A DNA stretch of 64,000 bases from Symbiodinium sp. CCMP2592. Its lineage: Eukaryota > Sar > Dinophyceae > Suessiales > Symbiodiniaceae. The stretch covers positions 62,001-126,000 of the forward strand of contig CAJNDT010005877.1 of assembly GCA_905221615.1 (NCBI GenBank), written 5' to 3'. Every line of letters starts with the position of its first letter. Position 1 is the first letter of the stretch. Shown piece after piece: positions 1 through 64,000 of this stretch. The notes under the pieces were generated by a model, which saw only the letters and a list, made by a program, of their open reading frames with translations, searched no databases and was not told where the DNA came from. Made by a program: the position numbers and the translations under genes.

Positions 1-1
1 C

Positions 2-560
2 CCGCAATGCAATCACTGCAAAAGAATCTTCACTAGGGTTGAGGGCCTTAAGAAACACCTTAATAGGGGGTGTGACGCACGGCGGGAAGACATGTTGCCA
101 GCTGAAGGGGAAGCCGCTGTGACGCCGGGTCAGGTCCCCGGTCATCTAGTGGAGTCGCTTGTCGGGCACTCGTGCCGGACTCCACAGGCTGCCCCGGAGG
201 CCGCAACACCGGTCACCGGTCCGCTACTGCTCAGAGCAGACTGCTCAGTCCCAACTTTGTGGAGTGCATTAGTCGAGGATGGAAAACAGCCTTGCGCGAG
301 CCTTCAGTACTCGCTTCCTTAAGTCAGCACTGCCTGCTTTGTGGACAATGGTGCACTGCCACAGAGTTTAAGCAACACATACGCTTGATGCATAGCAGCG
401 CATGGACTCACAAAGAGGAAGCTGATGCAGTGCCGCGCAGTGGTTTATCGGCTCACACTCAGTGTGTTTACTGCGGTGTGCAAACGCGCCAGCCTCGTCG
501 TCACCTTAAGCACTGCCAGGTTGTTTTTCAGGCTGCACTGGGTCATTGTCTGCTACGCTC
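2..560 (+). pseudogene. zinc-finger region of a mobile-element polyprotein (5' end outside window)
   Basis: The window opens inside an open frame (frame 2) encoding a C-x2-C...H-x4-C finger starting at base 8 (CNHC...KKHLNRGC). That frame stops at 322. In frame 1 from base 331 come a C2H2 finger (CLLCGQW...HIRLMH) and, from 463, a second one (CVYCG...RHLKHC). The fingers clearly belong together but need a frame change around 320, so the copy is broken. Fingers with a CxLCGQW start are, as I recall, typical of dinoflagellate retroelement polyproteins, where they would bind nucleic acid; that assignment is from memory. No reverse transcriptase is visible because the left part lies outside the window. 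Confidence 0.5.
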
Positions 561-577
561 CTCCACGACTGAAAACA

Positions 578-1563
578 ATGACAACGCTGGAGGAGGGAAT
601 GGACGTGGACCTCGCCGAGCAGTCTCGCCGAGAGCTAGCGGATGTCCTGGGCAAGAGCGCTCGCCAGTACGGAGCGGAGTCGGGCGACAAGAAGAAGGAG
701 GACCCGAACGAGCGCCCCTCCAAGTGGCCAAAGGACGGCACCTTGAAAGGGAAGGGACAGTGGGGACACTGGGGGCAAGGCAAGCGACCATGGGAGCCGA
801 GCGGATCCACGGAGCAGGAGCCTCCGACACTGGACCAGGCGACGATCAATTTGATCAAAAGTCTGGTGCGCCTCAGCCTCCGACACGAGGAGGAACTGAT
901 GCGAATCCGACCAGACGTCGGGTTCGTCATGTTCATCGACACGTGCGATATGGGCTGCTTGGGGATGCTGAAGCAGGCCGCCGGCAACTGGCAAGAGCTT
1001 TTCTCGCAGGGCAAGGTTCGCTCCTCCCTACGTCTAATGCTGGCGCTGGCACTGTTTACGGATCTCAAGACGAGAGCCGAGGAGACCCTGGCAGACCAGG
1101 AGCGTCTCACCAAATGCCACACAGTGGGATGGGTGAAGGAAACGGAGTCGGGCCTGGACCCAGCCTGGACCTATCACACCTGGGACCCCGCCCCCAGAAG
1201 AAGCAGAGGTCCTGCTGGAGAAAGCTTTGAAGCACTCGGAGCTCATGAGGATCCTGGACCAGCTTGCAGCACCTACCACGGGAGCAGGTCCTCACGAGGT
1301 TCAAGTCGGTGAGGCCCCTAGCGGACAGTTACGACTCGGAGGTGGTTCCATTCCTCATCTCGGTGGGCCTTCGCGGGGAGTCGAGCCAGATCTGCTTCAA
1401 CGCACTGCAAACCCTCTCCGGATGCGCGGTGATGAAGCTGATGGGGGTGCGCATCCGTCCAGAACGGATCCAGAAGACGCCGCTCATGAAATCGGTCGAG
1501 GAGGCCTTTCTCGCCACCAACTACTGCGATTGGACCCGCAGAGCAACACAGTGGGGCCAGTAG
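578..1563 (+). pseudogene. unknown helical protein, broken by two frame changes
   Basis: Starts at an ATG at 578 (MTTLEEGMDVDL), just after the finger region. A lysine- and glycine-rich stretch is followed by a long helical segment with charged heptads. Coherent coding runs in frame 2 to about 1190, frame 3 (EEAEVLLEKALKHSEL) to about 1262, and frame 1 (REQVLTRFKSVRPL) to the stop at 1563. The changes look like one-base indels rather than introns because no splice sites fit. I do not recognise the family. Position between the zinc fingers and the protease-like gene suggests it belongs to the same element. Confidence 0.45.
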
Positions 1564-1625
1564 GAGAGCTAGGTCGCTCTCCGGCTGGAGCCGCGTCTTG
1601 GGTAGCGCGGCTATCCCCACGCCCA

Positions 1626-2420
1626 ATGCTCAGTGTGTCGCGAGCCAAACTTCGCAATCGAAGTAATGTGTGCTACATTAATGCTATAGCCCAGGCCGTC
1701 TACTGGATTGGGGAACTCTCGTCGGCACAGGAGGCATGCTGGGGACGCCTTAGAGCGGGCATTGCTTTGCTAGCGCGGGAGTGTCAGCTTCACCTGCCTG
1801 AGTGCATCGCCACGCAATCCTTGTTTGTTGGCTGGAGAGACCTGCATCAGCAGCATGACGCAGCTGAGTTCCTTATTCACCTGCTTGCTCATGCACGCCC
1901 AAAAGCACTGGAGGGAGAGTGGCAAGCTCGACTTACCAACCCTCACCGCCTGAATGATGCAGGACCGCTGAACCACTTGATGCGCATACACCCCGCAGGC
2001 GAGGGGGATGCAACGCTGCAGTCTCTCATAGATTCCTGGGGTTATCAGTATGCGCCCCAAGCCCTATGCAAACACTCCGGTGTAGTCTTCCTGCAGCTGT
2101 GCCGTTACGAAGATGATGGTGGCAAGTGCACTCGCCAGGTTCGGGTGCGACCGGGAGACACCCTGGCCATGCCGGTATTTTCTGAGCCAGTAGGGCTTGA
2201 GATTAAGCATGAGTCCTTCATTGTTGCAGTGGTCGTCTATCATCTTGGACAACAAGTCACTTCCGGACATTACTTGACTCTAGTGGGTGTTCCGGGAATA
2301 GAAGGATGGGGCTACTATGTCTGTGACGATAATAGACTGTCGCGGCGGGCTAAATCTAGTGATCTGCACTTAGTCGACCGCAATGCATACATCATCGGAC
2401 TCCTGCGTAGTTCCGAATAG
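1626..2420 (+). CDS. ubiquitin-specific protease-like protein (peptidase C19 fold)
   Basis: 264 codons, uninterrupted, ATG at 1626. The N-terminus carries a recognisable Cys box (RSNVCYINAIAQAVYW, compare the family pattern N-x-CYxN-x3-Q-x-L), then an H-D pair (QQHDAAEF) where C19 enzymes have their Q-x-D-A-x-E-F motif, and a C-terminal His box (SGHYLTLVG...YYVCDDN) matching GHYxxxV...WxxxDD. The nucleophile Cys, catalytic His and downstream Asp/Asn are therefore all present. Such enzymes remove ubiquitin or ubiquitin-like tags from proteins. The domain is compact for a USP. The frame is open further upstream, but there it overlaps the preceding gene out of frame, so 1626 is the best start. 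It sits between zinc-finger and 2OG-oxygenase genes of a probable mobile element. An OTU- or Ulp1-type protease is less likely given the GHY box. Confidence 0.6.
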   Translation: MLSVSRAKLRNRSNVCYINAIAQAVYWIGELSSAQEACWGRLRAGIALLARECQLHLPECIATQSLFVGWRDLHQQHDAAEFLIHLLAHARPKALEGEWQARLTNPHRLNDAGPLNHLMRIHPAGEGDATLQSLIDSWGYQYAPQALCKHSGVVFLQLCRYEDDGGKCTRQVRVRPGDTLAMPVFSEPVGLEIKHESFIVAVVVYHLGQQVTSGHYLTLVGVPGIEGWGYYVCDDNRLSRRAKSSDLHLVDRNAYIIGLLRSSE

Positions 2421-2946
2421 CGCGCACAGGCGGGCACGAGGATTGCACCTTGTGCCCGCAGCCTCTCCTCGGCAGCTGAAGCGTTATCTGGGGAGTACAA
2501 ATTAGATGCCCATTCTTTGCATCAGTTTTTATTTCTTGTGAGAGAGCAAGCCTCAGAAGCATGTGCAACAGACAACATGCACAACATTGCTAGTCGGTTT
2601 GTTTCATCTGGATACCATCCACGCACCAGGAAGCGGCAGGCGAGTGTCACATGCTGCCAGCGCTCCCAACTGCCATGCAAATGCAGCCTGGCTCGAGCAT
2701 TTTGGCGGGCCTAGGTCGGCCCTGCCATCTGTGTGTGGGTCGCACAGGTGTTCGTGCTGGGCTGCGGGAACCTCAGTACACAAGCCAGCTCGTGAGCAAG
2801 TACCAGGGGGGATGTGTGCATGTGCAGGGGAGACTGCTTGATTGCTGGCCCAGCAGCGCCTTCACGTAGTGGTTAGTTTAGTCACCTGGTCCTCACCTCG
2901 TTTGGAGTCCCTCCCTCCTTGCACGTAGCTGCGCCTGTTCCAAACC
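2421..2946. other. intergenic spacer
   Basis: Spacer between the protease-like gene and the oxygenase gene. Only short unconvincing frames are present; no repeat or regulatory element was recognised. Confidence 0.5.
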
Positions 2947-3877
2947 ATGCAACAGGGCGCCACGCTAGTGCCTCTGCCAATGTCGCTCTTCGCTTCTGCA
3001 ACGGAGGAGTCCCTGCTGTTAGCGCATCTGCGTCGTCACTGCGCAGATAAGGGGTCGCTTCCTGCAGAGGTCACCATGTATACCCGCAATGAGCTAGTAG
3101 CACTGGCATGCAACAAGCTGGGCGACGACGCAAAGCAGCTTTTTCTTGATTATGCGAGCCAGCTCGACGAGCACATGGAGGACTGCTACCACGCAAGGCT
3201 CCCTCAGCCACTCTGGCGAGCAGGAGTCCCTCGACCATCTGAGGCCTTTGCAAGGGATGCCTTGGAGGAGAACTCCGGGGCATTGTGGCCGGCGGTTCGC
3301 ATGGCTGTAAGAGGGCTTGAGTTTGAGTACGACACCAGAAATGCTGCTCAAGGCTACACGTTCCGTCTTGGATTGTTTTATATTGTTTTCCAAAGGCGGG
3401 CTAGTTGGAATGGCAAAGGCTACTTCGGCTCATCTCAATGTGTGCAGGCTCATCAATACGATGATCGCTGAAATAGCAGGTCCCCACTTTACACATACAA
3501 GCCTGGCCATCAATGTCAATGACTGTGTGGCACCTCATCGTGACCTGTGTAATGCAGACCGGTGCGGCCTCCTAGTTGGGCTCTCACATCACAAAGGAGG
3601 CCACTTCTGGTACGAGTCGGAGTCTGGGAACCACTACCTTGAGACCAACGCAGGATTTCTGCGGGGTATTTTGGTGGAGACTGCCGGTAGAGCATTCATG
3701 TTCCCGAGCCGCTCGATCACACATGCTGCGTTGCAGGCCACCAGCGGGGATCGCTTCGTGCTTGTGGCGTACACGACCGCTAACTTTGCAAGGGCAACGC
3801 AAGCCCACGCGGAGCTTTTGAGAACAGCCGGCTTTGTACCGCCGTCGAGTGAACATGCAGCAGAACGCAGTGTGTGA
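2947..3877 (+). pseudogene. 2OG-Fe(II) oxygenase of a mobile element, one frameshift
   Basis: Begins at ATG 2947 with an alpha-helical N-terminal part (frame 1, about 150 residues). From about 3390 the coding continues in frame 2 to the stop at 3877. The second part has the double-stranded beta-helix signature: H-x-D at 3536-3544 (APHRDL), a glycine turn (GLSHHKGGHFWYES), the distal His at 3722-3724 (SITHAAL) and the 2-oxoglutarate-binding Arg ten residues on (GDRFVLVAYT). These oxygenases couple oxidation of a substrate to decarboxylation of 2-oxoglutarate; related branches oxidise methylated bases (AlkB, TET/JBP), but the substrate here cannot be read from sequence. The ending HA...GDRFVLVAYT is close in layout to the oxygenase of the LTR element at 30.3-30.8 kb. 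Confidence 0.6.
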
Positions 3878-4175
3878 ATCGGTGTGAGTCTGCGTAAGAG
3901 CGCCGGCTTGGGACTTGTGGGTGGCTGCAAATGTGACTTTGTTCCTCTTAGGGTTAGGGTCTCAGCTGCAGAATGTACTCTCGCTGTGGACCGTGCCTTA
4001 CGGAGAGCCGTACATCAGGGGACACTGCCGTGCAACTCCGTGCAAAAATAACCCGGATAGCGGCTTCATGCATTCAGCCCACTTTTTGCCCATGCCACAC
4101 GTGCAGCCCATGCAAAGCACTGCCTAATCACTGCCTAATCTCTTCCCAGAGCAACCACTCCTTGGCCCAGCTCAC
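3878..4175. other. spacer with two telomere-like hexamers
   Basis: No gene seen. Contains agggttaggg near 3950, only two imperfect TTAGGG-like units, too few to be a telomeric tract. Confidence 0.4.
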
Positions 4176-4916
4176 ATGGCTTTTGCGGGAGAACAGAGCC
4201 GACGTGGGCGCCGAGGCAGGCTGTGCTCGTGCGGTCGCTGGTATCGCAATACACGACACCGGCAATGCTGCAGCCTCTGCTCTATGGGAAGTCACACGGG
4301 ACGATGTGACTATGAGGAAAACCGTCAACAAAGGCAACAGGCGCGGGATGAACAGCGCTCTGGCCTCTCGGTGTGTACCATTGAAGGATGCATGCGGATC
4401 GCAGGGCGAACCCATCTTCGATGCTGCGGCACATGCGCGGCAACGCGTGGCATTGAGCACACGGAGCAGTGCAATGAGAGGCAGACTATTGCCTCCCTGC
4501 GTCTCCGACCTTCTCCCAGGGCTGAGGACGGGTCCACAGGAACCATGGCTGCAGGACCTGCCCAGACAACTTCCGCAGGCATCACGTCGATGGAGGCTAT
4601 GGCAGCGATGGAGGCAATTAGTGGTTTGCAGCAGCCGTTGCTCGAATCGTCGACTATCGAGGTGCACGCTAGCAGCTCCGATGATGATCAAATGGAGGTG
4701 GCAATGCAGCCTGCAATGAGCAGTACTGACATTCCGAACGAGCTCCTGCCACAAGCGGGGACAGCTTCAGTGGGCTCTGGATCACCATTTTTCCCGGTGG
4801 GAATGGGCGGCGACACCAATGATGCCGCACTATCCTACTACCAGGCGTTTCAGAGCTATCGTGGAGCCGAGTCGCAGGCTTCCACCCAAGAAGTGGATCT
4901 GGATGGAATGGACTAG
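4176..4916 (+). CDS. Cys-rich protein with a doubled putative zinc module
   Basis: 246 residues, ATG at 4176, stop TAG at 4914. The N-terminal 110 residues hold two similar cysteine clusters, the first CSCGRWYRN...CCSLCSMGSHTGRC and the second CTIEGCM...CCGTCAATRGIEHTEQC, each of the form C-x1-4-C-x11-12-C-C-x2-C-x4-6-H-x3-C. This arrangement would suit zinc binding. The rest is Ala/Met/Ser-rich, acidic and probably disordered. I do not recognise a named family; the tandem module resembles Cys-rich repeats I associate with dinoflagellate mobile-element ORFs (memory, unverified). Being intronless and next to the oxygenase and protease ORFs, it probably belongs to the same element. Confidence 0.5.
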   Translation: MAFAGEQSRRGRRGRLCSCGRWYRNTRHRQCCSLCSMGSHTGRCDYEENRQQRQQARDEQRSGLSVCTIEGCMRIAGRTHLRCCGTCAATRGIEHTEQCNERQTIASLRLRPSPRAEDGSTGTMAAGPAQTTSAGITSMEAMAAMEAISGLQQPLLESSTIEVHASSSDDDQMEVAMQPAMSSTDIPNELLPQAGTASVGSGSPFFPVGMGGDTNDAALSYYQAFQSYRGAESQASTQEVDLDGMD

Positions 4917-5892
4917 CCGATAGCGAAGAGCTGTAGGTCTTTATGAAGCCCAGGAATCGCCACCATGGCGATGCTACCACAGAGTAGCCGGTCATGAGTG
5001 TGACTGTCCTCCCTCGTCAAGCACATGGATTGTGTGACGTCCGCAATGCAATACTACTACTACTACTACTTTTTGGCTCCCGCGTGGCTAATCCGAAGAC
5101 CGCATTGCAGGTCACATGTGGGACTCGGGTTGGAAAGGCTACAGCCTGCACTTTCCGAAGCAACTGGATGCCACAGACCCCCCTGAACAATAAACAACAT
5201 ACCACTTCAACAGACTGCATCCAGTTACTAAGTGGCAAGGGCTCAAGGCTAGGCAGGCACACTACCGCCACTGCAAAAGGTGCAAGGCTTCTGCACGCAC
5301 AACCCCTCCCCTTTCGGAAACAACTCGCATTCGACCACAGATAAAGATGAAGACACACAGTATAAGGGCAAGAGATACCGCATCTCGGCAGCCAGTGCAA
5401 GATACCCTCCGTTGTAGGAAACAGCGTATCGAACAACACAAAAAGATGGTGCCACGCAGTACGAGGGTCTTAGCACTAGCAGCATTTGGCACGACTACAG
5501 CTACCTGCAAGACCATACAGCTTCAGGGTTTGCAGCGCGAATCTGTGCCGCCCCGTGGCACCCAACACAACTTTTCTTGTTTATTGATACATTCCAGGCT
5601 CAGCCTCAGAAGCCGAAGAGGTAGCAAAAGACGGCAGTCGTCGTTACTGCGGTGGGCCAGTCACGCGAGGTGCGTCTCACCCAGCTTTGGCTCACGGCGC
5701 CAGGCACAGGGGATGTCACGCGGAGAATTTCGAGCGCTGCCATTGTCGACAGCAGCCAACATTCGTGGCCCCCAGTCGTGGTGATCTCCAGGCTGGAGGA
5801 GTCACAGCCGCTTGAGTCTCAGGGCAGACGTTGCACCAGGGTCTTTGGTCTGTGGTAGCCCATACATACAAGCCGGCCACAGCTAGCAAAAC
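4917..5892. other. non-coding stretch after the element
   Basis: No convincing gene on either strand. A short ACT-trinucleotide run sits at about 5051-5070. Scattered minus-strand frames are ordinary shadows without recognisable motifs. Confidence 0.4.
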
Positions 5893-6082
5893 GTCGCTGT
5901 GCAACGACTCAAGCCGCAGAAAGGTATCGCTCTCATTGGCCGATTGGCCCACATGGCATCCCATGCTCCATGCTTTGTCCACGCACTGGTAGTCGCTGTG
6001 CAACAACTCATGCCGCAGAAAGGTAGCGCTCCCACGGGCCGATGGGCCCACATGGCATCCCAGCTTCGTCCACGCACTGGTA
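5893..6082. repeat. tandem duplication of a 90-99 bp unit
   Basis: Unit 1 (5893-5991) and unit 2 (5992-6082) both begin gtcgctgtgcaac, share the core ccgcagaaaggta and end cacgcactggta. The second copy lacks about 8 bases. Confidence 0.85.
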
Positions 6083-6289
6083 GTTCCAAAGAAGCTTCCA
6101 GGTTACGAGTGCAGTAGGCAGCGTTGAGCTTTCGCGCAGTGTCATGCAGAACCATCAGCGACAGGCAGAGCTATGGCATCAGCGAGAGCGCGGGTTTGTG
6201 GTTTTTAGGGTCGGGTAAGGTTGGGGAATGTCTGTCAACATACCTGGAGGACTACGGCGCGGGTTAGGTGTGACGAGGACAAAAGACGG

Positions 6290-6450
6290 AGAGGGACTCA
6301 GACAGTGCAGGCAGTGCAGGGCAAGGCAAGGAAACAGTCCGTGAAACAAGCAAGGCAGGCCAGGGGCCGCAGTGCAGGAGTAGGCAAGGAAGCAAGTAAA
6401 AAGGCAGTGCAAAAGGGCAAGCAAGGCACAGCAGCGCGCAAGTGCGGACC
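6290..6450. repeat. purine-rich low-complexity tract (ggcaag / gcagtg words)
   Basis: Repeated words ggcaagg, gcaggc and gcagtgc fill this stretch and recur at 7630-7712 immediately before the trinucleotide array, so the two stretches may be copies of one repeat. Confidence 0.55.
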
Positions 6451-7629
6451 AAGGTGCTCAGCGATATGTGTTACACACATCGCATCCAAGGGGCTTGCGT
6501 CCACGTCACAGTCAAGGGACACCTGGAACCTCTGACCGAAAGACCCTCGGACCCTCTACGGAAGCCTCGACCCTGGTTATGCTAGTCATCAAGAACTACC
6601 AGGATGTCATGCGCTTCCAGCTGCTCCACTTGGCACTGATTGAGGGCTTCTTTGAGGGTAAGTTGCCTGAGGACCGGTTCGTGACCGAAAATGCTTCCTC
6701 TCATGGCTGCTGCAATGTCCGACTTCCTTGGCAGGTGGAACCCTAGGTCCAGCAGGCACTCTTTCACCCAGTACGACAAGGTGCTGGCATGTATAGTGGG
6801 GAAAGCGATCAAAACAAACCTTTCCATCGAGCCTGGTGCATGTCCTGCGTGGAGAAGGGGGCGGGAGTCGGAGTCAAAACATACGGATGAGTAATATCAA
6901 AAACAGTCCCCGGTAGCCGCTGATCCTTGTAAGTTTTAAACTGCTTGCCTGCTATGTCATGTATCCAGAGACCCTCTCCTGGTTGGCACCTGGTGAGTGC
7001 CTGAATCATGGCCCCGGTAGGGCCATTACGCACATCGCGATGGAGGGTGCAAAAGAGGGAGTTGCAGGGTGGCGTCATTATTTCGTGGTGAGACTCCACC
7101 TACGACATATTGACCATGTGGGGAGGTTTTGAGGACGGACTGGGGCAGGATGCGAAAGATCTCAAGCAGGTCCTGTTTGCAAGGTGGTCTTGTCTTCTTG
7201 AGGATTTGCAAGGCTCGGGACTCCACCGCTCGAGCCCTGGGCTCGTAGGCTCTGCTGGGCAACTGGTGTCGCGCCAAACTGACAGGTTCGTCCTGCCGTG
7301 ATGGTGTATCACACTCCTCATCGCTCGAACTTTGGATGACCTCAGGCAAGGAGCGACTGAGCGGAACCGGACCCGGACCTGGACGGCGTAGCGAGATCGA
7401 AAACTGAGTGTGGGGGTGGCCGTAGGGCAGGGAACATGCTAGGTAGCACGTCTTGCGCGTTCTGTGGTGGCGTGCTGCTGAAAAGCCTGAGCTGCAACGG
7501 AGAGGCCAACCTAACATGTACCGACAGCTTCAGCGCACACCTTACCTCATGCATGAACAAAATGACAGTGACGACCCAAGGCAAGTGCGAGTCGGCTCAT
7601 TTTGCTGTGCTGGACTCAGTGCAAGCTCA
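6451..7629. other. no supported gene
   Basis: Several frames of 60-160 codons exist on both strands but none shows a domain, a periodic pattern or neighbouring splice sites. Nothing is annotated. Confidence 0.4.
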
Positions 7630-7713
7630 GAAAGGCTGAGAACAGTGCACAGCAAGGCAAGGAAAGGCAGGCAGTACTGTACAAGGCGCCGAAGGCAGTG
7701 CAAGGCAGTCCGT

Positions 7714-7714
7714 G

Positions 7715-7754
<40 letters not shown>

Positions 7755-7779
7755 GACTACTACTACGACTACTACTACG

Positions 7780-7840
<61 letters not shown>
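7714..7840. repeat. (CTA)n trinucleotide microsatellite, 127 bp
   Basis: Nearly pure CTA/ACT repeat, about 42 units, with three regularly spaced CGA interruptions near its left part. It creates long poly-Ser, poly-Val, poly-Thr, poly-Leu and poly-Tyr frames on both strands, none of which should be taken as a gene. Confidence 0.95.
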
Positions 7841-7841
<1 letters not shown>

Positions 7842-7889
7842 CAGCACCACCCGCGACGGCTACAACTGGCACTAGGCCACCTTGCCTGA

Positions 7890-10040
7890 GGGCCTGTTTG
7901 CGTTTGGCAGCAACATCCTACTGTTTTCGGGGTCTGGCTTACGCAAACGTTCGTTCGGCACTGTCCGCTTTCTGATGCCGAAAAGCCTGTTGCATGCAGA
8001 TGCGCAGCAGGCAGCATACCTTTTTCGGACGGTGTTCGCCCTGGCCAGCTTACGGAACAGAACCAGGGTCAAACACCGGAACCGGAGTCGGAGTGCTAAA
8101 CCGCACGATCCACCGGCTGTAAAGCCTGCCATAACCCTAGGTACAAGCCGGAGATGAAGCGGAGAGGCGGACAGAACGGGAAGGAGGCGCATACAAAAAA
8201 GCTGTGGAAACGGCGTGCCACGGCTCAAAACCGATGGCTTCGGGCGGGTGCCGTTGCGTGCCTACAGAAACAAATCCAATCTACTCGGTGCCAAGGGGTA
8301 AGAACAAGACTCTCCGAAACACGTCACAGTCGGGATAATTAGACGAGAAGTCAGTTACCACTTACCACTGTCGAGATATTGATGACCTTCCAACGGTCAG
8401 GCATGGATGCGAGTCCTCAACGGATGCGGTCGGAATGGACGTACTCATGGCCAGGCCAGTCGGGATGGAGATTACCACCGGCCAGGTCTGGATGCAAATA
8501 CGGTACTTCATGGCTGCGAACCTTCGACAAGCATGAACATGAACAATCGCACACAACGAAACATCGACTCTCGATGTCACGGGTTTTGTGAATCACTTTG
8601 AATCTTCGGCACCCTATGCAAGCCCGGCCCATGAGCTTCCCCGAACCCATCAATGCACCTCTCCGGACCAACCATGTGCTGGCACAACTTATCTTGCACT
8701 GAGGTCTTACGCCAAGTTGTCTTGGTCTTTTCATGTTGCTTGCAGAGGTATCTGGAGTTCGCTCCAAAAGAACAGAAGGCGTGCGCATTCCACGGGCCTG
8801 CAACTGTTCGTGCCGAGGTCGATGTCTTGCAGCGTGGAAGACCAGGATGTTTCACCGCATCACAAAAGCCGTGGCGACCCTGAAAGGATTGTCCTGCCTC
8901 GCAAGGAGTCCGCATTCCAAATCACAAATGGGGGTGGATGGGCCATGTACAACATCCAGCATCATCTAGGGAGCCAAACATGGCTAATTGCCCCCAGTAC
9001 TGCCAATATCATCGCTCTGCATGCATGCTGCGACAATGCAAAATCCCGTAAAGAAACGCGAAGCTGACTGCATGTCCAGCCAGCTCAGCCCAGCTTCTTC
9101 AGGCGCGCGTGCTGCTGGCGGCACGGGCACGCCGCACATCAATGCCAGTGTGCGCGGGCTAGACAGAGCCTGTCCGTCAGCACCCAGCAAACCATTGCTT
9201 CGTTCGACCACCAAATCACAGCCCGGGTCCGGACAAACATGGTGGAGAGGAACATATCCACTGTGTCCCGACCATAAACACCTCGCGAACTGAAGGAAAT
9301 TCTTAGTGTTACAGGTAGGCGAGCAGCTTGCTTTCCGGTCGCTGCTGCAGAGCGGCAATTTGTTGCGAAAATGGCATCGGCACCATTGTCTCCTAGCTTT
9401 GCTCTCAGCTTGTCGCGAGCCTGGTCAAGTAGAACTTTGCTAATGCTGGATGTGTACACGTACTGGATGTGTATCAATGACACAATCCGCTGCAACCGGA
9501 GTCCAGCCTCTGCACTGTCCCAGTTCAGTGAATCCACAGCCCATCTCCCGAGAGCAGACCCACCTCATTGATAAAGTCTTCGGGGCAAAGTCACAGGTGC
9601 TGCTGACTGTCTTTGCAAAGACCTTGCTCTCGCAAACAAGCTTCCAGGCCTTCATCATTCAGCTGCAAATTGTATTCCATGTGAGGCAATAGCTCTGGCA
9701 AGTCTGTCGCAACCACGGCTGCGCCGAGCTTCATGAGGACCTTGGTCCAATATACAAGGGAACATCCACGGCGGTGTTTAGTCTCATGTGCCGACTATGA
9801 ACGGGCATTGTCATGTGCATCAATCATGTCAGCATCCTGTCTGAGTGCAATCGCATGCAGCGGAACAAACTCAAGCGGTTGTGGGGAACGGACGCGCTGA
9901 GCGACTTTTCCAGCCAATGCCGCCACTAAATAACGGACGGTGCACGGCGGAGGGGAGGTCTGACGGCGGGGTTGACACCGAGGACGGCCGGAGAGGAGGG
10001 TCAGACGGAGCGACGACAGGAGGGGGGAGGTCAAACGTCA
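7890..10040. other. no supported gene
   Basis: Average base composition, short frames on both strands, no motif recognised. Confidence 0.4.
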
Positions 10041-10044
10041 GACG

Positions 10045-10385
10045 GAGGACCGGAAGGGAGCGCGATATCGGGTGCGCGAGGGAGGTGTGGACAAGGCGGG
10101 GAGCGCGATATCGTTTGGGCGGCCGTGCGCAAATATATCGGGTGCGCGGGCAGCGTGCGGGGAGGCATGGACAAGGTGTCGGGTGCGCGGACCGTGCACA
10201 GGGGAGCTGTGTCATGGACAAGGGACGGAGCACGACATCGGGCACGTGGGCGGTTGGGGGCGTATATTGTGGGCGGGGAGCGCGATGTCGGGTGATATCT
10301 GGTGCAGTGACGAGGCGAGGGGAGGCGTGGACGATGCGGGGAGCGCGATATCGGGTGCTCGGCCCGTGGGCAGCACTCAGGATGC
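10045..10385. repeat. degenerate tandem repeat rich in gagcgcgatatcggg
   Basis: The core gagcgcgatatcggg or close variants recurs about six times with guanine-rich spacers containing gtggacaaggcg or gtgcgcgg, giving an irregular period of roughly 40-60 bases. Open frames across it (for example 9845-10501) arise from the repeat. Confidence 0.6.
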
Positions 10386-11826
10386 GGCTATATAACCCGA
10401 AGATTGTCAGATGCGAAAAAATCGGAGGTTTTACATTTGCGCATGACTTTCTGTATCTTTCTCTGGTTGGGTTTTCGGGTTCCCGACCTGACCATGGTTG
10501 ATATTGAATAAATGCAAGAATATTCGATCGACGTCTGATTGCCTAGCATGCCGGGATGCGCTTGGATATGTACAAACCATCCCTCGCCTTACATAACAAG
10601 AACTCTTTAGTTCGGCGATGACAGCGAATTTCAATCCGAGAAGACCTCTTTTCTATCTATCCAACAGAGAGAGTAACGCTGGTCAGCCACGGACAGATCA
10701 GTTTTTGATTTGAGGCCGGCTCTGTTGTTGCGTCCAACATCTTTCAACTGTCGACAACCAGGCCGTAGACACGCAACACGGAAGTACAAACAGAATCTGG
10801 TTTGGGGTTTCGGGTGGTTTACATGTATCACAAAGACGAAAAACAGTAGAGGTGAGTGGTTGTGACGTGAAGACAACACCGTAAACACCTATCGTATTTA
10901 TACCTGAGAGAAAAGGCATACAGAGACAGGAAACTGTCGAGGCACAGTTAGCAGGGAAGCTGGAAGGGGAACTATCTTTCTATCTATCACCCGGTATCCT
11001 ACAAACGTGTATAATATGCCATTTATAGCACAATAAGCTCTGGACAGATACGCGACGCGCGGGATTCAGTATGCGACCCATGGAAGCAGAACACAACGGA
11101 CACATATGCTCACTGCTGGTCTATTGCAGATATGTGAGAACAAGGGAGCCAACACAACATGATACAACATCGGCACAAGGTGAAACACTTTTTGTTGTGC
11201 TGGCAGGCTGCCTTTCATGCAAAGACGCAACACAAGACGTTCATGAACATGTGGAAAACACTTGAAATCCGAAATCCTACACGGAAAACGTGTTGTAACT
11301 CGACTTGTGGGAGCACCCATCGCTTCTGAATGGTATAAAGTGTAAAGAAGCAAGATAGTCCCTCCACTAACAAGGCAGCGGAAAGCTTCCTTTCATCTAA
11401 CTCCAACCGACTCCAACTGGGACAGTTGTTCGTAAAAAATGAAACAAAAATTTCTCCCATTCAGCAGCACGAACTGAGAGTTTTGCACAATCTACAAAAA
11501 AGCAAGCCTGTCCTCATTGGAAATCTGAGAGTGCGCCTGTGCTTTTTATCTTGAAGAAAGGCTTTCTTCTCGAGATGAACACTTCAAAAACTCGATAATT
11601 AATCCGTATATCCGGTTGGGGCATCTCCAAGTCTGTGTACTCCTGCTTGCTTTAGTGTAGTGGCTGCGTGTATGTGTGTGCGTCTTCTCCGTGAGTTCGT
11701 GTATACCTCAGTCACACATGCGCGCAGAAAAAAAGAGGCGACTGACATTTTCTGGATGATGGGTGAAAGGTTTTTCGTCTGTCTAGGAATGGGGCAATGC
11801 CGAAAACCTGAGTTTTGACAAGGTAT
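10386..11826. other. AT-richer non-coding stretch
   Basis: No gene recognised. Composition is more A/T-rich than the flanks; short frames only. Confidence 0.4.
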
Positions 11827-12075
11827 AAGACCTCTCTCACCATTCTCTTTTCGCTCTCGCAACTGGGGGAGTGTTCGTACCAGAAACGCGAAAATTCGGA
11901 AAAAGGGTATTACAAATCTGCAGGCTTTACAAATCTTAGCAAATCTTACAAATCTTTGCCAGAAAAAAGGTCTCATGCAGCAACGAAAAATTACTCTTAA
12001 CCGCTGCAGCTTATGAATGCATGACCTCCCTCGGGCCATTGGACCTTCATCTGGGCTAGCCTGCTTCCCCTATCC
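11827..12075. repeat. direct repeat copy 1 (pairs with 12213-12449)
   Basis: 249 bases sharing most of their sequence with 12213-12449: both contain ctctcgcaactgggggagtg, catgcagcaacgaaaaa and end ctgcttcccctatcc. Copy 1 has an extra cttagcaaat. The 137-base spacer and the position directly beyond the recombinase stop codon fit the B1-A2-B2 end of a split-direct-repeat element. Confidence 0.85.
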
Positions 12076-12212
12076 GAAAAAGCTCTAAAAGCGAATCAGC
12101 ACCCACATGTGCGCCCACGAGCGGCCACAGCCTGGGGCGGAGAGGGCGGGAGAGAGAAAGGCTACATCGCAAAAGACTGGTCACGGTCTTAAACTACGCA
12201 AGCGTTGAGTCA

Positions 12213-12449
12213 AAGACCTTTCTCACCACTCTTTCTTCGCTCTCGCAACTGGGGGAGTGTACGTACCAGAAAAGCGAAACTTCGGAAAGAGTATTACAGA
12301 TCTGCAGGCTTTACAAATCTTACAAGTCTTTGCCAGAAAAAAGGTCTCATGCAGCAACGAAAAACTACTCTTAACCGCTTCAGTTTATGAATGCATGACC
12401 TCCTTTGGGCCTCTGGACCTTCATCTGGGCTAGCCTGCTTCCCCTATCC
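12213..12449. repeat. direct repeat copy 2 (pairs with 11827-12075)
   Basis: 237 bases, the counterpart of 11827-12075. Its end lies 24 bases from the stop codon side of the recombinase gene. Confidence 0.85.
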
Positions 12450-12804
12450 ACGTCCCCAAGTGTTGCGAAGCGATTACTGTTCCCGTAAGTAACGAATATA
12501 AAAACGTTTGAGAAGAGCCTGGGAGACTTGAAACTGCATCTCGGCTAGCCTTGCTAGGCCGTCTTGGATGTACAGTTTAGCTGTACGCTCCGAAGCCCAG
12601 CGACCCAGGAGTCGCACTGAATCCATGTTGGGGTGTTTCCGCCAGTACATGGTAGCGCCACCTCGTCGCAAACTGTAGGGCCGAAAACCACAAGAAGAAA
12701 CTTGAAGCTCCTGCAGCGCCGCATCAAAATCTTTTCGAAAACAGTCCTCGAAGTTGGCACCAGGTAACTAGAGGGCTGGAAAGCCGTGCCAAAGTTTTTT
12801 TCAC

Positions 12805-12995
12805 CAACAGGTTCAGGCAGGTTCCGGAGCGGTTCCGGGGCGGGCAGGTTCCGGCAGGTTCCGGACGTTCCGGGGCAGGTTGCGGTGAGGTTCCGAAGCA
12901 GGGTCCGGTGATGTTGCGGTGCAAGTCCCCGGTAGAGCTTCCGGCAGGTTCCGGAGCGGTTACGGGGCATGTTCCGACGCAGGTTCCGGTGGTCA
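12805..12995. repeat. ggttccgg minisatellite within the intron
   Basis: The words caggttccgg, gaggttccg and cggggcagg recur about a dozen times with irregular spacing. Confidence 0.8.
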
Positions 12996-13074
12996 TTTGA
13001 CACCTTCGCCGTCGGCTCTTCCTATCATGGAGATGCTGCGTCAGGGTGTAAGGTTTGGGCGTCCAGGGCTTCTT

Positions 13075-14370
13075 TGTAATTGAGCTCCCGAAGCTTCAAA
13101 CCAAACCCGCATGCATGTCCCGAGGCCTGGTAAACGCTTTGCTTGGGTCTCCAACGGCCCTAAACGCATTTTACAGCTTTCTCAGCCTTGCTAATGCCCC
13201 TCCTTGTCCCACTCCCGGGCTGTAATTCAGTTCAGACCGAGCCCAAGTGCATTTCCCGAGGACGCATTTGGCTTGCGTTGCAACAGATCTGGACCTGAAT
13301 GCTGTCCCTAAACCCGAAAATCCTGCTGCACACGCTTTGCTTGGGTCTCCAACGGCCCTAAACACATATTTCAAGCTTGAAAAAACGCATTTTACAGCTT
13401 TCTCAGCCTTGCTAATGCCCCTCGTTGTCCCACTCCCGGGCTGTAATTCAGCTCCCGAAGCTTGAGACCGAGCCCAAATGCATTTCCGAAAATCCTGCTG
13501 CATGCGCTTTGCTTGGGTCGCCAACTGTAATTCAGCTCCGAAGCTTCAGACCGAGCCCAAATGCATTTCCCGAGGCTTGGCCTGCGTTGCAGCAGTGCTC
13601 AACCTCCATGCCGTCGCTAAGCCCGAAAATCCTGCTGCACACGCTTTCCTTTGGTATCCAACGGCCCCAAATGCATTGTCCAAGCCTGGAAAACCGCACT
13701 TTACAGCATTCTTAATCTTGCTAAGGCCCCTCCTGGTCCCAGTCCCGGGCTGTAATTCACCTCCGGAAGCTTCAAACCGAGCCCAAATGCATTTCCCGAG
13801 GCCTGGTAAACGGATTTGGCCTGCGTCGCATTTAGCCTGCTTTGCAGCAGTGCTAATCCTCAATGCCGTCGCTAAACCCGGAAATCCTGCTGCACACGCT
13901 TTACTTTCGTCTCCAACAGCCCCAATACATTGTCCGAGATTTGAAAACCGCATTTACAGCTTTCTTAGCCTTGCTAATGCCCCTCCTGGTCCCAGCGGGC
14001 TGTAATTCAGCTCCTCAAGCTTCAAACCGAGCCCAAATGCATTTCCCGAGGCCTGGTAAACGCATTTGGCTTGCGTTGCAGCAGTGCTAAACCTCCATGC
14101 CGTCGCTAAACCCGAAAATCCTGCTGCACACGCTGTACTTTGGTATCCAACGGCCCCAAATGCATTGTCCAAGCCTGGAAAACCGGATTTTACAGCATTC
14201 TTAGTCTTGCTAATGCCCCTCCTGGGTCCCAGTCCCGGGCTGTAATTCACCTCCGGAAGCTTCAAACCGAGCCTGCATGCATTTCCCGAGGCCCGGTAAA
14301 CGCATTTGGCCTGCGTTGCAGCAGTGCTAAACCTCCATGCCGTCCCTAAACCCGAAATCCTGCTGCACAC
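13075..14370. repeat. satellite of about 220-250 bp units
   Basis: The block ggctgtaattcag (or -cac) followed by aagcttcaaaccgagcccaa recurs near 13217, 13438, 13525, 13747, 13997 and 14238. Each unit also holds cctgctgcacacgctt and tcccgaggcctggtaaacg. One unit near 13525 is shortened. Confidence 0.9.
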
Positions 14371-15079
14371 GCTTACCTTAAGCGAATCAGAATCTTTTGT
14401 TCAATGCCTGCATCTACAGCTCTTTGAGCTTTTCTGGCACCCGTGATTGTGAGCCCGACGACAGCCATTCCGCTGTTGGGGTTATTCAATGGGATTATGC
14501 AAACAGGTGAAACTCTGAGAGTAACTGAGTCATGAGTTCCGGACCTTTGTGACGTTTTCGTAAGTCCCAAACTGATGACAGCGAATTCAAAAGTAGAAGA
14601 TACTTCGATTTGACTGGCTTGTAGCTGCAAAAGCTCACCTGTGCGGAGGAGGCAGTAAACGGCCACCTCAAGTGCCAAAGCTACAGTTGGTTGACCCGAA
14701 AGAAGGAAAAACCGCAAAGACAGTGTAGCAAGTCTTCGGGCGGCGGTGGAGCCCGGTTAGGGACTTCCTTCTTCTGCCACGTCTTGACTAGGCGCCACGA
14801 GAGCGACAAACTGCCTCGGAACCTCGGCCGAAGGTCCTGCAACCCCGACAGCCGTCCGTCGCCAAAGAAAGACTTTCCCCCTGCCGCCACAAATGTTCAA
14901 TGAATTCAGCGAAAATTTGATCGACTCCCTCCGCATCGTCCGGGATCCTGAGTCCCTGCGTCTGAGCATAGAGATAGGCCTCGTATCGTTGTTTGGTGGG
15001 AGAGGCCACCGTATTTGATCGCAAACTCCCTAACGCTGCCTTGCCACCTTTCGTTCCTGCTTTGTTCTGGCCACTACCG

Positions 15080-15770
15080 TTACTTTCCCCATTTTCGCTT
15101 TACACGGAGACGCCGACTTGGTCGGTCGGCCGGGTTCGTGTGGCTAGACACATAGGCAAGGAACGGGTGGAGGCCTGTAGCCAGAAGCAGCGAGGAGATG
15201 CGATACATCAAAGATTGGATCTTACGGGAGCTGGAGCGACCGCGTGGAAGAACGTGCAAACACACCATGGAGTCAGTAAGGTGGATGAAACGAGTCTTCA
15301 GTTCTTTTCGCCTGAGAACTCGCCATCTCAGGGCAGTGTAGACCGCCCGAAGTTCAAATCGATTTATGTGGTCATTTCTGCCGCCGGCCACGGACACCCA
15401 CAGATGGTCCTCCATGACCAACGATTCGAGGGGATTGTGGTGCGAAAACGCTGATGATCATAGAGAGTGGCCCCCAATTGTATCATGATGTCATTCCCTT
15501 TGCCGGACAGCAAAGTGAGCAACTTTGGAACCAGCCGGCGCTCTGTGTTGCATTGCTCTTCACTTCTGCTTTTTCCGAGCGGATGCCAAGCCAGCAAGCT
15601 GCTTGAAAAAATCGGTTGGTCACCGAAAAGACTTGAAACGAGTTGCTTCAAAGATTTGACAACGCAGAGCTTGTGGGGCCGAAGGAGCTGCAGTGCTAGT
15701 GGTCTTTGGCAGTGCATGTGCAAGTTGTATAGGGCTAGTAAATCGACCGTGGCCGCGAACACCGGAACCT
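15080..15770 (-). pseudogene. RNase H region of the DIRS/PAT-like retroelement
   Basis: Two overlapping minus frames join near 15.38 kb. The upstream part (15.76-15.38 kb) contains EEQCNTERRLVPKLL and LYDHQRFRTTIPSNRW. The downstream part (15.42-15.08 kb) contains NRFELRAVYTALRWR, RFIHLTDSMVCLHVL and ending HTNPADRPSRR, the layout of the RNase H domain that follows RT in dinoflagellate YR retroelements, with acidic residues at E and D positions. RNase H removes the RNA strand during cDNA synthesis. No RT palm was found to the right, so the 5' part is missing. A one-base frame change separates the two parts. Confidence 0.65.
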
Positions 15771-16190
15771 CGAAGAAGGCATAGGTCGCCTTGCGCCCAT
15801 ACTTGCCACAAGCATCCCTGCAATCAGGGTCACACGCGTGGCCTGCTGGCGTGCTTCATCTTCAATGACGCCCAACAAGCATCTCAGCACTTCGAACCTC
15901 GCCGCTGAAAAAGCCTTGGTGTGCACGTCACTCGGGTTGGTCTCGGTGGGGTTGGGTGACTTCTGCTCCTTAAGGCCCTGTTGGACCCAGAGACGTTTCG
16001 TCTCGAGGTGGTGCTCTTTTCCCACGCCCTTTCGTTGAAAGATGCCGCGGAAGAACGCGAAATCTCCTTGTAGAAGATGCCTTCGCTGGTTGCCATCACG
16101 CCCATTGAACTCTGCCCCGCCCGAGCTTAGGAATATCATGCTGAGCCTGAACAAAGGCTTTTTGTTTCCAACCCTCTCCGACGCCCGCAC
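15735..16190 (-). pseudogene. C-terminal fragment of a copia-like RNase H
   Basis: Contains HHLETKRLWVQQ followed by NPSDVHTKAFSAARFEVL, matching the end of copia-type RNase H (HIExRxLWxQ...N-x-ADxxTK). It is a different element from the DIRS-like gene to its left, with which it overlaps slightly, and from the remnant at 16.9-17.6 kb. Only the end of the domain is present. Confidence 0.5.
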
Positions 16191-16479
16191 TCAGCAGGTC
16201 AGGGCAAAAGCTTTAGCAAAGCTGGAATAATAAGGCATCAGATTAGCTAATAAAGCTTTCAATGAGGCTCAACTGAGCAGTTGCTGAGTCATGCAACTGT
16301 CATCCTTTGCAAGCATCGCACCCATCCAATCACAACCACGCAGTCATCCATCCAGCCGTCGCAACCATCCCACCTTCCATCCAATCAATGCATGCTATTT
16401 CATTGATAGTTCATGCCAACTCATGCTTGTCCTCATTAGTTCTGTGTACTTCTCATCTGCTGTCACCAGTTCTCATAGC

Positions 16480-16552
16480 GATGGTAGTTGTTGTGGTAGT
16501 GGTAGCAGTAGTAGCAGTCGTCGCATTTGTCGTCGTAGTAGCAGCAGCTGAT
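16480..16552. repeat. imperfect gtagtag / gtcgtcg microsatellite
   Basis: Runs of gtagt, gtcgtc and agcagcag words; low complexity. Confidence 0.75.
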
Positions 16553-16879
16553 TTGAGAGTCGAAATCCTGGTTGTCGCAGGAATGATGCAGCGAAATGCG
16601 AGTGACCATGGCTGCAACGCCCTTTTCCCTGGATCGGCTCATGTACAATGTCCTGTCTGATGCACAGTTCGGCTTGCAAAAGTAATGCCTGAAAGGCTGA
16701 ACGGAAGATGAGCGTTACAAGGATCTCGAATAAAATGCTGCGATAAATGAACGGCCACGAGGCTTGGAAAAACCGCAGATTGCACAACACACCGAAGGTA
16801 CTTGCAGGCGGACAAGCAGGCTTGCCTGCATCTTAACACGGGTTGTCCACGCCTAGATGTTGTAGTTGTCGTTCTCTCC

Positions 16880-17640
16880 AAACCGCAGACTTTACCAGAC
16901 CTCTGTACATCAATTTCTGGTTGATGTGAAACATGCCATTTGCCAGTCTGCGCTAGCGTTCGCAAGGCACCGCGACTGACCGCGGTGAGCCCAGCAGTCA
17001 CCATATCTCTGGTGTCTATCCAGCCTAAGGCATGGATGATTGGACCAAGAAATTCTCGAAGTTTTTTTGCTTCGGGGCTCCGTCGAGAAGTTTCAAGAGA
17101 TGCATAAAAACGGATTGATCAGTACACGTGGGTTCTTCGCTCACGGCCCCGCTTACAACTGACTTGGCATACAGGATAAGGAACAGCTTGAGTGCGTTCT
17201 CACCGCTGTCTTGAATCCGTGCCAGCTCGACTGCTGACTTGGGACCCGTCAGGATCTCGGTCATGCCGGCATTTATGATGGTTGCAAGACGCATCAAATC
17301 AAGAGCGGAACGAAGCTCTCCCGCGTGTGTACAGCGACACACCTTTGACTGCTTCTTCGAAACGTACTCTAGGACTCTAGGACCCGAAGCTTATTGACGC
17401 CGACACGAGGCCCAGCATGACTCGTAAGCGCGATGATTCCGCTTCTCACTGCTGCATGGTCTTGATCCTCACCCTTAAAGCTCGAATCGGAAATCGCAAC
17501 AATAGACCATGGACCTTCAAGCTTCTTCACCACGTCAGGCGGCTTCACTTTCAGGTACTTCATGACTCTGTTGAGGTTAAAACAGAGGTTGTCTGCACAC
17601 TGCCATGTTGGTTTTACAAAGGGTTTCGGCACCACTCCGT
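16880..17640 (-). pseudogene. second copia-like RNase H remnant
   Basis: Three consecutive minus frames read as one domain: SIVAISDSSFKGEDQDHAAV with GIIALTSHAGP (17.6-17.4 kb), HAGELRSALDLMRLATIINAG (17.3 kb), and MVTAGLTAVSRGALR...TGKWHVSH (17.0-16.9 kb). This is the SDASF...QxG...E...D-GLTK pattern of a Ty1/copia-type RNase H, a family I remember as abundant in dinoflagellates. Frame changes near 17.35 and 17.03 kb and the lack of an intact RT upstream mark it as a remnant. Confidence 0.5.
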
Positions 17641-17644
17641 TTCA

Positions 17645-19690
17645 ATTCGATCCAGACAAGCTTGGTAAAACCATGGTTTGCGCTTGTTCTTGGAATGGCT
17701 CCGCCGAACATCGCCATAAAACCATACTGCTTGGCTGATTTGGATGTGAACGGCAAGGAATGTTTTTGTAAACCATCGGATACCACCGGCAAGATACATC
17801 AGAAGGGCTCGGTTCTTGCAGGGTTATTTTTAACATAGAGCGGCATAAACCTACACATGTACCGAACCCTGTTGAGGCAGCACGCGACGCCGCGCGAGCA
17901 GACAAGCCATTCCACACGCAATTCTGCAGCGATCGAAGGGCTTCAAAAATCAAATCCTGCTGACATGGAGCGCTGCTCACCAAACAGCAGCCGGCCCCCA
18001 GTTCCACAACTTGGCATCCATTCCACGTCGCGTGAGGGCTCACCTGTCAAAGTTGCAATGGTCGAGCAGTTGTTCTGCATTGGCCGTCTGTTGCCTCAAT
18101 CGCCCACGTTGCGAGGTCCTGCGTGCGCTGATTTCCCTGCGAGTTTCTAGCTGCACCAGAGTATGTGGCTTCATTGCGGATCCTTGGCGGCTCGGGTCAC
18201 GACTCCTCCGATTGCATTCTGCATAAAATCCTGCCACCGGATCAACGGCACGGCGCCAAAGGTCGCCCTTCTGCTGCTGCCACCATGCGCACTCGCGAAA
18301 GACAGATTGCCTCATACGTCCGCACGTGAATCGTACCGCAGCCCAAGACGTGCTCCTTCTCACCAGCCTGGTGCAGTGGCGCTGCATGGTGACAAAGGTT
18401 GGGTGCAGCGATTGCGCGTGAAGCATCTGAGTCAGGACACGAACTCAGCAAAGTCGGTTTCCTGTTGGCATGCAGTGTTGTTGCAACGGAAAATGTTTGT
18501 GGTAGGCGCTCCTCTGTCACGTTCATGCAAACAGCAAGAACAAGATGAGGCAGTTCCCCTCAACGTTCGAGAGAAGCTGTTGTCATTTCCTCGAATGCAT
18601 CCAGCAAAGCATGCCTAGCTAGCGTGGTGGATGATCACCATCTGAGCTCCAGGCCACTAATCGCTCCTCTTGGAAGGCATGGCGTTCTCACATTCGGGCT
18701 CCACAGGTGTTGAGCTACGACGCTTGTGCTTGCTAGTGGATTTATTGGTGCAAGACACTGGCGGACTTAACTAACAATCTGCGATTTTGAGGGAAAAAGG
18801 CTTGGCAGGCCTGGGGCGCCTCCACCACACAGTGACACTAACTGGGCCCAGGTATCTAAGTGCACCACTTGCATCCAGCGTAGTTCATGAAGCGGATCTT
18901 CCCAAACACCTGACCGTAGGTCCACTCAGCAGAAAGGCACTGACAGAAAACCACTAGTCTGCCTCCCGCTCCTTCCAACCCATGTCGTGCACCTGCAGGC
19001 AGTGGCACGAAGGTGAAATCTTTGTCACGAGATGTCACGACCAGGTGCCAGGCCCCACAAATACTCCACATGCAGCCCACATAACCGTTTGGGTCGCGAC
19101 CTCTGTGGCGGCGCACTTCAGCCCTCAACTCTCTGCTTTCAAAATGAGCTCACTGCCATCAAGTTCGTAGCGATCATTGAGCCAAATGCAACGTTCAAGA
19201 GCCTCCTTCGGAGATGGCCTTATGAAAGTGCAACTTTCGTTTCATAGTGAATCCCTCGACTCAAACCCAGGCACGCTGCGACCATTCAAGAATCTTCTTG
19301 GCCTGAGACATCTCCGTTGTTTCGAAGCTCAGGTCGCAAGCCGACAAGTTAGGTCACATACCCAGTACATTCGCAAGAAGCCATGCATCTTTCCCTGGGC
19401 AGGGTCAACTAGAAGCAAGTTGATAGTGTGACTACCGCAAGCATCGAGCTTCCACAAGTTCCACCCGATTTTCGTCGCGGAGCTTGCTGCGGCTTCCCCT
19501 GATGCTTTGCGATTTTGTTGTTTCATGCGCCTGAGATATCTGCGAACTGTTATGGCTGCCACTGTCCCACGAAGCTCTGCGGCAAATCAGTGCAGTTACA
19601 TCAACGTCTTTGACGTCGGTGCTGCATGCAGCAGCCAGCCATAGCCAGACGCGCGGTCTCGGATGCTCTTGCCACATGAGCGGCAGAAGC
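17645..19690. other. no secure gene; possible further element debris
   Basis: Minus frames of 60-130 codons follow on from the RNase H remnant but contain no RT motif I can defend. Non-coding for annotation purposes. Confidence 0.3.
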
Positions 19691-19849
19691 TCGTTTCATT
19701 CATCCGTACCGCTCATGCAGCGCCTCACTCGTGAAGGACTCAGTACCGGCAGCTTCGGTTGTAGGAAACTCGGTCGTTCCTTCGTGGAAAGTACTTCAGC
19801 GTGGCTTGTCAACGGTTCAAGGCTTGATCGAGGGCATTGCCGGCCACGG

Positions 19850-20325
19850 CTCATGCACCATCGTTCCCTTTTTAACCTCATTCCAATTGTCGCCATGCCC
19901 AGTTCACGACGTCGAACCTTCTCCATGTGGTAGCTTCTGAGCTCGTGCTCCAGCTCACGGATTTCCTGCAAAACTGCTCCCCGCCTTTCGAACAGCATGC
20001 TTTTGCTTGGAACATGCTTGGACACTTTCTCCAATTTCTGAGCTTCGCGGACTGCTTGATTTAGGTTCTTCTCCAGTGCATCCATACCATTCTCCAGCCC
20101 TTTACCATCGAGCAGTCGAAGCGGACTGACGCCAAAAGCAGTTCGAGCAATGCTGAGCTCAAGCTTCTTCGGGTCGACTTGCTGTCGCATGTGAAGCTTC
20201 GGAGATCCTTGCTCCCTTGCAGGCGCCATCCAGTGTTCAGATGTGTCCAGACCAGTATCGTTGGGGAAACGAAGCTCGGACACAGAAGACTTTGGCGACG
20301 GCAGGGGCCTTCGCGGGGTGACTCA
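19850..20325 (-). CDS. exon of an unknown coiled-coil protein
   Basis: Open minus frame with strongly protein-like content: SELRFPNDTGLDTSEHW, then a heptad-rich helix (LEKNLNQAVREAQKLEKVSK...LQEIRELEHELRSYHMEKVRRREL). The frame opens after a stop near 20330 and loses character left of 19850, as an exon would. No family recognised; could equally be the N-terminal part of a retroelement protein. Confidence 0.4.
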
Positions 20326-20922
20326 GCGATCGTGCGTCGCCTCAGCTTTTGGCACGTGCAACTTGTGCTGGCTGCATTCAAGCAGAGGCAGTCGGCCACA
20401 TTTTTCTCGCTTGCTCACAGGCCAGTCTATCGTGCTTGCGATCTGGATAATCGCATTCTCAGCGAGACGTCCTCACACATCTCTCAGAGTTTTTGCCTCA
20501 GACTGTCCAGACAGGACGGATCCCTTAAGGGGAGGGGGACAGGGGATGTCTATTGGACCTGAGCGGCACGAAAGCCTTGGAGCTGGTGATCTTGTTCTCG
20601 ACCTGACTTGCAAAGTGGCGGGGGGGCCGAGGTATTGAGGAAGGCACTGCTAAGCTGACAAAGCAAAGCTCTCGGTGAGACACTGCACGGAAGTATTCAT
20701 GATGTGCTCCAAACATCAACTTGAGTATGGCTCCAGACTCCTCCAGCCGCGGCAGGGGAATTCAGGGTCATAAGTTTTGACGGTGATGCAGCTCTATGGG
20801 CAGCTTTTGTCCTGATATATAGGCACGAGTCTGCTGCCCAGCTTTTGTCGAACATCTTGGGGCGCATCCACCTCCACGCAGTGCGGTCAACCGTGCAGAT
20901 AGCAGAGATAAGGCGGAGATGC

Positions 20923-20970
20923 CTTTTTGGTTGAGGAGCCATGTCCAAGCATTTCGAGCACTCGGTCTGC
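20923..20970 (-). CDS. candidate 48-nt host exon (GC donor)
   Basis: On the minus strand a pyrimidine-rich acceptor (gttgttgtttgccag) precedes a 16-codon phase-0 exon (ADRVLEMLGHGSSTKK), followed by GCATCT, a GC-type donor. Isolated exon; the gene is not resolved. Confidence 0.3.
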
Positions 20971-22061
20971 CTGGCAAACAACAACGCAGAGCATCACATG
21001 TGAGGCACCAGTTTAGTGTCCAGCCTGGTGTTCTAAAGTCCAGGCGAGTGTTCCGCTAGGGCCAGGGAAGTATGCCTGCAAGGTCCAGGAGACTGCTGGG
21101 CTCCTTCACTTTATTCACTTGGGGTTCCGTCCCGTAAGAGAAGTTGGGACATCGTAAGGCCCGATCTCTTGCCAAGAATCTCGTAAGACGAGGAGTGGCT
21201 TTCAAGTTGCTGACTTTCGCACATCGATGCCCATCGGAAGCATCCCTTCGGCCCTGCTCGCTCAACCCCGCTTTGCCAATATAAAAGCCATGAGCGCAAC
21301 CCCTCACCCCACAGGCCGTTGCACCACACCGTATCCGGTCTGCTCCTGAGCTTGAGGCACCGCACCTGCACCGTATTCTGAGCCATTACCTGGCATCCAT
21401 TTCAGCTGCAGCCTTCAGGTGGCTCGTTTTCCGTACAGGTCCTGCCCTTTCTTGTTGGGCAACCAGCCAGTTTAAATTGAACGCAGGACCGCGCCAGCCT
21501 GTTGGTTGACCAAGCCCAAACCCTAAGTCGCACTAAGCGCTAAGCAAAGAAACAGGTCACGAAGAATCATGGGCCGTGACGCCGTCACTTGGTCGTTGGC
21601 GCCAGGCTCAGTGGCCGGAGACTTCTCGTGCTGACAGGCGCCACAGTGGCATGTTGGTTGGCAAACCCAGATCCTGAAAGAAGAAACTAGAACCAAAGCC
21701 CAAACTACCCAGAGAGATTATGTTCGTCGGTAAAACCCCGAAGCACGTGGTATTCGCATCGCTTGATCTGGTTCGCACCGCCCGAGCCGACTCGCGGCGC
21801 TGATTCCAGGACTTGCGAAGCCCAAGTGAGCTGTTTGCAGAGTCGGTGCCCCTTTCATCCCTGTCCACACATGAAGGAGGTCTTGACCCAACTTGGCGAC
21901 TGTGTTTCTGGCTACATCCTTCCCGTCGATAGGTCCCTCAAAGGCAGCCTCTATTTCCGTTCCCTTTAATTCGTCCACGGGAATGGCATGAAGGGAAACC
22001 GTTTGAAATCGTTGCAATCACAGGACTGAAGAGAAAACACAGGCGAGTCAAAGCTCAACAT

Positions 22062-22415
22062 TCAAGACAGGACATGGGCCTTGCGCTGGTAGTCAGTTCT
22101 CAGGTCGAGATATCTCAGCTCATCAGACCACTTACCAGCCTGCAAGCATCTGCAAGTGTAATGCTCACTTGCAGCCTTTGGCCTGGCGCCTGCTTGCTCC
22201 AGTTTTGCAAGTGCTCCCAGAGTCTGTCGCACATCCAGTGCTGTGGTCCGACGAGGCCACCCTTCCAGCGTCAGCGACACCAGCATGTGCCGGCGTGTGC
22301 AAGCACCCTTCCTGCTCCTGGCCTCATGGTCGCCTATCATTGACAGCAGCCGCTGTACATCGTTTTCCTTCAAGACCTGACTGTAACGTTTGCGCTTGTG
22401 AGCTTGTGTTTCCAT
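22062..22415 (-). CDS. small basic protein or first exon, unknown
   Basis: ATG at 22415, 117 codons. Starts METQAHKRKRYSQ (possible nuclear signal) and continues with an amphipathic helical part (DVQRLLSMIGDHEA, DVRQTLGALAKLEQAG). No domain recognised. A GTGAGC after codon 83 could be a splice donor, in which case only 22165-22415 is coding. Confidence 0.35.
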   Translation of the reverse strand: METQAHKRKRYSQVLKENDVQRLLSMIGDHEARSRKGACTRRHMLVSLTLEGWPRRTTALDVRQTLGALAKLEQAGARPKAASEHYTCRCLQAGKWSDELRYLDLRTDYQRKAHVLS

Positions 22416-22499
22416 CTCGCTGAGGGGTGAGGATACATGTAGGGAAACATCAGAGGAGTGCGGCCTTGTGGATGCTGCGCCGCTCCTCAACGGCAGCAT

Positions 22500-24560
22500 C
22501 CAGCTTCTTTAAATCTGCCTGGCCGACACCACCACGAGTGCACTCCCTTTAGTTGCACGACAGCCAGGCAGACAGTCATCCTCTTCCTATGCCTCGAGAA
22601 GCTCTTCGGCTCGCAGCAGTCGCTTTGCATCCGCTACAGATACCTCACGAGAGCGGTGTCAGAAGCTGTTCCTGTAGATAGATCCATGTGCTTGGGGCAG
22701 GGACCTTTGCTTTGCATTCTCTGCACGAGGTACCTTGAAGAGGTCCTTGAAGACCCTTTCCCTCCTCAAACCTGGGCCGAGTGGCGGACTAGTGTTGGAC
22801 AGAAAACATCAAGCAACGCTTGAGAGGGGTACACCAGCTGATGGAAGACCTTGGCAACGTAGGTCCTAGATTCAGAACATAGACGCGTGCGCAGTTGGAT
22901 CTGTGGAGCTGGCACCACAAGACCCGCATTTCGGGCAGCGAAAGCCGCGGCAAGGGTCCCAACCCACCTTCCATGAAGCACGAGAAGGATCTGCTGGCTG
23001 CTGGCCATGTTGCAACCATCGGAAGTTTCAAGGCTTCAAGCTGTTCCTCCATGCTGTTCTTTCACGCTCTTCCTTAACCTTGAAGCTCCATGAAATTTTG
23101 ATGCCTCATCTGGCGGCACTGGTGCACACCGCTCGCATGTGCAGTCAAACTGCTTCGTGCTCTTCAAGGACCTGAGTGGCGTTGCTCTTGCGCAACGGAG
23201 ATGAGCTCTAGGCAAAACCAGGCCTACCATGCAAGTACGGGTAAATGCAAGTCCTCTAATCGAGCAGAGCTTCGGGTGCCGCTATGCCCCCAGTGCCAGC
23301 AACAGCGAGTGAAATGAATCGAACCACTACTTGCTGTGAGTCACCACGAATGACCACCCGTTTGACTACTTCCGGATCCGAGAAGCTTTTTTCGTTCCTC
23401 AGCAGAGTGCAGGAGCACATCTTCCGGTAGGTACGAGATGCACACCTAGCAGGCGCTTGAAGAAGCCACATGATATCTCATGATACTTTGACTCGTTGTG
23501 AACCTCGTCCCCGGGAGCGATATCACGGCGCGCCTGGCAAATTCAAGGGGCAACCAGGAAATTTCACCCCTTGAGGGTGTTCTCAACACAGGCTCTCTCT
23601 TGACCTCACAGTTAGTTGTGCTTCCACTAGCAAAGCCTGAAGCTAGCCATGGGCCATGGAAATTCGCAGAAGGAACAGAGAACAATCAACATCTAAGGTT
23701 ACTAATGAGTCAGGTTTAGGGCAGTGGCAAGCCCAGCTCTACATGATCTACATGTATACAAGATATGGCTGATGTTGCCTATACGACGTGCAATATTACC
23801 ACAAAGGAAGAAAAACAGCATTTCTGATCCTGTGGCACGGCTATGACCAAAGTTTGGTTAGTCAGTCGCAGTACTTGAAACCTCTTGGTGGGTAAACCGT
23901 AAGCCAATACTGCTGGCACAGCCACTGTTGGTTACTTTCCCGCAAGCAGACAATAGCCAACCTAATAATATGATTCCGAAATCATCGAATGACTCGACTA
24001 ACATCAGCGCTTCTACTAGTTAGTGCTGACATCGCAGAGTAGCAATCTTTTCTTGATCCCTGTGGTGGCTGTGGGTGCCCTTGCTTTTTCTAGTTCACAC
24101 AGCGCGGGAAGCTGGAGGGTGCTGGGCCCTTGCTGCGCTTTCGCTAATTGCATGTTGAAGAAAGGACGTCTGTCCAAAAAGCCCTGACTCACCTCAGAAT
24201 AGCAGATCCTACGGATAGTGTCGGTGTGGCGGAGGACAGGATGTCCTGAAACCCAATCCCTCCAGCCCGAGACCAGCCCCATCCGCCCAACACAAAAACG
24301 TCAAAAGGACACCCGAAATCACAGGCCGCAGACTTGACCTCACGGCACTATATTGAGATGTGTTCGTTCCTGCCTTCCGCAGATTGTCAAAGGCTCAGTC
24401 AAGCACACCGAAGTCCGAGCATGGCGGTTCAACGAAAGAGTTTGCAGTCTAAGCACCCAAAGTAACAACAGTGTGTTCCACTTGCCGATGGGCAATGGTT
24501 CTAGATGAGGAAGCCAAATCAGCCAGGAAAGCCCTCAGCCTGAGCAACAGAGTCGTATCA
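22500..24560. other. gene-poor stretch with scattered exon-like pieces
   Basis: No gene model can be supported. A GTGAGT donor-like site near 24190 (minus) follows a short open frame, but no partner exon is evident. Confidence 0.3.
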
Positions 24561-24562
24561 AT

Positions 24563-24910
24563 TTGTGCCAGATGCACACGCAGGATGTGCAGCCCGTCGT
24601 CCCCTTCACTCCAGATCCCATTCCTTACAGTCGCATGCCACTTCTTATCAGGGCGAGTACCACAAGCTCGGGGGCTCTGCTGCCAAGTGTCGCTCCGCAG
24701 GAGTGGGACACGAAGGACGAAGCAAAATATGCGGAGTATCCCAGCGGGTCCTCTGAATGCTCGAAGCCTAAGTCAGCAAATGGGATCATTGGCCAACAAA
24801 CACAGTACATCGATGTCCAAGCAGCAGTTGAGGATCCAAGCCTCCCAGTCACTTTTCTGAGATCGGAGAAGCTGCTAAACTGCTTTGATTCTTCCCCGAC
24901 ATGCTCGTGA
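24563..24910 (+). CDS. unknown small ORF, possibly an exon
   Basis: 115 codons without a domain. The middle part (EWDTKDEAKYAEYPSGSS, IDVQAAVEDPSLPV) has a balanced, protein-like composition, unlike neighbouring frames. No ATG near its beginning is clearly the start. Low confidence. Confidence 0.25.
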   Translation: MCQMHTQDVQPVVPFTPDPIPYSRMPLLIRASTTSSGALLPSVAPQEWDTKDEAKYAEYPSGSSECSKPKSANGIIGQQTQYIDVQAAVEDPSLPVTFLRSEKLLNCFDSSPTCS

Positions 24911-25584
24911 CCTCGAGTGCATGGGCCTGCAGAAGCTCCTCGACGAGAACCGCTGGTGTGGAGAGACCAAGTTGCTTCACCAATTTCTTCACTGCGTCAG
25001 ACGCCTCAGCGAGCCCTCTGTAGTGGACAGCTTCACTTTCCGTGGCACCCTCCTAGGTGCACCTCTTCAACGGGCTCGTGAAACAAGCAGAGCAAGCGCT
25101 TCTGCCTCAGATGCAGCCGAACAACCACTTATCCAGTGCACACTTTAAGCTTGGTGCCCTACTGTCATGATACTGCCTGGCCGAAATGACAGCCCGTGGA
25201 AGAACACCCATTCTCGCCTAAACCTACTTCCGGCAACCAGGTCTGCGTGAACCAGCGGGTCTCTGGGCAAGATTCAATACCTAAAGAAGTGTCATGAAGT
25301 GTGTCTGCTCGGTCGGGGACTCGGTTGGAACGGCGAACCCAAGCTGCTGACAAGATGCTGCAGAGCTGTCACTGGCTTCAAAGACCCTATCTTCGGTTTA
25401 GGTGACAGCTGCTCCTGCGACAGTGCTGCCTTCTGGCTTGTCACATGCTGCACCATTAGCACAAACTTGGGGCCTCGGTAAGGGAGCAGAGTGCTGTCCA
25501 GTACCACAGAGGTTCATAGTCGAAGATGGACGGTTCCTTGGGTGCACAGATACGGATCTTGGACGCGAAGCAGCCGAAGCACAC

Positions 25585-25783
25585 CTGCTAGCTGCTAGCA
25601 GCATGGAAGAAAGGCATAAGACAGCGGCTGCCTTGCATAATCGCTGTACGAGCTTGAAGGCCTCGACGTCTCGCCACGTCGTCCATACACGTCTGTCTTG
25701 GCCAGCATGCTTTACAAGCATCCTTGCCTCATTCCCTGCGTCTTCAGCCACGATATGCAATGGCGGCTCCTTGCAGGTATGCA
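25585..25783 (-). CDS. exon of the host gene disrupted by the LTR element (downstream exon)
   Basis: Minus-strand exon bounded by an acceptor (cttgcctccgcag, before 25783) and a GTGTGC donor (first base 25584). It encodes PLHIVAEDAGNEARMLV...TWRDVEAFKLVQRLCKAA, a helical segment. It lies in the same orientation and just beyond the exon that carries the retroelement insertion, so it is probably part of that gene. Family not recognised. Confidence 0.45.
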
Positions 25784-25951
25784 CTGCGGAGGCAAGCCAA
25801 GTCAGCACACACCGTGGCCTCGAAGAGAAGGTCGCCCTGCGCGACTCGAACTTTCGAAATCATAATCCTCCCATGCAAGAGATGTGATGGCATGGACGGC
25901 AATGCAACAGTACGATCTGCTGTGCTATGAATGCAGCTGTCCTGCCCTTGC

Positions 25952-26093
25952 CTTCCGCAAGCACACATTCGAACTTGCCACTGAAGTGCTGTTGGCAGTA
26001 CTCGTTGATTGTGTCCTTCACGATTGCCAGCCCGATCGCATGCAGTACGCTCAGCATGTCTAACGGTGTAGTCAGGCACGGGGCTGGAGTACA
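25952..26093 (-). CDS. 3' part of a host exon interrupted by the LTR element
   Basis: Minus frame DMLSVLHAIGLAIVKDTI...QQHFSGKFECVLAEG, ending at a possible GC donor (GGAAG then GCAAGG; last exon base 25952). The frame stays open up to the target-site duplication at 26089-26093 and continues in the same frame on the other side of the retroelement at 38371-38410, so the insertion split one exon. Function unknown. Confidence 0.5.
26089..26093. repeat. target-site duplication gtaca, left
   Basis: Identical to 38371-38375; 5-bp duplications are usual for copia elements. Confidence 0.9.
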
Positions 26094-26247
26094 TGAAGAT
26101 TCTCAGGCTAACAGCTTAGCACGGCTTGGTACCGGTAAGTCAACCCTGTGGACCTTTTTCCAATGGGGACTTGGGCCAAGTGCGCCTCGCGTACAGACAT
26201 AGCTAAGGACCATAATGCATAGTCATGGAGGCAGGGTAAAATCTACA
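26094..26247 (-). repeat. 3' LTR of the copia-type element (154 bp)
   Basis: Begins tgaagattctc and ends aaatctaca on the plus strand, so TG...CA ends on both strands. Differs from the other LTR by two substitutions and one single-base indel (about 98% identical). Confidence 0.95.
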
Positions 26248-26258
26248 CCCCCTTCGCC
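26248..26258 (-). promoter_or_regulatory. polypurine tract
   Basis: On the minus strand the bases ggcgaaggggg abut the 3' LTR, as expected for the primer of plus-strand DNA synthesis. Confidence 0.7.
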
Positions 26259-26400
26259 GTGCTGCTCGAGCTAAGGCGGACAAGTACATGGCTCCAGGTT
26301 GCCCTGGGCTTCAACGTTTTGTGAAAGACTTGCCAAAGCGAGCATATATAAAGCACAACGGGGAAGCCCTGCAGGTCCGAAGCAAATCAAAATCGAGGAC

Positions 26401-28440
26401 TCAGCGCCTATGGGTGCGGTTCCATGCATCCCACTCGGCCTGAGTGTATCCTCCACGGCGCTGGCGATAATACTCATCCCATTGGGACTGAGTGTAGCCT
26501 CTGTACATTGGCTCAGGGTCCGCAGCACGACCGCGTCCCTTTTGGGATGGGCGATTCTGGGCTGCAGCCTGACGGTTGCGCTCTGCCAAACGTTCCGTTT
26601 GGTGAGTTTGGTCCCGGGCGCTACGGAGGCTATCGGAAATGATTTGGCCGATCTCAGTAGTGATGCCTTCGGTAGTGGTAGCCGACACATAGACCTCGCC
26701 GTCGAAGGTCAGGATCCGTTTCGCAGCATCATTCACTGCGCCCACCTCTGCAAAGAGTCGCGGAGGGAGGAATGCACCCATGTAGGTCAAGCCGATGGGG
26801 ACGTCCGCTGTTTCATCGATGAATTGCAGACTCCGCAACGGCTCCACTTCGCAGTGGGCATAAAAGACGAGCTTCGCAGGCGGGACATTGCCACCACCAT
26901 AATGGGAACCGGCACGCAAGTACCGCTGCTCCTCGCTGCGTCCGGGGTCCGGGAGCACAGCGTTCGCCAGGTGGTCGAACTTTTGCATGTCCTCAATGCT
27001 GCGGCCCTCCTGCATCATCCTCATGCTGAATTGGTTATCATGCTCGAAGCGATAGGACAACGACTCGAAGTTCAGCTTTGCGGCTCTCTGCTTTCGGTCT
27101 TTGGCATCACGGATCACAGCTGCCTCTGCACTCATTTGGCCGCGCTTCTTTGGTCCGTCACCAAGGCCACGAAGATCGCTCGTGAGGAGGTCCTCAATGG
27201 GCTTCTGGGCTCCGGTTGCGGCGGTGGCGAGAAGGCGCTGGCGGAGCCTCGAGTTTTCGAAGACTCGCTTTGTGACCTTTGCTGAATCGTCCGTCTGGGG
27301 AGCCTTGCAGCGGAGGCAGAACAGCATACCATTGGCAACGACTGCTGCGCACTCCCTGCATGGATGCGAGCCAAGTGGGTAAGGCTCGTCTTCACCCGCG
27401 TCCGTCGTGTCGCCCTCCTCCTCCTCGGCCTTAGCCTCGACGTCGGGAGCGAAAACATCAGCATCGGCAGGCTCACCCTCGCGGGTGGCTTCATCCAAGT
27501 CCATGGCGTCGTCCTTTTTGGCAACGGCGGTGGGCTTGGGAGCCACCTTCGGCATCTTCTTTGAAGCAACCGCTTTAGGAGCGATAGCCGCCTGCTTTGG
27601 AGGCGGTGCCGATGATGAGCTTGCTGCCGCCTCCTCATAGTCGCGCTTGGCACGGAAAATGTGCCCTGGCTCACCCTCGCGGGTGGCTTCCTTGTTTTCG
27701 GCGACATACAGGGGGAGGTTCTTCTTGCTGGTGTCGACGGCGGACAGGATACAGTCAGGGGGAACATTGTCGCGAGTGAGAACGCCATCGGTCTCCGTGA
27801 CGAAGAATACACATCCAGCGGCGATCGCGCGCTGCGTGTCGATGGCAAGCTCAATGGGCTGATTGGATCGCATACCACTTTTGTAGTTGGTATCACCCAG
27901 GCGATACGGGGACAGATAGTTGTGGGATCTGTCCGATCGGGCGGAGCCAGCGATCATGCCGTCGCAAAGGATGCCCTTCATGCCCCGCTCATTCGTTCGG
28001 TGATAGAGCTTGGCGGGCGTGTCCTCGCGGGAGAGTACCGTAACCCCCCTCACGCTGCTTTGCAGCTCGGCATCGGCCTGGGACAATCCACTGTAGAACC
28101 GGGTCGCCAGGAAGAAGTCGGCGTCCGGGTTATTGCCGATGAGCTTTTGATTGTGCCCTTGGGCCATTCTCACACGCACGGGGAACAACGGCTGGCCCAG
28201 AGTGTCCTTCATGGGGACATCGATGCCAAGTAGCCTGATTCTCCCCTTGTTATCGGCTTTCGCTGCGCGTAGCAGCTGCCTCACACCCCATCGTGAGTCC
28301 CGGGCGGTGTTGAAGACCTGAAGCAGAGCATCTACGTCTGTCCAACACCCACGGTCAAAGATCAGTGCGGGGAATTCCTCCAAGGCGTGGCCGCGGAGCA
28401 ACTTGGTGAGGAACTTCAAGTCACCGTGCTTAAAAGCCAC
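26401..28440 (-). CDS. Tpt1/KptA RNA 2'-phosphotransferase with zinc ribbon, C-terminal module of the polyprotein
   Basis: 679 open codons. Residues 4-235 follow the Tpt1/KptA plan: N-terminal winged part (LKFLTKLLRGHALEE...GCWTDVDALL), RVRMAQGHN for the RxxQGH motif, LYHRT for the ART-type YHGT motif, RSHNYLS for RxHxHL, and IELAIDTQRAIAAGCVFF...DGVLTRDNVPPDCI for the C-terminal strand-loop. The enzyme class moves a 2'-phosphate from spliced RNA to NAD. The N-terminal catalytic pair R-H is here R16-G-H18, a one-residue insertion. A Pro/Ala/Lys-rich linker leads to a CxxC...CxxC zinc ribbon (C361, C364, C375, C378), then a helical region, and ends with a doubled GYTQxxWD motif. The frame is open to the element's end. 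Continuity with the upstream frame needs one base shift near 28.43 kb. Confidence 0.75.
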   Translation of the reverse strand: MAFKHGDLKFLTKLLRGHALEEFPALIFDRGCWTDVDALLQVFNTARDSRWGVRQLLRAAKADNKGRIRLLGIDVPMKDTLGQPLFPVRVRMAQGHNQKLIGNNPDADFFLATRFYSGLSQADAELQSSVRGVTVLSREDTPAKLYHRTNERGMKGILCDGMIAGSARSDRSHNYLSPYRLGDTNYKSGMRSNQPIELAIDTQRAIAAGCVFFVTETDGVLTRDNVPPDCILSAVDTSKKNLPLYVAENKEATREGEPGHIFRAKRDYEEAAASSSSAPPPKQAAIAPKAVASKKMPKVAPKPTAVAKKDDAMDLDEATREGEPADADVFAPDVEAKAEEEEGDTTDAGEDEPYPLGSHPCRECAAVVANGMLFCLRCKAPQTDDSAKVTKRVFENSRLRQRLLATAATGAQKPIEDLLTSDLRGLGDGPKKRGQMSAEAAVIRDAKDRKQRAAKLNFESLSYRFEHDNQFSMRMMQEGRSIEDMQKFDHLANAVLPDPGRSEEQRYLRAGSHYGGGNVPPAKLVFYAHCEVEPLRSLQFIDETADVPIGLTYMGAFLPPRLFAEVGAVNDAAKRILTFDGEVYVSATTTEGITTEIGQIISDSLRSARDQTHQTERLAERNRQAAAQNRPSQKGRGRAADPEPMYRGYTQSQWDEYYRQRRGGYTQAEWDAWNRTHRR

Positions 28441-29735
28441 GTGCTTGTCGCCACAATGTCCTCCGGGTTGAATGGCTTCATCAGGTGCTTTGCACCATTG
28501 TAGAAATATTCATTCGGAAGCTTCTCTGGCACAGTGGCAGCCCCTTGCGGGGCGCTTTCATCAACGAACATGAGCCTTCGCATGGCGTCCTCATCGCGGT
28601 CAGACTTCTTGGTCTTCTTGGGTGCCGCGGGCTCCATGACTCTGCCCATTGACGATGGGATGGGGTCGACTTTGTCGCCCTCATCAACCAACTCCACTGT
28701 GCCGGGGACACTGTAGGATACCTTACCATCTGCGTCTTGGGTGACGATGTCATTGACGCACTCCGCAACAGCACTCACATCAGTGGTCGCACCGATCCTT
28801 GGCACATCCTTGCGGATGGCTTTATCCATGGGTGGCCCAGCGGCGATCTTGGTGATGTCGTTTGCATCAGCGGCATCAGGGGCTTCCCACATCTTGTCCT
28901 CCTCGGTAACCGGCATTGGTTTCGCCTGCTTCGGGTTCAAGAGCTGATCTCTCTCCTCGCGCCACTGCTGGAAGACATCCTGAAGCACCGGGTTGTTGGC
29001 CCCGGTTCCAGTCTCGAAATGCTCATAGCGGGTAAGCAGGGCCTTGACGCATGGTGCCATTTTCTGGGCAATCCACTCGCTCTTGCTGGCGTTGAAAGTC
29101 GCGGGCAAGTAGGCCTGAAATAACCCGCGGTTTCGAGGATCTTCACTGGCGTGGAAGGAGTCGTACATCTCCAACTTCTCCACTAAGGAGCTCGCCGACT
29201 GCACCTGGAGATTCCGCTGGCGGAATTCCTCAAACATTGCGGCGTTGAAGTCGTTGTACGCCGAGTGGAGTTGGAACAAGTCCGCCTCCACTTGCCCAAT
29301 CACCTTCACAAAACCAATGTCCGGCTCGCCCGCGAGGGCGGCTAACACATCTGCGGCCCGCCTGACCTTCCTTGCAACGGTCTCCGTTGTGACATTGGGA
29401 TCTCTGTATGCGAGTCCCGGTCCAAGCCGTGTGGGGATGCAGCCCCACTGGCCGGAGATCTCGTTTCCACACCACCAACAGATAACGTCGATGATGTGGT
29501 CCGGATAGTTGGCGCGAAGCTCTTTGATGTGTTCCTCGACCTGCCAGACAATCCACGCCAAGGTTTTGCCCCAACACATAGTGTAGCGAGTCTGTGCCCA
29601 TCCTAGCGTCATGCTTGCGATGTTCACTTCCGCATCCAAGTCGGTCTTGACAAACACTCCCCTTCTGTTCTTCTTGCAAAGTGCGGTGGAGCTGTCTGAG
29701 ACGACGATGATGGCTCGCTTGGCCTTGGGGCTCAA
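28416..29735 (-). CDS. possible SGNH-like hydrolase module of the polyprotein
   Basis: 439 open codons directly after the oxygenase module. The start (KRAIIVVSDSSTALC) resembles block I of SGNH/GDSL hydrolases (G-D-S), and VICWWCGNEISGQWGC resembles block III (G-x-N-D/E). A DxxH block V was not identified, so the assignment is tentative. The second half is helical and then acidic and disordered (PSSMGRVMEPAAPKKTKKSDRD region). If correct, it would hydrolyse an ester or acyl bond; the substrate is unknown. The entry frame overlaps the end of the upstream frame and needs a one-base shift (about 29.75 kb). Confidence 0.4.
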   Translation of the reverse strand: MSPKAKRAIIVVSDSSTALCKKNRRGVFVKTDLDAEVNIASMTLGWAQTRYTMCWGKTLAWIVWQVEEHIKELRANYPDHIIDVICWWCGNEISGQWGCIPTRLGPGLAYRDPNVTTETVARKVRRAADVLAALAGEPDIGFVKVIGQVEADLFQLHSAYNDFNAAMFEEFRQRNLQVQSASSLVEKLEMYDSFHASEDPRNRGLFQAYLPATFNASKSEWIAQKMAPCVKALLTRYEHFETGTGANNPVLQDVFQQWREERDQLLNPKQAKPMPVTEEDKMWEAPDAADANDITKIAAGPPMDKAIRKDVPRIGATTDVSAVAECVNDIVTQDADGKVSYSVPGTVELVDEGDKVDPIPSSMGRVMEPAAPKKTKKSDRDEDAMRRLMFVDESAPQGAATVPEKLPNEYFYNGAKHLMKPFNPEDIVATSTWLLSTVT

Positions 29736-31837
29736 CCTTGCGGTTCGTCACTGAGGTCAGCCATCTGGCGCAGCGCAACACAGGATGCATCAGCATGGGT
29801 CAATGACACCCCGGCCGCGCATTGCGTAGATACGCAGGAGTACGCCGACTCCAACATTGCGTACTCGTGATCTGCGCCGAGAGAAATGATGTCGTTGTTG
29901 AGAGCGGCGGATTGGAGAAGGGTCTTCATGGCCTTTGTTACCCCAGTCCTGTCTGCTTCGGCAGTGTTGACCCTGCAGAACTCATCACTCACGACGATGG
30001 CTGCCATCTCGGGGATCGTGGAAGTAGCTTCAGGCAAGTCAGGAAGATCGGAGCCAGCTGAAGTTGCAATGGCAGTCGTGCACATAAAGGGAGCCATGGT
30101 TTCATGGTCAAGGCTTGCAGTTTGTTGTGTGTTTGTGCACTCGAGCGATGTGCGTGCAAACGAATCATTTTCGAAACGAGAACACGGTTTGTTAAGCCTA
30201 CCCCCCTCATCGAGAGGGGAACCAACACATAACCTCAAACAAACCATTGCCTTCTGAGCTGGGAGCTTCAACTGAGCCGTAGGCAAGAGGAACTTTGATT
30301 GATGTATTTTGTTGAACTTCTGGTACCCCCCTGACGAGTAGGCGATAAAAGAATGTCTTTCGCCAGTGTAGGGTTGTACACCATGTCTAGTTGAAGGATG
30401 CAACAGAGTGGGCTTGCGGTATGTATTGCAGTTGCAGCCTTTGTGGTCTTTGCCATGATCATCTGTGTATGTTGCCGGTGGTCCCAATTGACTCGCGCCC
30501 TCAATCCACAGTGTCCCCCCTGTATAATTACCGAAGGAGAACGTCAGATTGTACGATTCTTTCTGGTTGTACTTATCCGTGTGAATACGGGCCTTGCCGT
30601 TGAAGTTGAACACGAACGAAGTCCATGTAAACCCATCCGGAGATGACCGCTTAACAAATTCATTCACATACCTGCAAATCCATGGGAATTGTTTTGTGCG
30701 ATTGGTAATACCAAAGCATCCACCATGGACCCAAGCGCCGAACACCAAGTACTTGGGTATCGTCTCAGAAGCCATAAACGATCGCGGTTTTGCCAATGAT
30801 GCTTTGAGGTTGGTACGTATAAGCCCAGCTTGCTTCTCGAAGGTCTTGAAACTGTAATCGTTAGAGTCGAACGATTGCTTAGCGAAGTCCTCGACGGTCT
30901 TTGCTGCATCCGGAGCTGCTGCTACCGAAACCTTGTTGTCGACCTCGACCTTCGACTCGGGTTTGCACCCGGCTATGTTCGCGCTGGTTGTATGTCCAAT
31001 AAGCTTCAAGGCATGCGTCCACTTGTTCTTTTCAGTGAAGGGCTTCGTAAATACATCCACCACTTGTTCGGCTGTGCCAACATTCAGTAGCTTGAAATGC
31101 CCATTCTCATATTGCTGCTTTAGCCATGAGAAACTCACCCTCTGTGTCCGATCAGTATGTCGTAGAACACCAGCTTGCCCTAGCAACAAAAGGGTAATAG
31201 TTGCTTGATTATCCTCCATATGTCTAACCTCAAAGCTTTCAGGAAGTTGGACACAGAGGCCGTTGATGTCTGCAATCGACAACCCATCCGGTCTAGTGGA
31301 CCCATAACGAATTTCGTCAAGTTCAGGATCAATGCGTGCGACTATTGAATCTACCCTCTCAGCCCTTGGCTCGGCCTTGCGGCCGGCATCTCCACGCCAG
31401 AGGAAATACCACAAGCTCAGGCACGGTAGACCTTCGGCACGTAAACCGTGGTTTGCCGCTACGACTTCGGACTCAGTGGAGCTCATTGTGATCGAAGTTT
31501 GCTTTTTGCTAAAGGCATTGAGTGGGAAGTACATGTTTGGCCCAACCAAAAACATCGCACACCCAGTTGTTGACTTTGAGTCAAACTCACCCGCAAAGTC
31601 GGAATCACTGAACAACCAAAGCCTGCAATCCATGATGCTGTCACCTATGAAACCACTCATTGTGACATGAAGCGTAGAGTTGAGGTAGCAAACCAACCGA
31701 TGAAGTCCCAAGTCGCAATCTGGACTCCACTTGGTCACCCTCGACGCCAAAGACTGCGCTGCCCTTAATAGATCCCATCTTGCCATGCGAGCAGCAAATA
31801 AAATTTTCATCAATACCTTACTTGCGATCGGTTGCAA
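29732..31837 (-). CDS. RNase H plus 2OG-Fe(II) dioxygenase module of the polyprotein
   Basis: 701 open codons. Residues 30-290: copia RNase H (LWLFSDSDFAGEFDSKSTTG, SSTESEVVAANHG, MEDNQAT, LNVGTAEQVVDVFTKPF). After a 90-residue linker comes a complete 2OG-Fe(II) oxygenase core, residues 355-510: YLVFGAWVHGGCFG, ARIHTDKYN with the metal pair H419-x-D421, LTFSFGNYTGGTLWIEG, distal His H485 (PSTRHGVQPYTG) and the 2OG-binding Arg R494 (GERHSFIAYSS). All catalytic residues are kept. The remaining 190 residues are low complexity. RNase H matures the cDNA; the oxygenase is not a standard copia component. Its substrate is unknown; DNA or RNA base oxidation is a possibility by analogy with TET/JBP and AlkB families. 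Confidence 0.8.
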   Translation of the reverse strand: MQPIASKVLMKILFAARMARWDLLRAAQSLASRVTKWSPDCDLGLHRLVCYLNSTLHVTMSGFIGDSIMDCRLWLFSDSDFAGEFDSKSTTGCAMFLVGPNMYFPLNAFSKKQTSITMSSTESEVVAANHGLRAEGLPCLSLWYFLWRGDAGRKAEPRAERVDSIVARIDPELDEIRYGSTRPDGLSIADINGLCVQLPESFEVRHMEDNQATITLLLLGQAGVLRHTDRTQRVSFSWLKQQYENGHFKLLNVGTAEQVVDVFTKPFTEKNKWTHALKLIGHTTSANIAGCKPESKVEVDNKVSVAAAPDAAKTVEDFAKQSFDSNDYSFKTFEKQAGLIRTNLKASLAKPRSFMASETIPKYLVFGAWVHGGCFGITNRTKQFPWICRYVNEFVKRSSPDGFTWTSFVFNFNGKARIHTDKYNQKESYNLTFSFGNYTGGTLWIEGASQLGPPATYTDDHGKDHKGCNCNTYRKPTLLHPSTRHGVQPYTGERHSFIAYSSGGYQKFNKIHQSKFLLPTAQLKLPAQKAMVCLRLCVGSPLDEGGRLNKPCSRFENDSFARTSLECTNTQQTASLDHETMAPFMCTTAIATSAGSDLPDLPEATSTIPEMAAIVVSDEFCRVNTAEADRTGVTKAMKTLLQSAALNNDIISLGADHEYAMLESAYSCVSTQCAAGVSLTHADASCVALRQMADLSDEPQG

Positions 31838-31976
31838 CCGCCCTGCCTTTTCCCCTCAGATGCCGTTGGCAATGCCACGCGAAGCTCATGAAAGGGAGTC
31901 GCAGCTGGTTTCAGGGTTTTGCGCTCAACTTTGGCAAGCTCGCAGTAACGCTCAACACAAGAATCAAGGAAGTCCT

Positions 31977-33340
31977 TCATGTCTTATAAGTGATGCATGT
32001 GACTGGTTTCGTCATTGCACCGGGCTTCGATTTCTGATCTTGCGAAAGAGAGATGAACTTGCTTTGCTTCGCCTCTTTCTTAGCCTCAGACTTGTTACGA
32101 ACCGGCTTACCCTTGCGGGTAGCTGCAACTGCCAGCTCGAAATCAGACTGTTCCCGGCCTGCAAGGTCGAAGTAGGTTTCGCCATCCCACCAATCATCCT
32201 GGAGACGGCGATCGCGCGATTGGTTGCAATTGTCAACAACAACTTCCTCCGACTCACCCTTGCGGGTGGCTCTAGCCACCACCGTGTAACGCCGAGGGCC
32301 AATCCCCGGGAACATTCTAGCATCATCCTCGTTGGGGACATAAAGTCTCTTGCGAGGGTAGCGGTGATGTCGGATTGCTATGAGATTCTCGGGGTCAATA
32401 TCCCAATAATCTTCCTTTCTAGCAGGAGTTACAGCTGAAGTTTCAGGTTCAAGTACATGATGGAATGGATGTGCTTCCTTGGGCAGCTTGAGGTTGTGTT
32501 CTTCCTTGTGCATGCACCCAAAATATCTACCAATGACTTCCGGAAGTTCTTTGTCAATGACGCTCGAAATAAGGTCCCATCCCTCCTTGATAGAGTTCTT
32601 AGGTCCAGCGAGCTTAAAGTCATCGACGTAAACCACTAAGAGCAGCTTCTTCTTCGGGTGGTAGAACACACTCTTCCAAATGTCCGTCAGTACCGCCTCG
32701 AACCCAACTTTCTTTAGTTCAGTTTCACAGTGATGCTCCCAAATCCCCCCTGAATCGGGGTGTCCATAAAGCGCCAATTTGAGTGGGACGACAGGATCTT
32801 TCATACCCTGCCACTCCTTAGGCCAGCGATTGCGAGGCAATCTCACCCAAGTGGCAACTCCTTGGAACAAGGCTTGGGTGTATGCTTGTTTGGCGTCGGC
32901 CTGCTGAATGACATAACCAGGTTGGGAGCCGAAGACGTCTAGGATTTTCACCGCTTCCATAGATGCAGGGCTGCTTGACATCTCCGCGAAGAGCGCGTGG
33001 TCGGCGTTTTCGTCAAGTACTTTGTTTCCCTGAAACACCGAACGTCCCTTATACTTTCGATTAGGGTCACCTTCTTTCAGCTCGGCTCCCTTTAGGGTAC
33101 CAATCTCAAAAACATTGCCAAAATGTACCTTGGTCTGAGACTTCTTAGCTTCGTTGGCAACCGATTCGAACTCCCTAACCTTGCCTTGTACCCAGCAGCC
33201 TTTGTCAACCAATTTCTGCCATTCCTTGTCCATAGCAGCCTGCGCCTTAGGGTTCGATGCGATCTCCTTAGACGACAGGACCTTGGCGACAACAGCATAC
33301 ATCTCATCTGCGATCTGGAAAAGCTTCTTGTCGTATAATC
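31977..33340 (-). CDS. copia reverse transcriptase module
   Basis: Frame open from about 33.34 kb to 31977. Contains the RVT_2 landmarks YKGRSVFQGNKV, QADAKQAYTQA, LYGHPDSGGIWE and the catalytic YVDD (bases 32619-32630) in LLLVVYVDDFKLAG. The tail beyond residue 270 is an insertion typical of dinoflagellate copia RTs and holds two of the embedded hairpins (ATRKGE and ATRKGK). After 31977 the coding shifts frame and continues at about 31.98-31.83 kb (KVLMKILFAARMARWDLL) into RNase H. Confidence 0.85.
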
Positions 33341-33341
33341 C

Positions 33342-35080
33342 CTTAAGTCGTTCCGATGTTCCTCGCTACACCCATGTAGGACTGGCATTGCAGGTACCAC
33401 TTTCACAGCTTCACGGTACAGTGCCTCATTCTCCTCATGTAGCTTCTTCTCATGTTCTGCAATTGCTGTTGCCCTTTGTCTTTTTGACATAGTCTTCCAC
33501 ACAGTATGATCAATGGCGTTGGGGCGGTTCTTGTTGTTCTTTTTGACCAAGCATTCCCCACTCCACACATAACCATGCGGTGGTTCGTGCGCTGCTACTG
33601 CTGCACTGGACTTCAGCTTCTGCTTCACAGAGAACGGAACATCATCAAGCAATGCTGCACGGGAATCAGACTTCGACTCACCCTTGCGGGTGGCTTCTTT
33701 CGCGTCCTTCGGCGGAGGATCTTTATCACGATCAGGGCCAAATAGCTCTGGGAACATTTCATCCAGGTCTTCACTAAGCTGTTCCTGAATTGTGGCTTCA
33801 TCGTATCCCCCCCCTTCCTCCAGAGGAGGATGCGGGTTTTGCTCGTCAAGGACGTTGTGATGTTGTGCATCCAGGCTTGGTGGTTTATCCAAGGCAAGCT
33901 CTTGCAACAAAGGAAACTTAAACTCACCATCAGGCAGCTCCAGTCTCTTGGTGCGAAACACACGTAGGTCACGTAGGTCTTCATTCTCCAACGCGGCTTC
34001 GATGTTGTGTAGGGGAGCAACAACGTACTCAAGCTTGAAGATAAAACCAGGTTGAATGTGACACCCGAGGAATATACCTTCAATCCCTGTGCCAGAAAAC
34101 TTGGATCGTTCAGGCTTGCGTTGCTTCTTCGGGACCCAGTACAGGATTTTCGCTCCAAAGGGAATGCGCATGCCGTTGAACTTCTCACCGTACCTGATTT
34201 CCCACGGAATCTGACCGTTGTCAATCCTCGCAGTGATGTTAAGACACATAGCATGATGTTGCGATGCAAGAGGCCAGTAGCGATCTGGAGTCCTGATTGC
34301 ACTAGATTGGCCCGTGTGCCTTCCAAAATGGTTCTGATTTCTCGTTCGATTACGGCCTTGTTTTCGTTCACGTACTCCCTAGAGGTGTTGTGACGAGCGC
34401 GAAGCTGCCTGGCCGCAAAGTCAAATTCCAACGCGTTGTCGGAATATATAACCTTTACCTCATCATCTGTACCAAGGAAGTGCAACATGTCTTCGTAGCA
34501 CTGCTCACCAGGCTTTGTCTTGGAAGGATACACGTATCTGAACTTAGAATACACGTCCTTCACAACATGAGCCACGGTTTCTTCTTGGAACCCGCAACCC
34601 TTGGCATCAGCAGTCACGATGTGATCTACCGTGATGTGGTCACCGAACGATTTACTGTAGATTGTAGAGGATCCACCAGATTTCCGCGCCTGTGGCGCAT
34701 ACATCTTGGCCCTTTGACAAATGGGGCAGAACGGATTCTTTGGCCTCTGGGTAAGTCGATGTTCCAAAGACACAGCCTCAGCCCTCAAGGAAGCTTCATC
34801 CTTCTTAGACTTTGGCATAGTGTATGGCTCGACATCGCTGTCGGCTTGCGCCTCAACTTCCCCTTCAGGCAAAGCAAACAATGTAATCGTTGCAATAGTC
34901 CCTTCAGGTACTTCCCCATAGAATTCCGTCCAACTCATCAATGTTGAGCGAATCCTCCAACAAAGACCACACGTCATCCTTGAATCCCCAAGTAGTCCGG
35001 ATTCTATACCTCGGGAACTTAGGAGCCGGTGTACGAAATGTCTTTGGGAAATGAGCCACCTTAGCAGCGGGGCTGCCATT
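33342..35080 (-). CDS. copia integrase module (two frames)
   Basis: From about 34.93 kb: HHCC zinc-binding region (SLEHRL...FCPICQRAKM), then the DDE catalytic core: D in GDHITVDHIV (about 34.63 kb), D in VKVIYSDNALEF (about 34.44 kb), and E in NKAVIEREIRTILEGTRANL (about 34.33 kb). A one-base shift near 34.28 kb moves the reading to the next frame, with the GKG-like end (FGAKILYWVPKKQRKP, GIEGIFLGC) and an acidic linker. The order integrase-before-RT identifies a copia (Ty1) element. An embedded hairpin lies in the linker (EATRKGES, 33675-33697). Confidence 0.85.
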
Positions 35081-35590
35081 GATGACCGTCCAACCTGCCT
35101 TTAGCAGTTGCCTTGTTTCCACCCCAGGAATGGGAGGAATACAATTCGCCATCTTTTCGATGGGGTCTTCTGCCACGCCAGCTGGACCTTCAGGTTCATG
35201 TTCATGCTCTCCTCTAGCTGGTGCGGCATGCCCTTGCGGGCAGCTGTTTACCGAAAACCCGAACCGGACTTGACAGACGTCGGTGCAACCTTGCTGCTGT
35301 CAGATTCTGAGGACTTTGCCGCTAAGCATGCCATCAATGGTCCTCGGTCGCCAAATACGGGAACATTGCCTCGGAGTTGGCAAATCATCTTCTGACCGTC
35401 TGGGCAAATGAAATATGGCGCCTCACCCGTAGGCCAGTGGAAAGAGAATCCCTGTTCCATGCACTTCTTTCCTACAGAGCAAACTGCAGGTGTGTTGGGG
35501 GAGCTCAACGAATCGCAATGGGTTCCTCAACGACTCAATGTCGACCTCGTGCTTCGTCTCAGCGTCTACTGGTCCGTTAGCAGTGATCAA
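35080..35590 (-). pseudogene. protease-to-integrase linker, multiply frame-shifted
   Basis: Coding continues through three frames: ELITANGPVDAETKHEV (35.57 kb), then SPNTPAVCSVGKKCMEQGFSFHW (35.5-35.43 kb), then GHAAPARGEHEHEPEGP (35.2 kb) and on to the integrase. SVGKxCxExGxSFxW is, as I recall, a fixed feature downstream of the copia protease in dinoflagellates. One hairpin copy (35225-35246) lies here. Confidence 0.6.
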
Positions 35591-36426
35591 CTCACTGGGT
35601 TGGAAGCAACCTTCTTAGCCTTGCCCTTGAAATGGGCCTCCAAATCAGAGTGACTAATCAAGTCTTCCTCACTACCGGTGTCTGCGATGATTTCGAGGTT
35701 TTCACCTGTCACCGCTGCTGCAGCAAGTTGGGGCAGGGGAATGGCTTCTTTGCAGTGCGTGCAGAATCCTTCTCTACCCCGACACCTGTAGTTGCACTTG
35801 ACCCGAACCTTAAGCCTCATACCGTTCACTGCCGATTCCAAGTGACGGGCATTCTGCAAGGCTTCTTCAGTGTCCTCCGGGTCAGATGGTGGGCATCGGT
35901 CCGCCGACTTGTGCCTGAATTCGTACTTGCGCTTCTCTGTGACGAACCTCCAACCTTCACCCTCAAGCGGAATGTCGATGATCTCTGGCCTCAGGAATTG
36001 GACCTTATTTTTGGTCCCAGACTTCACGGCATGGCCCTTGCGGGCTGCTACTGCGTAGGATTTCCCAGCACTGGACGAGGGCTCACCCGTGAGGGTGGCT
36101 GCAATGGAGAGGCAACAAGCTGCTGTCTTCTCCTCGCTCTTTGCCCTCTTTTTGCTAGGTCGCCTGCGCTTGCCGGAAGGCGATCTCTTGCCGTCCTTGC
36201 CGGACTTGTCACCCTTGGCCGGGACAGACGGGCTGGCGTCCTTATGCATAAACGGGCAATTCTTCCCGTTTTTGCAGGTGCCTTTGGGATAGAAGATGCA
36301 TGGGATCTTGGAGGTGTCCTTCTTATCCCCGCCTTTACCGCCTTTACCTCCACCTTTTCTCGAAGGGGTTCGAGGGGGAGTTTTCTGCCCCTGGTCTGTT
36401 CTGGCTTCACGTGCTTGTAAGGGCAC
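35587..36426 (-). CDS. Gag C-terminus with CCCH finger and aspartic protease
   Basis: Residues 30-65 include a CCCH finger (CIFYPKGTCKNGKNCPFMH, C-x7-C-x5-C-x3-H). A Lys/Ser-rich basic linker follows, then a region ending in the retropepsin active site DTGS (bases 35671-35682, IIADTGSEEDLIS). The protease would cleave the polyprotein. Joined to the preceding frame by a shift near 36.39 kb at a run of four A (minus strand). Confidence 0.8.
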   Translation of the reverse strand: MPLQAREARTDQGQKTPPRTPSRKGGGKGGKGGDKKDTSKIPCIFYPKGTCKNGKNCPFMHKDASPSVPAKGDKSGKDGKRSPSGKRRRPSKKRAKSEEKTAACCLSIAATLTGEPSSSAGKSYAVAARKGHAVKSGTKNKVQFLRPEIIDIPLEGEGWRFVTEKRKYEFRHKSADRCPPSDPEDTEEALQNARHLESAVNGMRLKVRVKCNYRCRGREGFCTHCKEAIPLPQLAAAAVTGENLEIIADTGSEEDLISHSDLEAHFKGKAKKVASNPVS

Positions 36427-36830
36427 TTGTCACCTCGTGGGCATTTGCCCCGCTGGAAAGCGTGGCACGGCTTGTCCTGGCTTCTACCGCGAGGGGTGTT
36501 CGGAGCATCGGAAGGGGCAGGGGCACCAAACTTGGCGCCGTGAGCCTTGGCGATTGCTGATCGGTTCTTTCGGGTCCTATCCCTTGCCAACAGCTCTTTA
36601 ACGCATTTGACCAGATAGTCATAAGTGCGTTGATCCGTCCCTTCCTTAGCCCTGTCGTAGACTTCCAGATCAAACTTAAGCTTGCTTGAGTTGCGAAGCT
36701 GTCGTAACAAGATGTCCCTCAAGGTTGTTTCCTCCGGCTGGTGGTTCAATCCTGCAATGACCGATTCCCAGTTGTGAATGAAGGTACTAAGGTCGTCACC
36801 ACTCAGCTGGACCTTGAGGAGGTCTTCTAC
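36390..36830 (-). CDS. Gag central part with CCCH finger
   Basis: Helical capsid-like part (EDLLKVQLSGDDLSTFIHNW, RDILLRQLRNSSKLKFDLEVY, YDYLVKCVKELLARD) followed by a CCCH finger (CHAFQRGKCPRGDKCPYKH). CCCH fingers stand where most copia elements have a CCHC knuckle. Connected to the upstream gag frame by a one-base shift near 36.84 kb. Confidence 0.75.
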
Positions 36831-37600
36831 AGAGTATAGAGGGATCCTGCTTCTTCATTCGTCTTAAAGTAGTGTTCGAACATCAGTAGAACTTGCCTAC
36901 CTCGAACCGCCCTACCTGCAGCTGCCTCAGACTCCTTGTAATTAATGATCTGTCGTCCCAAATCACCCCTGGCAACTCGCGAAAGCGCCGAAAGAATCTT
37001 CGTGTCCAAAGTGAGGAACTTGCCAGTGTCCCTCAACTTCTCCGAATCAGCGTCCCTCGAGTAAACCTCTTGAACCCATTGGAATGCCTCATCGGGTTTG
37101 TCCGATGCCGCCCGGACTGCCTCCCTAACCGTGATCTTCCAACTCCTGTAAGTCTCCGGGTTGGGGAAGTCGGGTAGCTTCACAGTCTCAGCTTCCTTAG
37201 CCTTGGGTTTGTCATCATCGGGCTTCTGGATAACTGACTTGCGTGCTTCAGCAAGGAGCACGCTTGGTTCTTTGTTTTCACTGGTGTTTGCCGGTTCTTT
37301 GTTGTCACTCTGTTCAGCAGTAGACACCTCTACGCCGGGGCCCTTTGTGTCTTCAGGCTCGGTAATGTCAAACCGTTGGGTCCTTCCCAAAACAGTCCGA
37401 AGCGACGCAGGAATTTCCCTGGGGTTCGGTAGGGTCGGAATCCACGAACTACTAGGACCCTGAACAAGCGGCGCAGTGGCACCACCTTGCAGTGGGCTTG
37501 GTTGAAGCTTGGAGCTCTCACTGGGATCAACTTTCACCGGCACGGCGCCACCTTGCGGTGAGGTCAATGTCTTCCTGAATGACCCCCGCATCCAGAGTGC
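36827..37600 (-). CDS. Gag N-terminal/capsid part
   Basis: Begins at or near an ATG at 37593 (MRGSFRKT); the frame is open up to an ATG at 37672 but those first residues lack protein character and overlap the antisense coiled-coil ORF. A Pro/Ser-rich stretch leads to the capsid start (KLPDFPNPETYRSWKITVRE) and AFQWVQEVYSRD, DLGRQIINYKESEAAAG. Structural protein of the virus-like particle. Confidence 0.75.
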   Translation of the reverse strand, partial: ALWMRGSFRKTLTSPQGGAVPVKVDPSESSKLQPSPLQGGATAPLVQGPSSSWIPTLPNPREIPASLRTVLGRTQRFDITEPEDTKGPGVEVSTAEQSDNKEPANTSENKEPSVLLAEARKSVIQKPDDDKPKAKEAETVKLPDFPNPETYRSWKITVREAVRAASDKPDEAFQWVQEVYSRDADSEKLRDTGKFLTLDTKILSALSRVARGDLGRQIINYKESEAAAGRAVRGRQVLLMFEHYFKTNEEAGSLYTL

Positions 37601-38212
37601 GTTGGAGCTTCGAGCAGAACAAAGACACCGCTTCGCATTGGACAACGTGTACGCCGAAGCCAACGCATACATCGCACATCTAGAAGCAACAGCGGACGCG
37701 AACCATCGTCAGCAGCTGGCATTCGTGAGCCAATCCACACACCTACTGGTGGGGCAACTTCACAACGAAGTCCGAGTGCTAGAGACAATCGCCCGTGCAG
37801 AACAACGCACAGCGAATGAGCTGCAGGCACAGCTGGCACGCACACAAAGGGAAAGTCATGATGAACGGTCGTTGGCTATGCAGTTTGATGCACATCGATC
37901 CGAGCTGGAAGCAGCAGCACGCACGCTCACTGCCGAAAACAGACAGCAAGAGCACCGTTTCGCGGAAATGCGCGCATCCTTCGACGAAAACCATAGTGAA
38001 CTTATAGCCTTTTTGGGTTCCGAGTTTGAGGAAAAGCTTCAGTGGGAAGAAAATGAATTCCAGTGTGGGCTCACCTCTGAGGACAGCAGTACGACAACTT
38101 GGTTGACGACCTGCAGGATCGAAATGCTGAGCTTATAGCTGAGGTCAACTCCCTAAGGACTGTCTTGTCGACAGCGCAAAGTAGCCCCCATTACGGAGCA
38201 AACTACCGCTGA
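37560..38212 (+). CDS. antisense coiled-coil ORF between 5' LTR and gag
   Basis: Plus-strand reading frame with strong coding character: DPRIQSALELRAEQRH, YAEANAYIAHLEATAD, HNEVRVLETIARAEQRTANE, RSELEAAARTLTAENRQ, HSELIAFLGSEFEEKLQWEE. After one base shift near 38.08 kb it continues as QYDNLVDDLQDRNAELIAEV and SLRTVLSTAQ to a TGA at 38210-38212, six bases before the LTR. It is a long dimerising coiled coil of about 215 residues with no ATG at its start. Coiled coils like this normally form the Gag N-terminus in these elements (memory); here it points the other way, so either the gag 5' part is inverted or the element has an antisense gene. Confidence 0.65.
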
Positions 38213-38217
38213 TAACC
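38192..38217 (-). promoter_or_regulatory. possible primer-binding site
   Basis: On the minus strand ggttatcagcggtag follows the 5' LTR directly and shares tatcag with the initiator-tRNA site tggtatcagagc used by many plant copia elements. The leading T is absent, and the same bases encode the end of the antisense ORF, so this is tentative. Confidence 0.35.
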
Positions 38218-38370
38218 TGAAGATTCTCAGGCTAACAGCTTAGCACGGCTTGGTACCGGTAAGTCAACCCTGTGGACCTTTTTCCAATGGGGACTTGGGC
38301 CAAGTGCGCGTCGCGTACAGACATAGCTAAGGACCATAAGAATAGTCATGGAGGCAGGGTAAAATCTACA
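38218..38370 (-). repeat. 5' LTR of the copia-type element (153 bp)
   Basis: Counterpart of 26094-26247; TG...CA ends. For a minus-strand element this is the promoter-bearing LTR. No TATA box is obvious. Confidence 0.95.
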
Positions 38371-38410
38371 GTACATTGCAGTCGTCTTTCGCTTGCTCGT
38401 GTCACTACTA
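38371..38410 (-). CDS. 5' part of the interrupted host exon
   Basis: The first five bases are the right target duplication gtaca. The minus frame (ALVVTRASERRLQ) leads in phase into the coding at 26093-25952 if the element and one duplication copy are disregarded. The upstream splice site is unclear. Confidence 0.4.
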
Positions 38411-38703
38411 AAGCAGCGTCTTGACCGGGTCACTGCGCTAGCATACTCGAAGTAGCATCAATCTGTGCTGCCGTGTCTCTATGTCCCAGTCTTCCATCTC
38501 GTGGCTCGGGCGCACCCGCCCTTGGGAAAGGCGGCAAGCCGAAGTTGGCAGATTCACAGACGGTGCAAGCCTAATTCAGACCAGCCGCTGCCGCTGCCAG
38601 CTTCTGGAAGTGTGACGAGACATCCGGCAGAGGAGGCCAACTTTTGAGCCAAGCTGCAGAAAAGAAACGCTTTTTGAGCCGTTTTTAACGACCGTTGGGC
38701 TAC

Positions 38704-38837
38704 CAGTAACTCGATTTCGGATCCGCCAACAGATTCACGAAGCAATTTTCGCCTGCGGCCATGCCACAACTCAAAGTTGGGAAGCTGGGAGGCTCTCCAG
38801 ATCACCGCAGCTTTGGCAGCTGCAGAAGGTCCATGGG
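38704..38837 (-). CDS. upstream exon of the interrupted host gene
   Basis: Acceptor cttgtctgccttag before 38837, donor GTAGCC from 38703. Encodes KAAVIWRASQLPNFELWHG and RRRKLLRESVGGSEIELL. Protein-like, no family recognised. Same strand as, and upstream of, the exon split by the retroelement. Confidence 0.45.
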
Positions 38838-39619
38838 CTAAGGCAGACAAGCAGGTATGAAAACGGTCATGTCGTCACCAATTGTAGACAGTAGAATTGA
38901 AGCAGCCGTCGTGATCGAGTGGTGAATGGTGAATGGTGGGCGCCGGTTGTTTTGAAGGGACCTTGAACAACAGGTTGGCAGCAAGCAGGCTTGTTGACAG
39001 CCTTTCAAGCTGTGCTTGTGGACAGAGTGGATCCAGACTCAACCGCTCAAGATTGTGCCGTGGCAGGTTGGCTGGCCTCGCGAACCATCTGCAGCTGAGC
39101 TGCATTCCACAGATCCTTCAAGGCATTCAACTCTGTGGGCAAAACCCTCCCCAACTCCCTGAAGCGTTTCGACCAGGTGCGTCATGAGTCTTGGCACTCT
39201 CTAGCTCCTGTGCACGAGGGATAGAAGAGTTTCAAGCATGCAGGTGAGACATCCAGCCTCACCTCCTTGGAATACAAGTGCTCTCGCTTGTCTTTGGAAT
39301 GGTCCTCTCAAGACATTACGTCCTTACGTCCTTCCCCAAAACTGCCACAACGCGTCCCGTCCTTGAGAGTTTGCTGAGCCCAGACCGCCGCACCTTCCAA
39401 GCTGTCGTAATGGACCTCACGGGACTCAAAGTGCTGCTCGCGCACTGCTCGCCGCTCACCCCACAGAGTGATTCCAAGGTGCATTGTAGAAGCAGAAGTT
39501 GTCTGACCTGAGGCATGAGTTCAGCAGGCCGCAGGTATCTGCAAAGCGAATGTGTCCCAAACACAACTGGGCTGCAAGCAGTTCCCGCCTCACAACACTC
39601 TCCTCAATGAAAGCTTCAC

Positions 39620-39716
39620 CTTACATCTGTTCAATTCGCAAGAGGATGCAGAACTTTTGATGTTTTCAGTCAATGTTTTGTTTGGCCGAGCTATTATTTC
39701 CAGTGCTTGCTCCACG
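39620..39716 (-). CDS. further upstream exon of the same host gene
   Basis: Excellent acceptor (gtagcatcttgcag before 39716) and donor (TGTAAG then GTGAAG, donor G at 39619). Encodes VEQALEIIARPNKTLTENIK. A 31-nt exon-like piece (YLRPAELMPQ) with acceptor ttcgctttgcag and donor GTCAGA lies between it and 38837, at about 39510-39540. Confidence 0.45.
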
Positions 39717-39799
39717 CTGCAAGATGCTACAAGGTCACCGTGCTGTGCTCGCACAGGTGAGTGGGTGAAAATATGAAACAAACTTGGATTTGGATAACA

Positions 39800-42700
39800 C
39801 AGAACATCACAGAACGAAGGATAAGAGGCAAGCCGAGATTCCTATGTTGGGATGCTTTGATTCGTTTACCAAGATCTGCGCACGGAGATGCATTTCGCTT
39901 GTGAAAAAGAATGGACGCAAGGATGTTGTCGAAAAGGATCTTGTGACCGCAACTTGTGCTTGGTCCAGACGTCAGCTCGCGAAGGAAATGACCTCCGACT
40001 TGCCCACTTCCTCATCTCCCTGTCCCGATCTGGAGTTGCACAGTACTTTTTGCCACCCGCCCAGCTGAACACTGTCGCACCGCAGGGAACTCGTTGGAAT
40101 CTGATTTGGGAGAGGGATTCGGGGGGAACGTCGTGCTGAAAAGCCGAGAAGCACGTGAGACCCGTACAACGGCAGACGAACGTACCAGCGCCGAACCCTG
40201 CAAACCTGGCGCTACTCAGGACGGCAGAAGGCGACGCAGTATTTGGGTAAGAGGCATCGCGGCTCTTTGGGTGAAGATATCTTGAAGAGCGAGGTTGGGA
40301 GAAACAACAGGATCAGAGGCAGACCTACAAGTACTGTCATCTACTTCACGAATTGTGCTCCGACACAGTCCCGGGCATCCCCGGGCATTTAGCCATCCGG
40401 AAGAGGGATTGCGTCAACCCTTCCCAGTTGCCAAATCATAAAAAAAGCTGAGGCAAAACTTTTACATACTCGGACTGGCATGGAGATCCCGAGGCCGCAA
40501 CAGGACAGAATTCGTGGTTGGGGATAGACAGCTGTCTTGGTCACCCGTTATGCCATCACCAAGTGAGGAAGATTTGGATATTTGGATTCTTTTCAAACGG
40601 AAAGGCAGTTGCTGAAGACGGGCACTTCGATCGGGCGTCTTCATCAATCCCATGAAGCTCGAAGCGGACTGCCGAGACGGCGAAACTGCTGCATGATACT
40701 AATATGTCCGGGCATGACGTTACAGCAAACTCGGGCTCGAGGTCCAGGGCCAGGCTGGGGGATCGAATCATTGGGGCGGGCACTGACTGGTGCGGCGCTT
40801 TGTTGAACAACGGCTGGCCCCGTTGACAGAGGACAAACCCAAGGCCCCCAAAGGCTTCTGCCATAACAACTGCGAATAAGTGAAAGAAAGGGGAAATCTC
40901 ACTGGACTACACGATTCAGTTAAGGCCCTGTTCGCTTGCAAACGGTTCCAATGCAGGGCGCTGTGACAAGTGCAGCGCAGCAGTTCAGAGGATTTTCTCA
41001 GGTAGCAGCAGCTCTTCTTTTCGCTTGATGTGGCCGTCTGGATCTCCCCGATCCGGCGCACGCGCAGAGCCTCCGGAATGTATCAGCCATTAGCTATCTG
41101 GAATGAGAAGTGTAGCAGCCGGCGTCTTCCAACGACCACACTTGCTACGATTCCTCGGTACCTTCACCCTGCTAACAACATTCAGCTGACATTGTTAGGC
41201 CTACATATCCGTAAGCTCGGTGCGCATCTTTGTGCAGAGATCTGCCCTGAGCTGTCGACGCATGGCATTCGTCGGCAAGTGTGCATGCTGCCATGTGAGA
41301 TAACGATGTCGCACCAAAGCCGAAAACATGCACTATCTTGTGCTTCATTTGTCTGGTTTCCGCACCTTCGAACAGCTTTGATGCACGGCCCCGCTTCCCT
41401 TGCATTGCGGTCTACTGCCGAAGCACAGCAGGTGTCCGACAACTGCCTCAGGCCGGCAAGTCCCAATGAGAAGTCTGGTGAGACATGTATCTTTGCACCG
41501 GGTTGCAGAAATTTCACATGTGTTGGCCGCTTGGGCGGTACTCTGACCCGGCCCCCAAAAGAAGTTGACTTGGTGAGATGCGTGGCAGGCACCTGGATGC
41601 AACTGGCACACGTGTCAACAAACAATCGCTTCTTGTCGAGCTTGGCCCTGGCTGCCGTCGTTGCACATCGCTATCTGCCCAGCGCCTTCTCCATGATCGC
41701 CCATCAAGCAAAGCAAACAATAACAAGGAAGATCCGTGCTATCCTCCATCGCGCCACATGTTGTGGCGTTGGGGATCCTCAACTCAACATAGCTGAGCCA
41801 TGGAATGCCCTCGTCCTTCCACACCACTCCCCCATGTATAGAATGCTGGGCAAGGGCCGCACTGGCTCGAGCTGGAAAGGCTGCAGAAATGCTGCGCTCC
41901 GGTGAGCTGTCAGTGCATCGATCTCTGTCATTGGCTCCGAAAGTTAAGGCTGCCAAGGCTCCGAAATGTAGCCAGGGGGACAACCCCGACAGTGCATTGT
42001 CCTAACAGAAAACAGAACGGCCGGCCACAGTTGAGCAGTCAGTTCTTCACTCTCACTTATAATCTTTTCATGTTCAATGCCGCCCGTCCGACCGTCCGAG
42101 ACTACTTAGCTCTTCGGGATTCTCAGTGGCACAGCACGGCTGAGCACTTGAGCGTCTGATCGGGCTGGGCTGCTACTCAGCTTTGCGGTATGATGCCCTG
42201 CTAATGAGATGGGATGATGGGAAGGCGTATCCATTGTTCAGCAACAAGTCCCCGGTATTTAAATCTTAAATACCTGACACATCCTGACACCATCTGACAC
42301 CCGCTTGGTGGAAGCATCGCAGGTTCAAACAATACGCTGTTGGAAGCAGTCTTGCAAACTGTGGCAGTCCCCGACGGCAGCACGGAATCCAGCTGAACAT
42401 AGTGAACATAGTGTTTCGTTCGACGAGTGGTGTCCTGGTGTCGCTATGAATCTGCTCGTGGCTCTCGCGCTCCCGCTGCTCCCCGGGCTTGTCTTTTCTG
42501 TGGTTCCTGTTCTTCCAGTGAGTGCGTCGATGTGGGGGTGAGAGACGGTAGCGCTCTGTTCAGCAAGCCTTCGCACGCAGGATGTTCGTTTGTTGCAGAT
42601 TTCAGTGCTTTGAATCCTTGTTAAGGAACATTCTTTGCGGATGCATAGAGGGGCCTGAGCGGAGCTCGGGGCCGGCTCCGAGGCTCTCGCGAAACAGCGG

Positions 42701-44560
42701 CTTCTCATGTTTTGCCTCTATGCTATAGCTATGGACGCTCTCTACAACGCGGGGCATGCTTGGACCGCTGCATTTGGATCATTCCGATGCGCGTCATACC
42801 TCGAGACGCAAGGTCGGGGTAGCCCAGCGATCTGAAGCGACTCTGCGCAGAATGCTGGCCTGGATATACGCTTACAGAAATCCTCCAGCGCTGCATGGCC
42901 GGCTGTGGTCCCCGGCCTGAAACCAAGGCTCCATGTCCTATCATGTCTTTGCAACCCGGAACTGGAAACTGTCAACTGCTTTGATAGGCTTGTACCGGCT
43001 TGGCTTAGGCATCTACACGATCGCCGCCACCGGTCGAACGGAGTCGTCGACCTCGGACATACTCGGCAAATAGCCTTGCGACCGCAGACCAGGTGCCAGC
43101 ATGTGCAGCCTGCAGAGACTGCTCAGCTTGTACCCAATCGACTGGTTGAAAGTTGCCCTGGACGGACAAGTTTAACGCACATGTGCAATATTGTGCAATT
43201 TATACTGCGCGTTCAGGTTGTGATGAACTTGACGTGAGCAAGTGCTGGCTTGATGACGGCGAGCTCCTTCGACTTGTGTGGATGTTTCTCCACGCGGGGG
43301 AATTCTGTCAAGTACGTCCCTAACCTCGCAAGTGTCAAGCTCGTACGAATGAGGCCAAAACAGCACTCCTCAGGCCCCAACGACTGCATGATTTTTTTCC
43401 GGATGGTTCGAGCCTCTGGTCACTGGTGCCAGCAGGACTGGCAAAACTCTTGCTAAAACTCGAATGCCCCCGCAATCCCCGCGTCTGGACATATCTATAT
43501 CATATCGTACAGGCTGTTTGATTCCAGGAGAGATGGTGAGTGGGGCGTCTGCGCTTGAGCTGGCCGCTGCACTACCAGTGTTGTGACGGCTGCCACTCTG
43601 AACACATGCATCGGAAGCCAGGAAATTCACTTGCTTTCATTGTCAACAATCCCCCCTTGTGCGGCATACCAGCCGGTATGCGTGCCGGCTTGCTTGGTTG
43701 AGCAATGTCTTCTGGATCCCGCCCCTGCCATGGGCCCATCCATAGACCCAACTCTTCGCTTCGTGTGGGTGCATGAGTGGCATACAACCACGTGCATTAC
43801 GAGGCAGTGGAAAATCCGTCGGAAAAACCATGGAGACCCTCCAGACCACAAGTTTGGAGATGTTTGGCTCTGCTGCATGCCCAGGTTCCGGCAGCTGTTT
43901 CTTGCTTGTCTGACCTTTGGCCAGCACATCTCACGCTAAAGTGCCCCATGCATCGGTCGCTAAATACCAAGGTTGCAGCGCAGCCCAGACTGGGACGACA
44001 TTATGCGCATCAACCTGCTCTGCTGCAAGTCACCACCCCAAAAGTGCTAAAGTCTGTTAGCCTGCAACTTAGCAAATTTGGCATTCTGAACTGCTTTGCT
44101 GGCAAATAAGACTGTCCAGCGCCTGCACGACAGGCACCTGCCAAGGGCTATATATGGATTCGGCTAGATCTGCACGGCTATGCAATGCTTTACTCCATCG
44201 ATGTCGGGATCCTGTCTGGAGGTCAGACGGCTCACAAGCTCGAGCAAACACACTTTCTCCACGAGGCTCACAAGGGCAACGGCTACATCTGCAGTCCCGA
44301 GTGAGACACAAGTCACAAGCTACTATGTTCGGGGTTCAGAAGCAAAGCATTGCAGCTGAAGTGTGCAGCAATGTGCAATGCATGGGGCTCACTTCGTCAA
44401 GATGGCCTTCTTGTCCTTCCTATCCTACCTGCTCATCGGCTTCCGACTTCGTTCACTTGCAGCGTGTTCTACGCTTCTAGAGGACGGCAACCAGGGCCAC
44501 AAAGGCAGGAGAGCGCGGTCGCAGCTGTCGTTCGTCGCAGGCTTCCCGACGGTTGACGTT
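39800..44560. other. 4.7 kb without a supported gene
   Basis: Open frames up to 291 codons (41030-41905, plus) exist but lack domain motifs, periodicity or protein-like composition. Occasional exon-like pieces on the minus strand (for example 40.55-40.63 kb) cannot be joined. Presumably introns or intergenic DNA. Confidence 0.35.
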
Positions 44561-44592
44561 TCAATGCCCAATTTCCCGATCTCCCAGGAATA

Positions 44593-46363
44593 TTAATCAT
44601 AGTCTTTCAGCAGGTATCTGCACTTCTGCAAAGCCTGCTCGCATTGCTCTTCCAGACCGGGTGGCGCCAGAGCAGGATTCCTGAAGCGCCGCACATGTGA
44701 CAGAGTTCTCTTGGACTCTTGTAAGAGCATCTGGTGCGCTGTTAGAGCATGCGCGGCATGCGCCCTAACGGCTTCGCTCAGGCTGCCGACTTGCCGGGAC
44801 TTGTGAGCATGTCGTGCGCTTTGCAGTTGCCGGACATCGCACAATATGTGCAGCACGCAAGACGTTCCATGTCTCAGCAGAAGCTCACACATGCGATGCC
44901 AGTGATCAGCAGGTCGCACTAGGGTCTGCGAAGCTTTGGCTGATGCCTGTGCCGCTGTGAGGAGATCAGATAACGTTTGCCGAGTCCTGTACGCGGAGGC
45001 CTGCAAATGAAGGTAGGTGGCAAACCTCGCCCACCAAGCCAGTGCCACTTCTGCTTGCAAACCGGCCAGGTGTGGCCGCATAGCTGAGTTTTCCAGTGCG
45101 ATTTGTTGGGCAGCTCGCTGTTGCGTGGCAACAGCATTGAGCACGTATTGATTACACAATCGGAATTGCGTCTGCGACGTGAAGAGCACAAGCAGCTGCC
45201 ACCTTCGCATTGCAGCCTCCTGAACTCCTACAGTAGCTACTTCTGCAGCGGCCTTTGCCTTGACCATGTCGATTTCTTCTTGACGTTGGACTTCCACCTC
45301 CTGCAAGTGAAGGTTGGATGTCCGTCTTTGTGAAGCCGCACGGCTTGTGATGTGCTTCAGAGTTCCGCAGCTTGCTGCTGACTGCAGGTCACGCAAAATG
45401 CTCAAAGCCATGCGGGACCAACGCTCCTCCCGAGCAAGCCGGCGCTCAGCTTCCAACTGACCCTTGCAATCTTGCAGCTCTGCACGTAACTCCTCTATGG
45501 TCACCATTGCTGAAGAGCTGGCTAGCTTCATTGACCTTGTTTGTTGGAGTCTGCTGACTTGTTGCTCATGGGCCTCCCTGGTCTGAAGCTGCAGCATAGC
45601 CAGGCGAGCCCAAACTTCTCTCATGAAGCGACGGCGCAACTCATTTGCAACTTCAGTTGCCTTGTCTTGTCGTATGGAGGTGCGCAGCACGGCCACCCAC
45701 TCGGCAATCTCCCGATGATGACTTGCCCACGCACGAGGCAGCATTTTCCTGGCCATGAGCTGCAACATAAATCGCGCCCAATCTGCTGCTGCTGCACTCT
45801 GCCGTGTGGCCGTCTCCAACGAAGCACGACATGCCCCCTGCACGTCACCAAGCCTGGCTCTGAAAGTCCGAGCCATGCCACCGGTCCCGGCGATACGTTC
45901 GCTGATGCAACTTTCCCCAAGCAACTGGAAGACCAATCCTATCCATTTCGGGATGATCGACCAAAACGTGGCAGTAGCGGCGAATGCTTGAACACGGCTT
46001 CGGAACTTGCTGGTTGCAGTAGCTGAATAGTTTGCCAACGCGGTGGCATGCTCCTCCTCTGCTGCGTCTCGTTGCAATGCCAGAAAGAGTCGGGCCCAGC
46101 TTGTGGTCAAGGCAAAGGAAGCCGCCGCTCCCCGCAAAGCTCGAGACAAGACTTCTTGATGCTTGGATGAAGCAGCTAGGGACAAGCGACCAACTTGCGT
46201 CAGGCGGTCGGAGGCCTGGCAGGAGACAAGCACTGAGGTCTTTAGCAAATCAAGGCATCAACATGCATCAACTGTAGAAGGCCTTGTCTTCCGACACCAG
46301 CTTGGTGCACAACGCTGTCCATCGAAGCTCCATTGCTCTTGACTTGTCCTTCCTCTGCGAGTC
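44593..46363 (-). CDS. host gene: helical protein with tryptophan repeats (last two exons)
   Basis: The last exon (46215-44593, about 540 codons, stop next to 44593) is a single open frame rich in Ala, Arg, Gln and Leu. Aromatic anchors of the type W-A-R-(L/F/M)-x3-L recur every 44-73 residues, mostly about 55: SWARLFLAL, DWARFMLQL, VWARLAMLQL, RWSRMALSIL, RWQLLVLF, WWARFATYL, HWHRMCELLL. The preceding exon (46363-46283) supplies another (RWTALCTKL) exactly 53 residues before the next. The joining intron (46282-46216) is 67 nt with GC donor and an acceptor tgcttgtctcctgccag. A further upstream exon is likely near 46.7-46.85 kb (ELQMATKAQEVSRQ). Alpha-helical scaffold is my inference; Sfi1-type repeats are shorter, so it is not obviously that family. 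Confidence 0.6.
46216..46282 (-). other. 67-nt GC-AG intron
   Basis: Exon end GACAAG is followed by GCCTTC; the intron ends CCAG before GCCTCC, so AG|GCCT occurs at both junctions, a direct repeat often seen at dinoflagellate introns. Phase 0 on both sides. Confidence 0.5.
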
Positions 46364-46924
46364 CTGTCCACAGAACTTAGAGAAGTGTCCGCGTTGCTTG
46401 GAGTTTTGCAAAGGACATTTGACAGCGACGGATCCTCCTTGACGAGACCTAATGTTGCAGCCACTTCGCTGCTGGATTCCTGACAACTGCATCACATAAA
46501 TGCTGGCAAGAGGTCATCGAACCCTTCGCAGTCTTCCAACTTCGGATCTCATGGCAAACGGGAGCGAATATTTGCCTTGCAGTCCGATGCCCAACAGAGT
46601 CCCAACATGAAGGTCGTCCAGCCTGGGCTACATGAGAAGCAGCTGCTGTCCCACCAAGATATGTTGCGCAAACAGTTGAGGCAAGCTGCGAACCAGCAGC
46701 TGCCCAGAGCGAGCCTGCATGTCCACATCTTTGACCCTTTTACAGTAGCAGCCGGCTTCACTAACCTCCAAACCTCTTGACTGACGATCGTTGACCGATG
46801 CCTGGCGGCTCACTTCCTGGGCCTTTGTGGCCATCTGCAGCTCCACCTGCCAGTAAAGACGTCAACTGATCGTCTCAGAACTGACACCTGAACCCGCGCC
46901 CACATAAAACAAAAAAGCTTGCAA

Positions 46925-47080
46925 GCAAACAAACGAACATAAGGACACACACGGACACGGACACGGACACACGGACACACACACACACAAACAAACAAAC
47001 AAACAAACAACGACACACAAACAAACAACAACAACAACAACCACCACACACACACAGGCACACACACACGCAAACAAAGA
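46925..47080. repeat. acac / aacaaac low-complexity tract
   Basis: Runs of acacac, ggacac and aaacaaac; yields long Val/Cys frames on the minus strand that are not genes. Confidence 0.9.
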
Positions 47081-47227
47081 TGCACACTCGCGCAATGCTC
47101 CCACTGATGACTACTACAATCGAGGTGAAGATGTACAGCCACTGGGCAGATTGTTGGCTTAGCCTCACCACCACGATGCTGAGAAAAGTGCAAATTGCTC
47201 TGATGCAGGTACGTCTGGCTGATTTTT

Positions 47228-47340
47228 CCAGATATCACCGTGCACTGACAGTGTCTTCGTCGGGCAGTGACTGTCAGGCATGCACTGCCCCCCTGCTTTT
47301 TCCAAGAAGCGATCCCTTGGTGACAGGGTTTCCCACACAC
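47228..47340. repeat. dispersed repeat, copy A
   Basis: About 113 bases, from ccagatatcacc to gggtttcccacacac, clearly homologous to 56072-56187 (same order of cactgac, gtgtcttcgt, gactgtcaggcatgcactg, gatcccttggtgacaggg). Confidence 0.9.
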
Positions 47341-47869
47341 AGCAAGCCACTTGGGCAATGCTGCACATGTGCTGAGCAGATTGATAAACCGTGTGAAACA
47401 AATTTAGTCAGGCCATGTGCGGACACATGAAACCGGTAAGAGTGTGTGAAGCGATGTGACCGGTTCGGAATACGGCACTCTGCTGCCATTCTGGTGGAGT
47501 TCAAAGCATTGAACTTTGGGTCGTCTCCCAGTGCAGTCGAAAATTAAAATTCTGGACGGCAGTAAGTACTTCACATTGTCGACGATATATGACGATATCA
47601 TTGGTCGAGCAGACAATGTGGAACTCCATATGTTGGTGGAGTGTAGCTCTGTCAGGCGGCACATGTATATCCAGCCGAAACACTTGTTGCGACGGCCATG
47701 GCAATCCTGCATCGGCCGCAGTACGTTTCATGCTTACTGTGCCGGTCTGAAATCAAAACGGCCGTGAAAGGAAAGGCAGAAACTGGTAAGGAGCGTCATG
47801 CTGCCAACACGTAGCATGAGTTGCCAGACTTGATTTTTTATCAACGTTCGGCTCGCTTGGAAATGGAAT

Positions 47870-48240
47870 TTAGGGCGCTCTTGAAACGATGCGCGTTAGG
47901 AGTATTTGTACGGGGCATAGAATTGAAGACGTCCAGAACGAGCTTAGCCCGTTTGGTACGTCGCACCTCAGCACAAAGAGAACGTGCCGGGTCTCTACAA
48001 CAATAGTGTCGAACTGTTGGCCAAAATTAGCAGACTGGAGTCTGCCTTGTTGCGTCTTTAAATGGTTGCTGTCGACACAGACGACATCAATGGATGCTTG
48101 AGACCTGGAATTATTCACAGGCTTAGAAGAAGAAGACGTCGAAGAGGTAGATGATTTAGAAGATGACGTCGAAGAGGAGGAAGGAGAGGCTGATGAAGAC
48201 GATTTACGTCGGCGTTTGGCTCGATTTTTTTTTGACATAG
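47870..48240 (-). CDS. Ser-rich basic ORF downstream of the RT polyprotein
   Basis: ATG at 48240. Starts MSKKNRAKRRRKSSSS (nuclear-signal-like), continues with an almost pure Ser/Lys/Thr stretch of 30 residues, then QASIDVVCVDSNHLK and FDTIVVETRHVLFVLRC. No family recognised. It follows the polyprotein's last stop by about 180 bases in the same direction and may be its second ORF. Confidence 0.35.
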
Positions 48241-48419
48241 CGCTTTTTGGACAGGTGTGGCTTTGGTCTTTGTGATGTCTTCGTCGTCCTGGGTGGATCA
48301 AATGTGCCGGAAGACAGGTCACTGGAGTCCGGTTCCATTGCAGGATGGCGACTGGTGACTTGAAAAAATGGCTGCTGGTTTGATCAGCAAGACTGAAAGC
48401 AACACTCCGGTGAAACACA

Positions 48420-49290
48420 TCACTTCTTGATTTCCTTGAAACTGCTCACGCTGCTAGCTGCTAGCGGGTCGATAAAGGCTTTGCCTTTAGCCATAAGATC
48501 CTCCGCTTCAGTTTCTAAACCAGCTACAACTGCATCTGTAGAGGATGCTGGCTCTGAAAGGCTGGAAGCTGCAGGCATTTCCATAGCTGCAGTCAATGTG
48601 GGCGGAGCTGGTGGAACTGATGCTGATTCTTGCTTCCGTTCCATAGTTTCTTCAGAAAGCAAACGATAGAGGCGTGCATTTGCCTCTTCTTGAAAATGAT
48701 CGGAGCGGGAAAGTTCAAGTTCCGGCTCCGACGGAGGCACTGTGTGATGCTCAGGCCGTTCGCCTGGAAGAACAACCCCAGTGGCTGTTCGAGGCCACAT
48801 GCCCCAGTCATCTTCAAGAACCACGAATTTGTTCGCCGGCTATGTGCCGCGGCTCCCGTACAGAAGATACTTGGATCGAGCCGTGAAAGTCCGTTTGACC
48901 CAACGGACTCAAAAGTGGGCCATATTGTACCGGTTCTCGCTGCTGCACATCTGATAGCCCAGCGTTTATCTGAGCTTGGACTATGTACAAGCGGATGATA
49001 CCGACATAGCTGGTTGTCATTAGACACGCTGGCAGACTTGGACTTGACATGAGAACAAGTGAGGCCACCTCCCACCATGATGCCACAGGAATTCTTTGTG
49101 GAGTGGTGGAGTTCTGAAATGAATTGTTCAACGCCCTCTTTCCATTCGGGCTTGTCTGTACACCTTCCGTAGGAGTATGTTTCAAAAACTGAGGCAACGT
49201 CCACATCTGTGGGCAGAACATGCCTGAGGCTCAAAATGCCGGTTGCTCCAGTGTGGTCCGTACCATGGCCCCACTTATACCAGGTTTGCG
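48420..49290 (-). pseudogene. ADP-ribosyltransferase-like (HGT) C-terminal module of an RT polyprotein
   Basis: From 49.28 kb the frame reads WYKWGHGTDHTGATGILSLR, then SVFETYSYGR, EFISELHHSTKNSCGI and DNQLCRYHPLVHSPSSDKRW. The H-G-T followed by a helix with GIL and later Tyr-containing strand resembles the start of PARP/KptA-like ART domains, which use NAD; this is a motif-level guess. A frame change near 48.85 kb leads into a Pro/Glu-rich tail (EEANARLYRLLSEETMERK) ending at a stop by 48420. In related dinoflagellate RT proteins I remember a YHGT domain in this place, which supports one polyprotein. Confidence 0.4.
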
Positions 49291-49499
49291 CTTGGCGCGG
49301 TGGTCCCGGCATGTGCTGCAACGGAAACTGCCACACACTGACATTTTGGACCGGGTTGGTCCAATGAGTGGCCTCTTGCAAGAAGTGGTGCTCGTATATC
49401 GTCCATTTTGCTTTGCAAAATCGCATGAAATCGCATGAGCAAACAACTTGATCTCCTTGAATCGCATGCTGAAAGCAGGCAGAGGAACATCTAAGTAGT

Positions 49500-50443
49500 T
49501 GTTCTGGCACCATATAGCAGCATATAGCATCAAAGAACAGATGCAGGAAAACCTTTGCTTAAAAAGAGCTGTCGAAGCTTTAAGTTGAGGTCTTTTGCTC
49601 TCTGGAGGCCAAGCATACTTGTAAATCAGTGCTTTTCGCGACTGATATCCAGAAGCTCGGGCTGTCCAAGAGCCTGCACTTTGCGCATTGTCGGATGGTC
49701 CATACCTCTGCGGGCATGTTGAACAGAGTACGAGTCGATTGTCAACATATCTGCAAATAAAGATTTGGGAAAACTGAAAACCAAACATATGAATGTTCTG
49801 GAGCTGTTGGCGCCATTCTGTCTGCCATGCTAGCTCTCTTTGCATAACTGGAAGGCTGCTCAATACAGGGCTGATTTGGTTGCCAGTGCAGGTTCCCTGT
49901 GTTGACAGAAATTTTTGCCCATAGCTTGAAATACTCCAGCATCAAAAGAAAGCTGAACAATGGCTGGTATGTCGTAAACTGACACCTGCCGAACTTTCTT
50001 GGAGTGTTTTGTCCGAGATTTTCCCGGCCAGGCGTTCTCCATGTTCGGTTGTTTGGTCATAGAAATTGTGACCATATGAGGGTAAACCTGTTCCATGTAG
50101 CCACTGATAAGGGCTCGGAGAGACAACATGATTTGTTGTCTGGGTACCGAATTGATTGAAGAATTCAATCAAATCGTCATTGATTTCCCGCAAATGTTCT
50201 GCGGATGGGACACGTTGGAAAAAATCATGCATGTCCGCCCACAGTTGTGGTGTAGACTGCAACGCAAAAGCAGAGTCCCAGACTAATCGAACCATGAAAA
50301 GAATGGCGTTGGAGGCTGCTTGCAGCAGTTTGCGAAATGGTGACGAAGCATACGAGATCATAGTTCTACCTTTGCAGAACTGCTTCTTCCTTTTCAGAAA
50401 AACAAATCCTGTGGGCAGATCGGCATTGTGATCAATGCCCCAG
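49500..50443 (-). pseudogene. reverse transcriptase palm of a non-LTR-type polyprotein (YVDN)
   Basis: Across three frames, right to left: GIDHNADLPTGFVFLKRKKQ and FCKGRTMISYASSPFRKLL (50.44-50.3 kb), HLREINDDLIEFFN (50.2 kb, first catalytic Asp region), SVPRQQIMLSLRAL (50.15 kb), IVQLSFDAGVFQAMG (49.95 kb), then IFICRYVDNRLVL (about 49.75 kb), the catalytic box with N for the second Asp, and SGYQSRKALIYKYAWPP (49.65 kb). RT copies element RNA into DNA. The order and wording match a dinoflagellate RT family I know by memory. Frame changes at about 50.16 and 49.86 kb show decay. Confidence 0.55.
50438..50443. repeat. target duplication of the 2.66-kb insertion, left copy
   Basis: ccccag; extended minus-strand form ttctggggc on this side and tcctgggg at 53104-53111, an 8-base match with one difference. 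Coding of the RT polyprotein resumes in the same frame on the two sides (RYSW then GIDHN). Confidence 0.55.
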
Positions 50444-50989
50444 AATTGGCCCAGGTTTTCTTTTGGTATGTATTTTGTTATGGTTTTATTTTGGTATTTT
50501 TTGTGGTTTTCTGGGTCTGGATTGCAAAAAACCCTGTAAGGGTCACACGGAGGGGCCTGATTCGGGATTTTTTCTGGTATGTGTTTATGGTTTTCTGGGC
50601 CTGGATTGTCGAGAACTTGCACCGTGTATGATATATCTGGAACACTCGAAACTTTCGAGAAGAAACACGTGATTGACGCAATTCCTTCTTGACGAAGAGT
50701 TATGTGGTTGACGGAATTCTTCTTGACGGCAAGCCATGCACGGCATAAAAAGAAAGCGGGCGGTTGAGCAGCCCCCCCCAGTTGCAAACCCAATGTACAT
50801 ATGCATCAAGTTCATATGGACTCTGCATTTGTTGGCAGAATGATGTTTGAAGCGAGCTTGCGCGGTTTGATGAAGCGGGGACCCCCCTTTTTGCCTATGA
50901 TGGACCCGGAACACTTGAAAATTTCAAGAAGAATTATGAAATGCCCCCCCCCCGGTTTGCAAACGCAATGCAAAAGCGGACCGGCGATT

Positions 50990-51815
50990 CATCACATCTT
51001 AAGCACACGCCCTCATTTGGCGATTGGGGTACACCATAGATATGACTATACCACATATCTTGGACACGCCCCCGTATTTGGTAATTCCGGTTCACCATAT
51101 ATCTTTAACACGCCCCCTAGTTCGGCGATAACCGTCCACCATATGTCTTAAACATGCCCCCTCTTTTGGTGATATTGGTTCATCATATATCCTGAACTCG
51201 CCCATCATTCGGCGATAGCCTTTCACCATATATGTTAAAACACGCCCCTCTTTTGGTGATAACGGCTCATCATATGCGTATGTATATATATATATATGTA
51301 TATACATATCTTTAACGCGCCCCCTCTTTTGGTCATTTTAGCTCATATCAGCTCATTATATATATCTTAAACACGCCCCCTGATTCGGCAATTCCGGTTC
51401 ATCATATATCCTCAACACGCCCCCTCGTTTGGCGGTTCCGGTTCTCCATATCTCTTAAACACGCCCCCTGATTCGGCGATTCCAGTTCATCATATTATCT
51501 CAAACACGCCCCCTCATTTGGCGATTCCGGTACCCCACATCCCCCTCCTCGTTTGGTTGTTTTGGTTCATTATATATCTTCAACCATATATCTGAAGAAC
51601 GCCCCTGATTTGGTAGTTCCGGTTCACCATATCCAAAGCACGCCCCCTTATTTGGTAATTCCGGGTCATCCTATATGTTGAACACGCCCCCTCAATTGGC
51701 GATAACGGTTCAACATACATGTTAAACATGTCCCCTCATTCGGCCATAGCGGTTCATGATACGTCTTAAACTAGCCCCTCATCTGGAGATTCCGGATCAC
51801 CATATATCATATCAC

Positions 51816-51847
<32 letters not shown>

Positions 51848-52860
51848 CTGAAGCACGCCCCAAGTTCACTACGGGGCTGAAGAAAGCGGGGGGGTTGGGG
51901 GGCGCAGCTCCCCCCCCATTTGGAAACGCACTAAGCACCCCCCCTTGTTTGGTATTTCCCGGTCAGCCCATAGCTTAAACACGCCACCCTCAATTGGCGA
52001 TAACAGTTCAACATACATGAGAAACACGCCCCCTCATTTGGCGATAACGGTTCATAATGCGTGTTACACAACCCCGCTCATTTGGCGATTCCGGTTCACC
52101 ACATATATATATATACACATCTCTTAAGCACACCCCTTATTTGGCAATTTCGCTTCACCATATACGTCTTTAGCACTCCCTCATTCGGCGTAAACCGTTC
52201 ACCGTATATGTTAGCTTGCGCGGCCCAAACATAAAGCGAGGGGGGTTGGGCCCCTGGGACGGGAATTGAAAAGTCTCACAATAGTTATGCGCTTGACTTG
52301 CTGCGACCATCGCATATGGCCGAATAGCGTTCCTGATGGTACGAAGTTCGCTAAAGAAAAACAGGGCTTAAGAAAGCGGGGGGGGGGGAGATGTCTGGGT
52401 GCCCCTCCATTTGCAAACGCACTTGCAAGAGGACCGGCGGTTCATCACATCTTAAGCACGCGCCCTCATTTGTCGAAACCGGTTCACCGTAGATTATGCA
52501 AAAAATTCTTCGACACACCCCTTTTCGGTTCACCATATATCTTCAACACGCCCCTCTTTTGGTGATAACGGCTCATCATAATATCTTCAACCCCCTCATT
52601 CGGCGATTCCGGTTCACCAGATATCTTTGACACGCGCCCGCATTCACCCATAGGCCCATAACCGTTCACCAAATATCTTAAACACGCCCCCCTCTTGTGG
52701 CGATTCCGTCTCAACATATATCTTTAACACGCCCCCTCTTTTGGTGATAACGGCTCATCGTCTATCTTAAACACGCCCCCTGATTCGGCTGGTTCCGGTT
52801 CATCATATACCTCAAACACGCCCCCTCTTTTGGCGATTCCGAGTCTCCGGTACCCCATGC
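50990..52860. repeat. 45-bp satellite, roughly 35 units
   Basis: Consensus by eye: cacgccccctcatttggcga followed by ttccggttcaccatatatcttaaa. Units alternate between ctcatttggcg and ctcttttggtg forms and are interrupted at about 51.88-51.93 and 52.23-52.43 kb by a guanine-run segment (gaaagcgggggggttgggg). Short (AT)n tracts at 51283-51300 and 51820-51848. Confidence 0.9.
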
Positions 52861-52904
52861 TCGCTGGTTTGCAGGTGCAACGCCAGATCAACAGCGTGAC
52901 TGAC

Positions 52905-53030
52905 TAGAGGATGGACGGACTGACAGACTGATTGACAGACAGCCAGCCTGATTGACGGCTCGGTTGGCAGACGGGCTGACTGGCTGTGGACGACCGACTG
53001 ACTGACTGGCTGGCTGACTGACTGACTCGC
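52905..53030. repeat. (GACT)n-like tetranucleotide tract
   Basis: gactgactgactggctggctgac-type repeats with variants over about 125 bases at the right part of the insertion. Confidence 0.85.
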
Positions 53031-53103
53031 GTACCCACCGAACCGAAAACCATAAAACATACACCAAAAGACCATAAAAAATACCCCAAAAGAACCCCCA
53101 ACC

Positions 53104-54700
53104 CCCCAGGAGTAGCGATGAGTGAGGTCTTGTTGGAGTACCCAATCTCTGTAAAATGCTGCATTCTCCGGGAGTTGCTGAAACACATCCGGATCCTGCC
53201 ACGTGGCCATAGCTGTTTGATAATAAAACACAGGACAGTAGACCACCACATGGTTGGCAGTATGGTCTTCACAATGGATAACAAACCGCCTGAATGTTGC
53301 TCCATGTGAGGCGAGGCTCTTTCTACATCGCCTGGGCATGGTTGTACTATTCAGCTTTAAGCAAGTCTCCAAACTCTTGCACAAGCTGGAGAGGAAGACC
53401 ATGTTTTGCTCTCCACAGCTCGAACTGTTTGAGACTGTTCTTGCAGAACCGTTGTCCGAGATGGAAAAAAGGTAGAGGCAGCACTACCTGAACCTAAAAA
53501 AGAACAGGACTCGTGTGTGGGAGACAAGTTCTCCAAACCCGTAACCACATGATTGTCCCTAGAACAATGTGCAGGGAGCATTGAGTGAAACTGTGTGCAC
53601 GGACATCGGATGTCTGGGATCGAATGGTTGTTGGCCCATTCATCCCACTGTTTCTTGTTGTGTAAATATTATTTGATACTGCGGTGAGGCTTCTCTCTCA
53701 CCTTGGTAGATGGTATGGAGATGCTTGAACTCAAGTACGTTGGACTTGATCCATCGTGAAACACGGTGGGAAAATTGTGGGTCTGCCGTAAGCCGGAGTT
53801 GCAGGCCCATGGCTCCTTTGGGCCATGTCATATTTCGTTGTTTCCAGGCAGCCTTCGCACTTTGCTTCAACTGGGCTCTTCCCAATTGTTGCTGAGCCGT
53901 ATGAGGGCATAGACTTCCTCCGGGAGCCATCTCTGGGATCGAATTTGACGGGTGGCATCATAAGATGCCTGGGTAAAGCTGGCAAGATCATAGAGCGCGT
54001 TCCATGCTCGTTGTCTGGACAGCTGATACTTGTATGGATGAGACGTTGGGTGGAGCTTCTTTCTGAGCTTCCGCCAAAGTCGTAACCCGAACTTGGCATA
54101 GGAGGTTCGGCGGGTTTTAGAATTCGCTCTGAACCCCAAGGCCGTTTTGTGTAGATGCCAGGTGATGAAAGGATAGTTCAGCTTGGGCTGCCGTGCATCA
54201 ATACTGGTCGTGAACATAGGTTTCAAAAGTTCCCGCATCACTCCAGAATCGCAATGCAAGCTCAGCTTGGATCTCTTGACCCCTTTGGAGCTTTCTTACT
54301 TAAACTGGTCGTGCAAATGGATTCTCGGTTCATGACCGAAACCGAGGTAGAAGATCCTATGTACATGTGGGTAGAAGGCTGCCGATAATGTTCAATGGAA
54401 TGAAAAAGCGCCAGTCTACAGTCGTCTTCATGTACACAGCATTCGGCTTCAAAAATCGAGGCCATGTGTACATAGCGGGGTGAATGTGCATAGTTCGGAG
54501 TTTTGTCCGAAGAGATTCCGCATGGGATTGCTGTGCATATCATTGAACAGAAACAACAGAGCAAGATGCAGCAGTCCCTGTGCCCAAACTATAGGGGCTT
54601 TGGAGTAGTCTGGGCAATGGTGAATGAAAAAGTACATGCTTCGCCCAGTTGACAAATCTGCTCTTTGAGCTAACCTCTCTGTTGATCTTTCATACGGAGT
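53104..54700 (-). pseudogene. RT polyprotein, region upstream of the palm
   Basis: Decayed coding in several minus frames: KLNYPFITWHLHKTALGFR (54.15 kb), KLRKKLHPTSHPYKYQLSRQ and AWNALYDLASF (54.0 kb), WKQRNMTWPKGAMGLQLR (53.83 kb), FRRFVIHCEDHTANHVVVYC and YYQTAMATWQDPDVFQQL (53.3-53.2 kb), ending RYSW at the insertion. This is the segment expected just N-terminal of the RT. Confidence 0.5.
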
Positions 54701-55014
54701 GCCTGCCTGACTGACTAGTCAGGATGCTTGAAATTGGGCTACGGCTACGGATATAACAACCGACAGGTTCTTCATATTCATCCCGGATGCCAGTTTGTCA
54801 TCCAAGCCAGTTTTAACAGCTGCCTGTACAAGGTCTTGCTTTGAGATGTTCTGACACTTGCTCAGAGTGTCCTGAACTGTACCAGCATGTTTCTTGAGCT
54901 GGGTAAATTGCCTTTAAAAGCTGGATTGCCCTTAAAAGTTTTGGAGCCATTCTTCAACATGATGATCTGTCGCTCCTGGAGGTCTTGAGTCCAGTTTGAA
55001 GTTTGGAGGACCTT

Positions 55015-55840
55015 TTAAGGGCTTCTGGGCTTCATCAGCCGGATCTTTGCCAGTTTTTGGCGCTTGCTCGGCTGAGACTCGGAGCTTTGTGGCCCCTTTT
55101 CTGGGTCTTGCAATGGTAATCCAGTGCTGTCCCGCTTGTGGGGAGTTAAGAGAATGCCATGAGCAGCAAGCTTGGCTTTGGCTTTGACCAAGGCTTCAGC
55201 TGCATCAGAAGACGCTGGCTTTGCCGGAAGCTTGGCCTTCATTTTGTCAGCAATGTCGTTTGACAATCGCTGCATGAACTTGCTATCATCCTTGTGCTTG
55301 TCGGGCATATCGTCAGTCAAATATGAGCGAGCGACTTCGCCGATGTCGAGTTCCATTTCTCGCACTTGGTTTAGAAGCTGAGTAACAAAGACAGCTTCAG
55401 ATGCGGATCGGGTCCAAACGATTCCTTGATAACGACCTTCACTCAGAAGGCGAAAGGACAACTCAGACATACCGCGATGCGACAATTCCCATGCTCGAAT
55501 GTCCTCAATGGGTCTGCCTGCTGCAAGGTTGTTCTTGCGGCTCCCTTCGGTGTGTTGGACTTCTTTGAAAAGTTGGTATCCTTGTTTTCCGACCGCTTGG
55601 CCGTCGCAAACCTTGTCATCGCACTGAAAGGATGCAGGAAATGTCGGCTTCGGAGGTTTCACTGATGATGAAACAGGTGGCGACGGCGAAGGATCCACTG
55701 GGTGACTGGAATCAGAAGGGTTCCAAAGATTCCATCTGGATGATGACCAGACGGCCTGGTTCCACTCATTGTCGTTTCCGTAGTTCCAATTCTTCCCGTA
55801 CCATCCATCATCCAGCCATGGCTCGGTGCAATTGGCTTCT
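55015..55840 (-). CDS. N-terminal part of the RT polyprotein, Trp/Asn-rich start
   Basis: Open frame of about 275 codons. It begins after a stop near 55842 with an aromatic low-complexity stretch (EPWLDDGWYGKNWNYGNDNE, then WNQAVWSSSRWNLWNP), followed by Pro/Ser spacers and a helical domain (MSELSFRLLSEGRYQGIVW, QVREMELDIGEVARSYL) and a basic tail (ALVKAKAKLAAHGILLTPHK). Tryptophans every 3-7 residues suggest a sticky disordered Gag-like region (inference). Same orientation as the RT pieces to its left. Confidence 0.5.
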
Positions 55841-56071
55841 CAACAGAGGGCAGCGGCCGGAGACTGGCGGGAGGATGGTGGCTAAGACAGTTCATGGTTG
55901 GGCCGGGCTGGTCTCAAGGCTGAACATCTGCAAGGCTCGCTAGCAGAGCAATTCAACAAATGATCCAGCCTGGCAGCTGATCAGTCAAGATCATTGTTGT
56001 GCTGCCCAGCACTTGAGAACAACTGATGAACCGGTCAGGGTTCGGGCAAGGGAACCGATCAGGGCTGTTAG

Positions 56072-56187
56072 GCCAGATATCACCATGCACTGACTGTGTC
56101 TTCGTTGGGCAGCGACTGTCAGGCATGCACTGCGCCCCCTGCTTTTGCAAAAGAGCGATCCCTTGGTGACAGGGTTTCCCACACACC
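56072..56187. repeat. dispersed repeat, copy B
   Basis: Homologue of 47228-47340, here followed by a (CA)n run to about 56213. Confidence 0.9.
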
Positions 56188-56219
56188 GCACACAAACACA
56201 CACACACACACAGCCAAAT

Positions 56220-57820
56220 ACGGAAAACAACTCGGACCGATCCGAGCTTCAGTAGTGCCTCAAACCTCGTAACTACAGCCTGCAGCGCAAACAGAACAAG
56301 GCTCAGCCTCGTACCAAAGACTTACTGCTTCGGCGGCTGCTGCAAGTATTACGCTGTACGCTCATATGGACGCCTAGGCCAGTACAATGGACCCCAGGCC
56401 GGGATCCCGAATCATACTAGTCACAGTTTGATGCCGTAAGCGCTCGGAAAATCCAAGAGCTCTTCACCGACCCCCAGATCCAAACTCTTCGACTCCACGA
56501 CTCTGTAAGCCCAGCCGCCCCAAACAAACTCAAATCCTGAATCACCAAAACAGCCCCTGTAAGACCCGATGGCACCCGACACCCTGTAGAACCTTTAAGC
56601 ATCCCCAAAGCCCGAGATATCTACAAACTTACCCTCCACCAGCAAAATGGGAAAGATAAACTGTGGACATCACAAATGGTCTCATGCAGCGCGCTATGTC
56701 TGACGGCACCACATCTTGCATCGTCATGTGCTTTGCCTGCTTCTCTGCTGAAATCTGCTTGGCCTGGTTCAGGGAAGAGACGAAAGCAGTCCGAGCACCC
56801 CTCTTGTTCCTGCTGGCACTGCCGACTGAAACAGGATACTCTGGCTGGTTGCTGATGAGCGGGCCTGGAGTCTTTGGACGACTGGTGAATGCCACAAAAT
56901 TCTACTGCTGCTACGGGCCTCAGACCCTTGCCTCGTGCTTTGAACTCTTCCAGTGCCAAAACCCCAAGACCAGGCAAAGAGGCAAAGTGCCCATCAAGTG
57001 TCCAAGCAGGGGCACATGCCTTGAGGAGCAGTTGTGCGAAGCGTGCCCATGTTCCCAAGATCTGCAATCAGGTTGTAAGCGATGCGATGGCAGTGAGCTT
57101 AATGAAGAAACATTAAACTTGCAAGTGGGTGGGGCATTGCTTTGGCTGTAGTAGATCGCTTCAGGTTAAGAAACTGATCAAGCTGGACAACTGCACCTGC
57201 AATGTGAAGCAATGCCTACAAACACAAACAGGGCTTGGTCATGCGTGACATAGAGGTGCTCAGAGAGCGGCTTGCCAGGTCTTGGACTTGTCTTCCGCCT
57301 CGAAGGAGAAATGCCGATGTTCGGGTTTTTCATGTCGAGTTGTCATGCATTGGCCAAGCGTGAGCAAGGCCGGCCACCTGCTTCATGCCTTCCTGCATTG
57401 ACGCCAGAGCCAGGGATGCCCTTGCTTCGCGATCCTTCAGCAACACTTTCATGTCAGAGGCCATCGACGCCTGCATTCAGGCAACTTTAGATGCAGCTGG
57501 CACAAAATAAAAAGGGCCTGGAATTAGTTTGGGAATTCGCTTTCCGCAGCGGCGGTGATGGCGGTCGGCGAGCCGGCTTCTCTTACCAGGGGCTTCTGTT
57601 TTGCATCAAGCTATCAGGGATGGCAGGCCATGCTTTGACGCAAGTTCGCACTTTGCATCAAGCGACTCTGGAACTAAAATTGGCAGGGCCTTGCTTTGCG
57701 TCAAGCTGTTGTTGGGGATTACAGTTTCCAGGCTGCTGTCTTGTGTTAAGTTACTGGGGAAACCATTGTATGTTGCTGAATGGAAACGAGCAATTTACCA
57801 CATGATGTTATAGTTACAAC
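56220..57820. other. no supported gene; degenerate repeats at 57.55-57.78 kb
   Basis: A 162-codon plus frame at 56663-57151 and overlapping minus frames lack motifs. Between 57.59 and 57.74 kb the words ttgcatcaagc / ttgcgtcaagc recur four times with about 50-base spacing. Confidence 0.4.
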
Positions 57821-57825
57821 ATAGG

Positions 57826-58305
57826 AGCGGGGAGTTTGGGGCGTGCAGCCCCTCGGCCCCATTTACTCACACAATGCTCCCATGATTGGGCTGTTTGAAA
57901 GGCAGGCCTTTCTTCAAAGCAAGTTCGCACGGCGTAAAAGAGCGGGGAGGTTTGAAGGGGGGCGGAGCCTCGGCAGGCGAGGGGGTGGCTTGCCCATTAT
58001 GTTATGTAATACCATACTGTCGTATAACAGAATGAAAACAAGTTGACATATGGGATGGCTATGGTCCGTTATGTCGCGAACCGCCGAAGAGACTGGCAGG
58101 GCCATCCTGGACTTTAAAGGCCTTGATGAGGGGATGAAACTATTAGTGTATTAAATATACTCGCACCAGGACAAGCAGCAAAATGTAACGAGACGTGTGC
58201 ACGTGTGCAAGGCTTGGAATATGTCATCAAATGTCAACGCCAGGCATGCCAAGTACCAATGGCCTGGCGGAGAACACGCCCCGCCCCCCAACCCCCTTAT
58301 CATGC
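57826..58305. mobile_element. possible MITE with guanine-rich inverted ends
   Basis: Left edge gagcggggagtttggggcgtg and right edge aacacgccccgccccccaac are roughly inverse complements, and an internal gagcggggaggtttgaagg repeats the left edge. Similar guanine-run segments occur in the insertion at 50.4-53.1 kb. No clear target duplication. Confidence 0.25.
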
Positions 58306-58309
58306 CATG

Positions 58310-59690
58310 TCGTATAATATTCTGTAGGTTTCACAGTATGGCATGATATGCATCATACAAGACTATACCGTCCTTTTCACCTTTGCAGCCCGTACCCTTT
58401 CTGCCATGCAGCACAAGAGTGTCCATCGTCACATGTTCTGTCCTCCAAACTTCGTGAGTCATGAGAAGTCATTCTTGCCCGTCTTCCTGTCGTATCTAAC
58501 ATTCGACATCTTCGCTTGTCGACACGCCGAACATCTGTGGTCCTTCGGATGGTGAGCCAGCGATCCAGCAAATGTATAGTGCTATTCGGTATGTTTGGTG
58601 CCTCTCACTCTCACGACCCTGCTTTTCGACTGGGATTTCCCGCATTGCGACGTGGTCGTCGGGCACGTCTGCTGCACCTCCGACCTGGCCCTCATTCGCG
58701 ATACTGTATGGGGTTCCTGTTCGTGTTCCGCTTGTGCGGCCCTTCACTGCCAATCATATTCTCAATTTGTCTCCAAGCAGCTTCCGCCAGGTTGCTTTGT
58801 ACCCTGATCGGTGTAATGTACACATTATGGGTGAATTCCCCTCTCCCGTCGTATATTAGTCCCACACTGGGGCCGGAAACCCACCAGTGGCCGTCCCTGT
58901 TTACATTGGCCGGGGTGACGGGGTGTATTGCATGCCCTGCGGCGGATCGTGGTTCTGCACGACTCAGCTGGCTGGGGTAAGCGGCAGAAGTCCAAACGAG
59001 CGCGCAAGGGGATCAAATGGCAATCATGGCATGCCGTCGAGCTCAGGGGAGAAGCCCACAAGAATAACCAGGATAACCAACGAACGGCGGGAAGGAGCCA
59101 ATGCCGCCCTTGAAGCGGTGAGGTGGCAATATGGATCACGGCTCAATTGGAGAAGTACATATCAGGAAATGCAGCACCGAAGCGGTCTGTCAGTCACGCA
59201 ACGTTTATTTTCCTGATTTATGCGATTATATTTTAATCAATTTCCCTCTCGTGCGTCATTAGCATCTGGTGGTCATCCTCTTCATTCCGATATGGGGAGG
59301 CGCATGCCCTGGCAAACGCATCTATCTTGCTGGCCATCTCGTCATCTATGTGACCCTGCTATGACCCGTATCATTTTCCTTGCTGGCAGCTGCCTAGGAA
59401 TGTCTGGCGGTGGAGTGGCTTCCTGCACGTGCCTCTGTGGGATGGCCGACGCAGGACCAGGCGTTCTGCACTTCGCAATATTGTCTCATCTGTTACAATG
59501 CCTATTGCTTTAGGATACCCGTGCATTGTATTCCGTTGATGCTATGATTTCATCGTTTTCGAAGGTGGTAGCTCCCGTACTATTGCATCATAGATTTCTA
59601 GTTGACCTAGTGGACCTCGAAGGTTGTCAACCTGCATCGGACTCTCGTCCGTGTCCGACTCCACCGATATTGGGCCATTGAGCTTTCCTT
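58310..59690. other. no supported gene
   Basis: Long frames on both strands (for example 58516-58980) without recognisable features. Confidence 0.35.
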
Positions 59691-59693
59691 TAC

Positions 59694-60109
59694 TTAACAC
59701 CATATATATAACACCATATTTTCGAGAGCAATGACTGCCTCTGCGCTGTGATCAACCTTCATCATTTGGGATATTTCTTCTTGACTCGCAGTATGTGGTG
59801 CCACCGGTGGTTGGCCTTCAAGAAGGCCACGTAGCTTAGGACCCATCCATGATCCATCAGCTCGTACTGCTCTTGCCACTCGCCATTTATGTCGAGAGCT
59901 GTTGCCGGCACAATGTGTTCTATGGATAACCGAAATATCGATGTTTCTCCTCTCCGTCCATCGCAGCCACTCGCCCTGACTCCCGTAAATTGTGGCTCCC
60001 TGTGTTCATGATCATGTGATGTTGGTACCATCAAAGAGCTGACTAATTTCTGCTTCCACATCTCTGCTTGCCAATCTGTCCTGACCAATATTGTGATCTC
60101 GACTGTCAT
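59694..60109 (-). CDS. unknown ORF, possibly part of a recombinase element
   Basis: 115-138 codons with protein-like content (ITILVRTDWQAEMWKQKLV, YELMDHGWVLSYVAFLKANH). It lies about 650 bases downstream, same strand, of the recombinase-like fragment at 60757-61113 and could be its catalytic part, but no R/H/Y box can be pointed to. Confidence 0.25.
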
Positions 60110-60756
60110 CAGCAGTAAAAGGATGTCGTCGTCGGATCAACTCACCTCCTACGCAGCAATGAGGATGAAGCAAGGCTCTCAAGCTGTGGATCGATGTAGA
60201 GCCCTTTATTTTCCTTACGAGGATATGTTTCCAGTATGTTCATATGCACTTGATTTGTGTATGCGCATGCGCCCGCAGTGAAAAGGTGAACAACGAGTAG
60301 CTCAGTGTGTGGTGGCGAAGGTTGAGCGTGTCAGTATGTTTCCAGAAAGGTCGCTCTGGGTAGGTACTGTTGATTCTCATTCCTGTACCTAGAGGCGGCT
60401 TACGCTCGATATGTACGTGGCGAGCTCGATGGGTCTCCCGGATGACCTCCATGTCGGGATGCCCTATTGACCAAGAGCCGGGTGCGCGGCGAACCGCCAA
60501 GATCACTCGACCACGAGCGGACTCTTTTACTGTAACGAGAAGAATGACAATATGTTCGTCTTCCTGCCGTCAGTCACCGCCAAAGTGGCTGAGTATTTTG
60601 TCGGTCGCCGAAACATGTTGTTCAAGAGGAGGCGCTCGACAATATTTGCGATGCTCTTCGGTAGTACTGTATTGATTCGACAATATTTTGCCGGCGCTAG
60701 TGCTCATTTTCCCCACCTGTCGTCAGTTCGTCGTCTATTTGGCTAATATTGTCGTC

Positions 60757-61113
60757 TCATCGTCCAACTTTCTCAATGAAAGCAACCGCTTCTGGCACAG
60801 TGCGATCACAAGGTTCCTCAACACGCACGCGCAAATAGTCCAGCACAATACCCACGTGAGAAGGCCATGGACACCTGCAAGCACCCAGGCTAAAGCTTCG
60901 GATCTTGCGCCACTCCCACACTTTCTTGCGATTTGTGGACACCCTCATAGAACCCAGGCACGCCACAATGAAGTCTTCGGGAGCCGTGTCGTCGGGGGTG
61001 CTCGCTGACCCGCGCGACCTAAGGCCATGGTACCCCACATGTCCAGCTGTCATCCCCGCCTGTGGTGGCACCGGGCCTTGTTGCATGCAATAAGATGGCA
61101 ACACAACTTTCAA
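60757..61113 (-). pseudogene. N-terminal fragment of a tyrosine recombinase-like protein
   Basis: The frame contains SHVGIVLDYLRVRVEEPCDR and TVPEAVAFIEKVG, which match in wording and spacing the SAM-like core-binding domain start (V...YLxxRxxEPCxRxVPxA...F.E..G) of a dinoflagellate tyrosine-recombinase family as I remember it. The start is preceded by a Ser/Thr-rich stretch. No catalytic domain was found adjoining it. Confidence 0.35.
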
Positions 61114-61339
61114 TAAAACACTGCCAGCGCTAGTCAGCCTCCTGCCCGCGCTGACAAACCCGAAAGACCACCTAGCTGCCGCAACAGCTCAAAACGGTCC
61201 ACCCTGTGAATGCTTTGATGCCGGCGACGCAAATCCTTCCTCGGAGTGTATCTTCTACGGTGGCCGCGGTTCCAGCTTCCACCAGGACATGTGCACCGGC
61301 ACGCTAGATCGCACCAAGGGCTTACAATGCGGATCAAAT

Positions 61340-63200
61340 ATTCGGATTTATTTCATGTGCCGCATTATACCACAAAGAGTCGTAGGTTCTCCCCATTGTG
61401 CTTGTAATATGAAAAGTTTTGCAACCTGGCCATGGCGTTTCGGCGCTGATCCCTTTCCGTAACGGCCTTATATGAGCTTTGTGCCCGAGTGTTGCGACAT
61501 GCGGTGATGGGTTCCGACTTGGGCCCTCCGAACTACCCTTCCCTGTCTCATGCCTTTGTGTGTGGGATTCATGGGGGGGTGGCCAACTGACATGAGCATG
61601 TTGCTTGAATGCAGCGGCGCGAGATGTCTACCTAGGTGCCCCAGCAGAGGTGCAGCAATCCAAGTGGTGCAGTGCGTGATTGTAGTTCCCCCCGCTTCGA
61701 ATCCTGAATCTTCAATAAAGCCAATGGCTAGATTTGCATTAAACTGATATGTTAGATGGATTGCAGACACCTCACAAGATGCACAATTAAGTTCATTTTG
61801 CCAACACGTGACAAGCTAAATCTCAAATCAGCAGTCAGACCCCGCCGGAAAGAAACTTCGGGGCATGCATGCCTGCTCTTGCAAAGGCAAAGCATTGAGC
61901 CGATGAGCAAAGCGCACCCATCGGGCCCTGACCTTAGACCAGTACCGTCAAATCAAGTGGGAGTCATTCAGAATCCCTGTCACTGACACGGGAATTCGAC
62001 TCTGGGCGGTGCCTGGAGCTTCTTGGTGGCGAGCGAGCGTGCACCACTTCTGCTTTGACTCTTGCGCGCCCTCATTGCTAGCTGAGCCATTCGTGGCCAG
62101 TTTTGCAGGATCGCCTCCCCTTTCTGACTGGATCTTGTGTTCCTGCGCCGCGCAATACAATCCGGGACGACAGGGGTAGTGGAGCTGTGGCGCACTGATT
62201 CATGATGTCCTGACGTCAACCAGCTCCAGCCTAAGGGCTGAATCTCAAGCATGCCTTGACTCACTAGCCACTAATTCTGTTTCAGCGACGCCTTCACAGG
62301 CAGCCCGACATGCCACCAGGCAGCATTGCCACAAGTCGGGCCCAAGCTTGCACAACCCATTTCTCTCGTTCAGCCTGATCCTTGCTTATCACGGCCACCA
62401 ACCTGAGTGCAAGATGCCCACGTCCGTGCGATGCTTGCGCCGTTCTAAGATGTCCTCAGGAGATGGCCGCGTCCATCCAGTTAAAGCTCGGCGAAATCCG
62501 GCACAAGCAAGGAGCGCAGCCTTGTACACCTCCTAAGTACAGTGGTTAAGCTTACGTCAGGAGTGCATTGGTGCGACTGCGACAGGCCCATGGCCCATGG
62601 GAGCCACATGGCTCTGTAAGTCTAAGCGGCGAGTACATTTCGTTGATTCAGGAGAACTGCCAGTCGACCCCATCTCCACATCTGCTGGGCCGTGCGATAC
62701 GAGCTGGCAGCCTGTGGAATCCCAAAGCGCGCACCGTGACCGGACCCACGGTTTCACTGACGGTGCGGACGAGGTGCAATTTCTTTGGCTTCGACATCAA
62801 ACTTGATCGACTGAAGTGCAGCACCAGCTACAACTGTTCTCAGTCTGGCAAGCCAGTCGACTTGTGGTCTCCATTGGCGCCAAACAATCATCGCCAGCAA
62901 ACTCAGTCGACCAGCAGTACCCTCGCTCCAGCTGGATCCCGACACGAAGCACAGAAGCCAACATTACTGTAGAAAATGAATGCTGGCGGCAGCACTGAGC
63001 CCAATTTTGCTCTGCCCCAGGAGCTCTAAACGAGCCTTAGCTACTGCGGTCCACCAGGCAGCAGAACAGTTAAACTGCTGCAGGCCAGACAACCTTTTGC
63101 TGACTCCAGCTCGGCTCTCCTTGGGTCCGGCAGGCTCTCCTGAGAAACTTCCTTGCTGCACCCATCCACTCCAACTCATAGAGGCTCAAAGCCGCGGCGT
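61340..63200. other. no supported gene
   Basis: Short frames only; composition average; no repeat noted. Confidence 0.35.
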
Positions 63201-63205
63201 CGCCT

Positions 63206-63322
63206 TCAGCTTCCGCCAGGCAATCCTGAGAAAATTTCTCTCTGCATGCCTGGTGGTGGAAGGCCCAGCGTGCCCAAAACGTCCTGCAGGATCTTGCAGT
63301 TGTTCATCACTTTCTGCTTCTC
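63206..63322 (-). CDS. terminal exon of an unknown host gene
   Basis: Acceptor gtgctgcttgtctccag before 63322; 38 codons (EKQKVMNNCKILQDVLGTLG, then LPPPGMQREIFSGLPGGS) to a TGA at 63206-63208. In phase with the exon at 63397-63552. No family recognised. Confidence 0.5.
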   Translation of the reverse strand, partial: EKQKVMNNCKILQDVLGTLGLPPPGMQREIFSGLPGGS

Positions 63323-63396
63323 CTGGAGACAAGCAGCACACATTAACCGACCCTTCGGCAGAGGAACAAAAACCCTGCATGGCTCGGCGGCTCGGC
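63323..63396 (-). other. 74-nt GC-AG intron
   Basis: Exon ends CTGCAG followed by GCCGAG; intron ends CTCCAG before GAGAAG. Phase 0 on both sides, CAG|G at both junctions. Confidence 0.45.
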
Positions 63397-63552
63397 CTGC
63401 AGAAGGAAGTCTCTCAGCTCCTGCAGCTGAAAGCTCTGAAAGCCGAAGTCCTCGTCTTTGTCCTCAGACTCGCCCGTGAAGTAGAGCGCAGAGCGCCAAA
63501 CGGAAAGTTGCAACTCGGGCAACTCGGGCTCTGGCGACTCTGTCGCGTCCGC
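63397..63552 (-). CDS. penultimate exon of the same host gene
   Basis: Acceptor ccactccaaactgcag before 63552; 52 codons: ADATESPEPELPELQLSVW, ALYFTGESEDKDEDFGFQ, FQLQELRDFLLQ. Acidic, probably exposed. Upstream exons to the right of 63.6 kb exist but their borders are not clear (VEMWHRSFRKPREVDQAM is one candidate). Confidence 0.5.
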
Positions 63553-64000
63553 CTGCAGTTTGGAGTGGAACTGGGTCGCATTAACACAAACGGCACCCGC
63601 TGTGAGCCCGCCTTGTTCCTGGAAGTGTTCTGCATCCTCGCGAACCTCGCGGGCACAGAGGATCGCGCAGAAGAACAGAATTCTGAAAAAGATACGACAT
63701 CGCCTGATCCACCTCCCGAGGCTTCCGAAAGCTTCGGTGCCACATCTCAACGACACTCGGTCTGGAAGGCGGCACTGCAAGTTTCTAGGAGATAGATTTC
63801 AGTTCATATCGTGATATCCCCAAAGTTCCTGCCGTTCGAGCCCTTTCGCTCGCGAACGCGCTCGTAGACTGGCTTGAGCTATCCGCAGCTGCTCATCCAA
63901 CTCTCCAATCGATGCGCTCAGGACTTATACAGCTGGGACAAAAGTACGTTTCCTGAAGTCCTCTTCCTGAAGTCCTCTAAGCTGCACATGCCAACTTACT

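Follow-up and report, generated by a model that had tools for sequence, protein, structure and literature searches.

The window, that is, the whole 64,000-nucleotide stretch of Symbiodinium sp. CCMP2592 DNA that was analysed, carries, at positions 26094-38370 on the minus strand, an LTR retrotransposon whose genes follow the copia order. All features described below lie on this strand unless stated otherwise. The 5' LTR (38218..38370, 153 bp) and the 3' LTR (26094..26247, 154 bp), both of the form TG...CA, are distinguished by two substitutions and one gap. The target-site duplication, gtaca on the plus strand and TGTAC on the minus strand, occupies 38371..38375 on the 5' side and 26089..26093 on the 3' side. 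The stretch adjoining the 5' LTR on its inner side (38203..38217) is presumed, by position only, to be the primer-binding region, and the polypurine tract GAAGGGGG (26248..26255) directly precedes the 3' LTR. The LTR pair, the duplication and the tract are among the criteria for Ty1/copia elements; all of them had been listed in an earlier sequence-only reading of this DNA and were found in the window copy.

The Gag region (36048..37708) consists of two pieces, 36827-37708 (the N-terminal one; dN/dS 0.237) and 36048-36854, and carries the first CCCH zinc finger. The second CCCH finger is located in 35587..36429 (dN/dS 0.139) together with the motif IIADTG, which we take to mark an aspartic protease. 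Gag proteins of Ty1/copia elements usually have a CCHC knuckle, although this is not an absolute criterion; none was detected in this Gag by the pattern searched, and the two CCCH fingers are present instead. Integrase (first piece, 34379..35100; dN/dS 0.033) and RNase H (31078..31855; dN/dS 0.031) were likewise assigned by motifs, which presumably identify them; the C-terminal part of integrase and the linker to the reverse transcriptase form a second piece in another frame (33368..34378). The reverse transcriptase (31977..33365; dN/dS 0.045) has the YVDD motif and matches RVT_2 at 6.7e-11, exceeding the Pfam cut-off. No Pfam match above the cut-off was obtained for the aspartic protease, integrase or RNase H, and comparison of the integrase piece with NCBIfam gave only a weak IS481 match (0.0054, far under the cut-off). 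Integrase, recognized by motif and order, lies upstream of the RVT_2 reverse transcriptase recognized by Pfam, as in Ty1/copia; gene order and the RVT_2 profile together point to a copia-type element. The gag-pro-int-RT-RH order read earlier is thus supported by Pfam for the reverse transcriptase and by motif only for protease, integrase and RNase H.

Beyond RNase H, the coding sequence of the window copy extends for approximately 1,560 codons (about 1,600 had been estimated) up to the final stop codon at 26401-26403, 153 bases ahead of the 3' LTR, in agreement with the approximately 150 bases given earlier. The coding region of this copy is split into ten stop-free pieces in three frames; open frames are seen in its relatives.

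The extension comprises three cargo domains. The first is 2OG-Fe(II) oxygenase-like (30176..30868; motifs HxD, GGxxW and GxR), and the second is SGNH-hydrolase-like (28938..29747; motifs SDS, CGNE and DSFH). 2OG-Fe(II) oxygenases are characterized by HxD...H and a distal Arg in a double-stranded beta-helix. The three motifs of the 2OG-like domain are invariant among the copies, and equally so in the homologous ORF that a LINE nearby carries; its second His lies outside any invariant column in the alignment with this LINE homologue. The SGNH-like motifs, which compare with the GDS, GxND and DxxH blocks of SGNH hydrolases, are invariant in eight copies. Neither region received support from Pfam, PHROGs or PDB, where the weak matches were to unrelated families, and phage tblastn yielded no relatives of either; the LINE homologue gave a weak PHROGs 2OG match (0.39). 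Predicted structures were poor (mean pLDDT 33 for the 2OG-like and 40 for the SGNH-like region). The enzyme identities proposed for both domains from the letters are therefore kept in the "-like" form: invariant motifs, purifying selection and the 2OG-like ORF in the LINE argue for them, whereas the profile libraries returned no match.

The third domain (27700..28509) had been called Tpt1/KptA, an RNA 2'-phosphotransferase, and matches the Pfam PTS_2-RNA profile at 1.2e-13 with 51.9-55.4 bits (cut-off 26). The C-terminal region (26404..27699; dN/dS 0.106) contains the expected zinc ribbon, seen as CREC...CLRC. The catalytic tetrad of Tpt1 is given as Arg-His-Arg-Arg in the available part of PMC6333775. 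In the window copy and two others that were read, three Arg are kept and the His is shifted by one residue. The positions Arg, Arg-x-x-Gln-Gly-His, His-x-Thr and Ser-Gly-x-Arg are retained as in Tpt1/KptA/TRPT1 (PMC6333775, same part); in contrast to these enzymes, the copia domain has Arg-Gly-His (RGH) instead of Arg-His and HRT instead of HGT, and it is located inside a retrotransposon coding region. With Arg-Gly-His and HRT, its activity may differ from that of the classical enzyme.

The search for a multi-copy family scored 40 of 122 candidates. Among 14 related copies examined in the same 1.1-Gb genome, 12 carry all three cargo modules; one of the remaining two is covered only to before Tpt1 and the other is internally deleted. 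C2224 (L038) is left out of the 14, since only one flank is covered and no element is present there; its element may be on the flank not covered. LTRs and perfect 5-bp target duplications were found in all 11 other copies with 0-2 LTR substitutions each, five of the 11 having no LTR difference. The element had been described as young. These counts and the two substitutions per 153 LTR bases of the window copy support this as regards the time of insertion, but the frames of that copy are broken; LTR substitution counts are a coarse clock for insertion age.

Mean dN/dS values are 0.155 for the 2OG-like, 0.087 for the SGNH-like and 0.068 for the Tpt1 domain versus 0.045 for the reverse transcriptase, a comparison that the sequence-only reading had suggested. 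Judged from these ratios, purifying selection acts on every cargo domain. Alignments A3 and A4 contain eight of 11 element copies each; L016 is left out of A4 on account of a stop. Two findings had been named as contrary to the earlier interpretation, relatives lacking the cargo and unconstrained cargo domains; both were looked for and neither was encountered. A private insertion is ruled out by the presence of all three modules in 12 of the 14 related copies, and evolution without constraint by mean dN/dS of 0.07-0.16. Since the relatives carry the cargo and the cargo is constrained, the family is real: the window element belongs to a multi-copy family of approximately 12-kb LTR retrotransposons that has been active recently and has fixed, maintained cargo.

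Sixteen copies of one hairpin, A-GC-N5-GCRA-N5'-W-GY-C, are distributed over the sense strand of the element from gag through the cargo to the 3' untranslated region. Hairpins 1 (37479..37497), 2 (36081..36099, loop TCAC), 3 (35226..35244), 4 (34827..34845), 5 (33676..33694), 6 (32252..32270) and 7 (32105..32123) are followed by hairpin 8 (31369..31387), which lies inside the RNase H piece, and by hairpins 9 (30955..30973), 10 (29324..29342, loop TCGC), 11 (28802..28820), 12 (28537..28555), 13 (27669..27687), 14 (27471..27489) and 15 (26841..26859). Hairpin 16 (26291..26309) is situated 3' of the last stop codon. Many of them sit between recognisable domains. The stems differ in sequence and remain complementary, and the bulge is on the same side in every site; a figure of 100% pairing is circular, pairing being the search criterion. 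The sense-strand loop is GNRA in 14 of the 16 hairpins and TCRC in two. Of the 15 hairpins within coding sequence, 12 are in the same codon phase and three in a second one; the remaining hairpin, number 16, is non-coding.

Fourteen GNRA-looped 7-bp hairpins lie on the sense strand and none on the antisense strand; 200 dinucleotide shuffles gave 0.355 on average and at most 3. In the frames, the full motif was counted 15 times, versus an average of 0.15 and no more than 2 among 500 synonymous-codon shuffles. A model derived from the 16 hairpins scores its own sites at 27.5 bits or more (by construction) and the best site outside the element at 11.3 bits; in two other copies it identifies 18 sites apiece, overlaps being counted once. 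No hairpin was found in the rest of the window or in other loci totalling 89,817 bases, which rules out a general trait of the surrounding DNA. Rfam returned nothing at gathering thresholds and one weak, unrelated match; neither four pieces of the element nor the most frequent hairpin had relatives or matches in scans of viral contigs, and a prokaryote-genome scan for the hairpin gave no match.

Among 11 copies, hairpin divergence in the two halves of the element is 0.81% and 1.27% versus 9.6% and 11.3% overall, i.e., hairpins are 9 to 12 times less diverged than the element, and none of 2000 random block sets in either half was as low. This test kept all 12 aligned sites of the 3' half and left out two of the eight in the 5' half, one with the motif in five of 11 copies and a gapped alignment, the other at the end of the covered half with the motif in two of 11 copies. 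Other stretches of the element are also conserved. Variants within hairpins include a compensatory pair change in hairpin 7, five G-U pairs and four pair-breaking changes.

Neither the hairpin array nor the spread of the Tpt1 and 2OG-like modules was part of the sequence-only reading. At least two further repeat families of the same genome, one of them with LINE domains, also have amplified Tpt1 domains, and the 2OG-like module is common to the copia-order element and the LINE. No hairpins were found in the 2OG-bearing LINE or in the Tpt1 repeats examined; hairpins and cargo therefore need not be linked.

The cargo may, as the sequence-only reading inferred, modify the element's RNA or DNA, or host chromatin. 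The explanation of the whole that we consider best, at about even chances, is that maintained cargo acts in cis and hairpins serve as RNA-marking sites. The element would be translated as Gag-protease and integrase-RT-RNase H-cargo polyproteins, and the cargo, entering the particle alongside the RNA, would act in cis on nucleic acid of the element itself. Tpt1 could remove 2'-phosphates from RNA or cDNA ends or ADP-ribosylate them, the 2OG enzyme could oxidize a methylated or modified base, and the SGNH enzyme could play the role of an esterase. The hairpins, dispersed over the genomic RNA, could be bound by a protein, in the simplest case through the CCCH fingers of Gag, and so mark this RNA for packaging; a recurrent stem-loop with common recognition features, as expected of dispersed RNA packaging signals, is present. 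Action of the hairpins at the RNA level is favoured by the bulge and GNRA loop (14 of 16) on the sense strand, by the copy 3' of the stop and by the two phases encoding different peptides; the two TCRC loops, which are GNRA on the other strand, may point to a DNA-level role. It is rather unlikely that the cargo works for the host, or has host chromatin or DNA as its target (e.g., by thymine or cytosine oxidation), instead of element RNA: the precedent of dinoflagellate retrotransposon DNMTs methylating DNA (PMC5890265, part available) is set against Tpt1 being known as an RNA-end enzyme (PMC6333775) and the orchid Gypsy AlkB acting on RNA (PMC9289625), as the available parts of these sources state.

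The single phase shared by 12 of the 15 coding hairpins is not predicted by packaging alone. This phase, the second phase of three hairpins and the position of many hairpins between domains would suit a function other than packaging, either in translation or in the stability of the RNA, e.g., if the hairpins made ribosomes pause or shift frame between domains, or bound a host RNA-binding protein exploited by the element; such a function has a limited chance of being correct, given hairpin 16 beyond the last stop, hairpin 8 within the RNase H piece and frames that continue straight through the other 15 hairpins. The shared phase, along with ATR(K/E)G(E/K)(P/S) at five sites, could also mean that the conserved unit is a peptide A-x4-E-P, e.g., a polyprotein cleavage site, with the hairpin as a by-product of codon choice. 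A peptide-only account is rejected on the loss of the motif in synonymous shuffles (15 observed, maximum 2), on the second phase, which encodes S-x-x-Q-G-x-A, and on the non-coding copy, leaving this reading with a very slight probability. Hairpins are short, palindromic, repeated and bounded by GC...GC, and the available part of PMC7789003 reports inverted and direct repeats for dinoflagellate introners; an origin by insertion of a very small palindromic mobile element, or as introner-like relics, is nevertheless highly improbable, as stems vary while pairing is kept, the bulge never changes side, sites are common to copies that differ by up to 18% in the 3' half, and the other loci, 89,817 bases in all, have none. 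An introner in the sense of a spliced intron with flanking repeats is disfavoured, because frames cross the 15 coding hairpins and copies have sites in common. Extending cis-acting cargo and RNA-marking hairpins to the genome, one could tentatively suppose, at somewhat less than even chances, that RNA-end and base chemistry is standard equipment of its retrotransposons (Tpt1 in at least three repeat families, the 2OG-like module shared by copia and LINE elements), supplemented in this copia family by an element-wide, approximately 18-site RNA hairpin code that its CCCH Gag or a cargo enzyme reads to recognize and protect the element's own RNA.

The three-enzyme set in a retrotransposon has no description among the matches listed, judged by title and the start of the abstract. 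The study of retrotransposon esterases reportedly concerns elements of CR1/L2 types. In the available part of PMC3905857, a non-LTR retrotransposon likewise encodes an esterase domain, located in the first LINE ORF; here, the domain lies near the C end of the coding region of an LTR element and is SGNH by motif only. SymbioLINE-Dnmt and SymbioDIRS-Dnmt3 (PMC5890265, as far as available) are also multi-copy dinoflagellate elements whose coding region includes a nucleic-acid-modifying enzyme with key residues kept. They are LINE and DIRS elements with one enzyme, a cytosine methyltransferase; the present element, in contrast, is an LTR element of copia order that has three enzyme-like domains of other kinds as well as the hairpin array. 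The accessible text of PMC9289625 states that LTR retrotransposons are considered to have fixed additional domains only rarely and that the 15 unusual domains of a plant screen belonged to Gypsy rather than Copia elements. The orchid Ty3/Gypsy elements of this source are similarly LTR retrotransposons with a 2OG-family enzyme, which is of the AlkB type, is encoded by an additional ORF and demethylates m6A in vitro; unlike in these, the 2OG-like domain described here follows RNase H in the same coding region, has no Pfam match and is accompanied by SGNH and Tpt1 domains. The three-domain, enzyme-like cargo, kept by purifying selection in a family with recent activity, shows that cargo of this kind can belong to the life cycle in a lasting way.

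Many stem-loops with common loop and bulge features are also typical of ssRNA viruses such as MS2 (PMC6281560, in the part available); the present array differs in belonging to a retrotransposon, in its GCRA loop and 3' W bulge, in its more uniform motif and in being known from sequence alone. No description of hairpin-based self-marking in LTR retrotransposons was found among the matches listed, and an element-wide hairpin code, if true, would be a new kind of self-marking for these elements within that set. The array offers a directly testable handle on recognition of LTR retrotransposon RNA. The spread of Tpt1 across repeats could help to explain the role of this fungal tRNA-splicing enzyme elsewhere, a question raised in the available part of PMC6333775.

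The element is an LTR retrotransposon of copia gene order on the minus strand (38370 to 26094). One gap and two substitutions separate its LTRs (153 and 154 bp, TG...CA ends), both are bounded by the direct repeat TGTAC (plus strand: gtaca), and GAAGGGGG lies directly 5' of the 3' LTR; the LTR pair and the duplication are those described in the sequence-only reading. The coding region comprises ten stop-free pieces in three frames; with breaks separating the pieces, this copy lacks a single continuous open frame. Their order is Gag with two CCCH fingers, aspartic protease motif, integrase, RVT_2 reverse transcriptase (RT; Pfam, 6.7e-11), RNase H and then about 1,560 codons, close to the extension of about 1,600 codons first estimated, which encode the cargo (2OG-like, SGNH-like and Tpt1 modules). 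Pfam named neither protease, integrase nor RNase H in these pieces, and we take them to be such from their motifs. In-frame codon scores exceed those of all five other frames in each of nine segments; six of these segments served to train the scale, so that only the three cargo segments constitute an independent test.

LTRs of the family occur at no fewer than 40 places in the 1,098 Mb assembly (40 of 122 candidates scored), many of them in pairs about 12 kb apart. Genome size, element types and the sequence-only reading suggest that the genome is a dinoflagellate's. The comparison sample consisted of ten other full-length copies, taken as halves, and parts of four more. LTR pairs are 0–2 substitutions apart in all 11 other copies checked (five are identical; one non-identical pair also has an 11-column gap) and the 5-bp duplications are perfect in all 11, and therefore the family was recently active, in agreement with the "young" age proposed for the window copy. 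Uninterrupted frames in relatives reach 1,036 codons (Gag-protease) and 2,005 codons inside one 3' half; the breaks in the window copy thus represent decay or assembly error of that copy. Several relatives likewise have frame breaks.

The cargo is fixed in the family and is under selection. The proposal of a cargo-bearing element would have been undermined by related full-length elements lacking all three modules; the opposite was found, since all ten full-length copies have the modules (split into two pieces in some), as do two of the four partial ones. In the third partial copy the sequence covered reached only part of SGNH, and the fourth, internally deleted, is without Tpt1. Mean dN/dS (Nei-Gojobori, 55 pairs among 11 copies; the pairs share history, so the means are averages and not independent tests) is 0.155 for the 2OG-like, 0.087 for the SGNH-like and 0.068 for the Tpt1 module; the cargo is constrained, as is RT (0.045). 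The remaining regions give 0.237 (Gag N), 0.139 (CCCH-protease), 0.033 (integrase), 0.031 (RNase H), 0.256 (linker after 2OG-like), 0.096 (linker after SGNH-like) and 0.106 (C-terminal region). dS is uneven: 0.22–0.39 from integrase through the linker after 2OG and 0.51–0.79 from SGNH to the end, which could reflect either synonymous constraint in the core or mosaic exchange between lineages. In the family alignment, mean synonymous divergence from SGNH to the 3' end is about twice that of integrase-RT-2OG.

The Tpt1/KptA identity is firmly predicted (Pfam, 1.2e-13; Tpt1 enzymes are also matched in NCBIfam and PDB). In an alignment with three further Tpt1 domains from the same genome, the domain keeps Arg, Arg-x-x-Gln-Gly-His, His-x-Thr and Ser-Gly-x-Arg. 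It has Arg-Gly-His where the catalytic tetrad of Tpt1 enzymes includes Arg-His, according to the available part of PMC6333775, and HRT in place of HGT. The 2OG-like and SGNH-like domains have no relevant match in Pfam, PHROGs or PDB, and structure prediction gave no usable model for either. In the 2OG-like domain, eight copies of the element share invariant HxD, GGxxW and GxR residues with a homologue from a LINE (24% identical; E 6e-11 in a single comparison), and this homologue weakly matches 2OG in PHROGs (0.39); the second iron-binding His falls in no invariant column of this alignment. SDS, CGNE and DSFH blocks of the SGNH-like domain are invariant in eight copies. Both labels are presumed from these motifs.

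The element also contains an array of hairpins. The scan pattern (7-bp stem, one-base 3' bulge, four-base loop) was shaped after the first copies seen and left loop sequence, bulge base and flanks free. The sense strand has 25 matches, 14 with GNRA loops, and the antisense strand has 7 and none, respectively; over 200 dinucleotide shuffles the mean is 7.4 matches (maximum 16), and 0.355 for those with GNRA (maximum 3). The remaining 51.7 kb of the window holds 80 hairpins on both strands, four with GNRA. With two TCRC-looped copies added, whose loops are GNRA when read on the opposite strand, 16 sites share one motif, A-GC-N5-GCRA-N5'-W-GY-C. The preceding base is A in 14 sites, the last C is present in all, the bulge is occupied by A (12 sites) or T (4 sites), and stem sequences vary; pair statistics are circular here, pairing being the search criterion. 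A covariance model recovers the 16 sites (at least 27.5 bits) because it was built from them. Its next-best match (16.2 bits) is a shorter variant within the element, at 36028–36049 (-), close to the protease, where the sequence is conserved between copies; the best match in the window outside the element scores 11.3 bits. Copies carry 15 to 19 motif sites before removal of one or two double-counted where halves overlap (two copies have 18 separate model sites each), and none occurs in the 89,817 bases examined from other loci in the assembly.

Recurrence and conservation mark the hairpin as a signal at the nucleic-acid level. Of the 16 sites, 15 are inside frames and one (26291–26309) is 3' of the last stop. 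When synonymous codons are shuffled with protein and codon usage kept (500 shuffles), 0.15 motifs remain on average and never more than 2, against 15 observed. Among 11 copies, hairpin columns diverge by 0.81% in the 5' half and 1.27% in the 3' half. The corresponding figures are 9.6% and 11.3% over all columns, and 7.8% and 10.0% in the hairpin flanks; among 2000 random block sets there is none as low in either half. This test used 6 of 8 sites (5' half) and 12 of 12 (3' half), sites being chosen for the presence of the motif in one copy or more and copies without it being counted wherever aligned. At a few sites one copy has an alignment gap, and the family alignment has other conserved patches. 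Hairpin 7 (32105–32123) has a G-C pair in seven copies and A-T in four, a compensatory change; five of the remaining stem variants lead to G-U and four break a pair. From the side of the bulge, and from loops of GNRA type at 14 of the 16 sites, the signal probably acts in sense RNA rather than DNA. A role of the hairpins in translation could also be considered: 12 sites start in one codon phase of the assigned frames, which leaves room for it, and three start in another; the peptides differ, and two of the 12 same-phase sites sit in piece overlaps, where the other piece offers an alternative reading.

As a sense-RNA signal, the hairpins would probably act as multi-site recognition elements, for which the Gag CCCH fingers could be the natural reader. 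They may be likened to the packaging signals that RNA viruses carry at dispersed sites, as outlined in the available part of PMC6281560. The cargo would most likely be translated within the integrase-RT polyprotein and packaged, then act on the element's own RNA or cDNA, Tpt1 most likely working at RNA ends. Retrotransposon-borne DNMT, AlkB and esterase are described in the parts available of PMC5890265, PMC9289625 and PMC3905857, respectively, and the general kind, an enzyme-carrying retrotransposon, is therefore known. None of the literature matches listed (titles and abstract starts; few subscription journals) describes this set of enzymes, Tpt1 within an LTR element or the array of hairpins, and all three are apparently new.

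Related modules occur in other repeats. Tpt1/KptA domains are massively amplified in the genome (1,550 first-look candidates in a Pfam PTS_2-RNA search; 150 scored, 152 matches, all those listed above the cut-off). Two groups were examined, the first by one locus (L050) and the second by two (L049, L051). The L050 repeat is a LINE, since a 1,501-aa frame holding Tpt1 and Exo_endo_phos domains is followed by an RVT_1 frame. At L049:2715–4709, a 665-aa frame combines a weak PARP-like match (2.7e-4, below cut-off; examined on this locus) with a C-terminal Tpt1, so that a single protein encoded by the repeat may have two domains for ADP-ribosyl transfer. It adjoins an ORF resembling one in the window's LINE (26%, 4e-9), and L051 has the same pair of frames (665-aa frame at 3542–5536). 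Near-identical 665-aa frames form one group; on contig C890 three matches are spaced 10.1 kb apart, suggesting a tandem array.

The window's LINE (1–3877, +) is the 3' part of one that continues from the adjoining locus L029, where Exo_endo_phos and RVT_1 lie. It encodes a UCH-type protease domain (1137–2420, +) and a 2OG-like ORF with a frame break (2929–3877, +), homologous to the copia cargo. Neither this LINE nor the Tpt1 repeats examined contain the hairpin. Near the 665-aa repeat, L051:3–2561 (-) encodes what we take, from a CCHC knuckle, a protease DSG motif and an integrase zinc finger, to be the polyprotein of another retroelement. Self-comparison of the window also reveals short repeat arrays outside the element at 7715–7841, 11827–14379 and 50956–52841.
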